Source: an uncultured Prevotellaceae bacterium
GTDB taxonomy: Bacteria > Bacteroidota > Bacteroidia > Bacteroidales > Bacteroidaceae
Length of the DNA stretch: 45,132 bases
Reading direction: 5' to 3'
NCBI GenBank assembly: GCA_900320565.1
Contig: ONSR01000019.1
Coordinates: 1-45,132, forward strand
The notes below the pieces were generated by a model. That model saw only the letters and a list, made by a program, of their open reading frames with translations. It was not told the DNA's origin and did no database searches. The position numbers were made by a program, and so were the translations under genes. Positions 1 to 45,132 of the stretch are shown piece after piece; position 1 is the stretch's first letter, and each line of letters begins with the position of its first letter.

Positions 1-1
1 A

Positions 2-280
2 TGGACTTTTGACTATGGCGACGAGGGTTATTGTACCTTGACATTCTCAGGGACGGCAACAAGTGGAACCATGACAATTGTGTCTAACGAAAAGGGACGC
101 ATCGACACGGAAACTTCCCGCTATATCTATAAGGACGGATACCTCTACCTCCCAGACTTAGATGACTACGATGAATTTGGAGCAATAGAAGTCATTAGCC
201 TGACAGAAACAAAGCTTGTCCTCCGTGACTTCCCCGACGATGGCAAATGCACACTCACAAGGAGTAAATATAAACAATAA
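2..280 (+). CDS. Lipocalin-like secreted protein, 3' part (5' end outside window)
   Basis: The frame is open from base 2 to a TAA at 278-280, so this is the C-terminal ~92 residues of a gene starting upstream. The text alternates beta-strand-like segments (WTFDYGDEGYCTLTF, then a YLYLPDLDDYDEF stretch) and ends with VISLTETKLVLRDFPD. The pattern 'sLTeTkLvLrd' is typical of the last strands of small Bacteroidetes lipocalin-like lipoproteins; that family assignment is inference from this motif only. It lies 12 nt upstream of the PD40 gene and is probably co-transcribed. A decayed homologous tail occurs at 2222-2392, also directly before a PD40 copy, so the two genes form a duplicated pair. The TTG at 38 and the ATGs inside are not real starts, because the homologous-looking text begins before them. 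Confidence 0.6.
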   Translation, partial: WTFDYGDEGYCTLTFSGTATSGTMTIVSNEKGRIDTETSRYIYKDGYLYLPDLDDYDEFGAIEVISLTETKLVLRDFPDDGKCTLTRSKYKQ

Positions 281-292
281 ACAGATAAGACA

Positions 293-1264
293 ATGAAAAG
301 ACTTACAACCATTATCCTGTTGCTGATTGCTATATGCAGTCATGCCCAAAGAGTAGATTTCTCCGTAGTATTCGTTCCCGAAGAGAGCGGCAACAACATT
401 ACGCGCATCTCCAATGCCGGCGATTATGTCTGCTTGCCCATTGTGAAAAGAAACTCTAATAGTGTAAGCTGGAGTTCCAATCGCATTCTCGGCATCTCAC
501 CCGACGGGACACAGCTGGCTTACATCTCTAATCGCAACAATGCCACGAACATTTTCCTCACAGACCTAAATAAGCAGGGCGGTAGCGTTCAGCGCACCAA
601 ACGACAGGGCGTGCAGGACTTCACCTTTTCGTCGGACGGCAAGTACATCTGCTTCTCTGAGGTGCGAGGCAAAGAATGTCAATTATTTCAGACCGATGCA
701 AAAAGCGGTTATGTGTGCCGTCAGATAACAAGTGGTGCGAGGGATTACTCGCCCGTTTATTCGAGCGACATGAAGCAAGTATTCTTCGCCCGCGAGGAAA
801 AGAAAGGTTTCAGCGTATGGAGCTATAACATAGCCAACAATTTCCTAGCCACCTATTCCCTCGGACTTAACCCCTCGCCCGTATCAGGGGAGAGCTCCTA
901 CTTCTGTACACGCATTAGTGCGGCGGGAATCTGCGAGATATGGAAAGTAAACTACGAGAACGGACTTGAAGAGTGCATCGTCAGCGACCCGAACCGCTCC
1001 TTCATGTCTCCCATGATTTCGCCCGATGGCAGATGGCTTCTCATGGTGGGCGGTAGCGTCATAGAGTCCGGTAATGTCAGATACTGGAACACCGATTTAT
1101 ATGCTTGCCACATCGACGGTTCTAATATCACGCAACTTACCTACCATGCTGCCGACGACCTGAGCCCTGTCTGGAGTGGCGACGGCAAGAAAATCTACTT
1201 CGTCTCGCAACGCGGAGATGCCGAAGGCACGGCAAACATCTGGTGCATGGACTTCAACTATTGA
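293..1264 (+). CDS. Secreted PD40/TolB-like beta-propeller protein
   Basis: A 323-aa protein with an N-terminal signal peptide (about residues 1-18, cut after SHAQ-type residues), so it is exported. The body shows repeated blades of the PD40 type: 'SPDGTQLAYISNR..ATNIFLTDL', 'SSDGKYICFSE', 'SPDGRWLLMVGG', and 'SGDGKKIYFVSQRG.AEGTANIWCMD'. Each has the DG-x-x-aromatic core seen in TolB C-terminal propellers and related WD40-like Bacteroidetes proteins. The family mostly binds proteins or glycans; no catalytic residues are visible and no specific role can be assigned. It follows the lipocalin-like gene by 12 nt and precedes a porin-like gene by 55 nt. The first ~50 codons are duplicated at 2405-2559. 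The ATG at 293 gives the signal peptide directly. Confidence 0.75.
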   Translation: MKRLTTIILLLIAICSHAQRVDFSVVFVPEESGNNITRISNAGDYVCLPIVKRNSNSVSWSSNRILGISPDGTQLAYISNRNNATNIFLTDLNKQGGSVQRTKRQGVQDFTFSSDGKYICFSEVRGKECQLFQTDAKSGYVCRQITSGARDYSPVYSSDMKQVFFAREEKKGFSVWSYNIANNFLATYSLGLNPSPVSGESSYFCTRISAAGICEIWKVNYENGLEECIVSDPNRSFMSPMISPDGRWLLMVGGSVIESGNVRYWNTDLYACHIDGSNITQLTYHAADDLSPVWSGDGKKIYFVSQRGDAEGTANIWCMDFNY

Positions 1265-1319
1265 TCCTTATAAAGTACGTGTTCATTAACATATTTATCA
1301 ATTCAAAACTTTTATTATT

Positions 1320-2099
1320 ATGAAGATTAAGTATCTTTTTCTTGCGGTGGCAATGACCGTTGCAACGAGTGCAAGCGCACAGTTCGTAAACAGCGGAGGC
1401 TCAAAAGGCTACTCAAATGTCTCGGGTACAGAACTTGACCAGAAGGTTCATTTTATGGCTGACTTAAGGGTAGGTTCCGTTGCTTCGAAAGGAGGCTTCG
1501 GTGTCAACCTTGGCGGAACGAAGGAAATTGCATCATTCGCTGGCTGCACTCTCGCCTGGGATTTCGTGAACGTGGAATTTGCAGCGCCGTTCAACTCCCC
1601 TGCCGACATGGACATGCTCAGCCTCAAGACAGGCCTTCGCCTCTTCAGCCCCTCGTTTGCCAATGACAACATCCGCCTCTACACCAACCTGGCTATGGGC
1701 TACACCTGTGTGCTAACGAAGGGAGCTTCCTCATCCCCGATGTATGAATACTTGAGAAAGTATATAGAATTGGATTGGAATACATCTGAATGGAGAAAAT
1801 GGTTGAGTGACCAGGGGCTAGATGAAGAAAGAATTAAAGAGATAAGAAGTGAAATAAGTTACTTAGAGAGAGCTTTTGAAGATGCACATGATGATAGTGA
1901 ATTCGCTAACGAGGAAGAATGGAATGAGGAATTCTTGAATAGTCTTGGCGGAGACAAGATGCAAGCCAATCATGGCTTCGGTCTGACATGGGGAGCAGGT
2001 GTGCAAATCAAGAAGAAGTTCTCCATTGGCTACACTCTGCAATACGAAACCGCATTCAAGAGCAAGAACCACTTCGCTACCATAGGCTGGACTTTCTGA
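1320..2099 (+). CDS. Putative outer-membrane beta-barrel protein
   Basis: A 259-aa protein with a clear signal peptide (residues 1-20, ending TSASA-Q). Amphipathic beta-strand-like stretches alternate through residues 40-135 (HFMADLRVGSV, LAWDFVNVEF, IRLYTNLAMGYTCVL) and resume at 220-259 (FGLTWGAGVQI, FSIGYTLQYETAF). The chain ends in an aromatic residue (TIGWTF), as outer-membrane barrels usually do. Residues ~142-215 are a very acidic, helix-rich insertion (YLERAFEDAHDDSEFANEEEW) that looks like a large loop or a separate segment. No specific family is recognised; a small barrel of the OMP_b-brl type is the likeliest. It lies 55 nt after the PD40 gene on the same strand. A strongly structured inverted repeat starts 19 nt after its stop. 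Confidence 0.6.
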   Translation: MKIKYLFLAVAMTVATSASAQFVNSGGSKGYSNVSGTELDQKVHFMADLRVGSVASKGGFGVNLGGTKEIASFAGCTLAWDFVNVEFAAPFNSPADMDMLSLKTGLRLFSPSFANDNIRLYTNLAMGYTCVLTKGASSSPMYEYLRKYIELDWNTSEWRKWLSDQGLDEERIKEIRSEISYLERAFEDAHDDSEFANEEEWNEEFLNSLGGDKMQANHGFGLTWGAGVQIKKKFSIGYTLQYETAFKSKNHFATIGWTF

Positions 2100-2118
2100 C
2101 AGGTTGTTTTTGTTAAAG

Positions 2119-2213
2119 GTGAGTCCGACGTATGAAACATTTGCAAAAGAGAGCAGCCTTGGGCTGATATGCTCAGGGTTTGACGCCCGAATGGTTCATA
2201 GCGTTGGACTCAC
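2119..2213. other. 95-nt inverted-repeat element with cloverleaf-like fold
   Basis: The outer arms GTGAGTCC (2119-2126) and GGACTCAC (2206-2213) are perfect complements. Pairing continues inward with few interruptions (GACG with CGTT, TATGAA with TTCATA, CATT with AATG), giving an arm of about 22 pairs. Inside sit two further stems: GAGCA-GCC with GGC...TGCTC (2151-2174) and GGG...CCC (2176-2188). The result is a junction of three helices. It begins 19 nt after the outer-membrane gene's stop and has no T-run, so it is not a plain terminator. It could be a structured RNA, a small non-autonomous mobile element or a recombination scar. Confidence 0.6.
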
Positions 2214-2221
2214 ATAAATAA

Positions 2222-2392
2222 AAAGGCGAATGGGAAGAGGATACTACGACTTATACATATAATAATGAATTGTCGTTTTACCCATACGGGGAATCAAATC
2301 CTGAAACGGTAATTGTCGTCAGCTTGACCAGTACGAGGCTTGTCCTCAAAGATTGGCCAGATGGAGGCAATTGTACATTCTATAAACAATAA
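2222..2392 (+). pseudogene. Decayed tail of a second lipocalin-like gene
   Basis: This is an open frame of 56 codons ending at TAA 2390-2392 with an in-frame stop immediately before it and no usable start. Its C-terminus (VVSLTSTRLVLKDWPDGGNCT) matches the tail of the lipocalin-like gene at the left edge (VISLTETKLVLRDFPDDGKCT). It is followed after 12 nt by a truncated copy of the PD40 gene, the same spacing as at 280-293. The block is therefore a duplicate of the left-edge gene pair that has lost most of its first gene. Confidence 0.65.
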
Positions 2393-2404
2393 AGAGACAC
2401 AAAA

Positions 2405-2611
2405 ATGAAAAAACTGACAGTCATTATTATTCTTTTGCTACTTGCTGTGAGTGGCTATGTGCAAAGAGTCGATTTCTCAGTGGTTTTCGTTCCCGAAGAA
2501 AGCGGCAATAACATTACGCGTATCTCCAATGCTGGTGATTATGTCTGCTTGCCCATCGTGATGCTATGTCTGTTTTGGTGTTTGCTGAGCCCCATACAAT
2601 CGTCAGTATGA
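2405..2611 (+). pseudogene. Truncated duplicate of the PD40 gene
   Basis: The first ~51 codons repeat the start of the PD40 gene at 293, including an almost unchanged block (FVVPEES-type text, GNNITRISNAGDYVCLPIV). DNA identity is high up to about base 2559 and then stops abruptly after 'cccatcgtga'. The remaining codons (MLCLFWCLLSPIQSSV) are unrelated read-through into the next segment, and the frame closes at 2611. The signal peptide is intact, so a short exported peptide could still be made, but no propeller remains. The breakpoint coincides with the start of a glycosyltransferase remnant, which suggests a deletion or recombination joint. Confidence 0.8.
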
Positions 2612-2865
2612 AGCATAATTCTGTCAGCCCAGTAACGATAGTATTACGGATAGGCATTGTTTTCCTGATAATATCGTTCTGCATATTGATGTATGTAATC
2701 GTGTGTTTCATCAGTCGGCAGACATTGGCAAGTTGGGCGCTGCCTCTACTGATAGTATGGTTTTGCTGCGGTTGTGTTCTGGTCGGAATTGGTATCTTGG
2801 GTGAGCATATAAGAAAGGAAATACAGAATACGGACATGATGTCCGGGAAACAAACAGAAATATGA
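2566..2865 (+). pseudogene. C-terminal membrane tail of a GT2 (GtrB/DPM1-like) glycosyltransferase
   Basis: This 99-codon frame has two hydrophobic segments (roughly residues 23-50 and 58-80) and ends with a segment reading GVLVGIGIL-GEHIRKEI-like text (actual start GCVLVG). That arrangement, two membrane helices followed by 'lGilGEyIgriy', is characteristic of the C-terminus of polyprenyl-phosphate-hexose transferases of family GT2. The catalytic domain is absent: upstream lies the truncated PD40 copy. It is therefore read as the 3' remnant of a deleted GT2 gene. The frame overlaps the start of the GT-C gene by 4 nt, so the original GT2 gene was probably the first gene of the glycan operon. 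It could still be translated as a small membrane protein. Confidence 0.6.
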
Positions 2866-4388
2866 AAGAAAAGAAAACTATGTGTCTGCTATTCTTATTA
2901 GCAATCGTTCTCATTACACTGTTCAGTTGTTGCTCTTGGATTTATCCTCTACAACCCCACGATGATGCTAATGTTTTTATGAGTATAGGTAAAAGTATGC
3001 TCTCCGGGAAATTGCTTTATACAGAGGTTCATGATCATAAAGGTCCTGTGCTATATTTCCTTCACGAATGGGCTGCTGTTCTGTCGTCCAGAACTTTCTT
3101 CGGTATATATCTTCTAGAAGTGTTGTGCTGCTTCGGTTTCCTTGTGTACTCCTACAGGATGATGTGCATGTTTGCAGAACATAGTATTTGCATGGTTACA
3201 ATCTGCCTGGTGGGTGTGCTGACGTACTCCTCGGACTTTATGTTCTACGGTGATATGGTGGAGGAGTTAAGCCTGCCAGTCCTCAGCTGCATCCTATACA
3301 AGACGCTTCGATATGCTAAGCACGGTCAGTTGCCAAACAGATGGGAAGCGCTTTTTATCGGTGCTGGCGTGGCGGCGGTTTTCTGGATGAAATATACGGT
3401 GCTATTCATGTGCTTCGGTTCTTTGGCTGCAATTCTCATCTTGGCTGTAAAGCGCAATCATTTGTGTGGGGTAATGTCGTGTCTGGGATGGATGACTGTT
3501 GGTGCAGCGGCTCTGACGACTCCCGTAATGACTTACTTCATCGTCCATGGCAACATACAAAGTCTGTACCAGTCGTATTTCATCTTCAACATCTGCTCAT
3601 ACGCCAACAGAGCCGCAGAAGTATTGTGGTTGCCGCCTCTTAAGGTCGCAGGCTGGCTAGTGCTCATAAGTGTAGTCTTGATGGCACGGATATCTCGTGA
3701 CGTGAAGGTGACCATTGCGCTCTGTTGGGGTGCCGAGCTCCTAACGTTCGTACTAATCAAGGTCTATCTCTACTACTTCTTGACCATATACATATTTGCA
3801 CCGTTTATCATATACATAATACGCAAGATAAAGTCACGAATCCTTATTCATGTAATCGCCATCATTCTCATCGTGATTGCCACAATGACAAACTTTAATC
3901 TCATGACACTTATCAACGGAAAGTTCCCCACCGCGGTCTTGCCAATGGCGAAGATAATCAACGCTGATAATGATCCGGACAAGCAGGTACTGACCATCAA
4001 TTCATATGATACGGGAATCTACACGCTGACAGACTGTTTGCCACCAATCAAATATTTTGTCACGCCGAATGTCTATGTAAAGGAACTCGTGGACGAACAA
4101 ACCGATTATTTGACCACATGTAAAGCCAAATATCTCATCCGGAAGACAGACGGATTTGAACACTATTATGAAACCTTCCATCCAGACCTGAGTCGAGACT
4201 ATCGTGCAATATATACGACGACGAGTGCATATCGTCCCGAGTTGCTGTTGCATCCACTGGAGTATCTGTGGACACTTGGCTATATTCGTGGAGTGATAGA
4301 AAAGCAATGTGAGCCAGAGCGACGAGTTGTGACATATCGTCTTTATCGAATTAAATCCGAGAAAGCCACCGGTGTAATAAGGCATTAA
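2862..4388 (+). CDS. GT-C-type membrane glycosyltransferase
   Basis: A 508-aa polytopic membrane protein with about ten hydrophobic segments between residues 8 and 350 and a soluble C-terminal part of ~150 residues. The first loop carries PHDDANVFMSIGKSM...LYTEVHDHKGPVLYF. An acidic pair in the first periplasmic loop followed by 'hDHKGPllYf' is typical of GT-C enzymes related to ArnT and PMT, which transfer sugars from polyprenyl-phosphate donors outside the inner membrane. The acceptor is unknown. It overlaps the upstream GT2 remnant by 4 nt and lies 26 nt before the UDP-galactopyranose mutase gene, so it likely acts in assembly of a surface glycan. The family assignment rests on topology and the loop motif; the exact specificity cannot be read. 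Confidence 0.7.
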   Translation: MKEKKTMCLLFLLAIVLITLFSCCSWIYPLQPHDDANVFMSIGKSMLSGKLLYTEVHDHKGPVLYFLHEWAAVLSSRTFFGIYLLEVLCCFGFLVYSYRMMCMFAEHSICMVTICLVGVLTYSSDFMFYGDMVEELSLPVLSCILYKTLRYAKHGQLPNRWEALFIGAGVAAVFWMKYTVLFMCFGSLAAILILAVKRNHLCGVMSCLGWMTVGAAALTTPVMTYFIVHGNIQSLYQSYFIFNICSYANRAAEVLWLPPLKVAGWLVLISVVLMARISRDVKVTIALCWGAELLTFVLIKVYLYYFLTIYIFAPFIIYIIRKIKSRILIHVIAIILIVIATMTNFNLMTLINGKFPTAVLPMAKIINADNDPDKQVLTINSYDTGIYTLTDCLPPIKYFVTPNVYVKELVDEQTDYLTTCKAKYLIRKTDGFEHYYETFHPDLSRDYRAIYTTTSAYRPELLLHPLEYLWTLGYIRGVIEKQCEPERRVVTYRLYRIKSEKATGVIRH

Positions 4389-4414
4389 AATGTAAGCACA
4401 AGGAATTAGCCACG

Positions 4415-5539
4415 ATGTATGATTATCTAATAGTAGGTTCCGGTCTGTTCGGAGCAACGTTTGCGCATGAGGCCAAACTTCGTGACAAGAGGTGTTTTGT
4501 CATTGAAAAACGCCCCCATCTAGGAGGTAATGTATATTGTGAGAAAATGGAAGGCATAAATGTTCACAAGTATGGTGCCCATATATTTCATACTAATAAC
4601 AAAGAAGTGTGGGATTATGTGAACGCTATTGTTCCTTTCAACCGATATACGAACTGTCCAGTTGCTAATTATCATGGAAAGTTGTTTAACTTACCATTCA
4701 ATATGAATACCTTTTATCAGATGTGGGGCGTAACCACGCCAGAACAAGCCATAAAAAAAATAGAAGAACAAAAGGCAGAGGCTGTAGCCAAGATGAAAGG
4801 AGAGGGAGTGTCAGAACCTCGCAACCTTGAAGAGCAGGGATTGTGCTTAGTAGGAAAGGATATTTTTGAAAACCTTATCAAAGAATACACAGAAAAACAG
4901 TGGGGCAGGAAGTGCAGCGAATTGCCGGCTTTTATTATTAAGCGATTGCCGATGCGTTTTGTGTTTGACAATAATTATTTTAATGACCAATATCAAGGTA
5001 TTCCTGTCGGTGGTTACAATAAACTCATTGATGGCCTTTTGGAAGGAGTGGATTGCAAGACAGACACAGACTTCTTCCATTCTAAGTTCAGAGATTGGCG
5101 GAAATATGCTAAGAGTTTAGTATATACAGGACCTCTTGATGAATACTTTAATTTCAAGTTTGGAAGGTTGGATTGGCGTACTGTATATTTCAAAACGTTT
5201 GTGGTAAATACTCCTAATTACCAAGGTAATGCTGTGATAAATTATACATCGCATGAGAAACCTTATACTCGTGTTATTGAACATAAACACTTCGAGATGT
5301 TTGGGCAGACTGTTTACAATTATCCCAAGACAGTCATTAGTGAAGAATACTCTACAGAGTATAAAGAAGGAATGGAACCTTTTTATGCGGTGAACGATGA
5401 GCACAACAATGCCCTCGCAGACCAGTACCGTCAGTTAGCAGAGAAAGAAGTGGGAGTTTTGTTCGGGGGTAGACTAGCAGAGTATAAGTATTACGATATG
5501 GCTCCAGTGATTGAAAAAGTTATTAATTATTTCAAATAA
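4415..5539 (+). CDS. glf: UDP-galactopyranose mutase
   Basis: The 374-aa protein converts UDP-galactopyranose to UDP-galactofuranose using reduced FAD. The N-terminus has the dinucleotide-binding motif VGSGLFGA (residues 7-14) followed by a FAD-ribose acidic end (VIEKRPHLGGN). The diagnostic mutase block HKYGAHIFHTNNKEVW sits at about 51-66, followed by the FNLPFN and YTEKQWG regions; TGPLDEYF is in the centre. Length matches the bacterial family (365-390 aa). It is cytoplasmic and supplies UDP-Galf to glycosyltransferases. Its placement between a GT-C protein and a GtrA/GT2 pair points to a galactofuranose-containing surface polysaccharide or O-glycan. The start at 4415 places the Rossmann motif at the usual distance from the N-terminus. 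Confidence 0.96.
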   Translation: MYDYLIVGSGLFGATFAHEAKLRDKRCFVIEKRPHLGGNVYCEKMEGINVHKYGAHIFHTNNKEVWDYVNAIVPFNRYTNCPVANYHGKLFNLPFNMNTFYQMWGVTTPEQAIKKIEEQKAEAVAKMKGEGVSEPRNLEEQGLCLVGKDIFENLIKEYTEKQWGRKCSELPAFIIKRLPMRFVFDNNYFNDQYQGIPVGGYNKLIDGLLEGVDCKTDTDFFHSKFRDWRKYAKSLVYTGPLDEYFNFKFGRLDWRTVYFKTFVVNTPNYQGNAVINYTSHEKPYTRVIEHKHFEMFGQTVYNYPKTVISEEYSTEYKEGMEPFYAVNDEHNNALADQYRQLAEKEVGVLFGGRLAEYKYYDMAPVIEKVINYFK

Positions 5540-5547
5540 TAGTCAAT

Positions 5548-5991
5548 ATGAGATTCTCCGTCCTAGTAAAAACTTTGTATGCAAAATTTGGGGTCTTTAT
5601 TTTATATGGCATAATCGGATGTTGTACGGCAACGCTTGATTTTTTGATTTTTACTGGACTTACACAATGGACTTCTATCCATTATATAGCAGCGAATGTG
5701 GTCAGTTGCTTCATCGGTATTTTATGCAGTTTCCTGCTAAATCGTAAATATAATTTCAAAGTCACAGATCACGCCATACGCCGTATGATCATTTTCTTTG
5801 CTGTAGGTTTATTTGGCTTATTTGTCAGTTCTGTTATATTACACTTTTTTATAGACAATCTACATTGGAATAAAACTATTTCCAAATTGAGTTCTATAGT
5901 GGTAGTGGTAGTGATGCAGTTTTTCCTCAATAAGTATATCTCCTTCAAAGAAGATAAGAAAACATTTAGAGCAGAAATGCTATATAAATAG
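5548..5991 (+). CDS. GtrA family membrane protein
   Basis: A 147-aa protein with four predicted membrane helices (about residues 14-34, 41-63, 79-102, 112-130). The pairs of motifs 'f.lyGiigc.tatldFliFtgL' and 'c.FllNRKYnFk' are characteristic of GtrA/DPMS-type proteins. Family members are thought to help flip or position polyprenyl-linked sugars made by a GT2 partner. The gene starts 8 nt after glf and is followed 26 nt later by a GT2 enzyme lacking membrane segments, the classic GtrA-GtrB-like pairing. The second half again shows FFLNKYISFKE, the GtrA C-terminal repeat of the same motif. Substrate cannot be read from the sequence. Confidence 0.88.
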   Translation: MRFSVLVKTLYAKFGVFILYGIIGCCTATLDFLIFTGLTQWTSIHYIAANVVSCFIGILCSFLLNRKYNFKVTDHAIRRMIIFFAVGLFGLFVSSVILHFFIDNLHWNKTISKLSSIVVVVVMQFFLNKYISFKEDKKTFRAEMLYK

Positions 5992-6017
5992 AAGTATTAA
6001 CATAATCATATAATCAA

Positions 6018-6770
6018 ATGGATAAAATATATATTGTTATGCCTGCTTATAACGAGGCAGAAAACATAGAGGATACAATAGAGCAATGGTATCCTGTTGT
6101 TGAGAAAATGTCAAGAGACGGGGTAGATGCAACGCTTTGTATAGCAAATGATGGAAGCAGAGATAATACTTTTGCAATTATGGATGGCTTAAAAGAAAAG
6201 TATCTTTTTTTAGAGCCACTTGATAAAAAGAATTCCGGTCATGGTGCTACAGTTCTATATCTTTATCGTCATGCCATAGCAGCAGGTGCTAACTATATTT
6301 TCCAGACCGATAGTGATGGTCAGACCAATCCTGATGAGTTCTGGCAAATGTGGAATAATCGTGAGAAGTATGATTTCCAAATTGGCCATAGACTTGGCAG
6401 GCAGGATGGTGGCAGCAGGGTTTTTGTTACAAAAACTCTTAGGCTGATAGTATGGTTGATGTTTCATGAATGGGTGACAGATGCAAATACACCCTTCCGC
6501 CTGATGCGTACTGATAAGTTGCAGAAGGTCATGAAGGTTATCCCGGAGGACTACAACCTCTGCAACGTGGCTATTTCAGCTATTGCCACCAAGTGGAAAT
6601 ACAAGATTGGGTGGTATAAGATATCCTTTAAGCCACGACAGGGCGGTATTAACTCTATCAACATGAAGAATATCTTCAAAATTGGCAGGAAAGCCCTGAC
6701 TGATTTCTGGAAAATTAACCATAACCTTCGAAACACCCGCAGGGGTGGGGAAGGGAATTGGACTCTATAA
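6018..6770 (+). CDS. Family 2 glycosyltransferase (DPM1/GtrB-like)
   Basis: A 250-aa GT-A fold enzyme. The nucleotide-binding start IVMPAYNEAENI (6-17) and the NDGS motif (44-47) are present, and the metal-binding DxD is D98-S-D100 within QTDSDGQTNPDEF. Length and lack of any C-terminal hydrophobic pair resemble dolichol/polyprenyl-phosphate mannose synthases of the short type. It probably makes a polyprenyl-phosphate-linked sugar on the cytoplasmic face for use by the GtrA partner and the GT-C enzyme upstream. It is the last gene of the glycan operon; a new promoter follows within 75 nt. The detached GT2 membrane tail at 2566-2865 probably comes from another GT2, since its text matches the type with fused helices. 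Confidence 0.88.
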   Translation: MDKIYIVMPAYNEAENIEDTIEQWYPVVEKMSRDGVDATLCIANDGSRDNTFAIMDGLKEKYLFLEPLDKKNSGHGATVLYLYRHAIAAGANYIFQTDSDGQTNPDEFWQMWNNREKYDFQIGHRLGRQDGGSRVFVTKTLRLIVWLMFHEWVTDANTPFRLMRTDKLQKVMKVIPEDYNLCNVAISAIATKWKYKIGWYKISFKPRQGGINSINMKNIFKIGRKALTDFWKINHNLRNTRRGGEGNWTL

Positions 6771-6811
6771 TTTTATAACTCCCGAAACTTAAATTAATAA
6801 AATTATTTTCG

Positions 6812-6819
6812 TATCTTTG
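6812..6819 (+). promoter_or_regulatory. Bacteroidetes -7 promoter box before the exonuclease gene
   Basis: TATCTTTG (6812-6819) fits TAnnTTTG and lies 23 nt before the exonuclease start codon. No convincing TTTG -33 box is seen at the usual 19-21 nt distance, so strength is uncertain. Confidence 0.55.
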
Positions 6820-6841
6820 CAGACACAAACTCTCTGACAAG

Positions 6842-7333
6842 ATGCTTGACTTTGCAGCGATAGACTTTGAGACGGCGAATAGCGAGCGCAGCTCGGTGTG
6901 TTCTGTGGGTGTTGTCGTTGTGCGGGGTGGGGAGATTGTGGATTCGTTCTACTCGCTCATCCAGCCTGAGCCGAACTATTATAACTACTGGTGCCAGCGC
7001 GTGCATGGGCTGGGACACAGGGATACGGACGACGCGCCGTTGTTTCCTGAGGTGTGGGCTCAGGTGGAGCCTCTGATTGAGGGTCTGCCGCTGGTGGCTC
7101 ACAACAGTCGTTTCGACGAGGGTTGCCTCAAGGCGGTGTTCCGCATCTATCAGATGGACTATCCCGACTACGAGTTCTTCGACACGCTTTGTGCTTCGCG
7201 CAGGCTGTTCCGTTCTTTGCCGAACCATCAACTGCAGACGGTGGCCGAGGCTTGCGGCTTCTGCATGGAGAACCACCATCACGCGCTTGCCGATGCCGAG
7301 GCTTGTGCCAGGATTGCGATGGAGATACTGTGA
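6842..7333 (+). CDS. DEDDh 3'-5' exonuclease (DnaQ-like)
   Basis: A 163-aa stand-alone exonuclease of the DnaQ/RNase T superfamily. Motif Exo I is IDFET with D8 and E10; Exo II is AHNSRFDEG with D92; Exo III is HHALADA with H146 and D151. All four acidic metal ligands and the general-base histidine are therefore present. Such proteins remove 3' nucleotides from DNA or RNA; small stand-alone versions in Bacteroidetes are usually labelled '3'-5' exonuclease' and may act as proofreading or repair factors. No helicase or polymerase domain is fused. The gene has its own -7 box and is followed by a separate promoter for the next gene, so it is probably monocistronic. Confidence 0.92.
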   Translation: MLDFAAIDFETANSERSSVCSVGVVVVRGGEIVDSFYSLIQPEPNYYNYWCQRVHGLGHRDTDDAPLFPEVWAQVEPLIEGLPLVAHNSRFDEGCLKAVFRIYQMDYPDYEFFDTLCASRRLFRSLPNHQLQTVAEACGFCMENHHHALADAEACARIAMEIL

Positions 7334-7381
7334 GTTTTTGCTCAAATTATGGCGAGGAGTGAAGAAATTCCTCTAAATCTT

Positions 7382-7412
7382 TTTGCACTTCTCTTTTTTT
7401 TCCGTAATTTTG
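7382..7412 (+). promoter_or_regulatory. Promoter of the DUF4332 gene
   Basis: TTTG (7382-7385), a 19-nt spacer and TAATTTTG (7405-7412) match the Bacteroidetes primary sigma consensus. The leader to the start codon is about 40 nt. Confidence 0.75.
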
Positions 7413-7457
7413 TTGTCGTGAAAAGCTATTTATTAACCACCTAAACATTTAATTATT

Positions 7458-7865
7458 ATGACTTACAAGATTATCGACATCGAGGGTATTGGCAAGGCTT
7501 ATGCTCCGAAGCTCACCAAGGCAGGTATTGTTACTGTTGCTGCTTTGTTGAAGAAGTGTGCTACTCCCAAGGGCCGTGCTGCACTGGCAGAGGCTACGGG
7601 CATCAGCGAGAAGCTCATCCTGACGTGGACAAACCATGCCGACCTGTTCCGCGTGAAGGGTGTTGGCCCTCAGTTTGCTGAGCTGCTCGAGGCTGCTGGC
7701 GTCGATACGGTGAAGGAGTTCCGCCATCGTGTGCCAGAGAACCTGATGAAGAAGATGCAGGAGACGAATGCTGCGAAGAAGCTCGTCCGCCGTGTTCCTT
7801 CCGTGAAGCAGGTCGAGAAGATGATTGCCGAGGCAAAGGAACTGAAGCCCGTGGTGAAGTATTGA
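7458..7865 (+). CDS. DUF4332 helix-hairpin-helix protein
   Basis: A 135-aa protein of the DUF4332 type. It carries two helix-hairpin-helix-like blocks: IEGIGKAYAPKLTKAGIVTVAALLKKC near the N-terminus and VKGVGPQFAELLEAAGVDTVKEFRHR at about 63-90. The GIG and GVG turns are the hairpins that contact DNA backbone in this fold. Function of the family is not established; DNA binding or a structural role is the reasonable inference. Charged C-terminus (KLVRRVPSVKQVEKMIAEAKELKPVVKY). It has its own consensus promoter and a strong terminator, so it is a single-gene unit. High content of frequently used codons (aag, gct, ctg) hints at good expression. Confidence 0.85.
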   Translation: MTYKIIDIEGIGKAYAPKLTKAGIVTVAALLKKCATPKGRAALAEATGISEKLILTWTNHADLFRVKGVGPQFAELLEAAGVDTVKEFRHRVPENLMKKMQETNAAKKLVRRVPSVKQVEKMIAEAKELKPVVKY

Positions 7866-7889
7866 TTTGCTATCCCTTGAAACGAAATT

Positions 7890-7926
7890 GAGGGCATGTC
7901 AAAATAAACAGACATGCCCTCTTTTA
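7890..7926 (+). terminator. Rho-independent terminator of the DUF4332 gene
   Basis: An 11-bp perfect stem, GAGGGCATGTC (7890-7900) with GACATGCCCTC (7911-7921), loop AAAATAAACA, is followed directly by TTTTAT. It is 24 nt after the stop codon. Confidence 0.9.
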
Positions 7927-7954
7927 TGTTTTAACCACTAACTGCACTAATTAT

Positions 7955-8029
7955 CTTTAACCGTTAACCTTTTTCCGCGCATAAAAAGCGCGCCTTTGTG
8001 CTAAAGCATCAAAGAACCATTAACCGTTA
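7955..8029 (-). repeat. Two-hairpin stop-adjacent element, copy A
   Basis: First of three copies (others at 9119 and 16841). In plus-strand order it contains TTAACCGTTAA, hairpin 1 (CGCGC, ATAAAAA loop, GCGCG; 7976-7992), hairpin 2 (CTTTG-TGC, TAAA loop, GCA-T-CAAAG; 7994-8014) and a final TTAACCGTTA touching the stop codon of the minus-strand gene. Hairpin 2 differs from the other copies at three base pairs, each on both sides of the stem. It has no T-run on either strand like a classical terminator, but its position suggests a 3'-UTR role. Confidence 0.8.
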
Positions 8030-8836
8030 TTACTTGATGTCTTTGAATTCGCTGGTAGTGAGGGCAGTCATCCGCATCGTTTCCTTGTCTATCTTGATGT
8101 AGCCGTCGTCCATCGGGCTGTCGAAGCCGAGGCTCTGCTTCGTTCTTTCACTGATGGGGATGTACCAGAAGAGGTCTGTCTCTCGTGCCACAGTGTACTT
8201 CTCCAGGTTGCTGTCGCCGGAGACGTTGATGTATTTCACGTTCTCGTCGAGCGGCGAGCTTGATGAGACGCGGAAGTGGCACGGCTCGCCTTTTGCCAGG
8301 GGAAGCACCGTCTCCTGCTTCGGCAGGATGAACCACACCAGCCCTCGGTCCATGTCCGTGATGAGCATCTCCTTCTCGGAGTTGTTCCTCACGATGAGGT
8401 CCACCATCAGTGTCTTCATCTCCTCAGCCTGAGCGTAGGCATCGGCAGACATCGCTTCGAGTTCTCTTTCCATGTCTCTTCCCTCCACGTAGCCGGCGAT
8501 GTAGCCCGCTCCTCTGTTGCCTCTGAACATCTGAACCTCGGAGAACGTGGTGCCGCCGGCAGACAGGGCAGACGCTACCGACAGCCAGCCGGCGGTGCGC
8601 TTAGCCTGCTTGATGGCTTTGATGAGTTCGGGCGACACGACTTGTTGCGTCACGAAGCACGACACGAGGTTGTCCTTCGAGTCCATCTGCAGCATTTGCC
8701 GATGGTTCGTGAGCGAGTCCATCTGCCCATTCTCGATGAAGATGATGCGGTTCAGGTACGTTGGGATGTACGTAGTCTTGGCTTGCGATGCCAGTGCCAG
8801 CAGGGCAACAATAGCAGCGGAACAGAGTCTTTTCAT
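8030..8836 (-). CDS. Secreted protein of unknown function
   Basis: A 268-aa protein with a signal peptide (MKRLCSAAIVALLALASQA, cut before KTTY), so it is exported. The middle has a small hydrophobic Ala/Gly stretch (WLSVASALSAGG...GAGYIAGYVEG, about residues 84-117), which may be membrane-associated, and a Glu/Met-rich helix. The second half (MLITDMDRGLVWFILPKQETVLPLAKGEPCHFRVSS) looks like beta-sandwich text. I do not recognise the family. Upstream (8837-8900) there is no clear promoter box. The gene's stop codon touches hairpin element copy A, and a 22-nt-period array lies about 110 nt upstream of its start. No cysteine directly after the hydrophobic stretch indicates a lipoprotein. Confidence 0.75.
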   Translation of the reverse strand: MKRLCSAAIVALLALASQAKTTYIPTYLNRIIFIENGQMDSLTNHRQMLQMDSKDNLVSCFVTQQVVSPELIKAIKQAKRTAGWLSVASALSAGGTTFSEVQMFRGNRGAGYIAGYVEGRDMERELEAMSADAYAQAEEMKTLMVDLIVRNNSEKEMLITDMDRGLVWFILPKQETVLPLAKGEPCHFRVSSSSPLDENVKYINVSGDSNLEKYTVARETDLFWYIPISERTKQSLGFDSPMDDGYIKIDKETMRMTALTTSEFKDIK

Positions 8837-8944
8837 AATTCAGGCAGTTTATCGGCTGCGAAGTTACGACTAAAAGTAGAAAAAGCCAAACAAAAACCAG
8901 ACTTTTTCCTTTACTTACATTTCAGTCACTTACGAATCTCTAAA

Positions 8945-9077
8945 AAATCCTGCAGTGGATTTGATGAAATCCTCACGTCGATTTAAGGGACGTGTCCCTA
9001 TCGCCATAGGGACGCGTCCTTCCCCTCATAGGGACGTGTCCCTCTCCTCATAGGGACGCGTCCTTTTCCGAACACGG
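8945..9077. repeat. 22-nt-period palindromic array 1 (six units)
   Basis: Six consecutive units start at 8945, 8967, 8989, 9011, 9033 and 9055; the last is 23 nt. The first two are of type AAATCC-n6-GGATTT, the other four of type GACGYGTCC..CATAGG. Each unit carries a short palindrome (AAATCC/GGATTT or AGGGAC/GTCCCT), so the arms change together between unit types while the spacing stays 22 nt. It ends with GAACACGG-ATTT. It occupies most of the 363-nt space between two minus-strand genes. Same design at 16724 and 21651. Confidence 0.85.
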
Positions 9078-9118
9078 ATTTGTCTTTAACCTTTTTCCGT
9101 TATTCAAACACTAATTAT

Positions 9119-9197
9119 CTTTAACCGTTAACCGTTTTCCGCGCATAAAAAGCGCGCCTTGCCGCTAAAGCGTGCAAGAACCTTTAACCGTTATTAA
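9119..9197 (-). repeat. Two-hairpin stop-adjacent element, copy B
   Basis: Same layout as copy A: CGCGC/GCGCG hairpin with ATAAAAA loop, then hairpin 2 as CTTGC-CGC, TAAA loop, GCG-T-GCAAG (9158-9178). Loop and bulged T are unchanged relative to copy A while three stem pairs are swapped. It lies just 3' of the stop codon of the giant repeat protein fragment. A partial duplicate (CTTTAACCTTTTTCCG) precedes it at 9083. Confidence 0.8.
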
Positions 9198-9199
9198 AG

Positions 9200-9940
9200 C
9201 TACTTCTTCAGCAGTTTTCTGCCGCCCTGGATGACGATGCCCTTGTAGTCCTTGCCTACCTTCTGGCCAGCCAGATTATAGGTAGAGTCGTTAAGGTCCT
9301 TAAGGTTCTTAGAGTCCTTGAGGTCATTGATGCCCGTGATATAGTCCTCGCTGGCGATGATGATCCACTCGTCTGTGATGTTGTTGTCGTTGGCATCCAG
9401 GATGTAGCCATACGGTATCCACATGTCTTCTTCTTCTTCTACCAAGACATCCACGATGCCGCAGTGTGCGCCTTCGGGCAGACCAAGCACCAGTCCGTCG
9501 CTGAGCGAGAGAACGGCTTCCTCGCTGTCTGCTCCGTAGATTTCTACGGCTCCCATTGCGCCCTTGAGCATGACGACGGTCTCTGAGCCGCTGACAGCAA
9601 GGGGATAGAAGCTCCAAAGAGCACTTCTCGTTTGGCTGTCGGCAGTCACCTTGGCACCTCCTTCGATGACAAATGATCCATTGAGAGCCTCGAATTTTGA
9701 TGTCACGCTGAGTGAGCCAGGACCTGTTATCGTAAATGATGCGTCGCTATAGATGCCAAAGCCTTCGGGGACTTCTATGCTGTTCTCGCCTTCGAGCTTG
9801 ATGATAACCTCGTCAATCTGTGTCGAGAGTCCCTCGCCCTCTGCCTCGATGTCGGCGCCGTTGAGCGTCAGCGTGTTCGTCTCTGCATCGTAACTAACCG
9901 TGCCGTCGCCAAGGACGTCCGCCTGATTGAGGCTCGTCAC
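9200..9940 (-). pseudogene. 3' fragment of giant repeat protein 1 (frameshifted)
   Basis: This 246-codon frame continues the giant protein encoded at 9937-13749 after a frameshift. It begins inside a repeat module: reading back past the assigned GTG gives FIAGTQ-VTSLNQADVLGDG, the usual module start, in this frame, while the upstream frame runs into a stop at 9937-9939. The apparent GTG start and the 4-nt overlap are therefore most likely artefacts of an indel. It holds the last module (TLTLNGADIEAEGEGL, then VIIKLEGENSI, ITGPGSLSV, VIEGGAKVTADS) and the C-terminal tail STYNLAGQKVG..YKGIVIQGGRKLLKK that the paralogue also has. Without it the giant protein lacks its presumed sorting or anchoring tail. 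Translational coupling from the GTG is possible but less likely. Confidence 0.75.
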
Positions 9941-12900
9941 TTGTGTGCCTGCGATGAAGACTCGGCATTGACGATGTTGCCCGTATCTTCGTTGTAGTAT
10001 GCGCCGACTGGCTGCGTAAGCTCCAGTCCGTCTTCGAGCTCGGGAGCAAAGCCGCTATAGGTTCCTTCCTCGCCCTTCATGCCCAGCACGGTCTCTGCGC
10101 CGCTAACCGTCAGGAATTGTGTGAGGATGGCACAGGAGCCTGTACTTTCTGCCGTTACATGTGCGCCGCCGCAGACGTTCAGACTGCTTGTGGCACGAAT
10201 CCCGGTGTATGATGCTATGATGTCGAGCGTGCCGGGACCGTAGCTGTCGTCGGTCGTTGCTTCGATGTTTAGAGTTTGCCCCATGATGCCGGAGCCTTCG
10301 CTCGTAATCTTGTTCTCGCCTTCGAGCTTGATGATAACCTCGTCAATCTGTGTCGAGAGTCCCTCGCCCTCTGTCTCGATGTTGGCATTGTTGAGTGTCA
10401 AGGTGTTTGTCTCTGCATCGTAACTTACCGTGCCGTCGCCAAGGACGTCCGCCTGATTGAGGCTCGTCACTTGTGTGCCTGCCACATAGATGTTGTACTT
10501 GTTGACCTTCTGGATTGTTACCCAAGATGTTACGATGTCGTTGCGGCGGCCTGCACAGATGGCGAGTTTGCTCAGATTGAACGAAGCGCCTGCAGGCTGA
10601 GTTATCTCGAGCTGGTCGTTCAGGTTAAGAGCTGTGCATCCGAACGAACCATCGCCGCCCTTGGCCTTCACGACAGTCTCTTCGCCGCTGATGGTTGTGA
10701 TGCCTGCCATGATGCCCCTCAAGTCTCCCTCAGCCGATACCTGTGCGCCATCAAGAATCTGCAGCGGTTTGGGCTGATTGTTTCCTATAGCATAGATGCC
10801 GTACATGGCAGTGATGGAGAGCGAGCCAGGGCCTTCGATGAAGCCTTTGCCCTTGAACCAGATGCCTTTGCTTGTGCCGTTCAGCGATCTTGTGCAAGTG
10901 ATGGTGTTGCTGCCCTCGAGCTTGATGTGGAGTTCCTGCTCAGCCTCGATGCCACTGCCGTCACCGCCGTCGATGTTGGCATCGGTGAGTGTCAGGGTCA
11001 GTGTCTCGGGGTTGTAGCTTACGGTGCCGTCGCCCAGCACGTCGGTCATGTTGCGGTTCGTAACCTTTATGCCTGCAACAGTAATGCCATAGTCCTCGGT
11101 GTACTGAATCGTTACCCATTCGTCCTTGATGACGTTGCCGTCGGCATCCTTTATCTCGCCATCGACATACTGTGCGCCTGCGGGTGTTTCAATTCTAAGG
11201 CCATCGTTGAGGGTGAGGCTGGTCGATGCTTTGAAGGTGCCGCGGGCGTCAGGGCCGCACTTCATCCTTACGACAGTATTCTCGCCGCTGATGGTTGTCT
11301 CCTGTCCATTGATGGCATATTGCGTCGAACCCTCAGCCGTCACCTGAGCTCCGTCGCTGATGAAGAGTTTCGACAGATGAGCATCGATGCCGTATTTTCC
11401 GTTGACATAGAGCGAACCGGGGCCTTGGATGTAGCAATATTTGGAGGCAATGCCGTATGTCGTGCTGTTGATAGTGTTTTCGCCTTCGAGCTTGATATAG
11501 AGGGTCTTGCCTGCATTGATGCCTGCTTCAGAGCCAGCCTCGATGTTGGCATTCGTGAGGACGAGTGTGCCAGGGCCTGAATCATAAGCAGGTTCTTGGA
11601 AGACAATGGTCCCGTCGCCCAGCACATCATGCTGGTTGGCATTCGTGATTTGCGTGCCAGCCACGTAATAGTTGTAGTTCCTCAGCTTGCCGATGACGAT
11701 TTCTGCACCCTTAATGATGATGCCTGTGTCTGTCTTGAAGCAATGCATGTTGTTGCTGAATATTATGCCTTTGGGAGCCACGATGATATTGTCGTCTTCC
11801 AGGACGAGGGCTTCTGCATACAGCGGCTTGCCGGCATGCTTCCCAATGCGAAGCTCAGCTTCTCCCTTCACATAGAGATTACCACTCACGTAAGCGCAAT
11901 ACGCTTCCGAATAGGTTGTCGATTTAGCTTCCACGCGGGCAGCGCCATTCAGCACGAGGTCGCCGCCAAGGAGTGCAATGGGATTTTTGTTGGCACTGAC
12001 ATTGAGTTTCTGTTTGTACCATTCTGCTTCGGCAGTCGTGATGGTGAGGGACTTTACGGTATTGCTGTCGGTAGCTATGCCGTCTTCTGCGCCAATGATG
12101 TTGACGAGGTCTTCGCCGAGTTCGATAATGGGATTGGAATCCTTTATCCTGAAGTCGATGGCATTGCCTGTTTCGCTGACGATGTCCACGCCGCTGAGGC
12201 AGAGGGTCTGCTTCGAGATGTCGTAGCGGGCATAGCCCCAATCGGTGTTCTTCGTCACTCCAGGCAGGACGGTCAGGTCGTTGGCATTGGCAGAGGTGAT
12301 GTGCTTTCCGGCTATCTGTATGTTATAGACCACATTGCCTTCATCGTCTATGTTGCCCAGAATGACGTTCCACCCTTTGTCCTTTGCTATTTGAGCCTGT
12401 GCAAGGGTGCAGACATTGTCGGTAGTCAGGTCTTGTCCCATGACGGTGATTTGCGCATTCTTGTATGGTGAAACCTCGTGCAGACTCTCAAGCGTCTCGG
12501 TCATCCAAGCGTCGATGATGTTTCCGCTGATGTCTGCATTAATGAGGCTCTGGCAATCGGTGAAGTCAATGAAAGGAATTCTGTTGCCCGAGCAATACAA
12601 TGAGATGAGGTGCTGGCAATTCGTGAGCTTCAGGTACGTTATCTGATTCATGCGGCAATCTAACTGTAACAGGTGCTCCATGCTGCTTACATCTAGATAT
12701 GTCAACTTGTTATTTCTGCAATAAACCTTCTTCAAGTACTGCAGCTGGTTTATGCCCTGTAGCGAAGAGATGCCCATGTTGTCCGCATAGAGATTCTCAG
12801 CGTTTAACACTTCTTCGAAGTCAAGTTCGCTGTCGCTGTTCTTGTCGAACGATGAGGTGACGAGACCCCGGAATGCTTCGTCGGGGAAGGTTTCCTCGTT

Positions 12901-13749
12901 GATGGGCGTATAGGTGAGGATGGACATATCTGTGACCGCCGAACCCGCTGCCCTCAGGAGGAATGTCCCGTCGGTCTGGCTGAAATAGACCTCCTGGTCA
13001 TTCGCGTCCTTCATCTTCTCTGTGCCGAGGATGCGTACATCCTTCAGTCCCGTGGCAACAGACTGGGCGAAAGTTCTGGTGGAGAGCTTGACGCCGCTGT
13101 TCTGCACAACAAACAGGCTGAGGTCGCTCAGTGCCTTTTTGCCCTCTATATCCACATAGGCATCGGTGATGACGACTTCTTCCCTGCCCGACTTGCTCAC
13201 GATAGCGGTGGAAGCATCGTAGGGGGTAACGAATGCGCTAATTTTCATTTGGATGTCGGAGATGACAAGCCTTGCACCATTGAAGATGGTGATGGCATCC
13301 TTTTCATCACCTTTGATTTCGGTATACAACTTAGAGCCGCCAATAATGCCAGAGGCGGACTTGATTGTAGTGTTGGCATTCAGCCGAAGGGCAGAAGCAT
13401 AATCGGACCGTATCTTATTATAATCTTCGAAGACAATCGTCAAGCCATCGCAGCTCTCGTTGTAGATGGCATACTCATTGTTCTTGCAATCAATTTTGAT
13501 GTTTCTCAAAGTGAGCGTCTTGGTGCTGGGGTCGTAGCTTATCTTCGAGTAATAGGAATCGAATGTGAAATAATTGTTGTCGAAGATGTAATTTTCATGG
13601 GTGAAGATTCTGCTGCCAGTGATGTTGTTGCAGTTGTCGGAGGTGACGCTTACGCCTGCAACCTTGATGCCGTAGTATTCGGCACGCGCTGCCTGAGGCA
13701 CGAAGCATGCCAGCATCAACAAGAGAGAAAAGAGTTGAAGTTTTTTCAT
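9937..13749 (-). CDS. Giant secreted LRR/beta-repeat surface protein 1 (C-terminally truncated by frameshift)
   Basis: A 1270-aa protein with a signal peptide (residues 1-23, ending QAARA). Order: N-terminal beta-rich region ~25-280; a degenerate EF-hand-like stretch FDKNSDSELDFEE ~301-313; leucine-rich repeats ~320-420 (LDVSSMEHLLQLDCRMNQITY and similar); one 'A-type' repeat ~475-690 (HITSANANDLTVLP, CLSGVDI); then 'B-type' modules of ~195 aa at ~693, 889 and 1087. Each B module reads YxIxVAGxxVTxxN, DVLGDGTVS, TLTLxxANI, IKLEGxNxI, GPGSLxV and WVTIQ, which suggests a right-handed beta-solenoid similar to carbohydrate-binding Cthe_2159-like domains (inference). It is probably cell-surface and may bind glycans or host/plant material. 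The last residues (NAESSSQAHK) are out of frame with the module; the rest of the gene is at 9200-9940. Close paralogue at 16915-21147. Confidence 0.8.
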   Translation of the reverse strand: MKKLQLFSLLLMLACFVPQAARAEYYGIKVAGVSVTSDNCNNITGSRIFTHENYIFDNNYFTFDSYYSKISYDPSTKTLTLRNIKIDCKNNEYAIYNESCDGLTIVFEDYNKIRSDYASALRLNANTTIKSASGIIGGSKLYTEIKGDEKDAITIFNGARLVISDIQMKISAFVTPYDASTAIVSKSGREEVVITDAYVDIEGKKALSDLSLFVVQNSGVKLSTRTFAQSVATGLKDVRILGTEKMKDANDQEVYFSQTDGTFLLRAAGSAVTDMSILTYTPINEETFPDEAFRGLVTSSFDKNSDSELDFEEVLNAENLYADNMGISSLQGINQLQYLKKVYCRNNKLTYLDVSSMEHLLQLDCRMNQITYLKLTNCQHLISLYCSGNRIPFIDFTDCQSLINADISGNIIDAWMTETLESLHEVSPYKNAQITVMGQDLTTDNVCTLAQAQIAKDKGWNVILGNIDDEGNVVYNIQIAGKHITSANANDLTVLPGVTKNTDWGYARYDISKQTLCLSGVDIVSETGNAIDFRIKDSNPIIELGEDLVNIIGAEDGIATDSNTVKSLTITTAEAEWYKQKLNVSANKNPIALLGGDLVLNGAARVEAKSTTYSEAYCAYVSGNLYVKGEAELRIGKHAGKPLYAEALVLEDDNIIVAPKGIIFSNNMHCFKTDTGIIIKGAEIVIGKLRNYNYYVAGTQITNANQHDVLGDGTIVFQEPAYDSGPGTLVLTNANIEAGSEAGINAGKTLYIKLEGENTINSTTYGIASKYCYIQGPGSLYVNGKYGIDAHLSKLFISDGAQVTAEGSTQYAINGQETTISGENTVVRMKCGPDARGTFKASTSLTLNDGLRIETPAGAQYVDGEIKDADGNVIKDEWVTIQYTEDYGITVAGIKVTNRNMTDVLGDGTVSYNPETLTLTLTDANIDGGDGSGIEAEQELHIKLEGSNTITCTRSLNGTSKGIWFKGKGFIEGPGSLSITAMYGIYAIGNNQPKPLQILDGAQVSAEGDLRGIMAGITTISGEETVVKAKGGDGSFGCTALNLNDQLEITQPAGASFNLSKLAICAGRRNDIVTSWVTIQKVNKYNIYVAGTQVTSLNQADVLGDGTVSYDAETNTLTLNNANIETEGEGLSTQIDEVIIKLEGENKITSEGSGIMGQTLNIEATTDDSYGPGTLDIIASYTGIRATSSLNVCGGAHVTAESTGSCAILTQFLTVSGAETVLGMKGEEGTYSGFAPELEDGLELTQPVGAYYNEDTGNIVNAESSSQAHK

Positions 13750-13781
13750 AATGGTAGTATTTAAAGTTAATAATGTTAATG

Positions 13782-13789
13782 CAAAGATA
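13782..13789 (-). promoter_or_regulatory. -7 box before giant repeat gene 1
   Basis: On the minus strand this reads TATCTTTG, matching TAnnTTTG, 32 nt before the start codon of giant gene 1. The same box with the same spacing occurs before the paralogue (21180-21187). No good TTTG -33 box is visible. Confidence 0.55.
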
Positions 13790-13800
13790 TGTTTTTTTGC

Positions 13801-13974
13801 TTAAGACGCCAAATGTTCTGTAATCTTTTTGTCTATCATCTGCTCCAGCCTGGGCTCTATCTCCTTCCACTTGCGGTCGAGCATTCTGTCCATCACGGCT
13901 TCCTGCTGCGACAGGAAACTCATATAGTCTGCCGCAAGCTCGTGGGCTGCTTTTTGCTTTTCTGTGGAGGACAT
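13801..13974 (-). CDS. Small 57-aa charged helical protein
   Basis: A short gene on the minus strand, start ATG at 13974-13972 and stop TAA at 13803-13801. The product begins MSSTEKQKAAHELAADYMSF and ends KKITEHLAS. It is rich in Glu, Lys, Gln and Met with a heptad-like pattern (LAADYMSFL, VMDRMLDRKW, IEPRLEQMIDKKI), so a single helix or coiled coil is expected. No signal peptide or cysteines. A TACTTTTG -7 box lies 30 nt upstream. It sits 51 nt before giant repeat gene 1 on the same strand. The paralogous locus retains only its last ~8 codons (KIAEHLAS) after a deletion, which supports the reading frame: one substitution and no shift. Family unknown; a regulatory or structural role is open. 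The opposite-strand frame over the same DNA is Cys- and Leu-rich and unconvincing. Confidence 0.7.
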   Translation of the reverse strand: MSSTEKQKAAHELAADYMSFLSQQEAVMDRMLDRKWKEIEPRLEQMIDKKITEHLAS

Positions 13975-14003
13975 AATGTGTGGCTTTGTGTTGTTTTCTG
14001 CTG

Positions 14004-14011
14004 CAAAAGTA
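14004..14011 (-). promoter_or_regulatory. -7 box of the 57-aa gene
   Basis: Minus strand TACTTTTG fits TAnnTTTG. It is conserved at 21234-21241 in the paralogous upstream region. A -33 box is not evident, consistent with activator dependence and the direct repeats just upstream. Confidence 0.5.
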
Positions 14012-14043
14012 GGACTATTTTCCGGAAAGCCAGTTGTTAAAAT

Positions 14044-14075
14044 CTTCCAAAATATTTGTTATTTTCTTCCAAAAT
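14044..14075 (-). promoter_or_regulatory. Direct repeats ATTTTGGAAG with 22-nt period (putative activator site)
   Basis: On the minus strand ATTTTGGAAG occurs twice, its plus-strand complements at 14044-14053 and 14066-14075, with a 12-nt spacer. The pair lies about 33-64 nt upstream of the -7 box and is conserved at identical spacing at 21274-21305. Two ~10-nt direct repeats at a 22-nt period match the architecture of LytTR-type response-regulator sites. The regulator is not known. Confidence 0.5.
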
Positions 14076-14285
14076 GCAGTTTCTTTCGATGAAATGGGGA
14101 ATTTTGAAAGATTGAAAATTGAAAATTGAAGATTGAAAAGAGGGGATTTTGAACATTGAACATTGAACATTGAGACGTTGGTTCATTGATAATTGATAAT
14201 TGAAAACTCCTTCACTCCTTAGACAAAGAATATCCCTGTTGGGGCGTTTCCTCCTGACTGCAAAGTGAAGAAAATATACAAAATG

Positions 14286-14317
14286 TTTGGTAGCATCACA
14301 CAAATGTACTATCTTTG
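14286..14317 (+). promoter_or_regulatory. Promoter of the phosphoethanolamine-transferase-like gene
   Basis: TTTG (14286-14289), a 20-nt spacer and TATCTTTG (14310-14317) match the consensus. The expected transcription start (about 14322) lies downstream of the in-frame ATGs at 14265-14305, so translation must begin at the ATG at 14343. Confidence 0.8.
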
Positions 14318-14342
14318 CACGGGAGAAGTACATAACTGCCAC

Positions 14343-15860
14343 ATGCTCTGCTTCCTCTCGCTGTTCCTGATGTTCTGTGCAGCAGCCATCTACCGTGCCT
14401 TGCTGTATGGGAATGAGCCTTATGCCAATCTGCTGCTCGTAGCATTGTCCAGCGCCGTGCTGTCGTTCTTCCTGACAGCGATGCGTCCCTATTGGCTCTT
14501 CGTCCTGCTGAGCATTCCCCTGATGTGGCTCTCCGGCAACGAGACTTTCGTGGTTGTGGTGTACCGTCACTACATGAAGGCGATGAATGTCGTCTCGATG
14601 TTCATCACGAATACGACGGAAAGTGGCAGCTTCATCTCCAATAACCTCTTGGCTATCCTGTGCGACGTGCCCATCGTCGTCCTGTGGCTCGTCGCCTTGT
14701 GGGCAAAGCGCACGAGTCGTCCGCTTGGCTACAAGACGTTTGCCGCCTCGGGCGCATTGCTGGTGCTGTTCCTGGCCTTTACGTGGGAGACAAAGCTGAT
14801 GGACCTGCCGCCCTTCAACCTGCCGCTGCAATACTACCGAGGCTATGCCATAAACCAGAAGATAGCTCAGGCGGCTTCCGGTCCCCACATCACGCCCGAC
14901 TGCCAGCAGCTCAATCCCGGGGAGCGCGAGGCGTACGTCCTGTTCATAGGTGAAAGCGTCGTCTATGACCACCTGTCGCTTGCCGGTTACAACCGTCCCA
15001 CCACTCCGCTCATGGATGGTCGCGACAACCTCACCCTCTTCACCGACTACATGACCAATGCCACCTTGACATTGCTGGCAGCACCAATGCTGATGACCGA
15101 CGCCACGACCGACGACTTCTTCCGGAGCTATTCCGGCGTCAATAGCCTGCAAGTCTTTGGGGCATGCGGCTTCAAGACCTTTGTTCTGGTCTGCACCAAC
15201 CACCTGGAATACGACACCTACCTCACCACGTCGGCCGACGAGGTGATAAGCGTGGGCAAGGATATAGACATCCCCGCCAAGGTGGACTCCCTGACAAACA
15301 TCTATCCCAAGACCTTCTTCATCGTGCAGGGACTGGGCAACCATTGTTACTTCTATAACTTCGAAGAGCAGGACAACCTCTTCACGCCCAACCCTTATTA
15401 CGGGCCAAGCGCACAGTCCGACAGCCTCTACTACAACGCCTACGACTGCACCCTCCGCTATACGGATCGCGTCGTGGACGGCGTCATCAATGCCATCGAC
15501 AAGGAAGGCATGACCTCCCTGATGCTCTTCGCCTCCGACCACGGAGAGAATGTGAACCCAGGCGACGAACGGCGCTCCGTCTCCATGAACCCGATGCGGA
15601 GCGAATATCATGTGCCCCTCATCATCTGGAGGAGCCAAACGTGGATAGAGCAGAACCCCGAAAAGGAACAATGCATACTCGCCGCCAAAGACCGCCCAAC
15701 GAACACCGACAACGTCTTCTATACCCTGTGCGACGCAGCATCAATCCTCCTTCCCGACTCCCTCTCCAAACCCGAATGGGCCATCACCTCCCCGACATTC
15801 ACCCAGCACAAGCGCACACTCCTCACCCCCGATGGCAAGACCATCCTCGAGCTTGACTGA
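14343..15860 (+). CDS. Phosphoethanolamine transferase-like membrane sulfatase-fold enzyme
   Basis: A 505-aa inner-membrane protein with about five hydrophobic segments in the first ~150 residues and a periplasmic catalytic domain. Motifs correspond to the EptA/CptA family: FIGESVVYDHLSLAGYNRPTTP with metal ligand E204, catalytic Thr in NATLTLLAAP (T241), the QGLGNHCYFYNF block near residue 328, and ASDHGEN with D399 and H400. The family moves phosphoethanolamine from phosphatidylethanolamine to lipid A or other surface glycans. The usual GTxTA at the nucleophile is ATLTL here, so the protein is a divergent member. The ATG at 14343 was chosen because the promoter lies over the longer upstream extension. 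A bidirectional terminator separates it from the convergent PAP2 phosphatase gene, another lipid/phosphate-acting enzyme. Confidence 0.82.
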   Translation: MLCFLSLFLMFCAAAIYRALLYGNEPYANLLLVALSSAVLSFFLTAMRPYWLFVLLSIPLMWLSGNETFVVVVYRHYMKAMNVVSMFITNTTESGSFISNNLLAILCDVPIVVLWLVALWAKRTSRPLGYKTFAASGALLVLFLAFTWETKLMDLPPFNLPLQYYRGYAINQKIAQAASGPHITPDCQQLNPGEREAYVLFIGESVVYDHLSLAGYNRPTTPLMDGRDNLTLFTDYMTNATLTLLAAPMLMTDATTDDFFRSYSGVNSLQVFGACGFKTFVLVCTNHLEYDTYLTTSADEVISVGKDIDIPAKVDSLTNIYPKTFFIVQGLGNHCYFYNFEEQDNLFTPNPYYGPSAQSDSLYYNAYDCTLRYTDRVVDGVINAIDKEGMTSLMLFASDHGENVNPGDERRSVSMNPMRSEYHVPLIIWRSQTWIEQNPEKEQCILAAKDRPTNTDNVFYTLCDAASILLPDSLSKPEWAITSPTFTQHKRTLLTPDGKTILELD

Positions 15861-15908
15861 GTGCCCATAAAGGCTGACGGCATTACCGTCTATGAGTTAT
15901 GAAAAAGA

Positions 15909-15935
15909 TTAGGGGAGCTGATGTGGCTCCCCTAA
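15909..15935. terminator. Bidirectional terminator between convergent genes
   Basis: A 10-bp perfect stem, TTAGGGGAGC (15909-15918) with GCTCCCCTAA (15926-15935), loop TGATGTG. TTATTT follows on the plus side and AATCTTTTTC on the minus side, so it can serve the transferase gene and the phosphatase gene. Confidence 0.88.
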
Positions 15936-15959
15936 TTATTTCTGTCTGGCAGGCTGGAT

Positions 15960-16676
15960 TTACTTTCCCTTCTTCAGCTTCTCGAACTCTTTCTTTGCTT
16001 TGGCAAGTTGGTCCATGAAGTCTTTGTTGTTCATTAGGGCGGGCAGGACGAGTGCACCTACCATTTGGCCGGCCTTGACGTCGCTGTAGTGGTGGAAGCC
16101 TACTATCCAGCGGCTTTCGCCAAAGTCGAGGCCACGCTTGTAGAGTTGGTTCTGACGTTCGGGATTGATGCAGGCCAGCACCATCGAGACGGCGACGCCT
16201 GTTGCGCTGTGACCTGATACGTAGCTGCCGTTGTGGCGCAGGTGCTCCTCTGCTTCGGGCACGGGTGTGGGCTCGTTGTAGAGAGCATAGGGACGGGTGC
16301 GCTTGTAGAGGTTCTTCGTGCAGCGTGTGGCATAGCTGCCTGCATCTTCCTTCATGCGGTTGATGAGGTTATAGATTTCCGGCGTGTCTTCCTTCGAGAG
16401 CTTCATGCCGAAGGCTTCGGAGAAGACGTCCAGGATGTTGTCGGTCGAGGTGTTGGCGTCCTTGACGGCTTGCTTGCCGCGCGGTGTGTCGCGGAGCGTC
16501 TTGCCGTATTGATACATGTGGAAGTCCTGTTCGAAGAGCAGCGAGCCGAATGCTGGTGGGGGACCGATGAAGGTAGTGTCCAGGGGAGCTTCCTCCTTGG
16601 TCAAGTAGTGGTTCGACTGTCCGTAGATGGTGATTACGGTGAACAAAAACGCGATGATGCTGATACTTCTTTTCAT
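15960..16676 (-). CDS. Secreted PAP2-family (class A) acid phosphatase
   Basis: A 238-aa protein with an N-terminal signal peptide (residues 1-19, ending IYGQ). The three-part PAP2/haloperoxidase signature is complete: K121-x6-R128-P129 in KNLYKRTRPY, GSYVSGHS at 150-157 (the usual PSGH has Val for Pro), and SR-x5-H-x3-D with R189, H195 and D199 in SRWIVGFHHYSD. H195 is the expected nucleophile and H156 the acid/base. Size and the periplasmic location fit class A non-specific acid phosphatases (PhoN-like) rather than polytopic lipid phosphatases. It removes phosphate from a broad range of esters in the periplasm. The C-terminus is Lys-rich and helical. It is convergent with the phosphoethanolamine-transferase-like gene. 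Confidence 0.92.
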   Translation of the reverse strand: MKRSISIIAFLFTVITIYGQSNHYLTKEEAPLDTTFIGPPPAFGSLLFEQDFHMYQYGKTLRDTPRGKQAVKDANTSTDNILDVFSEAFGMKLSKEDTPEIYNLINRMKEDAGSYATRCTKNLYKRTRPYALYNEPTPVPEAEEHLRHNGSYVSGHSATGVAVSMVLACINPERQNQLYKRGLDFGESRWIVGFHHYSDVKAGQMVGALVLPALMNNKDFMDQLAKAKKEFEKLKKGK

Positions 16677-16723
16677 TGTTTTTAGTTGTTAGATGTGTTT
16701 TAGTGCTTGCAAAGGATTTGCCC

Positions 16724-16834
16724 AAATCCTGCAGTGGATTTGATGAAATCCTCACGTCGATTTTGCCAAATCCTCACGTCGATTTAAGGGACGTGTCCCT
16801 CTCCTCATAGGGACGCGTCCTTATCCGAACACGG
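16724..16834. repeat. 22-nt-period palindromic array 2 (five units)
   Basis: Units start at 16724, 16746, 16768, 16790 and 16812 (last 23 nt). Three AAATCC-type units are followed by two GACGYGTCC-type units, ending with GAACACGG-ATTT as in array 1. The number of each unit type differs from array 1 (three plus two here, two plus four there), the behaviour of a variable-number tandem repeat. It lies between the phosphatase gene and giant repeat gene 2. Confidence 0.85.
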
Positions 16835-16840
16835 ATTTGT

Positions 16841-16914
16841 CTTTAACCTTTTTCCGCGCATAAAAAGCGCGCCTTGCCGCTAAAGCGTGCAAGAACCGTT
16901 AACCGTTATTAAAG
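16841..16914 (-). repeat. Two-hairpin stop-adjacent element, copy C
   Basis: Nearly identical to copy B (same hairpin 2 with CTTGC-CGC, TAAA, GCG-T-GCAAG at 16873-16893) but with the first TTAACCGTTAA shortened. It directly adjoins the stop codon of giant repeat gene 2, and array 2 directly adjoins its other side. Confidence 0.8.
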
Positions 16915-19900
16915 CTACTTCTTCAGCAGCTTCTTGCCGCCCTGGATGACGATGCCCTTGTAGCCGCTGCCTACCTTCTGGCCAGCCAGATTATAGGTAG
17001 AGTCGTTAAGGTTCTTAGAGTCCTTGAGGTCCTTAATGCCATCGATGTAGTCCTGGCTGCAGATGACAACCCACTGGTCGGTGATGGCCTCGCCGTCGGC
17101 TTTTACGATGTGCTTAGTCCTGTTGTCGAAGTAAGCGCCTGCGGGAACACCGATGATGAGGTCGTCCTCCAGTGTGAGCGACGGGAAGTTGTAGGGCGCC
17201 TCTGCACCCTTCATGTTCACGACGGTCTCTGCTCCACGGATGGTGATGCCGCCTGCCGAAGCGTTCTTCTTGCCCATGCCGAAGCCTATGGTGCCTTCTG
17301 CTATGACATTGACGCCGCCGTCGATGGTGATGCCGGGAGCTGAGGAGTAGATGCCTGTCTCGCCTTGGCAACGGAGCGAGCCTGTGAGGATGCTCGAGAT
17401 GGTGGTCTGCTCAGTGATGTAGAGGCCGTAGATGCCCTTCAACTCGTTTTGCCCTTCAACCTTCAATGTAAATGGTGTATAGGCAAAGATGCCATAGTTG
17501 TCAGTGCCGCCATCGATGTTGGCATTGTTGAGGGTGAGCGTTTTTGTTTCAGGGTCGTAGCTTACGGTACCTTCGTCACCAAGAACGTCGGACAGGTTTG
17601 TGTCGTTCACCTCTGTGCCGGCGATGTAGATGCCGTAGCCCATGCTCTTGCCGATGATGACGGTGGTATTGCTCAGTCGCTGTTCTTCTGCATCCACTAA
17701 GGAACGCTTTTCCTCGCTATAGGTTGCGCCGACGGGCTTAATGATGCCGATGCCGTCTTCCATGATGAGTTTGCAGTTGTAGTCCATCCACAAGGCTTCC
17801 TGCTTAGCGGTGAGTGTCAGCCTGGCATCTTCCTTCAGCGTCAGGGCGGAACCTATTGCTTCAGTGAGGGAGAAGGCAGACTTGCGTGTGCTCTCTATGT
17901 TCACCTTGGCTCTGCCTGCTATCGTAACGCCGCATTGGGCCAAGAGGCTGTAACCTTGGGTAGAGATGGTGAGACTTCCATCCGCGTCTGCCCATTTCTC
18001 TGTGGTGATGGTGAGGTGCGACTGGACATTGCCGCTGCGATGGATGCCTTGCGTGCCAAAAGTCAGGTCGTAGCTGTCGAAGTAGTTATTGTAGATGCAT
18101 ACGGGGTCGTTGCCGAGCACGATGGTTGCGTCGCGGAAGGTAGAGATGTCGAGTGCATGAGCCTTCGTTTCGGCATCCACCTCGATGTCCACGCCGCTCA
18201 GGTGCAGCGAGTTGTCCGAAGCGTCGTAGCGTGCATAGCCACCTTCTGTGTTGAGCGATATGGCAGGCAGGACGGTGAGGTCGGACGCGATGGCCGACGT
18301 GATGGTGTCGCCTGCAAAAGCTATATTATATATAGTGTTGCCGTAGGCATCTGTGTTGTGGGCATCCACGAAATCCTGACCGGCTATCGTCACCCATTCA
18401 TTCTTGATGGTGGAGCCGCTGGCACGCACGATGCCGTCCCACTCGTCGCGGAAGTAAGCGCCCTTAGGTAAGGCAATCTGTAGGTCGTCCTCGAGGGTGA
18501 GTCGCTTGAAATCGACGGCTCCTCGCACGCCTTTCAGTTCGACGATAGTTTCTTCACCACGGATGACGACTTCCTCAGCGCTGCTGTATCTCTTGCCCAT
18601 ACCGTAGCGTTCGGTTCCTTCGGCCTTCACTTGTGCGCCGTCCTCGATGTAGAAGATGGGCGTGTTGGAGTAGATGCCGTACTTGCCGGTAGCGTTGAGC
18701 TTGCCAGGACCTTTGATGTGCGTCTCTTTTTCGAAGGAGATGCCGACGCTGCCATTCACGTTGTTCTCGCCATTCAGGACAATGTCGAGCGGGATAAGTG
18801 AGTTGATGCCGTACTGGCTGGTGCCGCCGTCGATGTTGGCATTTGTGAGTGTGAGCCTGTCAACGCCGTTGAAGCAGACAGAGCCTCCGTCGCCCAGTAC
18901 GTCGCTCAGGTTGCTGGTGTTCACCCTTGTGCCTGCGATGTAGAGGTCGTAGTTCTTGGGCTGACCGAAGAGGACTTCGCCTGTCACTTTGTTGCCGTCC
19001 TTGTCAACTATGAAGCCCTGCGACTTGTCGTAGTATGCTCTGACGGGCGAGACGATGCCGATGCCGTCCTCATAGATGATGTCGCCGTATATGGTGCCGT
19101 TCCCTCCCATCCATAAGGGCTCGGAATCGGTTACAAGCTGCAGCTCTGCATGTTCCTTCATGGTCAGGTTGCAGCTGGCGCATGTGAGCGGTGTACGTTT
19201 CTCTGAGGTCAGTGTCACCTTTGTATAGCCGCCTATCACAAGTGGGGAAGAAGTGTATATAGCATAGCCTCTGGTTGTGACGTTCAGCTGCGAGGTGGTA
19301 TTTCCCTCGCTTGTGATGCTAAAGGTCTTACTAGACGAATCGACGTGGATGCCCGATTCCGAGAAAATGTTGTTGACGATGTTGACAGGATTCATGCCGA
19401 GTTTGATGCTGAAGTCGCTTTTCATACCAACTTCGAGGGTATATTCATTGAGGCTGTCTGGCGCAACGATATCTACGCCGCTCAGGTGCAGCTCGTTCTT
19501 GTTGCTGTCGTAGTACGCATAGCCTGAGTCGCAGTTCTTCGTGACGTAGGGAAGCACGGTGAGGTCGTTCTTCGTGGCAGACGTGATGTACTGTCCGGCT
19601 ATCTTGATGGGGTAGTACATATTGCCGTCGTCGTCGATGTTACGGATGGTAACCTTCCATCCTTTCTGCCTTGCGATGTCGGCTTGTTCGTCAGTGCAAG
19701 TGTTGTCAATTCCTGTATCATAAACAGAAGTAATATGGATACTGCCACCCGTTGTGGTGGGTAGGCTCTCGAGTGTTTCGGTCATCCAGGTGTCGATGCG
19801 GTTGCCGCCCATCAAAATTTCCCAGAGTTCGTTGCAATGCGAGAAGTCGATGTACGTGAGAAGGTTATTCGTGCAATTTAAAGATATGAGGCTGTCGCTT

Positions 19901-21147
19901 TTCGAGAGGTCGAGGCGTGTCAGTTGGTTATAGTCGCATCTCAAGTTGCGCAGCTGCGGGCTTTTCGTCACATCGAGGGATTTCAGCGGATTGGATGTGG
20001 TAACAAGCTTCAGAAGGTACTTGAAGGGTGACACGTCGAGTTCTGTGATATTGTTCCTGGTTATATTCAGAATCTCCAGCTCTGGGAAGTACTCTATTCC
20101 TTTCAGTGAAGAGATGTCTCTGTCTGTGACGTCTATGGTGATATAGTAAGTTGACTCTTCTGTTTCAGATTTAGAATACACACCCGCTTCCTGTTGGTCG
20201 AGTCTGCCATCGGCGGGCCTGTCGTCCTTTTCTTCTTTAACGTATGCCCGGAAGTTGTCGTCGGGGAAGTGTGCCTCGTCTATGGGTACGAAAGGCACTA
20301 AATATAGACCCCCATGGATCGCCCAGTCTTCGTCTTCCCAGTATGGTCTGAACAGGAAGGTTTTCTTGTCACTGTCGAAGTGAGCAGCGTATGCTTCGCT
20401 AAGATAAAAGGTCTTTGCCATCATGTTGGAGCTAAGAAAGCAGTTCCCGACATCCTTCATTGCCAATGCGAAATCTGGATAACTGATAGTAACTTCGCTG
20501 TTCTCCACAAAGACAGAGACAAAGTTACTAATACCGGACCATTTGGTTTCTTTCCATCCCTGGCCATCTTGGTAAATATAAAGTTCCTCACTATCTGTGA
20601 TTGCAAGAGTCTCAGATCCAGTGTTGCCTATTATGCCATTCGAATGCTCTGCATAAATCCGAATCGGTGGGCAGTTCGTAAAGGTCAGCGAAGCACCGTT
20701 CCCCACGGTGATGGCATCTTCGTAATCACCTCTGATGTAGATACAGGAGTTCCAGTAGATACCTTCTTGAACTCTTTCCATCGGTATGCCCGTGATGGTG
20801 GTGTTGGCATTGAAGCGCAAGGGAGAAGCGTTCGGGGAATTCATTGCGCAGGGACTGACGAAGCGGATGGTCAATCCGTTACAACTTTCATTGAGGATTG
20901 CACGGTTGCCGCTGCCGCTCCTCTCAATTAAGATGTTGTCGAGGGTAAGCGTCTTCGTGCTGGGGTCGTAGCTGGCATGGGGCGTCCCATCGAGGAAAGC
21001 CTTGATGTTGCTGCCAGTAATGTTGTTGCAGTTGTCGGAAGTGACGCTTACGCCGCCAACCTGAATGCCGTAGTACTCGGCACGCGCTGCCTGAGGCACG
21101 AAGCATGCCAGCATCAGCAAGAGAGATAAGAGTTGAATTTTCTTCAT
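16915..21147 (-). CDS. Giant secreted LRR/beta-repeat surface protein 2 (intact)
   Basis: A 1410-aa paralogue of giant protein 1 with nearly the same signal peptide (MKKIQLLSLLLMLACFVPQA) and first ~40 residues. Order: N-terminal beta-rich region ~25-285; LRR-like block ~335-430 (LDVSPFKYLLKL, LDVTKSPQLRNL, LDLSKSDSLISL); then alternating modules: A-type ~505-740 (YITSATKNDLTVLP), B-type ~745-935 (NLSDVLGDGGS), A-type ~950-1160 (ITSAIASDLTVLP), B-type ~1165-1370 (NLSDVLGDEGTVS). The tail is STYNLAGQKVGSGYKGIVIQGGKKLLKK, a C-terminal pattern common in secreted Prevotella proteins and possibly a sorting signal (inference). Protein 1 has A-B-B-B-B order, so modules have been shuffled or amplified. 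Probably surface-exposed and possibly glycan-binding. No catalytic residues are recognised. Confidence 0.82.
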   Translation of the reverse strand: MKKIQLLSLLLMLACFVPQAARAEYYGIQVGGVSVTSDNCNNITGSNIKAFLDGTPHASYDPSTKTLTLDNILIERSGSGNRAILNESCNGLTIRFVSPCAMNSPNASPLRFNANTTITGIPMERVQEGIYWNSCIYIRGDYEDAITVGNGASLTFTNCPPIRIYAEHSNGIIGNTGSETLAITDSEELYIYQDGQGWKETKWSGISNFVSVFVENSEVTISYPDFALAMKDVGNCFLSSNMMAKTFYLSEAYAAHFDSDKKTFLFRPYWEDEDWAIHGGLYLVPFVPIDEAHFPDDNFRAYVKEEKDDRPADGRLDQQEAGVYSKSETEESTYYITIDVTDRDISSLKGIEYFPELEILNITRNNITELDVSPFKYLLKLVTTSNPLKSLDVTKSPQLRNLRCDYNQLTRLDLSKSDSLISLNCTNNLLTYIDFSHCNELWEILMGGNRIDTWMTETLESLPTTTGGSIHITSVYDTGIDNTCTDEQADIARQKGWKVTIRNIDDDGNMYYPIKIAGQYITSATKNDLTVLPYVTKNCDSGYAYYDSNKNELHLSGVDIVAPDSLNEYTLEVGMKSDFSIKLGMNPVNIVNNIFSESGIHVDSSSKTFSITSEGNTTSQLNVTTRGYAIYTSSPLVIGGYTKVTLTSEKRTPLTCASCNLTMKEHAELQLVTDSEPLWMGGNGTIYGDIIYEDGIGIVSPVRAYYDKSQGFIVDKDGNKVTGEVLFGQPKNYDLYIAGTRVNTSNLSDVLGDGGSVCFNGVDRLTLTNANIDGGTSQYGINSLIPLDIVLNGENNVNGSVGISFEKETHIKGPGKLNATGKYGIYSNTPIFYIEDGAQVKAEGTERYGMGKRYSSAEEVVIRGEETIVELKGVRGAVDFKRLTLEDDLQIALPKGAYFRDEWDGIVRASGSTIKNEWVTIAGQDFVDAHNTDAYGNTIYNIAFAGDTITSAIASDLTVLPAISLNTEGGYARYDASDNSLHLSGVDIEVDAETKAHALDISTFRDATIVLGNDPVCIYNNYFDSYDLTFGTQGIHRSGNVQSHLTITTEKWADADGSLTISTQGYSLLAQCGVTIAGRAKVNIESTRKSAFSLTEAIGSALTLKEDARLTLTAKQEALWMDYNCKLIMEDGIGIIKPVGATYSEEKRSLVDAEEQRLSNTTVIIGKSMGYGIYIAGTEVNDTNLSDVLGDEGTVSYDPETKTLTLNNANIDGGTDNYGIFAYTPFTLKVEGQNELKGIYGLYITEQTTISSILTGSLRCQGETGIYSSAPGITIDGGVNVIAEGTIGFGMGKKNASAGGITIRGAETVVNMKGAEAPYNFPSLTLEDDLIIGVPAGAYFDNRTKHIVKADGEAITDQWVVICSQDYIDGIKDLKDSKNLNDSTYNLAGQKVGSGYKGIVIQGGKKLLKK

Positions 21148-21179
21148 AGTGGTAGTATTTAAAGTTAATAATGTTAATG

Positions 21180-21187
21180 CAAAGATA
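21180..21187 (-). promoter_or_regulatory. -7 box before giant repeat gene 2
   Basis: Minus strand TATCTTTG, 32 nt before the start codon, in a block of DNA almost identical to that before giant gene 1. Confidence 0.55.
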
Positions 21188-21198
21188 TGTTTTTTTGC

Positions 21199-21230
21199 TT
21201 AAGACGCCAAATGTTCCGCAATCTTTTCTG
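21199..21230 (-). pseudogene. Remnant of the 57-aa gene (last codons only)
   Basis: The minus strand reads KIAEHLAS-stop, matching the end KITEHLAS of the 57-aa protein at 13801-13974. It then jumps to the upstream sequence CTGCTGCAAAAGTAGG. The joint is at a short T-rich match (AATCTTTT against TTGTTTTCTG), so roughly 160 nt including the start codon have been lost. The promoter box at 21234-21241 survives and now sits ~50 nt from the giant gene's own -7 box. Confidence 0.75.
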
Positions 21231-21273
21231 CTGCAAAAGTAGGACTATTTTCCGGAAAGCCAGTTGTTAAAAT

Positions 21274-21305
21274 CTTCCAAAATATTTGTTATTTTCTTCC
21301 AAAAT
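21274..21305 (-). promoter_or_regulatory. Second copy of the ATTTTGGAAG direct repeats
   Basis: The plus-strand complements of the two 10-mers are at 21274-21283 and 21296-21305, with the same 22-nt period and 12-nt spacer as at 14044-14075. Flanking DNA diverges a few bases beyond the second repeat, which suggests the repeats are part of the retained functional block. Confidence 0.5.
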
Positions 21306-21360
21306 GCTATTTTTCTCGATGAAATGGGGGAAAATGAAAGTGAAAAATTAAAAATTAAAA

Positions 21361-21446
21361 ATGAAAAGTTAAAAATGAAAAGTTAAAAATGAAAAGTTAA
21401 AACTCCTTCACTCCTTTACTCCTTAGACAAAAAACCTCTAAGGAGT
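21361..21446. repeat. 14-nt tandem repeats followed by a 10-bp inverted repeat
   Basis: ATGAAAAGTTAAAA is repeated three times at 21361, 21375 and 21389. ACTCCTTAGA (21418-21427) and TCTAAGGAGT (21437-21446) form a perfect 10-bp stem with a 9-nt loop but no T-run. The 'ACTCCTTCACTCCTT' text before it also occurs at 14206-14220, next to a 7-nt GAACATT tandem (14151-14171), so this spacer DNA is shared with the other giant-gene upstream region. Confidence 0.6.
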
Positions 21447-21650
21447 CGAGGAGTCAGAGGAGAGCAGCTGAGCTCCGTGCAGAAAATGATTTCGCCCCGG
21501 AGGGGCATTGAGCAATCAGCCCAGGGTGTAGTTCGCTGATTTAGGTTGTCAGTTTTCTGTCTGACAACTGGATAGAGTTGACTGGTTATTAAATTACGAC
21601 TGCTATCTGTTGTCAGTCTTTTTGTTTTCTAATCACTTGCGAAACTCGGG
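21447..21650. other. Intergenic stretch with one hairpin, no gene seen
   Basis: No convincing coding frame. GTTGTCAG (21545-21552) and CTGACAAC (21561-21568) form an 8-bp hairpin with loop TTTTCTGT. The CGCCCCGGAGGGGC palindrome (about 21493-21506) followed by AGCCCAGGG resembles a GC-rich dispersed text often seen between Bacteroidetes genes (from general knowledge; not checked here). Confidence 0.5.
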
Positions 21651-21783
21651 AAATCTTGCAGAGGATTTGATGAAATCCTCACGTGGATTTTAGGGACACG
21701 TCCCTATCCTCATAAGGACGTGTCCTTCCCCTCATAGGGACGTGTCCCTCCCCTCATAGGGACGCGTCCTTATTTGAACACGG
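21651..21783. repeat. 22-nt-period palindromic array 3 (six units)
   Basis: Units start at 21651, 21673, 21695, 21717, 21739 and 21761 (last 23 nt). Two AAATCC-type units (the first changed to AAATCTTGCAGAGGATTT, keeping most pairing) precede four GAC-type units, again ending with GAACACGG-ATT. Unlike arrays 1 and 2 it is not followed by the two-hairpin element but by CACCTTTTCAC-type text before the C69 gene's stop. Confidence 0.85.
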
Positions 21784-21844
21784 ATTGAGCGGATGAAAAG
21801 GATTTCTTTTTCACCTTTTCACCTTTTCACTTTTAACGTGTACT

Positions 21845-23416
21845 TTAGAAGCCTGACCAGAACTGTCGCCAGTATTTGCGTGCCAGTTCGTCCCAGCTGC
21901 CGATGGTGGCGTTGAAGAAGTCGGCCGTGTAGCCATTCAGGAAAGCAGTCCGCTGCTTCTCCTCGGTGTTCCACCACGTCTGCTCCACGAAGGACTGTTC
22001 GCGTGCTGCTTTGTCGAGGAAATGCTGCTGTGCTTTTTGCAGCGAAGTGCGCGTTTGTCCCCATTTCATCGAAGAAATGCGGTTCGCTTCGCGGTAATGC
22101 CAGAGTGCAGCATCGTCTCTTTTCCGATGCTGACCACACACGCTAAGCATCATGGGCAGCTCTGTGTTTCCTGAGAAGATGGGGAAGCGAGGCGACTGCC
22201 CGGGGTTGTCGAGCGCTATCCAGGCCACGCCGCCAATGTCGTCGGGCATCCACGAACGCAGCTGGATGATGGTGCTGTAGGCACACCACGATACGCTGAC
22301 GGTGCGTATGTTGGCCATCGTGCTGTCGTTCAGCAGTCCGGCATAACGTCGTATCTCGTCGGGCCGCATCCAAGGGTTGCTTATCAAGGGCTTGCCCCCC
22401 TTCAGTTTCACTCCGTTGCCATCCTTAGCCAGCGAGTCGATTTTGCACGACAAGCTCAAGTCGGTTCCCTCGTAATAAGAGCCCAAAAGCTTCGAGACCC
22501 TCTCGACGGAAACCTTCTCTTTGGGTTTCACCGAGAGCGGTAATTCGCCCATTTCATCGGTAAAATTGGCATCGGGAGCCAACTGCTGCATGATGAAAAG
22601 TTCGCGCACGCTGTAGTTCTTCGGCTCGTTAAAATAGTTACCGCCTGAATAGGCTTTCCAGAACGAGAACTCCTCCTTGCCGTCCCACAGCCCCAGTTGC
22701 TTGGCGACGCTAAAGACATTGTCCGAAGCCATGAAGTGGTCCGTGTCGTTGAGGTCGAGTCGGCCTATGCGGCAGATGTTGGCGCTGACGGCAACCTCAT
22801 CGTCGGGGATGCGTTGTGCTGCCCATACGCCACCGATTTGCTTCGGTCCTTCGCCAAAGACTTCGAAGATCCAAACCTCGTTCTGGTCGGCAATGGTGAG
22901 GCATTCGCCGCTGTCGCCGTAGCCGTATTGCTTGATGAGGCTGCCCATGAGGCGTATGGCCTGGCGAGCTGTGGAGCAGCGTTGCAGGGCGACGCGTTGC
23001 AGCTCCTCAATCATGAAGAGTCCCTTTTTGTTCTGTAGGGTGTCGCGACCGCTGATGGTTGTCTCGCCCATTCCCAGCTGCTTCTCGTTCAGGCAAGGGT
23101 AGGCCGTATTGAGGAAGCGGTAGGTGTGACGGGCCTGAGGTATCGTTCCGCGTTCCTTGACGCCCGTCATGTCGCCGCTGTTCTCGGTGTGCATCAGGCC
23201 TTCGTAGATGCTCATGATGGTGTCGCGCGGATAGTCCTTGGCAGGCTCGATGCTCATCCAGGTGCGATACCACGAGTCGCAGGTGTGGCTGGTCATGACC
23301 GAGCCGTCGGTCGATGCTTGTTTGCCCACCATGATGCTGGTGCAGGCGTCTTGGGCGGTCTGTGCCGAGCAGAAGAGAGCCCAGGCAAGGAATGTCAGGA
23401 GTGTTGTGTGTCTCAT
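21845..23416 (-). CDS. C69-family dipeptidase, secreted
   Basis: A 523-aa member of peptidase family C69 (PepD/U34, N-terminal-nucleophile hydrolase fold). The signal peptide (residues 1-18 or so) is followed by DACTSIMVGKQASTDGSV, where C25 is the expected catalytic N-terminal cysteine after processing, and then HTCDSW. Other family blocks are IPQARHTYRFLNTAYPCLNEKQLGMGETT (~97-125) and GDSGECLTIADQNEVWIFEV (~165-185). The enzyme should cleave dipeptides in the periplasm. Its ATG overlaps the TGA of the GH97 gene (ATGA, 23413-23416), so the two are translationally coupled. Pairing a peptidase with a glycosidase suggests nutrient scavenging from glycoprotein or plant material (inference). Length agrees with Bacteroidetes homologues. 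Confidence 0.92.
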   Translation of the reverse strand: MRHTTLLTFLAWALFCSAQTAQDACTSIMVGKQASTDGSVMTSHTCDSWYRTWMSIEPAKDYPRDTIMSIYEGLMHTENSGDMTGVKERGTIPQARHTYRFLNTAYPCLNEKQLGMGETTISGRDTLQNKKGLFMIEELQRVALQRCSTARQAIRLMGSLIKQYGYGDSGECLTIADQNEVWIFEVFGEGPKQIGGVWAAQRIPDDEVAVSANICRIGRLDLNDTDHFMASDNVFSVAKQLGLWDGKEEFSFWKAYSGGNYFNEPKNYSVRELFIMQQLAPDANFTDEMGELPLSVKPKEKVSVERVSKLLGSYYEGTDLSLSCKIDSLAKDGNGVKLKGGKPLISNPWMRPDEIRRYAGLLNDSTMANIRTVSVSWCAYSTIIQLRSWMPDDIGGVAWIALDNPGQSPRFPIFSGNTELPMMLSVCGQHRKRDDAALWHYREANRISSMKWGQTRTSLQKAQQHFLDKAAREQSFVEQTWWNTEEKQRTAFLNGYTADFFNATIGSWDELARKYWRQFWSGF

Positions 23417-25923
23417 TGCTTCAAGAGTTTCTTTCCGTCGTGAATGTAAATGCCCCGCGCAGGAGTGCCTGCCAGCTTGCGGCCGTCGAGGGCGAAGTTG
23501 TTAGGGTCTTTAAGGTCCTTAGGGTCATTAAGGACTTTAGGGTCGATGGCTGTCACCTCTTCGTCGGAGAGGACAGGATGGATGGTGATGCGGTCGAAGT
23601 TAGGTGCCCAGGAGTCGTCTAACGACTGGATGGTTACAATATTCGTAGAGCCTTTCTTCAGGGTGATGGGGAACATCTTCCACCCCATGCCGTCGGGGTC
23701 CCACGAGCTGGTGCAGTCGCCATTGTCCTTGAAGATGATGGTGTCGCCAATCTGTTCGCCGTTGACGAAGAGCTTGGCCGGGCGCGTGTCTCGCGACATA
23801 TAATATAAGGTAAGGATGTACTCGCCGTCGTGGGTGGCCTTGATGCGGTTGAACTGTATCTTGCCGCCATTGCCGAGGTAGCCCACGTAGCCGCCTCCTG
23901 AAGCATGGAGCGTGCTGTAGGTCTCCCTCCTTGTGTCGCCGGTCAGGGTGTTGCCGGAGGCTTCAGCCTCGTAGGTAGTGCGTTCCAAAGGCACGGCGAG
24001 GTTGTCGTCGGGAGATATCTGTACGAGGAATCCGCCCTCGCTCAGTTCCTTCAGGCTGAGGGTCTTGTCCTTCGTCACTTGCCTCTTCTCGAACTTGAGG
24101 TCGGTGCGGCAGTTCCCGTCTTTGTAGATGTAGGCCGTGTAGGTCGTTCCCTCGTCGAGGAAGTCGAGCTTCATGCGTGCGGTGCGCTCGTTGACGCTGA
24201 TGCCCGACAACCACCAATCGCTGCCTTTCCTTCTGGCCACAGTGGCGTAGGAAGTCGGGTTGCCCTCCAGGAGCAGACTCTCATCCCAGGCTGCAGGCAG
24301 ACGCTTCATGATGTCCTTGCCGATGAAGTAGCGGAGGTTCTGCGGTGCCTCGGCAATGTGTACGATACCACTCTCGAAGAGGGTAGTCAGGGCGAGGTGA
24401 TGGCCCAGACTCCGTTGCGTCATGATGTTGCCTCGCCATGTTGCGAAGTCGCCAGGCGTGAAGTCCATCGCACCGACCACATTGCGGGTGAAGAGGACGT
24501 CGAGGTGGTGCTGGGTTGAGTTCAACCTTGGGTTCCAGAACTGTTGCTCGCCGCCATAGATGCCTTCCTGCGTCATGATGTGCGGATAGGTGCGGCGCAG
24601 GCCAGAAGGACGTGTGCAGCCGTGGAGGTTGACGAGCATGTGATACTTTGCTGCGGTCTTGTAGAGGTTCTCCATTCGCTCCATTGTCTCCTTCGAATCG
24701 TCTTCCCAGAAATCGACCTTGATGCCCTTGATGCCCCAGCCTTGCCATCTCTTCAGGGTAGCGTCCATCTTCTCGTTCGAGAAGTCCTGACTGGCGCCCA
24801 GGTTGGCATTCTGCCAGAGCAGGCAATCGACGCCTTTCGCGTTCGCATCGTTGACGAAACCAGGGAACCACGATGAGCTCCAGCCTGCATCGATGAGGTA
24901 GTAAGGCCAGCCCATGTCGGCAGCCAGTTCGCAGTGAGCCCATTCGCCTTCGCGGAGTCCGCCGTAAGCATCTCTGATTTCACCTTTGCCACCATCTGAG
25001 CCGCCCCAATACCAAGCAGAGACGCCAGGCTTAATCCAACTCAGGTCGGTCATCTCGGTAGGCGGACAGAGATTCTCGGTCATTGTGGTCTCGAAGATAG
25101 TCTTCGGCGAGCCGCACACCACCATTCGCCAAGGCGTTTGGGTAGGCAGGGTGCAGGAGATGCGATGCGTCTTGTCCTCGGCATAATCCTTTGTCTGGCC
25201 CGTCCAGCTGTATGAGAACTCGCCTTCCGTTTCCTCGGCTTTGGTCAGCGAGGTGCAGAAGAAGCCTCGGCAGTCGGCTTCGGAGATGAGCAGATAGTCG
25301 GTGCCGTTATAGACGAGGGTAGGGGAGTTGTATCGGGCATCGCCCGTCTCGCGGAGCGTCTGCCAGTCGTTATACTTTGCATAGTGCCCTTCGTAGGGAT
25401 AGTTAGGGTCGTTGCCACCCGAGTTTCCCAAGAAGCGGCAGGCCGTCGTGCTCTTGATGTTTGCCACACGAATGCGGCTCGCCTCGTCGGTAAGTATGGC
25501 AGAAGTATGTCCGCCAAACCTGGGGACAAGGTATCGGAAAGCGAAGCCGTCGTCGTAGAGGCGGAACAGGACATTCATCCTCCAAGTGCTCCTCTTCAGG
25601 GTAAGTGTGAGGGTGTTGCAGTGGTCGCGCAGTTGGCTGCGTTTGCCGACGGGCAGGGTGTAGCTGTCATCAACGGTGCCGGAATCCACCTCCACCAGTT
25701 CCAGGCTTTCCGTGAGGTTGCTGGTGGAGAGTTTCAGCCCGAGCGGTGACTCGGAGACGATGGTTCTGTCGCCTCGGCTGACAGAGTAGGAGAGCTTGCC
25801 GTCCGTAAGGGAAACAGTTGCCTTCAGGTTTCCGTCGGGCGATGTGACGGTGTAGTCCTCGGCCCACACAAGGGAGCAAGGGGCGAGGAGCAATAATAAT
25901 AAAAGTAGAGACTTCGTTTGCAT
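23413..25923 (-). CDS. GH97 glycoside hydrolase with C-terminal CBM35/6-like domain
   Basis: An 836-aa secreted enzyme (signal peptide 1-21, ending LVWA). Residues ~25-280 are the GH97 N-terminal beta-sandwich (VTSPDGNLKATVSL...GLKLS). The catalytic barrel ~285-580 contains WIKPGVSAWYWGG, YYLIDAGW, GIKGIKVDFWEDD, MLVNLHGCTRPSGLRRTYPHIMTQEG and TPGDF. An Asp at the KVDF position is the nucleophile in retaining GH97 alpha-galactosidases and is missing in inverting SusB-type enzymes, so a retaining alpha-galactosidase-like activity is the better guess. A GH97 C-terminal sheet follows, then ~665-800 a carbohydrate-binding module (YEAEASGN...GGGYVGYLGNGGKIQF) of CBM35/6 type. The end FALDGRKLAGTPARGIYIHDGKKLLKQ resembles the tail of giant proteins 1 and 2. 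Confidence 0.93.
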   Translation of the reverse strand: MQTKSLLLLLLLLAPCSLVWAEDYTVTSPDGNLKATVSLTDGKLSYSVSRGDRTIVSESPLGLKLSTSNLTESLELVEVDSGTVDDSYTLPVGKRSQLRDHCNTLTLTLKRSTWRMNVLFRLYDDGFAFRYLVPRFGGHTSAILTDEASRIRVANIKSTTACRFLGNSGGNDPNYPYEGHYAKYNDWQTLRETGDARYNSPTLVYNGTDYLLISEADCRGFFCTSLTKAEETEGEFSYSWTGQTKDYAEDKTHRISCTLPTQTPWRMVVCGSPKTIFETTMTENLCPPTEMTDLSWIKPGVSAWYWGGSDGGKGEIRDAYGGLREGEWAHCELAADMGWPYYLIDAGWSSSWFPGFVNDANAKGVDCLLWQNANLGASQDFSNEKMDATLKRWQGWGIKGIKVDFWEDDSKETMERMENLYKTAAKYHMLVNLHGCTRPSGLRRTYPHIMTQEGIYGGEQQFWNPRLNSTQHHLDVLFTRNVVGAMDFTPGDFATWRGNIMTQRSLGHHLALTTLFESGIVHIAEAPQNLRYFIGKDIMKRLPAAWDESLLLEGNPTSYATVARRKGSDWWLSGISVNERTARMKLDFLDEGTTYTAYIYKDGNCRTDLKFEKRQVTKDKTLSLKELSEGGFLVQISPDDNLAVPLERTTYEAEASGNTLTGDTRRETYSTLHASGGGYVGYLGNGGKIQFNRIKATHDGEYILTLYYMSRDTRPAKLFVNGEQIGDTIIFKDNGDCTSSWDPDGMGWKMFPITLKKGSTNIVTIQSLDDSWAPNFDRITIHPVLSDEEVTAIDPKVLNDPKDLKDPNNFALDGRKLAGTPARGIYIHDGKKLLKQ

Positions 25924-25946
25924 GGTATTTTAGTTTAAAACTGATG

Positions 25947-25954
25947 CAAAGATA
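25947..25954 (-). promoter_or_regulatory. -7 box of the GH97-C69 operon
   Basis: Minus strand TATCTTTG, 23 nt before the GH97 start codon. No TTTG at the standard distance; regulation by an activator is possible. Confidence 0.6.
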
Positions 25955-26006
25955 CGAAAAAAAGGAACAAAAACACATATTAAATAAGAAAAAAGGCGGA
26001 AAATGC

Positions 26007-26036
26007 TTGGTGGAATGAAAAATTGTCGTACCTTTG
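26007..26036 (+). promoter_or_regulatory. Promoter of the rpmB-rpmG operon
   Basis: CTTG/TTG (26007-26009), 19 nt, TACCTTTG (26029-26036), good match to the consensus. The 5' leader is about 50 nt. Confidence 0.75.
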
Positions 26037-26091
26037 CAGCCGGTTTGGAAAAAGTCGTCTATTGGAATAGACTAAAAAGAGAAGATTAGAA

Positions 26092-26352
26092 ATGTCTAAG
26101 ATTTGTCAAATTACCGGTAAGAAGGCCATGATTGGCAATAACGTGTCACACTCCAAGCGTCGCACGAAGAGGACTTTCGACGTGAATCTGTTCACCAAGA
26201 AGTTCTACTATGTGGAAGAGGATTGCTGGATCAGTCTGAACATTAGCGCTTCCGGTCTGCGCTATATCAATAAGGTAGGACTCGACGCCGCTCTGAAGAA
26301 TGCAGTGGCTCAGGGTTATTGTGATTGGAAAGAAATTCGTGTAATCGGCTAA
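26092..26352 (+). CDS. rpmB: 50S ribosomal protein L28
   Basis: An 86-aa large-subunit protein. [33 protein letters not shown] is the family start, followed by the conserved hydrophobic beta-part ([31 protein letters not shown]). The basic N-terminal arm binds 23S rRNA. It leads an operon with L33 (20 nt later) and a DUF4295 protein, an order typical of Bacteroidetes. Length and start agree with homologues. Expressed from a good housekeeping promoter. Confidence 0.97.
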
Positions 26353-26372
26353 CCGCAAAAGATTCAGAAACT

Positions 26373-26561
26373 ATGGCAAAGAAAGTTAAAGGCAACAGAG
26401 TCCAGGTGATTCTGGAGTGCACAGAGATGAAGCAGAGCGGTCTGCCAGGCACATCTCGCTACATCACCACTAAGAACAGGAAGAATACTCCCGAGCGCCT
26501 CGAGCTCAAGAAGTACAACCCCATCTTGAAGAAGATGACTGTTCACAAGGAAATTAAGTAA
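26373..26561 (+). CDS. rpmG: 50S ribosomal protein L33
   Basis: A 62-aa protein: [20 protein letters not shown], then [24 protein letters not shown], the L33 signature. There are no CxxC pairs, so it is the zinc-independent form. The ATG at 26373 is chosen over the upstream in-frame ATG at 26325, which lies inside the rpmB coding region and would add residues foreign to L33. It sits between rpmB and the DUF4295 gene. Confidence 0.96.
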
Positions 26562-26631
26562 TCGGACAACGGACAAGCGACAACGGACAAGCGACATTCT
26601 ATAGTCTGTAGTCTGTTGTCTGTAGTCAAAA
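26562..26631 (+). repeat. Short-period inverted-repeat spacer after rpmG
   Basis: The left part repeats CGGACAA units and the right part GTCTGT(A/T) units. CGGACAACGGAC can pair with GTCTGTTGTCTG over 12 positions with two G-U pairs. The same design recurs at 26810-26868, so both gaps after small ribosomal genes carry a similar folding spacer. Confidence 0.6.
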
Positions 26632-26643
26632 ATATCAGAAACT

Positions 26644-26802
26644 ATGGCAAAGAAAACAGTCGCTACCCTCCAGACGGGTAAAACCGATGGCCGTTCATAC
26701 ACCAAGGTTATCAAGATGGTGAAGAACCCTCAGACGGGATCCTACTCTTTCGACGAGCAGATGGTTCCCAACGAGGCTGTTAAGGACTTCTTCAAGAACT
26801 AA
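26644..26802 (+). CDS. DUF4295 family small basic protein
   Basis: A 52-aa protein too short for many gene callers: MAKKTVATLQTGKTDGRSYT, ending MVPNEAVKDFFKN. It matches the Bacteroidetes-specific DUF4295 proteins, which are found immediately downstream of rpmG; the position after rpmB-rpmG is diagnostic. The basic composition suggests a ribosome-associated protein (inference). The start context (AACTATGGCAAAGAAA) is the same as that of rpmG, so the two genes share their translation-initiation text. Confidence 0.9.
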   Translation: MAKKTVATLQTGKTDGRSYTKVIKMVKNPQTGSYSFDEQMVPNEAVKDFFKN

Positions 26803-26809
26803 ATTAAAC

Positions 26810-26868
26810 GAACAACCGACAACGGACAACGGACAACAGACACAGTCTGTGGTCTGTAGTCTGTAGTC
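26810..26868 (+). repeat. Short-period inverted-repeat spacer after the DUF4295 gene
   Basis: GGACAAC units (left) and GTCTGTA units (right) around an inner CAGAC-ACA-GTCTG hairpin. Counterpart of 26562-26631. Confidence 0.55.
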
Positions 26869-26929
26869 AAAAAATTTATAAGAGGAGGGCGGGGAGCAGT
26901 AAAGGCTTCCCGCCTTCTCGTTTCACAAG

Positions 26930-28165
26930 ATGTTCACCACTTACACACTTCCACAGGGACTACGCATCGTCTGTGCTCCAGGCCGGACGGATGCAGTCTA
27001 TCTCGGTCTCGCTGTCGATGCCGGTACGCGCGACGAACTGCCTCTGGAGAGCGGCATGGCGCATTTCACCGAGCACATGTCGTTCAAGGGAACCCAGCGA
27101 CGCTCGGCACGTCAGGTCATCTCCTGCATGGAAAGCGTGGGCGGAGAACTCAATGCCTTCACGGGCAAGGAGGAGACGATCTATTACTGCACTTGCCTGC
27201 AAGGGCACGTCGGCCGAGCCATCGACCTGCTCCTCGACATAACCCTCTCCAGCACCTATCCCGACGAAGAGATGGCGCACGAGGTGGAAGTCGTCATCGA
27301 CGAGATAGAGAGCTACCGCGACCAGCCTTCGGAACTCATCTACGACGAGTTCGAGAGCCTCCTCTTCCCTGAGCATCCGCTGGGCCGCAATATCTTGGGC
27401 GATGCCGACACGCTGCGGACGTTCCGCTCTGCCGACATGCGGCGGTTCACGCAACGCCTCTATCATCCCGGGCGGATGGTGCTCTATGTGCTTGGCAACG
27501 TGGAGCCGGAACAGGTGCTCCGTGCGGCGGAGAAAAAAGAGGTAGTGCTTTTAGGCTCAAAAGGGCAAGGTCTTGACGAACATCGACAGCCCTTTTTGCC
27601 CAAAGAGGTAGAGGTGTCTGACCACATCATCCGCAGGAAGGACACACACCAGGCGCATGTCGTCGTCGGAGCACAAGCCTTCGCAGCCTCCGACCCACGC
27701 CACCTGAACCTCTATTTCCTCAGCAACATGCTGGGCGGACCAGCCATGTCGAGCCGCCTGAACCTCGCCCTGCGCGAACGCAACGGGCTTGTATATACAG
27801 TGGAAAGCAATAGCGTCTGCTATACCGACACAGGCTTCTGGTTGGTCTATTACGGCTGCGACGCCAAGGACCGCGCCCGTTGCCGCCGACTCGTACTCCG
27901 GGAACTGGACAAGCTCATGCAAAGCCCCATGTCCCAGCGCACCCTCGATGCCGCACGCCGGCAACTGAAAGGGCAGATAGGCATCTCCTACGACAACTTC
28001 GAGAACGTGGCCATCGGCATGGCGAAACGTTATCTGCATTACGGCAAGACGCTCACAAAGGAACAACTCTTCGAGCGCCTCGACGCCCTCACACCCGACG
28101 ACTTGCTCCAGACAGCACAGCACGTCTTCTCCCCCGACCGTCTCCTGACTCTCGAATACGTCTGA
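26930..28165 (+). CDS. M16-family zinc peptidase
   Basis: A 411-aa single-unit M16B (processing-peptidase-like) protein. The inverted zinc motif HxxEH is HFTEH with H45, E48 and H49, preceded by GMA; the third ligand region follows ~75 residues later (EMAHEVEVVIDEIESYRDQP). The second half carries the usual RLNLALRERNGLVYTVES substrate-binding block (~270-290). No signal peptide is visible at the chosen start, so it is likely cytoplasmic. The family degrades or processes short polypeptides as a dimer. It follows the ribosomal operon by 127 nt on the same strand and is followed by a probable terminator, then the dcw promoter. No separate promoter was recognised. Confidence 0.93.
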   Translation: MFTTYTLPQGLRIVCAPGRTDAVYLGLAVDAGTRDELPLESGMAHFTEHMSFKGTQRRSARQVISCMESVGGELNAFTGKEETIYYCTCLQGHVGRAIDLLLDITLSSTYPDEEMAHEVEVVIDEIESYRDQPSELIYDEFESLLFPEHPLGRNILGDADTLRTFRSADMRRFTQRLYHPGRMVLYVLGNVEPEQVLRAAEKKEVVLLGSKGQGLDEHRQPFLPKEVEVSDHIIRRKDTHQAHVVVGAQAFAASDPRHLNLYFLSNMLGGPAMSSRLNLALRERNGLVYTVESNSVCYTDTGFWLVYYGCDAKDRARCRRLVLRELDKLMQSPMSQRTLDAARRQLKGQIGISYDNFENVAIGMAKRYLHYGKTLTKEQLFERLDALTPDDLLQTAQHVFSPDRLLTLEYV

Positions 28166-28180
28166 AAAGTTCAGACCCCG

Positions 28181-28214
28181 ACGCGTTTAATTGTGTTTTA
28201 TTACGCGTTTTTTT
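28181..28214 (+). terminator. Probable terminator after the M16 peptidase gene
   Basis: ACGCG (28181-28185) pairs with CGCGT (28204-28208), extended by imperfect TTAAT/ATTA pairing, and is followed by a run of seven T (28208-28214). Loop is long, so confidence is moderate. Confidence 0.5.
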
Positions 28215-28403
28215 CCTTTTCTCGATTTTCTCCCCACCAATTTTGTAATGTAGGTAAAAAAGTTTTCAACAGCACTTTCTTATATGTCGTAGTGTGCTGA
28301 AAGTCCTTTATTTATGGCCTTTTGCGAAAACAAAATGGTGATGTGGCGGCAGGTTATCAACAAGATATGCTAAGTCGCTAAGAAAAAAAAGTTTAAAGAA
28401 AGT

Positions 28404-28434
28404 GTGGGGAATTGTGGGGAATTGTGTATCTTTG
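28404..28434 (+). promoter_or_regulatory. dcw promoter with MraZ operator
   Basis: GTGGGGAATT occurs at 28404 and 28414, followed by a third GTG at 28424, then the -7 box TATCTTTG at 28427-28434. TGGGN repeats spaced by 5 nt are the known MraZ-binding pattern upstream of mraZ in other bacteria, so this is very probably the autoregulatory operator. It overlaps the -33 region, where repressor binding would block initiation. Confidence 0.85.
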
Positions 28435-28465
28435 CACCAGAAATTGCAATAAAAGCCTAAAATCG

Positions 28466-28918
28466 ATGAGATTTACAGGAAGCATAGATGCCAAGACAGA
28501 CGAGAAAGGACGCGTTTTCGTGCCCAGCGTCTTCCGTAAAATCCTGCAGAAGGAAGAGGAGGAAGGGCTGGTGCTGCGTCGCGACCTCTTCGTGAACTGC
28601 CTTGTGCTCTACCCAAAGAGTGTCTGGGACGCTCAGGTTGACAGTATCCGAGCCCACACCAACCCCTTCAACCGCCATCAGCGCGAAGGCATGCGTCTGT
28701 TCACGGCCGATGCAGAGAACATCACGCTGGATAGCGGCGGGCGTATGCTCATCCCTCGCCGTTACATGGAACATGCAGGCATCAAGAGTGATGTGCGCTT
28801 CATCGGTGTGGACGACACCATCGAGATCTGGAGCAAGCAAGCTGCCGAAGGCCTGCTCAGCGACCCCGAGAAGGTAGGCAGCATCTTGGAGGAGATGATG
28901 AAGGACGACAATACATAA
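28466..28918 (+). CDS. mraZ: Transcriptional regulator MraZ
   Basis: A 150-aa protein with two SpoVT/AbrB-like MraZ repeats: MRFTGSIDAKTDEKGRVFVPSVFR at the N-terminus and TADAENITLDSGGRMLIPRRYMEHAG at about 75-100. Each repeat holds the D-x-K/G-R-x-x-x-P motif that contacts DNA. MraZ forms a ring and represses the dcw operon by binding TGGG repeats; such repeats are present 32 nt upstream of this gene's promoter box end. The ATG at 28466 was chosen because the frame's longer extension overlaps the operator and promoter. It is the first gene of the division/cell-wall cluster, 17 nt before rsmH. Confidence 0.96.
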   Translation: MRFTGSIDAKTDEKGRVFVPSVFRKILQKEEEEGLVLRRDLFVNCLVLYPKSVWDAQVDSIRAHTNPFNRHQREGMRLFTADAENITLDSGGRMLIPRRYMEHAGIKSDVRFIGVDDTIEIWSKQAAEGLLSDPEKVGSILEEMMKDDNT

Positions 28919-28935
28919 TATAATAATATATTATA

Positions 28936-29862
28936 ATGTTCGCGAGGTGTGAGGAATATCATGTGCCGGTACTGTTGAAAGAGACAGTTGATGGACTGGA
29001 CATCAAGCCCGGCGGCATATATGTGGACCTCACATTCGGTGGCGGCGGCCACAGCAGGGAGATACTCCGGCGCCTTCAGGGCACAGGACATCTCTACAGC
29101 TTCGACCAGGACGAGGATGCCCTGCAGAATGCCAAAGAGATGGAAGGCGAAGCGAACTTCACCTTCATCCGCAGCAACTTCCGCTTCCTCAAGAACTGGA
29201 TGCTCTACTACGGACACGAGCAGGTGGACGGCATACTGGCAGATCTTGGCGTGAGCAGCCATCTCTTCGACGAAGAAGAACGAGGCTTCAGCTTCCGTTT
29301 CGACGCTCCGCTCGACATGAGGATGAACCGCCAAGCCAGTCTCAATGCAAAGAAGATAGTGGAGGAGTACAGCGAAGAGCAGTTCTCCGACATCCTCTAT
29401 CTCTATGGCGAACTGAAGAACAGTCGCCGCATCGCTGCAGCCATCGTCAAGGCACGTCAGCAGAAACCTATCACCACTACAACAGAACTGGTGGAGGTAT
29501 TGAAGCCTTTGATGGGGTACGACCGCGAGAAGAAAGACTTGGCCCGTGTCTTCCAGGCGCTTCGCATAGAGGTCAATGGCGAGATGGTTGCCCTGAGGCA
29601 GATGCTCGATGCAGCCACAAAACTGCTCAAGCCAGCAGGCAGGCTCAGCATCCTCACCTATCATTCCCTCGAGGACCGTATGGTGAAGAACATCGTCAAG
29701 GCTGGCAACGCAGAGGGAAAAGTAGAGACCGACCTCTTCGGACGCAGCAATGCACCGCTCGAGGCAGTCAACAGAAGCGTCATCATCCCGAGTGACGAAG
29801 AGCAGGAAAGCAATCCTCGCAGCCGTTCGGCAAAGCTCCGTGTGGCAAGGAGGAAGGATTAA
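28936..29862 (+). CDS. rsmH: 16S rRNA (cytosine1402-N4)-methyltransferase RsmH
   Basis: A 308-aa SAM-dependent enzyme that methylates N4 of C1402 in the ribosomal P-site. Signatures: YHVPVLLKETVDGL at the start, DLTFGGGGHSREIL (SAM site, ~32-45), DLGVSSHLFDEEERGFSF (~106-123) with PLDMRMN, then ILTYHSLEDRMVK and the C-terminal NPRSRSAKLRVARR. All are family-typical and the length is standard. The gap to mraZ is AT-rich (ATATAATAATATATTATA-like text). Its place second in the dcw operon (mraW) is conserved across bacteria. Confidence 0.97.
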   Translation: MFARCEEYHVPVLLKETVDGLDIKPGGIYVDLTFGGGGHSREILRRLQGTGHLYSFDQDEDALQNAKEMEGEANFTFIRSNFRFLKNWMLYYGHEQVDGILADLGVSSHLFDEEERGFSFRFDAPLDMRMNRQASLNAKKIVEEYSEEQFSDILYLYGELKNSRRIAAAIVKARQQKPITTTTELVEVLKPLMGYDREKKDLARVFQALRIEVNGEMVALRQMLDAATKLLKPAGRLSILTYHSLEDRMVKNIVKAGNAEGKVETDLFGRSNAPLEAVNRSVIIPSDEEQESNPRSRSAKLRVARRKD

Positions 29863-29900
29863 AGATTAGGGATTAAAGATTAAGGAATAGGGACAATCCT

Positions 29901-30377
29901 ATGGCAGAGATAGAGATAGATAACTTCGAGGAACTCCAGGAAGTGGAGCAGGAAGCTCAGGACGTGCAGGAAACTCCTGAGGTTCAGGAAGAGAAGGAGC
30001 AAGTCAGCGACAAGGAGAAGCTGATGCGCTCGCTGGTCAGCGACGACGATGAAGTCGATGAGCTGACTGCCGCCAACATCCGTCAGATGCTGGACGCTGC
30101 TCCCCGTTGGTTCCTGAGCCAGTGGAAGATGTTGCTCCTCATCCTGGCCGGCATATTCCTCTACATCACCAACGGCTATCAGGCACAGGTGGAGATGATG
30201 AAGGAAACAGAGCTCGAGGCGGAGCTCAAGGACTGGCGATACAGGAGCATCACTCGCGTCAGCGAACTCACGCTGCTCTGCCGTCAAAGCCAACTCGAGC
30301 AGAAACTTCGCGAACAAGGCGACAGCACGCTCACTCCCAGCAAGGTTGCACCATTCATCATTAACGTGAAAGACTAA
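29901..30377 (+). CDS. ftsL: FtsL-like cell-division protein
   Basis: A 158-aa bitopic membrane protein. Residues 1-70 are an acidic cytoplasmic tail (EELQEVEQEAQDVQETPEVQEEKEQ), followed by one membrane helix at about 78-93 (MLLLILAGIFLYITNGY) and a periplasmic coiled coil (~95-145). The layout and its place between rsmH and ftsI match the Bacteroidetes FtsL-like protein, which bridges FtsQ/FtsB to FtsI in the divisome. Sequence similarity to Proteobacterial FtsL is weak, as is normal. The unusually long Glu/Gln-rich N-terminal tail is notable. It is 7 nt before ftsI. The preceding gap (AGATTAGGGATTAAAG-type) is short-period repeat text. Confidence 0.85.
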   Translation: MAEIEIDNFEELQEVEQEAQDVQETPEVQEEKEQVSDKEKLMRSLVSDDDEVDELTAANIRQMLDAAPRWFLSQWKMLLLILAGIFLYITNGYQAQVEMMKETELEAELKDWRYRSITRVSELTLLCRQSQLEQKLREQGDSTLTPSKVAPFIINVKD

Positions 30378-30384
30378 GCCCACA

Positions 30385-32496
30385 ATGAAGCAAGCAGGTA
30401 AAGATAAGGCCCCCAGACGCTACATCTTCATCTTCGTGATGATGCTCCTGGCCGGATTGTATATCCTGGCTAAGGCTCTCTATACGATGTTGCCGCCTGA
30501 GAGTGATTATTGGAAAGAGGTGGGACGCAACAGCAAGACGGCCCAGATACCTGCCAATCGTGGTAATATCCTTTCCTGCGACCGGCAAGTCCTCTCTGGC
30601 ACTGTGCCAAAGTATGCCCTTTATATGGACTTTGCCGTGCACGACCCTGATTCGAGCATCGAGGCAAAGACAAGGGCTTTCCGCGACTCGGCTTTCCGTG
30701 TTGACCTGGACAGTATTGCAAAGGGATTGGCCCACATCTTCCCCGACCGCGACGAGCAATGGTTCCGCCAGCGCCTGCTGCAGGGAAAGGCTCGCGGCAA
30801 GTACTCCTGGCGCATCTATCCCAAGCTGGCCAGCTACGTTCAGTATCGTGCTTGTAAGGATTTGCCACTCCTCAGGGAGAGCATGTACAAGAGTGGCTTC
30901 CATGCCGACGAGATGTTGCTCCGCCTCAAACCCTATGGCGGATTGGCAAGCCGCACGATAGGCGAACTTTACAACGATACAAGCAGCAAGCCCAAGTGCG
31001 GTTTGGAGTTGAGTTTCGACAGCATCCTTCGTGGCAAGCCCGGCTCGAAGCACTTCATCACCGTGCGCAACAGGAGGGTTCCCATCATAGATGCTCAGGC
31101 AGAGAACGGGCATGACCTGCTCACCACCATCGACATCAACATACAGGACTTTGCCGACCGCACCCTGCGCAGCAAGCTGAAGGAAGAGCTTGTGAACGGT
31201 GAGGTGGGTGTTGCCGTTGTGATGGAAGTGAAGACAGGCGACGTGAAGGCCATCGTCAACCTGACCAGAGGCGAGGACGGCGAGTACTACGAGATGAAGA
31301 ACAATGCCGTGAGCGACCTCTGGGAGCCTGGCTCGACGTTCAAGACGGCCAGCATCATGGTGGCTCTTGAGGACGGGAAGATAACCCTGAACAAGGAGGT
31401 GAACTGTGCCCCGGGCATCGTCAACATGCATGGCCGCAAGATGAAGGATCACAACTGGAACCGTGGCGGCTATGGTGTACTCAAGGTGGAGGACATCCTC
31501 GGGCAGAGCAGTAACATAGGCGTAAGCAGCATCATCGATGAGGCTTACTGCAACAATCCGTCCGCCTATGTCGATGGTTTGCATCGCGAAGGCGTCGGCA
31601 TTCCCCTCAACCTTCCCTTCGTGGGCAAGGGCGAGCCGTATGTCCCGCATCCAAAGGACAAGAGCCGTTACTGGAGCAAGCCTGATCTGCCATGGATGAG
31701 CATCGGTTACGTGACCATGCTTCCGCCCATCAGTACCCTGACGTTCTACAACGCTATTGCCAACGGCGGCAAGATGGTGAAGCCACGCTTCGTGAAGGCT
31801 GAACTGAAGGACGGCATGGTGATACGCGAGTTCCCGACGGAAGTCATCAAGGAAAGGATATGCAAGCCTTCCACGCTTCGTGACATACAGTACTGCCTCG
31901 AGCATGTTGTGAGCGGCGGCCTCGGCAAGAAGGCCGGCAATGGCGGCAAGCTCTTCAAGGTGAGCGGCAAGACAGGAACGGCGCAGTTCAGCGAGAACGG
32001 CTCCTATGCTGGCCGCAAGTATATGGTCAGCTTCTGTGGATACTTCCCCAGCGACGACCCCAAGTACAGTTGCATCGTTTGCATCAGGAAGCGGGGCCTG
32101 CCTGCATCGGGTGGCGGACAGTGCGGCCCCGTCTTCAGCGAGATATCGCAGTACATCATGTCGCGTGACTCGATGCGTAGTGCAGTAGCGGCAGCCGACA
32201 CGAACTCTGTGTTTGTCCCCGAAGTGACGAAGGGCAGTAAGCGTCGTGCCGAAGCCATCGTGGAGGGCATGGGCCTGCAGAAGAAGCAACTCAACCTGGT
32301 CGATGCAGACACAGCTCCGCTGAAGAAAGTGCCAGACGTCACAGGTATGGGTGTGAAGGATGCCGTCTATGCATTGCAGCAGCGCGGCTTGCGCGTCCGT
32401 ATCAATGGCTGCGGAGAGATTACGCGGCAAGACATCCCGGCCGGTTCCGATGCCGTCAAGGGCAAAACGATTACATTAACTGCCTCACCTAAATAA
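30385..32496 (+). CDS. ftsI: Division-specific transpeptidase PBP3/FtsI with PASTA domain
   Basis: A 703-aa class B penicillin-binding protein that cross-links septal peptidoglycan. A membrane anchor lies at ~13-32 (IFIFVMMLLAGLYILAKAL). The pedestal with RGNILSCDRQVL follows. Transpeptidase motifs are S317-T-F-K320, S375-S-N377 and K529-T-G-T532, correctly spaced, so the enzyme should be active. Residues ~640-703 form one PASTA domain (VPDVTGMGVKDAVYALQQRGL). A PASTA domain on the division PBP is usual in Bacteroidetes and Firmicutes and may sense muropeptides or FtsW state. The gene starts 7 nt after ftsL and ends 12 nt before murE. Confidence 0.96.
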   Translation: MKQAGKDKAPRRYIFIFVMMLLAGLYILAKALYTMLPPESDYWKEVGRNSKTAQIPANRGNILSCDRQVLSGTVPKYALYMDFAVHDPDSSIEAKTRAFRDSAFRVDLDSIAKGLAHIFPDRDEQWFRQRLLQGKARGKYSWRIYPKLASYVQYRACKDLPLLRESMYKSGFHADEMLLRLKPYGGLASRTIGELYNDTSSKPKCGLELSFDSILRGKPGSKHFITVRNRRVPIIDAQAENGHDLLTTIDINIQDFADRTLRSKLKEELVNGEVGVAVVMEVKTGDVKAIVNLTRGEDGEYYEMKNNAVSDLWEPGSTFKTASIMVALEDGKITLNKEVNCAPGIVNMHGRKMKDHNWNRGGYGVLKVEDILGQSSNIGVSSIIDEAYCNNPSAYVDGLHREGVGIPLNLPFVGKGEPYVPHPKDKSRYWSKPDLPWMSIGYVTMLPPISTLTFYNAIANGGKMVKPRFVKAELKDGMVIREFPTEVIKERICKPSTLRDIQYCLEHVVSGGLGKKAGNGGKLFKVSGKTGTAQFSENGSYAGRKYMVSFCGYFPSDDPKYSCIVCIRKRGLPASGGGQCGPVFSEISQYIMSRDSMRSAVAAADTNSVFVPEVTKGSKRRAEAIVEGMGLQKKQLNLVDADTAPLKKVPDVTGMGVKDAVYALQQRGLRVRINGCGEITRQDIPAGSDAVKGKTITLTASPK

Positions 32497-32508
32497 ATAA
32501 TAAAGGAA

Positions 32509-33960
32509 ATGAACCTCAGACAACTCATACAAGATTGCAAGCCACAGCAAGTGGTGGGTAGCATTGACCGAGAAGTGACGGGCATCGAGATAGACAGCCG
32601 TCGCATCAAGAAGGACGCTGTGTTCGTAGCCATGCGAGGCACTCAGGTTGACGGCCACACCTTCATCGCTGGGGCAATCGAACTGGGGGCGAGTGTTGTG
32701 GTGTGCGAGCAGTTGCCCGACACGACGCAAGACGGCGTGACGTATCTGGTCTATCCCAACACCGAGGATGTGGTCGGAACGCTGGCCACGCACTTCTTCG
32801 GCGACCCGAGCGAGCGCATGCACCTCATCGGCGTGACCGGCACGAACGGCAAGACGACCATTGCCACCGTGCTCTACAATATCTTCCGCCAGCTTGGCTA
32901 CAAGTGTGGACTGTGCAGCACCGTCTGCAACTACATAGATGGTGAGCCCGTGCCTACTGAGGTGACGACTCCCGACCCCATCACGCTGAACCGTCTGCTC
33001 GGGCAGATGGCCGACGAGGGCTGTGCCTATGCCTTCATGGAGGTCAGCTCGCACAGTGTCGCTCAGAAGCGCATCGGAGGTCTCTCGTTCAGCGGCGGCA
33101 TCTTCACCAACCTGACGCGCGACCATCTGGACTATCACGGAACGTTCGAGAACTATCGCGACGCGAAGAAAGGCTTCTTCGACAGTTTGCCCGCCGACGC
33201 TTTCGCCATCATCAATGCCGACGACCGCAACGGCATGGTCATGGTGCAGAACTGCAAGGCGAAGGTCAAGACCTACTCCCTCCACTCTGCAGCCGACTTC
33301 AAGGCCCGCATCATGGAGGAGAGTTTCGAGGGCATGGACCTGGAGATAGACGGCAGGGAGGTGAGCGTGCAGTTCGTGGGACGTTTCAACGTCAGCAACC
33401 TTCTGGCAGTCTATGGAGCAGCTGTCATGCTGGGCGTCGAGCCGCAACAGGCACTCGTCCTGCTCAGTGCGCAGAAGCCCGTCAATGGCCGCTTCGAGGC
33501 CATCCGCTCGAAGGAAGGCGTCACGGCTATCGTCGATTACGCCCACACACCCGATGCCCTCGTCAACGTCCTCACGACAATCAACGAAGTGCTGGCGGGC
33601 AAGGGACAGTGCTGGACGGTTTGCGGCGCAGGCGGCAACCGCGATAAGGGCAAGCGCCCCCTGATGGCTCAGGAAGCCGTCAGGAACAGCGACCGCGTCA
33701 TCATCACGAGTGACAACCCCAGGAACGAGGAGCCCCAGGACATCATCAACGACATGCTGGCTGGTCTCGACGCATCGCAGCGGCGCAGCGTCATCAGCAT
33801 AGTGGACCGCCGAGAAGCCATCCGCACTGCTTGCACAATGGCTCAGCCGGGCGACGTCATCCTCGTAGCCGGCAAGGGACACGAGGACTATCAGATCATC
33901 AAGGGCGTGAAGCATCACTTCGACGACCATGAGGTGATACGCGAAGCATTCGGGCTCTGA
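32509..33960 (+). CDS. murE: UDP-MurNAc-tripeptide ligase (meso-DAP adding)
   Basis: A 483-aa cytoplasmic ligase adding the third amino acid to UDP-MurNAc-L-Ala-D-Glu. The ATP P-loop is [15 protein letters not shown] (~107-121), the UDP-sugar site includes [13 protein letters not shown] and [11 protein letters not shown], and D402-N-P-R405 in [10 protein letters not shown] is the signature that selects meso-diaminopimelate over lysine. The C-terminal [10 protein letters not shown] block is also family-typical. It is followed by a 139-nt gap filled by a 22-nt tandem array, one of only two large gaps in the operon. Confidence 0.97.
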
Positions 33961-33961
33961 A

Positions 33962-34058
33962 AACGCCCTATGGAGGAAGTGCCAACGCCCTATAGGGGAG
34001 TGAGCAACGCCCTATAGGGGAAGAAGCAACGCCCTATAGGGGAGTTACAAACGCCCTC
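33962..34058. repeat. 22-nt tandem array before mraY (4.4 units)
   Basis: Units AACGCCCTATAGGGGA-n6 start exactly at 33962, 33984, 34006 and 34028, with a partial unit at 34050. Each has the palindrome CCCTATAGGG (decayed to CCCTATGGAGG in the first). The same unit and phase occur before ftsA at 41215. Beyond it, 34059-34092 is a shorter tandem of ACTATGA units. Confidence 0.9.
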
Positions 34059-34099
34059 AACTATGAACTATGGACTATGAACTATGAACTAAAAAAGAT

Positions 34100-35365
34100 A
34101 TGCTATACTACCTGTTCAGATATTTAGGCGAATACGGAGTCTCGGGTGCCAACCTGTGGCACTACATCTCGTTCCGTGCAGTCCTCACGCTGGTCCTGAG
34201 CCTCGTCATCTCGATGTGGTTCGGCGAGTACTTCGTCCGTTGGATGCGCAGGCACAATGCCAACGAAGCTCAGCGAGATGCCAGCATCGACCCGTACGGC
34301 GTGGAGAAGAAGGGTGTGCCCACCATGGGCGGCATCATCATCATCGTGGCCACAGTCTTACCCTGTCTGTTGCTGGGCCGACTCCGCAACATCTACATGC
34401 TCCTCATGCTCTTCACCACCCTGTGGCTCGGCGCTCTTGGCTTTGCCGACGACTACATCAAGATGAAGAAGACGAAGGACGGCATGCGCCCCATCTGGAA
34501 GTTGCTGGGACAGGCAGTGCTCGGTCTGGTCATCGGCCTGACGCTCTGGATGAGTCCCGACGCCGTCATCCGCGAGAACATCGAGGGTGAACGTCAGGGC
34601 ACAGAACAAGTGGTGACGCATCGCAGCGAAGAGGTGAAGAGCACCATCACCACCATCCCGTTCGTCAAGAACAACAACCTCAACTACGCAGACATCTTCC
34701 GGTTCCTGGGCAAGTACCGTACGGCAGCCGGCTGGATATTCTTCGTCCTGGTCACCACCTTCATCGTGATGGCCGTCAGCAACGGTTCGAACCTGAACGA
34801 CGGCATGGACGGCCTCTGCGCAGGCAATGCGGCGATCATGTGCATAGCGCTGGGCATCCTGGCATACGTGAGCAGTCACGTCCACATGGCAGCCTACCTG
34901 AACATCATGTACATCCCAGGTTCCGAGGAACTCGTCATCTTCATCTGTGCCTTCGTCGGCGCACTGATAGGCTTCCTCTGGTACAATGCCTATCCCGCCC
35001 AAGTGTTCATGGGCGATACGGGCAGCCTGGCCATCGGCGGCATCATCGGCGTGACAGCCATCATCATACACAAGGAATTGCTGCTGCCCCTGCTTTGCTT
35101 CGTCTTCCTCATGGAGAGCCTGAGTGTCATCCTGCAGACCAACTATGCCAAGATGGGCAACCGCAAGGGACTGAAGTGGCGCGTCTTCAAGCGAGCCCCG
35201 CTGCACGACACCTTCCGCGTCAAGCCAGGGCAATTGCCAGCCGACTTCAAGGTGCTCATCAACTGGCCCAAGGGCTGCTGGCTGGAATCTAAGATAACCG
35301 TCCGCTTCTGGATAGTAACCATCATCATGGCGGCACTCGCCATCGTAACATTGAAAATAAGGTAA
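34100..35365 (+). CDS. mraY: Phospho-MurNAc-pentapeptide translocase
   Basis: A 421-aa polytopic membrane enzyme that makes lipid I from UDP-MurNAc-pentapeptide and undecaprenyl phosphate. Signatures: GVPTMGGIIII (~73-83), LGFADDYIKMKK with the Asp pair (~115-126), NLNDGMDGLCAGNA (~232-245) and FMGDTGSLAIGG (~303-314). About ten membrane helices are visible. An extra periplasmic or cytoplasmic loop around residues 155-195 (ENIEGERQGTEQVVTHRSEE) makes it longer than the ~360-aa E. coli protein; such an insertion is usual in Bacteroidetes. It is separated from murD by one base. Confidence 0.96.
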   Translation: MLYYLFRYLGEYGVSGANLWHYISFRAVLTLVLSLVISMWFGEYFVRWMRRHNANEAQRDASIDPYGVEKKGVPTMGGIIIIVATVLPCLLLGRLRNIYMLLMLFTTLWLGALGFADDYIKMKKTKDGMRPIWKLLGQAVLGLVIGLTLWMSPDAVIRENIEGERQGTEQVVTHRSEEVKSTITTIPFVKNNNLNYADIFRFLGKYRTAAGWIFFVLVTTFIVMAVSNGSNLNDGMDGLCAGNAAIMCIALGILAYVSSHVHMAAYLNIMYIPGSEELVIFICAFVGALIGFLWYNAYPAQVFMGDTGSLAIGGIIGVTAIIIHKELLLPLLCFVFLMESLSVILQTNYAKMGNRKGLKWRVFKRAPLHDTFRVKPGQLPADFKVLINWPKGCWLESKITVRFWIVTIIMAALAIVTLKIR

Positions 35366-35366
35366 G

Positions 35367-36701
35367 ATGAGAAGAATAGTGATACTTGGAGCTGCCGAAA
35401 GCGGCGTTGGAGCAGCAGCCTTGGCTAAGGTGAAAGGCTTCGACGTGTTCGTCAGCGACATGGGCAAGATAAAGGAGAGTTACAAACAGGTTCTCCGCGA
35501 GTATGATGTACCCTGGGAAGAGGAACATCACACGGAGGAACTTATACTCAATGCCGTCGAGGTGGTGAAGAGCCCTGGCATCCCCGAGGACGCACCTATG
35601 GTGCAGAAGGTCAGGAATGCAGGCATACCGGTCATCAGCGAGATAGAGTTCGCCGGACGCTACACGGATGCCAAGATGATTTGCATCACCGGCTCGAACG
35701 GCAAGACAACCACCACGAGCCTGATCTACCATATCTTCAAGAAGGCAGGCTACAATGTGGGACTCGCCGGAAACATCGGCCGCAGCCTGGCCCTGCAGAT
35801 AGCCGAGGGAAAGACCTACGACTACTACATCATCGAACTCAGCAGCTTCCAACTCGACAACATGTACGACTTCCGTGCCAACATCGCCATCCTGCTCAAC
35901 ATCACACCCGACCATTTGGATCGCTACGAAGGCTCGATGCAGAAATACACTGATGCCAAGATGCGCATCGTGCAGAACCAGACGGAAGACGACGCGTTTA
36001 TCTACTGGAACGACGACCCCATCATCAGTGCCGAACTCAAGAAGTATGGCATCAAAGCCAGGATGTGTCCCTTCAGCATCATCAAGAAGGAAGGCATGAT
36101 AGGCTACATCGCCGACGGGAAATATACCATCGAGTATCCCACGCCCTTCAACATGGAACAGGAGAGCCTGAGCCTCCGTGGGAAACACAATATGTATAAC
36201 AGCCTGGCTGCAGGCATCGCTGCTCGCATCAGCGGCATAGACGATGACTCGTTGCGCCAGAGCCTGAGCGACTTCGAAGGCGTGGAGCATCGCTTGCAGA
36301 AAGTGGCTCGCGTTGGCGGCGTGCAGTATATCAACGACTCCAAAGCAACCAACGTCGATGCCTGCTGGTATGCCCTCGAAAGCATGACCACACCCACGAT
36401 TCTCATCATCGGCGGCAAGGACAAAGGCAACGACTATAATGCCATCAAGGAACTGGTGCAGAAAAAGTGCGCCGGCCTTGTCTATCTCGGAGCAGACAAC
36501 ACAAAGCTCCACAATTTCTTCGATGGAATGGGCATTCCTGTAGCAGATACCAACAACATGAAGGACTGCGTGGCTGCCTGCGCTCGCATGGCTAAGCCTG
36601 GTTACACAGTCTTGCTCAGTCCCTGTTGCGCAAGCTTCGACCTCTTCAAGAACATGGAGGACCGAGGCGAACAGTTCTGCGAGCAAGTGAGGAACCTATA
36701 A
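35367..36701 (+). CDS. murD: UDP-MurNAc-L-alanine:D-glutamate ligase
   Basis: A 444-aa cytoplasmic Mur ligase adding D-Glu to UDP-MurNAc-L-Ala. N-terminal Rossmann-like ILGAAESGVGAAALA (~5-19), P-loop ITGSNGKTTTTSL (~109-121), IELSSFQLD (~156-164), LNITPDHLDRY (~179-189), HNMYNSLAA (~275) and NDSKATNVDA (~323-332) are the standard blocks. The C-terminal SPCCASFDLFKNMEDRGEQF is the MurD end (SPaCASfD). One base after mraY, 13 nt before ftsW. Confidence 0.97.
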   Translation: MRRIVILGAAESGVGAAALAKVKGFDVFVSDMGKIKESYKQVLREYDVPWEEEHHTEELILNAVEVVKSPGIPEDAPMVQKVRNAGIPVISEIEFAGRYTDAKMICITGSNGKTTTTSLIYHIFKKAGYNVGLAGNIGRSLALQIAEGKTYDYYIIELSSFQLDNMYDFRANIAILLNITPDHLDRYEGSMQKYTDAKMRIVQNQTEDDAFIYWNDDPIISAELKKYGIKARMCPFSIIKKEGMIGYIADGKYTIEYPTPFNMEQESLSLRGKHNMYNSLAAGIAARISGIDDDSLRQSLSDFEGVEHRLQKVARVGGVQYINDSKATNVDACWYALESMTTPTILIIGGKDKGNDYNAIKELVQKKCAGLVYLGADNTKLHNFFDGMGIPVADTNNMKDCVAACARMAKPGYTVLLSPCCASFDLFKNMEDRGEQFCEQVRNL

Positions 36702-36714
36702 GGAAAATGGAAAG

Positions 36715-37944
36715 ATGAAGCTAAACAATATAAAGAATAAGACCTTGATACATGGCGACCTGGGCGTCTGGGCTGTGTTCCTCATCCTATGTGCCATCTC
36801 GCTCATCGAGGTTTATAGTGCCAGTTCACGCATGACCTTTGCCTCTGGCGCATATTGGGATCCCATTATGCAGCACGGCTCCTTCATGCTGATGGGCATC
36901 TTCATCGCCTGGCTCGTGCATTTCATCCCGTGCAACTACTTTAAGTTGTTCTGCACCATAGGCATGTTCCTGTCGCTCTTCCTGCTGATTGCCGTGCTTG
37001 CCATCGGTCAGAAGACGAACGACGCGGGCCGATGGATATCGATTGGCTTCATAAGGTTCCAGCCAAGTGAACTGGCTAAGTTGAGTCTCGTAGGCTTCAG
37101 CTGCTTCATCCTCTCCTCGCTTCGCGACGAGAAGGGGGCTAGTCCGATGGGATTCAAGATAGTGGCCCTGACAGCCTTCATCACAATCCTCCTCATCTTC
37201 ACCGAGAATGCATCTACCGCCTTCATCATAGCCATTGTGATGTTCGGCATATGCTTCTATGCGCAGATACGTAAGAAGATACTCATCGGAGCGCTTCTTC
37301 TGGGCATGCTCGGCATAGGCAGTGTCTTTGGCATCGCCTATTCCATACCCGAGAAGACACTTACCGAATGGCAGATGTCTGAGGGGCCTTTGCATCGCGT
37401 GCCTACTTGGATACATCGCATCACAGACAAGCAGGAGCGTCCTGCTGACCCTCGTGACTTCAAGCCTCAGGAGAATCCACAAAAGGCATACGCCAAGGTG
37501 GCCATCGCAACGAGCAACATCATCGGTCGCGGCCCAGGGAATAGCCGTCAGCGTGACTTCATCCCGCAGGCTTTCTCTGACTTCATCTATGCCATCATCA
37601 TAGAGGAACTTGGCTTCTTCGGAGCCTTCCTGGTGCTTGCCCTCTACTTGATATTGATGTACCGCTCCATGCGTATCGCCCAGAAGTGCAAGGCCCTCTT
37701 CCCTTCCTACCTGGTAATGGGACTGGCCCTAATGATAGTAGTGCAGGCGATGATGAATATGGCTGTGGCTGTAGGCGCATTCCCCGTCACGGGACAACCC
37801 CTGCCGCTCGTCAGCCGAGGCGGTACGAGTCTCTTCATCACCTGTACCTACATAGGCATGATACTGAGTGTAAGCCATACGGCAAAGCGTAAACCACAAT
37901 ACGAAAACAAACAAATAGAAGCTCCCGAAGTAGTGGAAGCATAA
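36715..37944 (+). CDS. ftsW: Septal peptidoglycan glycosyltransferase FtsW
   Basis: A 409-aa SEDS-family membrane protein with about ten helices; polymerises lipid II at the septum together with FtsI. Family blocks: SLIEVYSASSRM (~22-33), DAGRWISIGFIRFQPSELAKLSLV (~101-124), GPGNSRQRDFIPQAFSDFIYAIIIEELGF (~273-301) and GAFPVTGQPLPLVSRGGTSLF (~355-375). The large extracytoplasmic loop (~218-265) carries many prolines and charged residues. The final cytoplasmic tail (KRKPQYENKQIEAPEVVEA) is hydrophilic. It lies 13 nt after murD and 15 nt before murG; that gap is a nearly pure AT alternation. Confidence 0.95.
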   Translation: MKLNNIKNKTLIHGDLGVWAVFLILCAISLIEVYSASSRMTFASGAYWDPIMQHGSFMLMGIFIAWLVHFIPCNYFKLFCTIGMFLSLFLLIAVLAIGQKTNDAGRWISIGFIRFQPSELAKLSLVGFSCFILSSLRDEKGASPMGFKIVALTAFITILLIFTENASTAFIIAIVMFGICFYAQIRKKILIGALLLGMLGIGSVFGIAYSIPEKTLTEWQMSEGPLHRVPTWIHRITDKQERPADPRDFKPQENPQKAYAKVAIATSNIIGRGPGNSRQRDFIPQAFSDFIYAIIIEELGFFGAFLVLALYLILMYRSMRIAQKCKALFPSYLVMGLALMIVVQAMMNMAVAVGAFPVTGQPLPLVSRGGTSLFITCTYIGMILSVSHTAKRKPQYENKQIEAPEVVEA

Positions 37945-37959
37945 TGTATATATTATATA

Positions 37960-39081
37960 ATGTATATGGAAGGATTAAGAGTCATAATAAGTGGTGGCGG
38001 TACAGGCGGACACATATTCCCTGCCGTGAGCATTGCCAATGCCTTGCGTGAGATAAATCCCGACGTGGAGATTCTCTTCGTGGGCGCAGAAGGCAGAATG
38101 GAGATGCAACGCGTGCCTGCTGCCGGATATAAGATAATAGGATTGCCCGTCCGTGGTTTGCTTCGTCCTCTATGGAAGCCAGGCAACATCAGCATCCTGA
38201 TGGACTTTTTGAAGAGCAAGCGTATGGTGAAGCAGACGCTGCGAGAGTTCAAGCCACAAGTGGCAGTGGGTGTAGGCGGCTATGCCAGTTCGGCAACCCT
38301 CAATGCTGCCTACGAGCTTGGCATCCCTTGCCTTATTCAGGAGCAGAACAGCTTTGCGGGACTCACCAATAAGACGCTTGCGAAGAAGGCCAGGAAGATA
38401 TGTGTGGCATACGAAGGCATGGAGCGTTTCTTCCCAAAGGATCGTATCCTGCTCACAGGCAACCCAGTGCGTCAGAGCCTGCTTAACGACTCATTGACGC
38501 GCGAGGAGTGTGCCGCAGCCTTTGGTTTGAACCCTGCGAAGCCAACGGTATTGCTCATTGGAGGAAGCCTTGGCGCTCGCACCTTGAACGAGAGTGTCAT
38601 AAGGAACCTCTCCCGCATCGCTGCTTCGTCGGTGCAGTTCATCTGGCAGACAGGCAGCTATTACAAGAAGGAGATAGAGCAGATGCTTGACGTGAAGGGC
38701 AAGCCAAGCAATCTTGTCGTAACGGACTTCATCAGCAGGATGGATCAGGCATATTGTCTGGCAGACCTTGTCATCAGCCGCGCCGGTGCTGGCAGCATCA
38801 GCGAGTTGTGCCTGTTGGGTAAGCCAAGCATCTTGGTTCCCAGTCCCAATGTGGCAGAAGACCATCAGACACACAATGCGATGGCGCTTGTGGGCAAGGA
38901 GGCTGCACTGCTCGTCCGCGATGCAGATGCGCCTGAGCAGCTCATACCGCTTGCTTTGGAGACGGTCGTCGATGAAGAGAAGCTCAAGAAGCTCGGAGGG
39001 AATGCAGCTGCGATGGCATTGCGCGACTCGGCACGCATTATTGCCGAAGAGGTTATAAAACTTGCAGAGGAGAAGAAGTGA
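37960..39081 (+). CDS. murG: UDP-GlcNAc:lipid I N-acetylglucosaminyltransferase
   Basis: A 373-aa GT28 enzyme converting lipid I to lipid II on the cytoplasmic membrane face. The lipid/phosphate-binding GGGTGGHIFPAVSIANAL is at ~11-28, VGVGGYASSATLNAA at ~104-118, IGGSLGARTLNE at ~197-208, and the UDP-GlcNAc site SRAGAGSISELCLLGKPSILVP at ~265-286 with EDHQTHNA. The start could be the ATG at 37960 or the one at 37966; the latter (MEGLRVIISGGG) gives the usual N-terminal length, so two extra residues are uncertain. The stop overlaps the murC start by one base. Confidence 0.96.
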   Translation: MYMEGLRVIISGGGTGGHIFPAVSIANALREINPDVEILFVGAEGRMEMQRVPAAGYKIIGLPVRGLLRPLWKPGNISILMDFLKSKRMVKQTLREFKPQVAVGVGGYASSATLNAAYELGIPCLIQEQNSFAGLTNKTLAKKARKICVAYEGMERFFPKDRILLTGNPVRQSLLNDSLTREECAAAFGLNPAKPTVLLIGGSLGARTLNESVIRNLSRIAASSVQFIWQTGSYYKKEIEQMLDVKGKPSNLVVTDFISRMDQAYCLADLVISRAGAGSISELCLLGKPSILVPSPNVAEDHQTHNAMALVGKEAALLVRDADAPEQLIPLALETVVDEEKLKKLGGNAAAMALRDSARIIAEEVIKLAEEKK

Positions 39082-40454
39082 TGGAAGAGATAAAGGCAGT
39101 ATATTTTGTAGGCATCGGCGGCATTGGCATGAGTGCCATAGCACGCTACTTCCTGAGTCGTGGCTTGGTCGTTGCCGGTTACGACAGGACTCCGAGCGAC
39201 CTCACGAAGGCACTTCAGGAGGAAGGGGCGTTGGTTCATTATGAGGACAATGTGGAGCTCATCCCTGCTCCGTGTCGTGACAGGGAGAGTACGTTGGTAG
39301 TCTATACGCCAGCCATCCCTGCAGAACATACGGAGCTGACTTTTTTCCGCAACAATGGCTTCGAGATACAGAAGCGTGCCCAAGTACTCGGCACCTTGAC
39401 GCGCTCGCTCAAAGGACTCTGTGTGGCTGGCACACATGGCAAGACGACGACATCGAGTATGGCTGCCCATCTGCTTCACCAGAGTCATGTGGACTGCAAC
39501 GCTTTCCTGGGCGGCATCACGAAGAACTATGGCACGAACTACATTCTGAGCCAGAAGAGCCCTTATGTCGTCATCGAGGCTGATGAGTTCGACCGCTCTT
39601 TCCACTGGCTGACCCCCTTTGCCAGTGTCATCACGGCTACGGATGCCGACCACCTCGACATATACGGCACCGAGGAGGCTTACCTGGAGAGTTTCAGCAA
39701 GTACAGCAGCCTGATACTTCCCGGTGGCTACCTCATCCTGCATACGGGGCTGAAGATGAAGCCAGCCGTGCAGGAAGGCGTGACGGTCTTTACCTATAGC
39801 CGCGAGGATGGCGACTTCCATGCTGAGAATGTCCGTATTGGTGATGGCCGCATTACCTTCGACCTCGTTTCGCCGCTTGGCAATATCCAGGGCATCGAAC
39901 TTGGTGTACCTGTCAGCGTCAACATAGAGAACGGCATTGCTGCCATGGCTTTGGCACAGATAGCCGGTGCTACGGCAGAGGAGATTCGGCGCGGCATGCT
40001 GTCCTTCAGCGGTGTGGACCGTCGCTTTGACTTCCACATCAAGACAGACAAGATGGCCTACCTGAGCGACTATGCCCATCATCCCGAGGAGATTCGCCGC
40101 AGCCTGGAGAGCCTGCGCGAGCTCTATCAGGGCCGTCGCATCAAGGCAATCTTCCAGCCGCACCTCTATACCCGTACACGCGACTTCTACAAGGACTTTG
40201 CCGCAGCCTTGTCGCTGCTCGACGATGTCTGCATCGTGGACATCTATCCGGCCCGCGAGGCACCCATACCTGGCGTAACGAGCAAACTCATCTACGACAA
40301 CCTGAAGCCCGGCATCAAGCGAGAGATGTGCAGCAAGGACGGCATCCTGGATGTGGTGCGTCAAGGCGGCTTCGACGTGCTTGTCACGCTTGGGGCAGGC
40401 GACATCGAGGACTATGTTCAACAGATAACCGATATACTTCGACCCTTATCATGA
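39081..40454 (+). CDS. murC: UDP-MurNAc:L-alanine ligase
   Basis: A 457-aa cytoplasmic Mur ligase that adds L-Ala to UDP-MurNAc. N-terminal YFVGIGGIGMSAIARYFLSRG, P-loop VAGTHGKTTTSSMAAHLL (~113-130), EADEFDRSFHWL (~166-177), ATDADHLDIYG (~188-198) and DYAHHPEEI (~330) are all typical. The start is placed at the ATG overlapping the murG stop (TGATG, 39079-39083); an in-frame GTG one codon earlier is possible. The TGA overlaps the ftsQ ATG (ATGA). Confidence 0.97.
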   Translation: MEEIKAVYFVGIGGIGMSAIARYFLSRGLVVAGYDRTPSDLTKALQEEGALVHYEDNVELIPAPCRDRESTLVVYTPAIPAEHTELTFFRNNGFEIQKRAQVLGTLTRSLKGLCVAGTHGKTTTSSMAAHLLHQSHVDCNAFLGGITKNYGTNYILSQKSPYVVIEADEFDRSFHWLTPFASVITATDADHLDIYGTEEAYLESFSKYSSLILPGGYLILHTGLKMKPAVQEGVTVFTYSREDGDFHAENVRIGDGRITFDLVSPLGNIQGIELGVPVSVNIENGIAAMALAQIAGATAEEIRRGMLSFSGVDRRFDFHIKTDKMAYLSDYAHHPEEIRRSLESLRELYQGRRIKAIFQPHLYTRTRDFYKDFAAALSLLDDVCIVDIYPAREAPIPGVTSKLIYDNLKPGIKREMCSKDGILDVVRQGGFDVLVTLGAGDIEDYVQQITDILRPLS

Positions 40455-41191
40455 AGACGGCAATCAAGATATTTCTGCTTCTGGCAGTCGTGGGCTACCT
40501 TGTGGTCGCTATCTGGAAGTTTGGCGGCCAGGCAGAGGACAGGACTTGCGAGGGCATTCGTGTCGAGATAATCGACAGCATCCCCGATGGCTTCATCACG
40601 GACGAGTATGTGCGTTCCATCCTGACGCGCAACAAGATATCGCCCGAGGGCATGAAGATAAGCGAAGTCAACCTGGAGCAGATAGAGCAGCTGATGCTCG
40701 AGGAGTCGCACATCGAGCGTGCCTCCTGCTATTACGATGCGGCAGGCAGGCTCTGCATCAAGGTTGTGCCACAGCAGCCCATACTGCACGTCATCAGTCA
40801 GAAGGGCGAGGACTACTACCTCTCGAGCACCGGCCTCCCGATGGCAACCGGCACCTTCAACGTGGACCTCTGTGTTGCCACGGGCAACATCACGAAGAAG
40901 TTTGCTGCCGAACACCTCCTGGAGTTCGCACGATATATCCACGACGACCTCTTCTGGAGCGAACAGATAGAGCAGATACACGTCGTCAGCCCCGAGGAGA
41001 TAGAGCTGTATCCACGCGTCGGCCAGCATGTCATCGAACTGGGCAGCGTAAATGGATTCCAAGAGAAACTAGGCCGCCTGCGCACCTTCTACCGTGAAGG
41101 ACTGGAGCGCGTGGGCTGGAACAAATACAGTAAGATAAGTCTGGCATACGACGGACAGGTCGTCTGCACCAGAGCAAATAGTAAAAAGTAA
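40451..41191 (+). CDS. ftsQ: Cell-division protein FtsQ
   Basis: A 246-aa bitopic protein. A single membrane helix lies at ~5-22 (IKIFLLLAVVGYLVVAIW) after a very short cytoplasmic tail, followed by a POTRA-like domain (~35-105; IPDGFITDEYVRSIL, EQIEQLMLEESHIERASCYYD) and an FtsQ beta-domain. It links early and late divisome components through FtsL/FtsB. The start at 40451 overlaps the murC stop by 4 nt and gives the membrane anchor directly; the longer upstream extension lies inside murC and was discarded. It is followed by a 164-nt gap containing the second in-operon 22-nt array. Confidence 0.93.
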   Translation: MKTAIKIFLLLAVVGYLVVAIWKFGGQAEDRTCEGIRVEIIDSIPDGFITDEYVRSILTRNKISPEGMKISEVNLEQIEQLMLEESHIERASCYYDAAGRLCIKVVPQQPILHVISQKGEDYYLSSTGLPMATGTFNVDLCVATGNITKKFAAEHLLEFARYIHDDLFWSEQIEQIHVVSPEEIELYPRVGQHVIELGSVNGFQEKLGRLRTFYREGLERVGWNKYSKISLAYDGQVVCTRANSKK

Positions 41192-41214
41192 TGATGGCTA
41201 CCAATACATCAGCC

Positions 41215-41310
41215 AACGCCCTATAGGGAAAGAGCCAACGCCCTATAGAGGAAGAGCCAACGCCCTATAGGGGAATGGCCAACGCCCTATAGGGGAATGA
41301 AAGACGCCCC
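41215..41310. repeat. 22-nt tandem array before ftsA (4.4 units)
   Basis: Units start exactly at 41215, 41237, 41259 and 41281 (AACGCCCTATAGGGAAAGAGCC-type, 22 nt each), followed by a partial GACGCCCC unit at 41303. Same unit, length and number of copies as the array before mraY. The second unit has CCTATAGAGG, a decayed palindrome. Confidence 0.9.
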
Positions 41311-41355
41311 GTAAGGCATGAAATGACACAACGCATCAACTAAAATATCAAATAT

Positions 41356-42690
41356 ATGGGAGCAGAAAAAGACATTATCATTGCAGTAGAGCTGGCATCG
41401 ACAGCTATACGCGCCATCGCAGGCAAGAGGGAACCTGACGGCAGTATGCAGGTACTTGCCTTTGCCCAAGAAGAGTCGCCCAACACCATCCGCAAGGGCA
41501 TCATCGACAACATCGACAAAACGACACAGGCACTGACTCGTGTCGTAGCCAAGCTGAACGAGAAGCTGGGCGTTAAGGTCAACAGTGTCTATGTAGGCCT
41601 GGGCGGCCAGTCGTTGCGCTCAGTGCACAACCGTGTGCTGCTGCAGTTCGACGGCCTGGAACTCCTTTCGCACAAGACCATCGACAAGATGTGCGACACC
41701 AACAGCGGCGTCGTCTATCCCAATGCCGAGATTAAAGAAGTCGTTCCGCAAGAGTTCACCATCGGCAGTCGTAGCGTGGTCGATCCCGTCGGCATGCAGG
41801 CCGAGATGATCGAAGCGAACTTCATCAACATCATCGCACGCAACACACTCGAGGAGAACATCCGCAAGTGCATCAATGCCGCTGGCCTTGAGGTGCAGGA
41901 GATACTCATCTCGCCACTGTGCCAGGCCAATACGCTGCTCACCCCCAACGAGAAGCGTTCCGGCTGCGCCTTGGTGGATATGGGTGCCGACACCACAACG
42001 GTGAGCGTCTATGTCAACAACATCCTGCGTCACCTTTGCGTCATTCCTATCGGCGGCTCCAATGTCACAAGCGACATCACCAGCCTCAAGGTGGAAGCCG
42101 AAGAAGCCGAAGAACTGAAGAAGAAATACGGCACAGCCTTCCGACCCGATAACGAAGACAAGACAGGACAGAAGATCAGCCTGAGCTTCGACCGTACGGA
42201 AGACGAGGAAAAGCTCCAGGAAATCGTCGAGGCACGCTACGAAGAGATCGTTGCCAACGTCTGGCACCACATCTCGCCCTATAAGGACAAGATGCTCTCG
42301 GGCATCGTCCTGACAGGCGGCGCAGCTCGCATTCCCGACCTTCCACAGGCTTTCGCAAGACAGACAGGCGGCGAACTGAACCTCCGCATAGCAAAAGGCC
42401 TCCCCGAGAACGTCACCATCTCATTTGGCGTACAGGTGGGCGAACCAGACCGCCTCTATACCCTCTATGCACTGCTGCTGGAGGGCAAAGAGAATTGCGT
42501 AGGCGAAGAGTCAAAAGCACCGGCTCAGGACACATTTGACTTCGAGCCGAAGGAAGAAGAGCCTGAGGTAAAGGCAGAACAGGAAACACAGGAAAGTCAA
42601 GAAACTCAGGAGAAGCAGGAGAAGAAAGGCCCCTCAGCCTTCAGCCGTTTATGGAAGACAATAGGCGACATGCTTTCCGACGAAGAATAA
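41356..42690 (+). CDS. ftsA: Cell-division actin homologue FtsA
   Basis: A 444-aa actin-like ATPase that tethers FtsZ to the membrane and activates the divisome. The N-terminal phosphate-1 block IIIAVELASTAIRAIAGK, the 1C domain with YVGLGGQSLRSVHNRVLLQF (~78-97), the ALVDMGADTTTVSVY phosphate-2 block (~205-219) and GIVLTGGAARIPDL (~315-328) are present. Residues ~390-425 are a low-complexity Glu/Gln linker (EQETQESQETQEKQE), and the last residues (PSAFSRLWKTIGDMLSDEE) form an amphipathic membrane-targeting helix. 25 nt before ftsZ. Confidence 0.96.
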   Translation: MGAEKDIIIAVELASTAIRAIAGKREPDGSMQVLAFAQEESPNTIRKGIIDNIDKTTQALTRVVAKLNEKLGVKVNSVYVGLGGQSLRSVHNRVLLQFDGLELLSHKTIDKMCDTNSGVVYPNAEIKEVVPQEFTIGSRSVVDPVGMQAEMIEANFINIIARNTLEENIRKCINAAGLEVQEILISPLCQANTLLTPNEKRSGCALVDMGADTTTVSVYVNNILRHLCVIPIGGSNVTSDITSLKVEAEEAEELKKKYGTAFRPDNEDKTGQKISLSFDRTEDEEKLQEIVEARYEEIVANVWHHISPYKDKMLSGIVLTGGAARIPDLPQAFARQTGGELNLRIAKGLPENVTISFGVQVGEPDRLYTLYALLLEGKENCVGEESKAPAQDTFDFEPKEEEPEVKAEQETQESQETQEKQEKKGPSAFSRLWKTIGDMLSDEE

Positions 42691-42715
42691 CACATTACCT
42701 TAAATAGATACAACT

Positions 42716-44026
42716 ATGGCAGAAGAAAAGAACATACAGCCAATGGGCGGCATTAACTTCGTAATGCCGAAGACAGAGAATCCTTGTATCATCAAGGTAG
42801 TAGGCGTAGGCGGCGGTGGCGGCAACGCCATCAATCACATGTATCGCGAAGGCATACACGAGGTGACCTACGTGGTTTGCAATACGGACAAGAAGGCTCT
42901 CAACGACTCGCCTGTTCCCAACCACCTGCAGTTGGGCAAGGACGGCCTTGGTGCCGGCAACAACCCCGCAGTGGGACGTCAGCGTGCTGAGGAAAGCATC
43001 GACGACATCCGCGAGATGCTCAACGACGGTACCCGCATGGTCTTCATCACAGCAGGCATGGGCGGCGGCACAGGCACTGGCGCTGCTCCCATCATTGCAC
43101 AGTGCGCGAAGGATGCAGGCATCTTGACCGTCGGCATCGTCACCATTCCCTTCAAGTTCGAGGGAAACAAGAAGATCAATCAGGCGCTGGACGGCGTCGA
43201 GGAGATAGCCAAGCACGTAGATGCCCTTCTGGTCATCAACAACGAACGCCTCCGCGAGATTTATCCCGAACTGACCGTCATCAATGCCTTTGCCAAGGCA
43301 GACGACACGCTGAGCGTGGCAGCCAAAAGCATTGCCGAAATCATTACGATGCATGGCACCATCAATCTCGACTTCCAGGACGTTACGACAGTCCTCAAGG
43401 ATGGTGGTGTGGCCATTATGAGTACAGGCTATGGCGAAGGCGAGAATCGTGTCACAAAGGCCATTCAGGAGGCCCTGAACAGTCCGCTGCTTAACAACAA
43501 CGACATCTTCAACTCGAAGAAGGTTCTGCTCAACATCAACTTCTGCAGCGAGAACGAGACGGGCAACCTCATGATGGAGGAGATGAATGAGGTGAACGAC
43601 TTCATGAGCCGCTTCCGCAAGGATGTGGAGACGAAGTGGGGCCTTGCTACCGACAGCTCGCTTGGCGATAAGGTGAAGATTACGCTGCTTGCCACAGGCT
43701 TTGGCTTACAGAACGTGCCTGGCGTCCGTGGCATAGTAGAACAGAAGGAACAGGAGCAGTCTGCTGTCGATAGGGAACTCGAGGACTACCATGAGGAGCG
43801 TGCAGGCTTCTATTACGGCTCTTCTACGGGTTCGCCTGTTCGTCGTCGTCGTCACAACACCTACATCTTCACAGATGATGACCTCGACAACGACGATATC
43901 ATCTCAATGGTCGATGCCCGTCCTGCCTACAACCGCACAAAGGACGAGGTGAGCAAGATCAAGGAGAAGAGCAGTCCTGCTCAGGAGTCTGAAACGCCAA
44001 CAATGGGCGTCGCCTTCGAACTCTAA
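42716..44026 (+). CDS. ftsZ: Cell-division tubulin homologue FtsZ
   Basis: A 436-aa GTPase that forms the Z-ring. GTP-binding VVGVGGGGGNAINHM (~24-38), the tubulin signature AGMGGGTGTGAAPI (~111-124), TIPFKFEG and the T7 synergy loop NLDFQDVTTVLKDGG (~219-233, replacing NVDFADV) are visible. The C-terminal linker includes RRRRHNTYIF. The motif ARPAYNR (~401-407) resembles the usual conserved tail IPAFLRR but is followed by a further ~30 acidic/polar residues ending MGVAFEL, so the FtsA-binding peptide may be internal rather than terminal. No terminator follows: the convergent recO stop is 5 nt away. Confidence 0.97.
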   Translation: MAEEKNIQPMGGINFVMPKTENPCIIKVVGVGGGGGNAINHMYREGIHEVTYVVCNTDKKALNDSPVPNHLQLGKDGLGAGNNPAVGRQRAEESIDDIREMLNDGTRMVFITAGMGGGTGTGAAPIIAQCAKDAGILTVGIVTIPFKFEGNKKINQALDGVEEIAKHVDALLVINNERLREIYPELTVINAFAKADDTLSVAAKSIAEIITMHGTINLDFQDVTTVLKDGGVAIMSTGYGEGENRVTKAIQEALNSPLLNNNDIFNSKKVLLNINFCSENETGNLMMEEMNEVNDFMSRFRKDVETKWGLATDSSLGDKVKITLLATGFGLQNVPGVRGIVEQKEQEQSAVDRELEDYHEERAGFYYGSSTGSPVRRRRHNTYIFTDDDLDNDDIISMVDARPAYNRTKDEVSKIKEKSSPAQESETPTMGVAFEL

Positions 44027-44031
44027 ACATC

Positions 44032-44760
44032 TTAGGCCAGAACCTCACGCAACACAGCAAGCGAACGCAGGTCGCGGAACTCAGGCACGTGCAACTGATA
44101 GTAAAGGGTAAGTACATCCAGCATTCGGTTGCGCTGCTGCCGCGTCAGCAGGAAGCGATGCATGTTGCGCACATTCATTCGTAGCAACTTAGGCATCATA
44201 GCAACCTCTTGCCCTTTGAGGAAGAAGTTGTGCTTGGGTTCTGTATCTGTTGCAATGCTGTCTTTCAAATCGAAGAAAGGCAGCTTGTTCTTTTTGTCCA
44301 TGTTAGGCCAGAAGCCCAGATAATACGTCATGCGTGTGAGGAAAGCGACATGGAAGTTGGCCAGCCCTTCATTCGTCATATCGAACCACTGCAGACTATA
44401 TAATATATAATGGTATAGGTCGGGATTCTTCACCTCGCTTCTCAGTACGTTGTGCAGGAACTCGGACAGGAAGAGGGCTACCGTCTCCTTAATAGGGTCG
44501 TAGGGTAGGGAGGTGTAGCAATGCGCGATGTGTACTTCCTGGATGCGTTGCAAGGAGGCTGTTGCGCGATAGTCGAACATCACTTCCACGACGTTGAGCG
44601 GTCGCAGCAACGTCGTGTGGATACTCTTTTTACGCTGCTGTCGTCGGTCGCGCACGAGAAAGGAGACACTGCCACGCGACAAAGTGAAGATGTCCACGAT
44701 GGCACTGTCGTCGTTGTATCTGTTGTAATGAAGTACGATTCCTTGCGTTGTCTCGACCAT
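44032..44760 (-). CDS. recO: DNA repair protein RecO
   Basis: A 242-aa recombination mediator of the RecFOR pathway that helps load RecA on SSB-coated DNA. The N-terminal OB-fold begins TTQGIVLHYNRYNDDSAIVDIFTLSRGSVSFLVRDRRQ (~4-41), followed by the helical domain (HCYTSLPYDPIKETVALFLSEFLHNVLR). The zinc-binding cysteines of some RecO proteins are absent, as in other Bacteroidetes. Convergent with ftsZ with only 5 nt between the stops, so transcripts must overlap. A TACCTTTA box at 44785-44792 (minus strand) may be its promoter, and GAAAGGAT precedes the start. Confidence 0.9.
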   Translation of the reverse strand: MVETTQGIVLHYNRYNDDSAIVDIFTLSRGSVSFLVRDRRQQRKKSIHTTLLRPLNVVEVMFDYRATASLQRIQEVHIAHCYTSLPYDPIKETVALFLSEFLHNVLRSEVKNPDLYHYILYSLQWFDMTNEGLANFHVAFLTRMTYYLGFWPNMDKKNKLPFFDLKDSIATDTEPKHNFFLKGQEVAMMPKLLRMNVRNMHRFLLTRQQRNRMLDVLTLYYQLHVPEFRDLRSLAVLREVLA

Positions 44761-44864
44761 ATCCTTTCGTCTTCTTTCAGTATGTAAAGGTACATAAAAG
44801 AGCGCACTTTATGGGCATGCAAAAGGAAAAATGCATCGAAAGCGACATTTTTCCTTGAAATTAT

Positions 44865-44895
44865 TTTGTCAGTCTCGGAAATTGTTATACCTTTG
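44865..44895 (+). promoter_or_regulatory. Promoter of the tRNA-Glu transcript
   Basis: TTTG (44865-44868), 19 nt, TACCTTTG (44888-44895): a full consensus match. The next gene downstream is tRNA-Glu, about 138 nt away. Confidence 0.75.
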
Positions 44896-44904
44896 CACCC
44901 GCAA

Positions 44905-45030
44905 TTGAGCCCCCGTGCTCGAAAGCATAGGCTAAAAGCCGGACTTTTTCGGTAAGCCAAATGAACAGAAACAAGTTTACTTGCTTTTCTGTCATGGCGA
45001 GAAAAAGGCGCACTTAACGAAGTGCGAAGG
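44905..45030 (+). other. Structured leader between promoter and tRNA-Glu
   Basis: Three stem-loops are visible: GGCT-AAA-AGCC (about 44930-44940), an imperfect ACAGAAACAAGT / ACTTGCTTTTCTGT stem (about 44965-44994), and CGCACTT-AACG-AAGTGCG (about 45009-45026). The last stops a few bases before the tRNA. A tiny frame (MNRNKFTCFSVMARKRRT, 44961-45017) also runs through it, but nothing supports translation. The leader is probably removed by RNase processing; a regulatory role is possible. Confidence 0.5.
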
Positions 45031-45033
45031 TAT

Positions 45034-45105
45034 GGTCCCTTCGTCTATCGGTTAGGACGAGAGATTTTCATTCTCTAAAGAGGAGTTCGACTCTCCTAGG
45101 GACTA
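45034..45105 (+). tRNA. tRNA-Glu (anticodon TTC)
   Basis: A 72-nt cloverleaf. Acceptor GGTCCCT pairs with AGGGACT (one G-U), anticodon stem AGAGA/TCTCT encloses TTTTCAT with TTC at 45067-45069, and the T arm is AGGAG-TTCGACT-CTCCT. The 3' CCA is not encoded (A then CAA follows), which is usual in this phylum. The D arm contains TCGGTTAGGA. Read as glutamate GAA/GAG. Confidence 0.97.
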
Positions 45106-45132
45106 CAAGAGAAACAAGTAATAAAATAAGAT

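Follow-up and report, generated by a model that had tools for sequence, protein, structure and literature searches.

A family of 42-nt repeats, three copies of which lie in a stretch of 45,132 nucleotides from an uncultured Prevotellaceae bacterium (contig ONSR01000019.1 of assembly GCA_900320565.1; the whole stretch analysed is referred to here as the window), very probably consists, judging from the sequences compared, of very small non-autonomous mobile elements. The initial annotation had described these copies as a stop-adjacent two-hairpin element, and that observation is real and well supported, but it was misplaced as a 3'-end element; among the roles suggested for it, the evidence favours that of a mobile REP-like element. 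The unit comprises YTCC, hairpin 1, a C and hairpin 2 with a bulged T; it ends with AAG in most copies and is directly followed by AA.

In the window, a covariance model detects exactly the copies A, B and C at E <= 1, at the positions first noted (Table 1). Since the model was derived from 14 copies of the same genome, including copy A as well as one whose letters match those of B and C, this search is a check of number and place and not an independent proof. The stop codon of a minus-strand ORF lies 0-2 nt from each copy, as had been stated, and the distance between core and stop codon amounts to 13-19 nt in the three cases. Hairpin 1 (CGCGCATAAAAAGCGCG) has the same letters in all of them; with up to three mismatches allowed, chance would give 0.17 matches in the window, and three matches were not reached in any of 100 shuffles. 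The invariance claimed for hairpin 1 thus stands, but that claimed for the flanking TTAACCGTTAA does not, because copy C has none upstream of its core, and other copies in the genome have quite different flanks. The core letters of copy C are those of copy B, and both copies belong to one 205-nt stretch, 91% identical and including both gene ends, so that they are not independent. Consequently, the window alone offers one contrast (A versus B/C), and the remainder of the evidence comes from the wider family. This contrast consists of the three two-sided differences in hairpin 2 that had been reported, with the TAAA loop and the bulged T kept. At the locus of copy A (L009), the core stands between CCTTT and CCATT, with AA as the spacers.

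Table 1. Positions in the window of the three copies, their parts and the neighbouring genes (core, the 42-nt unit plus the following AA; E, covariance model E value)
Feature	Position	Strand	Remarks
Copy A, full extent	7955-8029		
Copy A, degenerate heptamer array on the 5' side	7955-7972	+	CCGTT-AA, CCTTT
Copy A, 42-nt unit	7973-8014	+	E 4.6e-16
Copy A, 44-nt core	7973-8016	+	
Copy A, hairpin 1	7976-7992	+	
Copy A, hairpin 2	7994-8014	+	bulged T at 8009
Copy A, heptamer array up to the stop codon	8017-8029	+	CCATT-AA-CCGTTA; stop codon 8030-8032
Gene next to copy A	8030-8836	-	268-aa ORF, no Pfam match
Copy B, full extent	9119-9197		
Copy B, heptamer array on the 5' side	9119-9136	+	by reading
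Copy B, 42-nt unit	9137-9178	+	E 1.2e-15
Copy B, core	9137-9180	+	
Copy B, hairpin 1	9140-9156	+	
Copy B, hairpin 2	9158-9178	+	bulged T at 9173
Copy B, heptamer array up to the stop codon	9181-9197	+	by reading; stop codon at 9200
ORF next to copy B	9200-9940	-	246 aa, no Pfam match, end ...KGIVIQGGRKLLKK
Copy C, full extent	16841-16914		
Copy C, short 5' flank	16841-16851	+	CTTTAACCTTT, without TTAACCGTTAA
Copy C, 42-nt unit	16852-16893	+	E 1.2e-15
Copy C, core	16852-16895	+	
Copy C, hairpin 1	16855-16871	+	
Copy C, hairpin 2	16873-16893	+	bulged T at 16888
Copy C, heptamer array up to the stop codon	16896-16914	+	CCGTT-AA-CCGTT; stop codon at 16915
Gene next to copy C	16915-21147	-	1410-aa ORF, sub-threshold leucine-rich repeat matches, end ...KGIVIQGGKKLLKK

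The window contains several other features. The minus-strand ORF next to copy B overlaps a second one (9937-13749), and the two resemble one long protein broken near its end. Tandem palindromic repeats of 22 nt, of the type AGGGACGTGTCCCTCTCCTCAT, occupy 8986-9075, 16790-16830 and 21690-21760, the first and second of these stretches lying close to copies B and C. Further 22-nt tandem arrays, at 33960-34080 and 41215-41310, consist of a 20-nt palindrome-bearing unit plus AA (CGCCCTATAGGGGAGTGAGC-AA), a punctuation that matches that of the heptamer arrays.

The two-hairpin fold of the family is maintained by compensatory changes, as is shown statistically. Compared with their own dinucleotide shuffles, the window copies reach fold z values of -2.4 to -3.1 on the mRNA strand, and 1 to 7 of 200 shuffles fold as well as the copy on either strand. 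Among 14 distinct 44-nt copies from the genome, which were aligned with no fitting to the structure, though the structure itself was derived from the copies, 98.9% of the pair cells hold standard pairs, two-sided changes affect 7 of the 13 pairs (6 of 8 in hairpin 2), and the covariation score was reached by none of 500 shuffles. The covariation holds in the wider family: in 68 distinct ungapped 44-mers (from 102 of 135 copies, namely those of 44 nt and with CCGC only), standard pairs fill 96.5% of the pair cells, as compared with a mean of 86.7% and a maximum of 88.8% in 1000 shuffles. The view that selection acts on a folded strand is thereby upheld. The bulged T is kept in 66 of these 68 copies, the other two carrying different sequence inside hairpin 2, and hairpin 1 shows a two-sided change (CGCAC...GTGCG) in three. 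On the element's own strand, which is opposite to the mRNAs of the window genes, G.T cells outnumber A.C cells by 20 to 7; as the copies are related to one another, this can do no more than hint that folding concerns this strand. The opinion that the element is not a standard terminator applies, by reading, to the two-hairpin fold, which no T-run follows; a loose scan still flags weak terminator-like sites inside the copies, at 7976-7992 (+), 9172-9155 (-) and 16887-16870 (-), among 12 sites found between 7850 and 17000 versus 8.8 expected, a number close to chance. A search of window positions 7000-17500 against Rfam 15 returned five matches, all of them far under the gathering scores.

The family is restricted to one genus among those searched. 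In the genome that contains the window, an 88-base blastn query spanning copy A returned 41 hits at E <= 10 if weak ones are counted; flank reading revealed about 44 nt common to the copies, and the covariance model recognized 31. Over the genus, at least one match was obtained in 30 of 139 genomes, with 1-49 per genome, while a family-wide search found matches in 9 of 399 genomes, all from this one of 30 genera. As the latter search scored 15 candidates per genome (15 matches in the window's own genome, compared with 31 in the genus search), carriers with weak matches in other genera may have escaped it. Within the genus, the repeat is mostly confined to one group: a one-gene tree of 30 genomes places 11 of 13 carriers together, with moderate support (85/80), and the carrier label requires three changes, versus a mean of 10 after shuffling. 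Two carriers, G037 (33 copies) and G015 (1 copy), are placed among non-carriers. All assemblies are drafts, the carrier genomes being 62-97% complete and the window's own 89%.

In the records of the hairpin 1 motif search, at least 71 of the 80 named records listed are titled Bacteroidales, Prevotellaceae or Bacteroidaceae MAGs, and many of the matches listed derive from ruminants, judged by isolate name. One true copy is located on a contig labelled Clostridiales (L130). Eight loci from unrelated taxa (L089, L094, L098, L131, L136, L148, L152 and L161) show the 20-nt hairpin 1 pattern without a profile match and were taken as chance occurrences. A search of plasmids and phages with one 44-nt query at E 0.01 gave zero matches; among viral contigs, one contains two cores (L196, IMGVR_UViG_3300028887_000746), so that phages or prophages may carry the element. 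Seven ORFs of this contig were scanned: phage anti-repressors are matched by one, and PHROG families of unknown function by two others. The same border letters recur in another short family, TTCCGCCTGCGCCTGAGC...AAGAA (L013 1314, L049, L051, L093, L157, L175, L176), and a longer form of it is situated inside hairpin 2 of a core in L176. A further module, GGCTGCRAAGCAGTCTCGACGCAGTC followed by AA, is joined to cores or arrays in L019, L031 and L041.

The position of the copies relative to genes does not correspond to that expected of a 3'-end element. After repeated contexts and hits less than 30 nt from a locus end had been dropped, 135 of 185 hits were kept; 130 were used for the study of flanks, and 97 remained after removal of similar flanks. 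Ninety of these 97 copies are intergenic and seven overlap predicted genes, some of which are doubtful; copies inside genes had been named in the initial annotation as an observation that would refute it. The ORFs were called with a home-made program that missed one in-frame case (L033) and gave at least one doubtful gene (L039, an ORF running through an array). For the 67 of the 90 intergenic copies with a called gene on each side, a 3' gene end is closest in 34 cases and a 5' gene end in 33. These copies are distributed over 46 tandem, 12 divergent and 9 convergent regions, compared with 154, 24 and 19 such regions in the same loci. Within 60 nt of stop codons the orientations are 14:14, while in tandem regions 33 copies run along the gene direction versus 13 opposite to it (p 0.005). 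The element is therefore not tied to gene ends, and the position counts, the orientation and the empty sites described below together argue that it is not a 3'-end element.

Particular gene contexts recur. In L045 and L117, the core lies at the very end of ORFs with the tails ...GRSVRAVRV or ...GRSVRPVRV; the flank of L129 and L178 resembles that of L045, perhaps reflecting a repeated gene family ending in the element. In L021 (1499-1543) and L066, from two genomes, a 15-nt direct repeat, CATCAATGAACCGCG, flanks a core that is found at a possible start codon, and the target resembles a unit-unit junction.

Relatives of the window's genome provide sites at which the element is absent. Homologues of the gene next to copy A in G058, G054 and G093 are followed by a short, hairpin-containing spacer that lacks the core. 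For copies B and C, the homologous gene ends in G091 and G016, respectively, show no core in the 190 nt behind them; orthology is likely but unproven in these two comparisons, because the genes next to B and C are themselves related. Two further copies of the genome, C39:26520 and C17:12278, both with arrays, are absent in five and three relatives, respectively, and since array and unit are missing together, array growth and insertion are inseparable there. At one of these two sites, G016 exhibits a different short heptamer-like stretch.

Two resolved empty sites are those of an alpha-L-arabinofuranosidase gene (PF22848) with two copies 87 nt apart, one in the leader and the other directly behind the apparent signal peptide. 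Both are absent in four near relatives (L238-L241), and comparison with the closest, G091 (L240), yields a net gain of 42 nt at each filled site. The coding copy adds 14 codons in frame (FRTLEVRHGAKASM), and the flank of the leader copy has two base differences from the empty site outside the unit. The empty-site comparison for in-gene copies covers this gene. In four other open-frame contexts, the copy follows an apparent signal peptide in a protein with no Pfam match (L033), separates the two domains of a response regulator with a PglZ domain (L114), lies between a tetrapyrrole methylase and a sub-threshold second methyltransferase match (L064, where a heptamer array is translated next to the core), or is read from the other strand in the N-terminal region of a pseudouridine synthase (L027). 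Another record, L169, presents a context like that of L027.

The point of entry is best defined in heptamer arrays. An array is present on at least one side in 26 of the 87 copies tested (those of the 97 whose core ends with AA), and in all 20 resolvable cases, i.e. those with one best phase and at least 6 of 7 matches, the phase is the same, between NNNNN and AA. AA forms the array spacer in 20 of 22 cases on the upstream side and in 13 of 14 on the downstream side. A 5-nt flanking repeat matching in at least four positions accompanies 29 of the 97 copies, compared with 2.7% of pairs from different copies, and a perfect one accompanies 14, compared with 0.5%. Flank agreement peaks at offset 5 and recurs at 12 and 19, which is the mark of heptamers. 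Only for the array subset can the landing rule be called firm, since 56 of the 97 copies lack both the 5-nt repeat and an array of the form tested. A 42-nt unit placed in front of AA requires no target duplication, while a 44-nt unit implies one of 5 nt; the coding empty site agrees best with the former, and a 5-nt target duplication is possible. Units may also adjoin one another, as in a direct dimer (AAG/TTCC, L128) and in L160 and L092, where just a 5-nt repeat separates two units.

The arrays themselves were considered as footprints of excised elements (a 5-nt duplication plus AA), an idea that was abandoned because the core-less genome G011 has period-7 arrays too (31 in 369 kb, versus 51 in 388 kb of the core-rich G041); the arrays thus do not require the element. 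Seven is by far the commonest tandem period in the stretches of both genomes that were counted (31 of 86 arrays in G011, 51 of 103 in G041; L197-L216 and L217-L236). An AA or TT step occurs in 81 of 82 heptamer units, with about 71 expected from shuffled units. Evidence that AA is the most conserved step is mixed, mismatches at this step versus elsewhere being 0.133 versus 0.124 in G011 and 0.076 versus 0.165 in G041. Cores of 43 nt were also noticed inside 22-nt arrays (CGAGGCACGCTCTTATTGCC-AA) in L104, L125, L159, L187 and L124, so that longer units that end in front of AA may obey the landing rule as well.

Taken as a whole, these observations are probably best explained by a small non-autonomous mobile element. 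The folded-single-strand mechanism by itself is a plausible, still tentative proposal. One strand of the element, either DNA at the replication fork or RNA, would fold into both hairpins, and this fold would be the form that is recognized and moved. An enzyme acting in trans, or the replication and repair machinery of the host, might bind it through hairpin 2 and the bulged T, after which the bound strand would be joined to the front of an AA. The many such sites that NNNNN-AA arrays provide outside coding sequence could explain why these arrays are often entered, and insertions into genes would be tolerated as long as the reading frame remains open and the added residues come to lie in a linker or behind a signal peptide.

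It is highly improbable that the copies serve as a 3'-end mRNA stabiliser, processing structure or terminator behind stop codons: the short distance from the window cores to the stops, the good folding on the mRNA strand and the weak terminator-like sites that B and C show on this strand would suit such a role, but the stabiliser suggested at first is contradicted by the even split of nearest gene ends, the balanced orientation near stops, the homologous genes of relatives without an element behind them and the copies inside genes, and the G.T excess hints, among related copies, at the strand opposite to the mRNAs. Movement of a REP-type element as folded ssDNA by a RAYT or an IS200/IS605-like Y1 transposase, the enzyme having been lost or missed in many genomes, seems quite unlikely. 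Two hairpins, a conserved bulged T, no clear duplication and an AA border resemble Y1 substrates, and Y1 matches of any strength occur in 62 of the 139 genomes of the genus; nevertheless, strong Y1 (PF01797) matches are not associated with carriage (7 of 30 carriers, 23 of 109 non-carriers, p 0.81), none was found in the window's genome (31 copies, 89% complete), and the copies read have no GTAG or CGTC tag at the foot of the hairpin. Spread through an RNA intermediate and a reverse transcriptase, as was reportedly proposed for cyanobacterial small dispersed repeats, is considered very unlikely. It would account for the compensatory pairs, the preponderance of G.T over A.C on one strand and the bias along the gene direction in tandem regions, but RVT_1 (PF00078) is likewise not associated with carriage (11 of 30 carriers, 31 of 109 non-carriers, p 0.38), and 7 of the 17 genomes with at least 13 copies lack both RVT_1 and Y1. 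The search for a mobiliser covered these two families in the 139 genomes of the genus and yielded no mobilising enzyme; given the incompleteness of the carrier genomes, single gene absences mean little, and the lack of association over all 139 weighs more.

A mechanism with no dedicated enzyme, in which hairpin-primed slippage and template switching at forks generate the arrays and copy short palindromes into them, the compensatory changes representing template-directed correction of imperfect palindromes, is unlikely, but it would fit the abundance of heptamer arrays in a core-less genome, the other palindromic modules beside or inside cores and the gain of array and core at the same sites. 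On the other hand, template correction should erase the bulged T, which nearly all distinct copies keep, and the single phase in arrays together with the net 42-nt gains at two sites indicates defined ends. A broader reading, conceivable if rather improbable, is that one process in these Bacteroidales builds AA-punctuated arrays from units of 5 nt (the heptamers), 20 nt (the 22-mers) and folded ones some tens of bases long, all joined before AA; the 42-nt element would then be the folded mobile member, moving with no transposase of its own and adding 14-residue peptides to proteins as well.

Among known systems, the nearest kind would appear to be the small dispersed repeats (SDR) of cyanobacteria, followed by REPs and the Rickettsia palindromic elements. 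SDR, described by Elhai and co-workers in 2008, are reportedly dispersed sequences of 21-27 nt with a fold common to the copies and compensatory changes, and are said to lie frequently within tandem heptamers, to nest in one another and to be confined to a coherent subgroup. By this description, the 42-nt element is similarly very small, dispersed, nested and subgroup-confined; it shares the reported association with arrays (the 26 of 87 tested copies) and shows compensatory changes in its own fold, the SDR folds being known here by description. It differs in belonging to another phylum, in its length, in its two hairpins with a bulged T and in its borders, YTCC...AAG/AA. Heptamer arrays of cyanobacteria are termed STRR, and the landing sites of the element are arrays of that general type.

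A precise insertion point, as the element also has, is reported for SDR5 in HIP1 in PMC4390886; work on cyanobacterial SDR is cited in that source and in PMC3116915 and PMC2884548. TAACTGA heptamers in some Bacteroidetes, which can be read as CTGAT-AA, are described with no evident transfer mechanism in PMC4679880; the passages compared mention no inserted element such as the arrays considered here receive, and the latter also exist without it. REPs carry a conserved GTAG or CGTC tetranucleotide at one palindrome end and have some copies inside genes (PMC3733652, in part), and REPIN hairpins undergo compensatory changes (PMC3116915, in part). The 42-nt element resembles the REPs and REPINs moved by RAYTs in being a short, mostly intergenic palindrome with many copies, compensatory changes and some copies in genes, but it has no such tag, the border being YTCC...AAG/AA in the copies listed; moreover, its presence is not associated with Y1 (RAYT) genes, it is a single asymmetric unit and it has a fixed place in heptamer arrays. 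Rickettsia palindromic elements, of about 150 bp, insert in frame into unrelated genes (PMC10969869, in part). The 42-nt element shares in-frame insertion, the empty site having been compared for one gene, but it is much shorter and mostly intergenic. BrickBuilt, a MITE of Porphyromonas gingivalis, is built of a 23-nt minisatellite with leader and tail subunits (PMC4596501); it is likewise an intergenic mobile-type repeat of Bacteroidales, and a two-hairpin unit does not figure in its abstract. MITEs of DDE transposons have terminal inverted repeats of 15-30 bp (PMC3733652, in part); the ends of the 42-nt unit have, by reading, just TTC/GAA in common, the search for a parent having covered Y1 and RVT_1. 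No account of this repeat family was found in the literature searched, most subscription journals being outside its reach. The family is new as a repeat, and its kind, very small mobile-type hairpin repeats, is already known, SDR having been compared by description.

The manner in which elements too small to encode an enzyme spread is an open question on which the 42-nt family bears, and we know of no agreed origin for bacterial heptamer arrays; the family joins these two questions. It also demonstrates 14-residue inserts in proteins and serves as a warning for annotation, as covarying hairpins next to stop codons can be mobile DNA instead of regulatory RNA. With tens of copies per genome, defined ends, empty sites, a fixed entry point and carriers beside non-carriers, the genus offers a natural experiment for finding the mobiliser.
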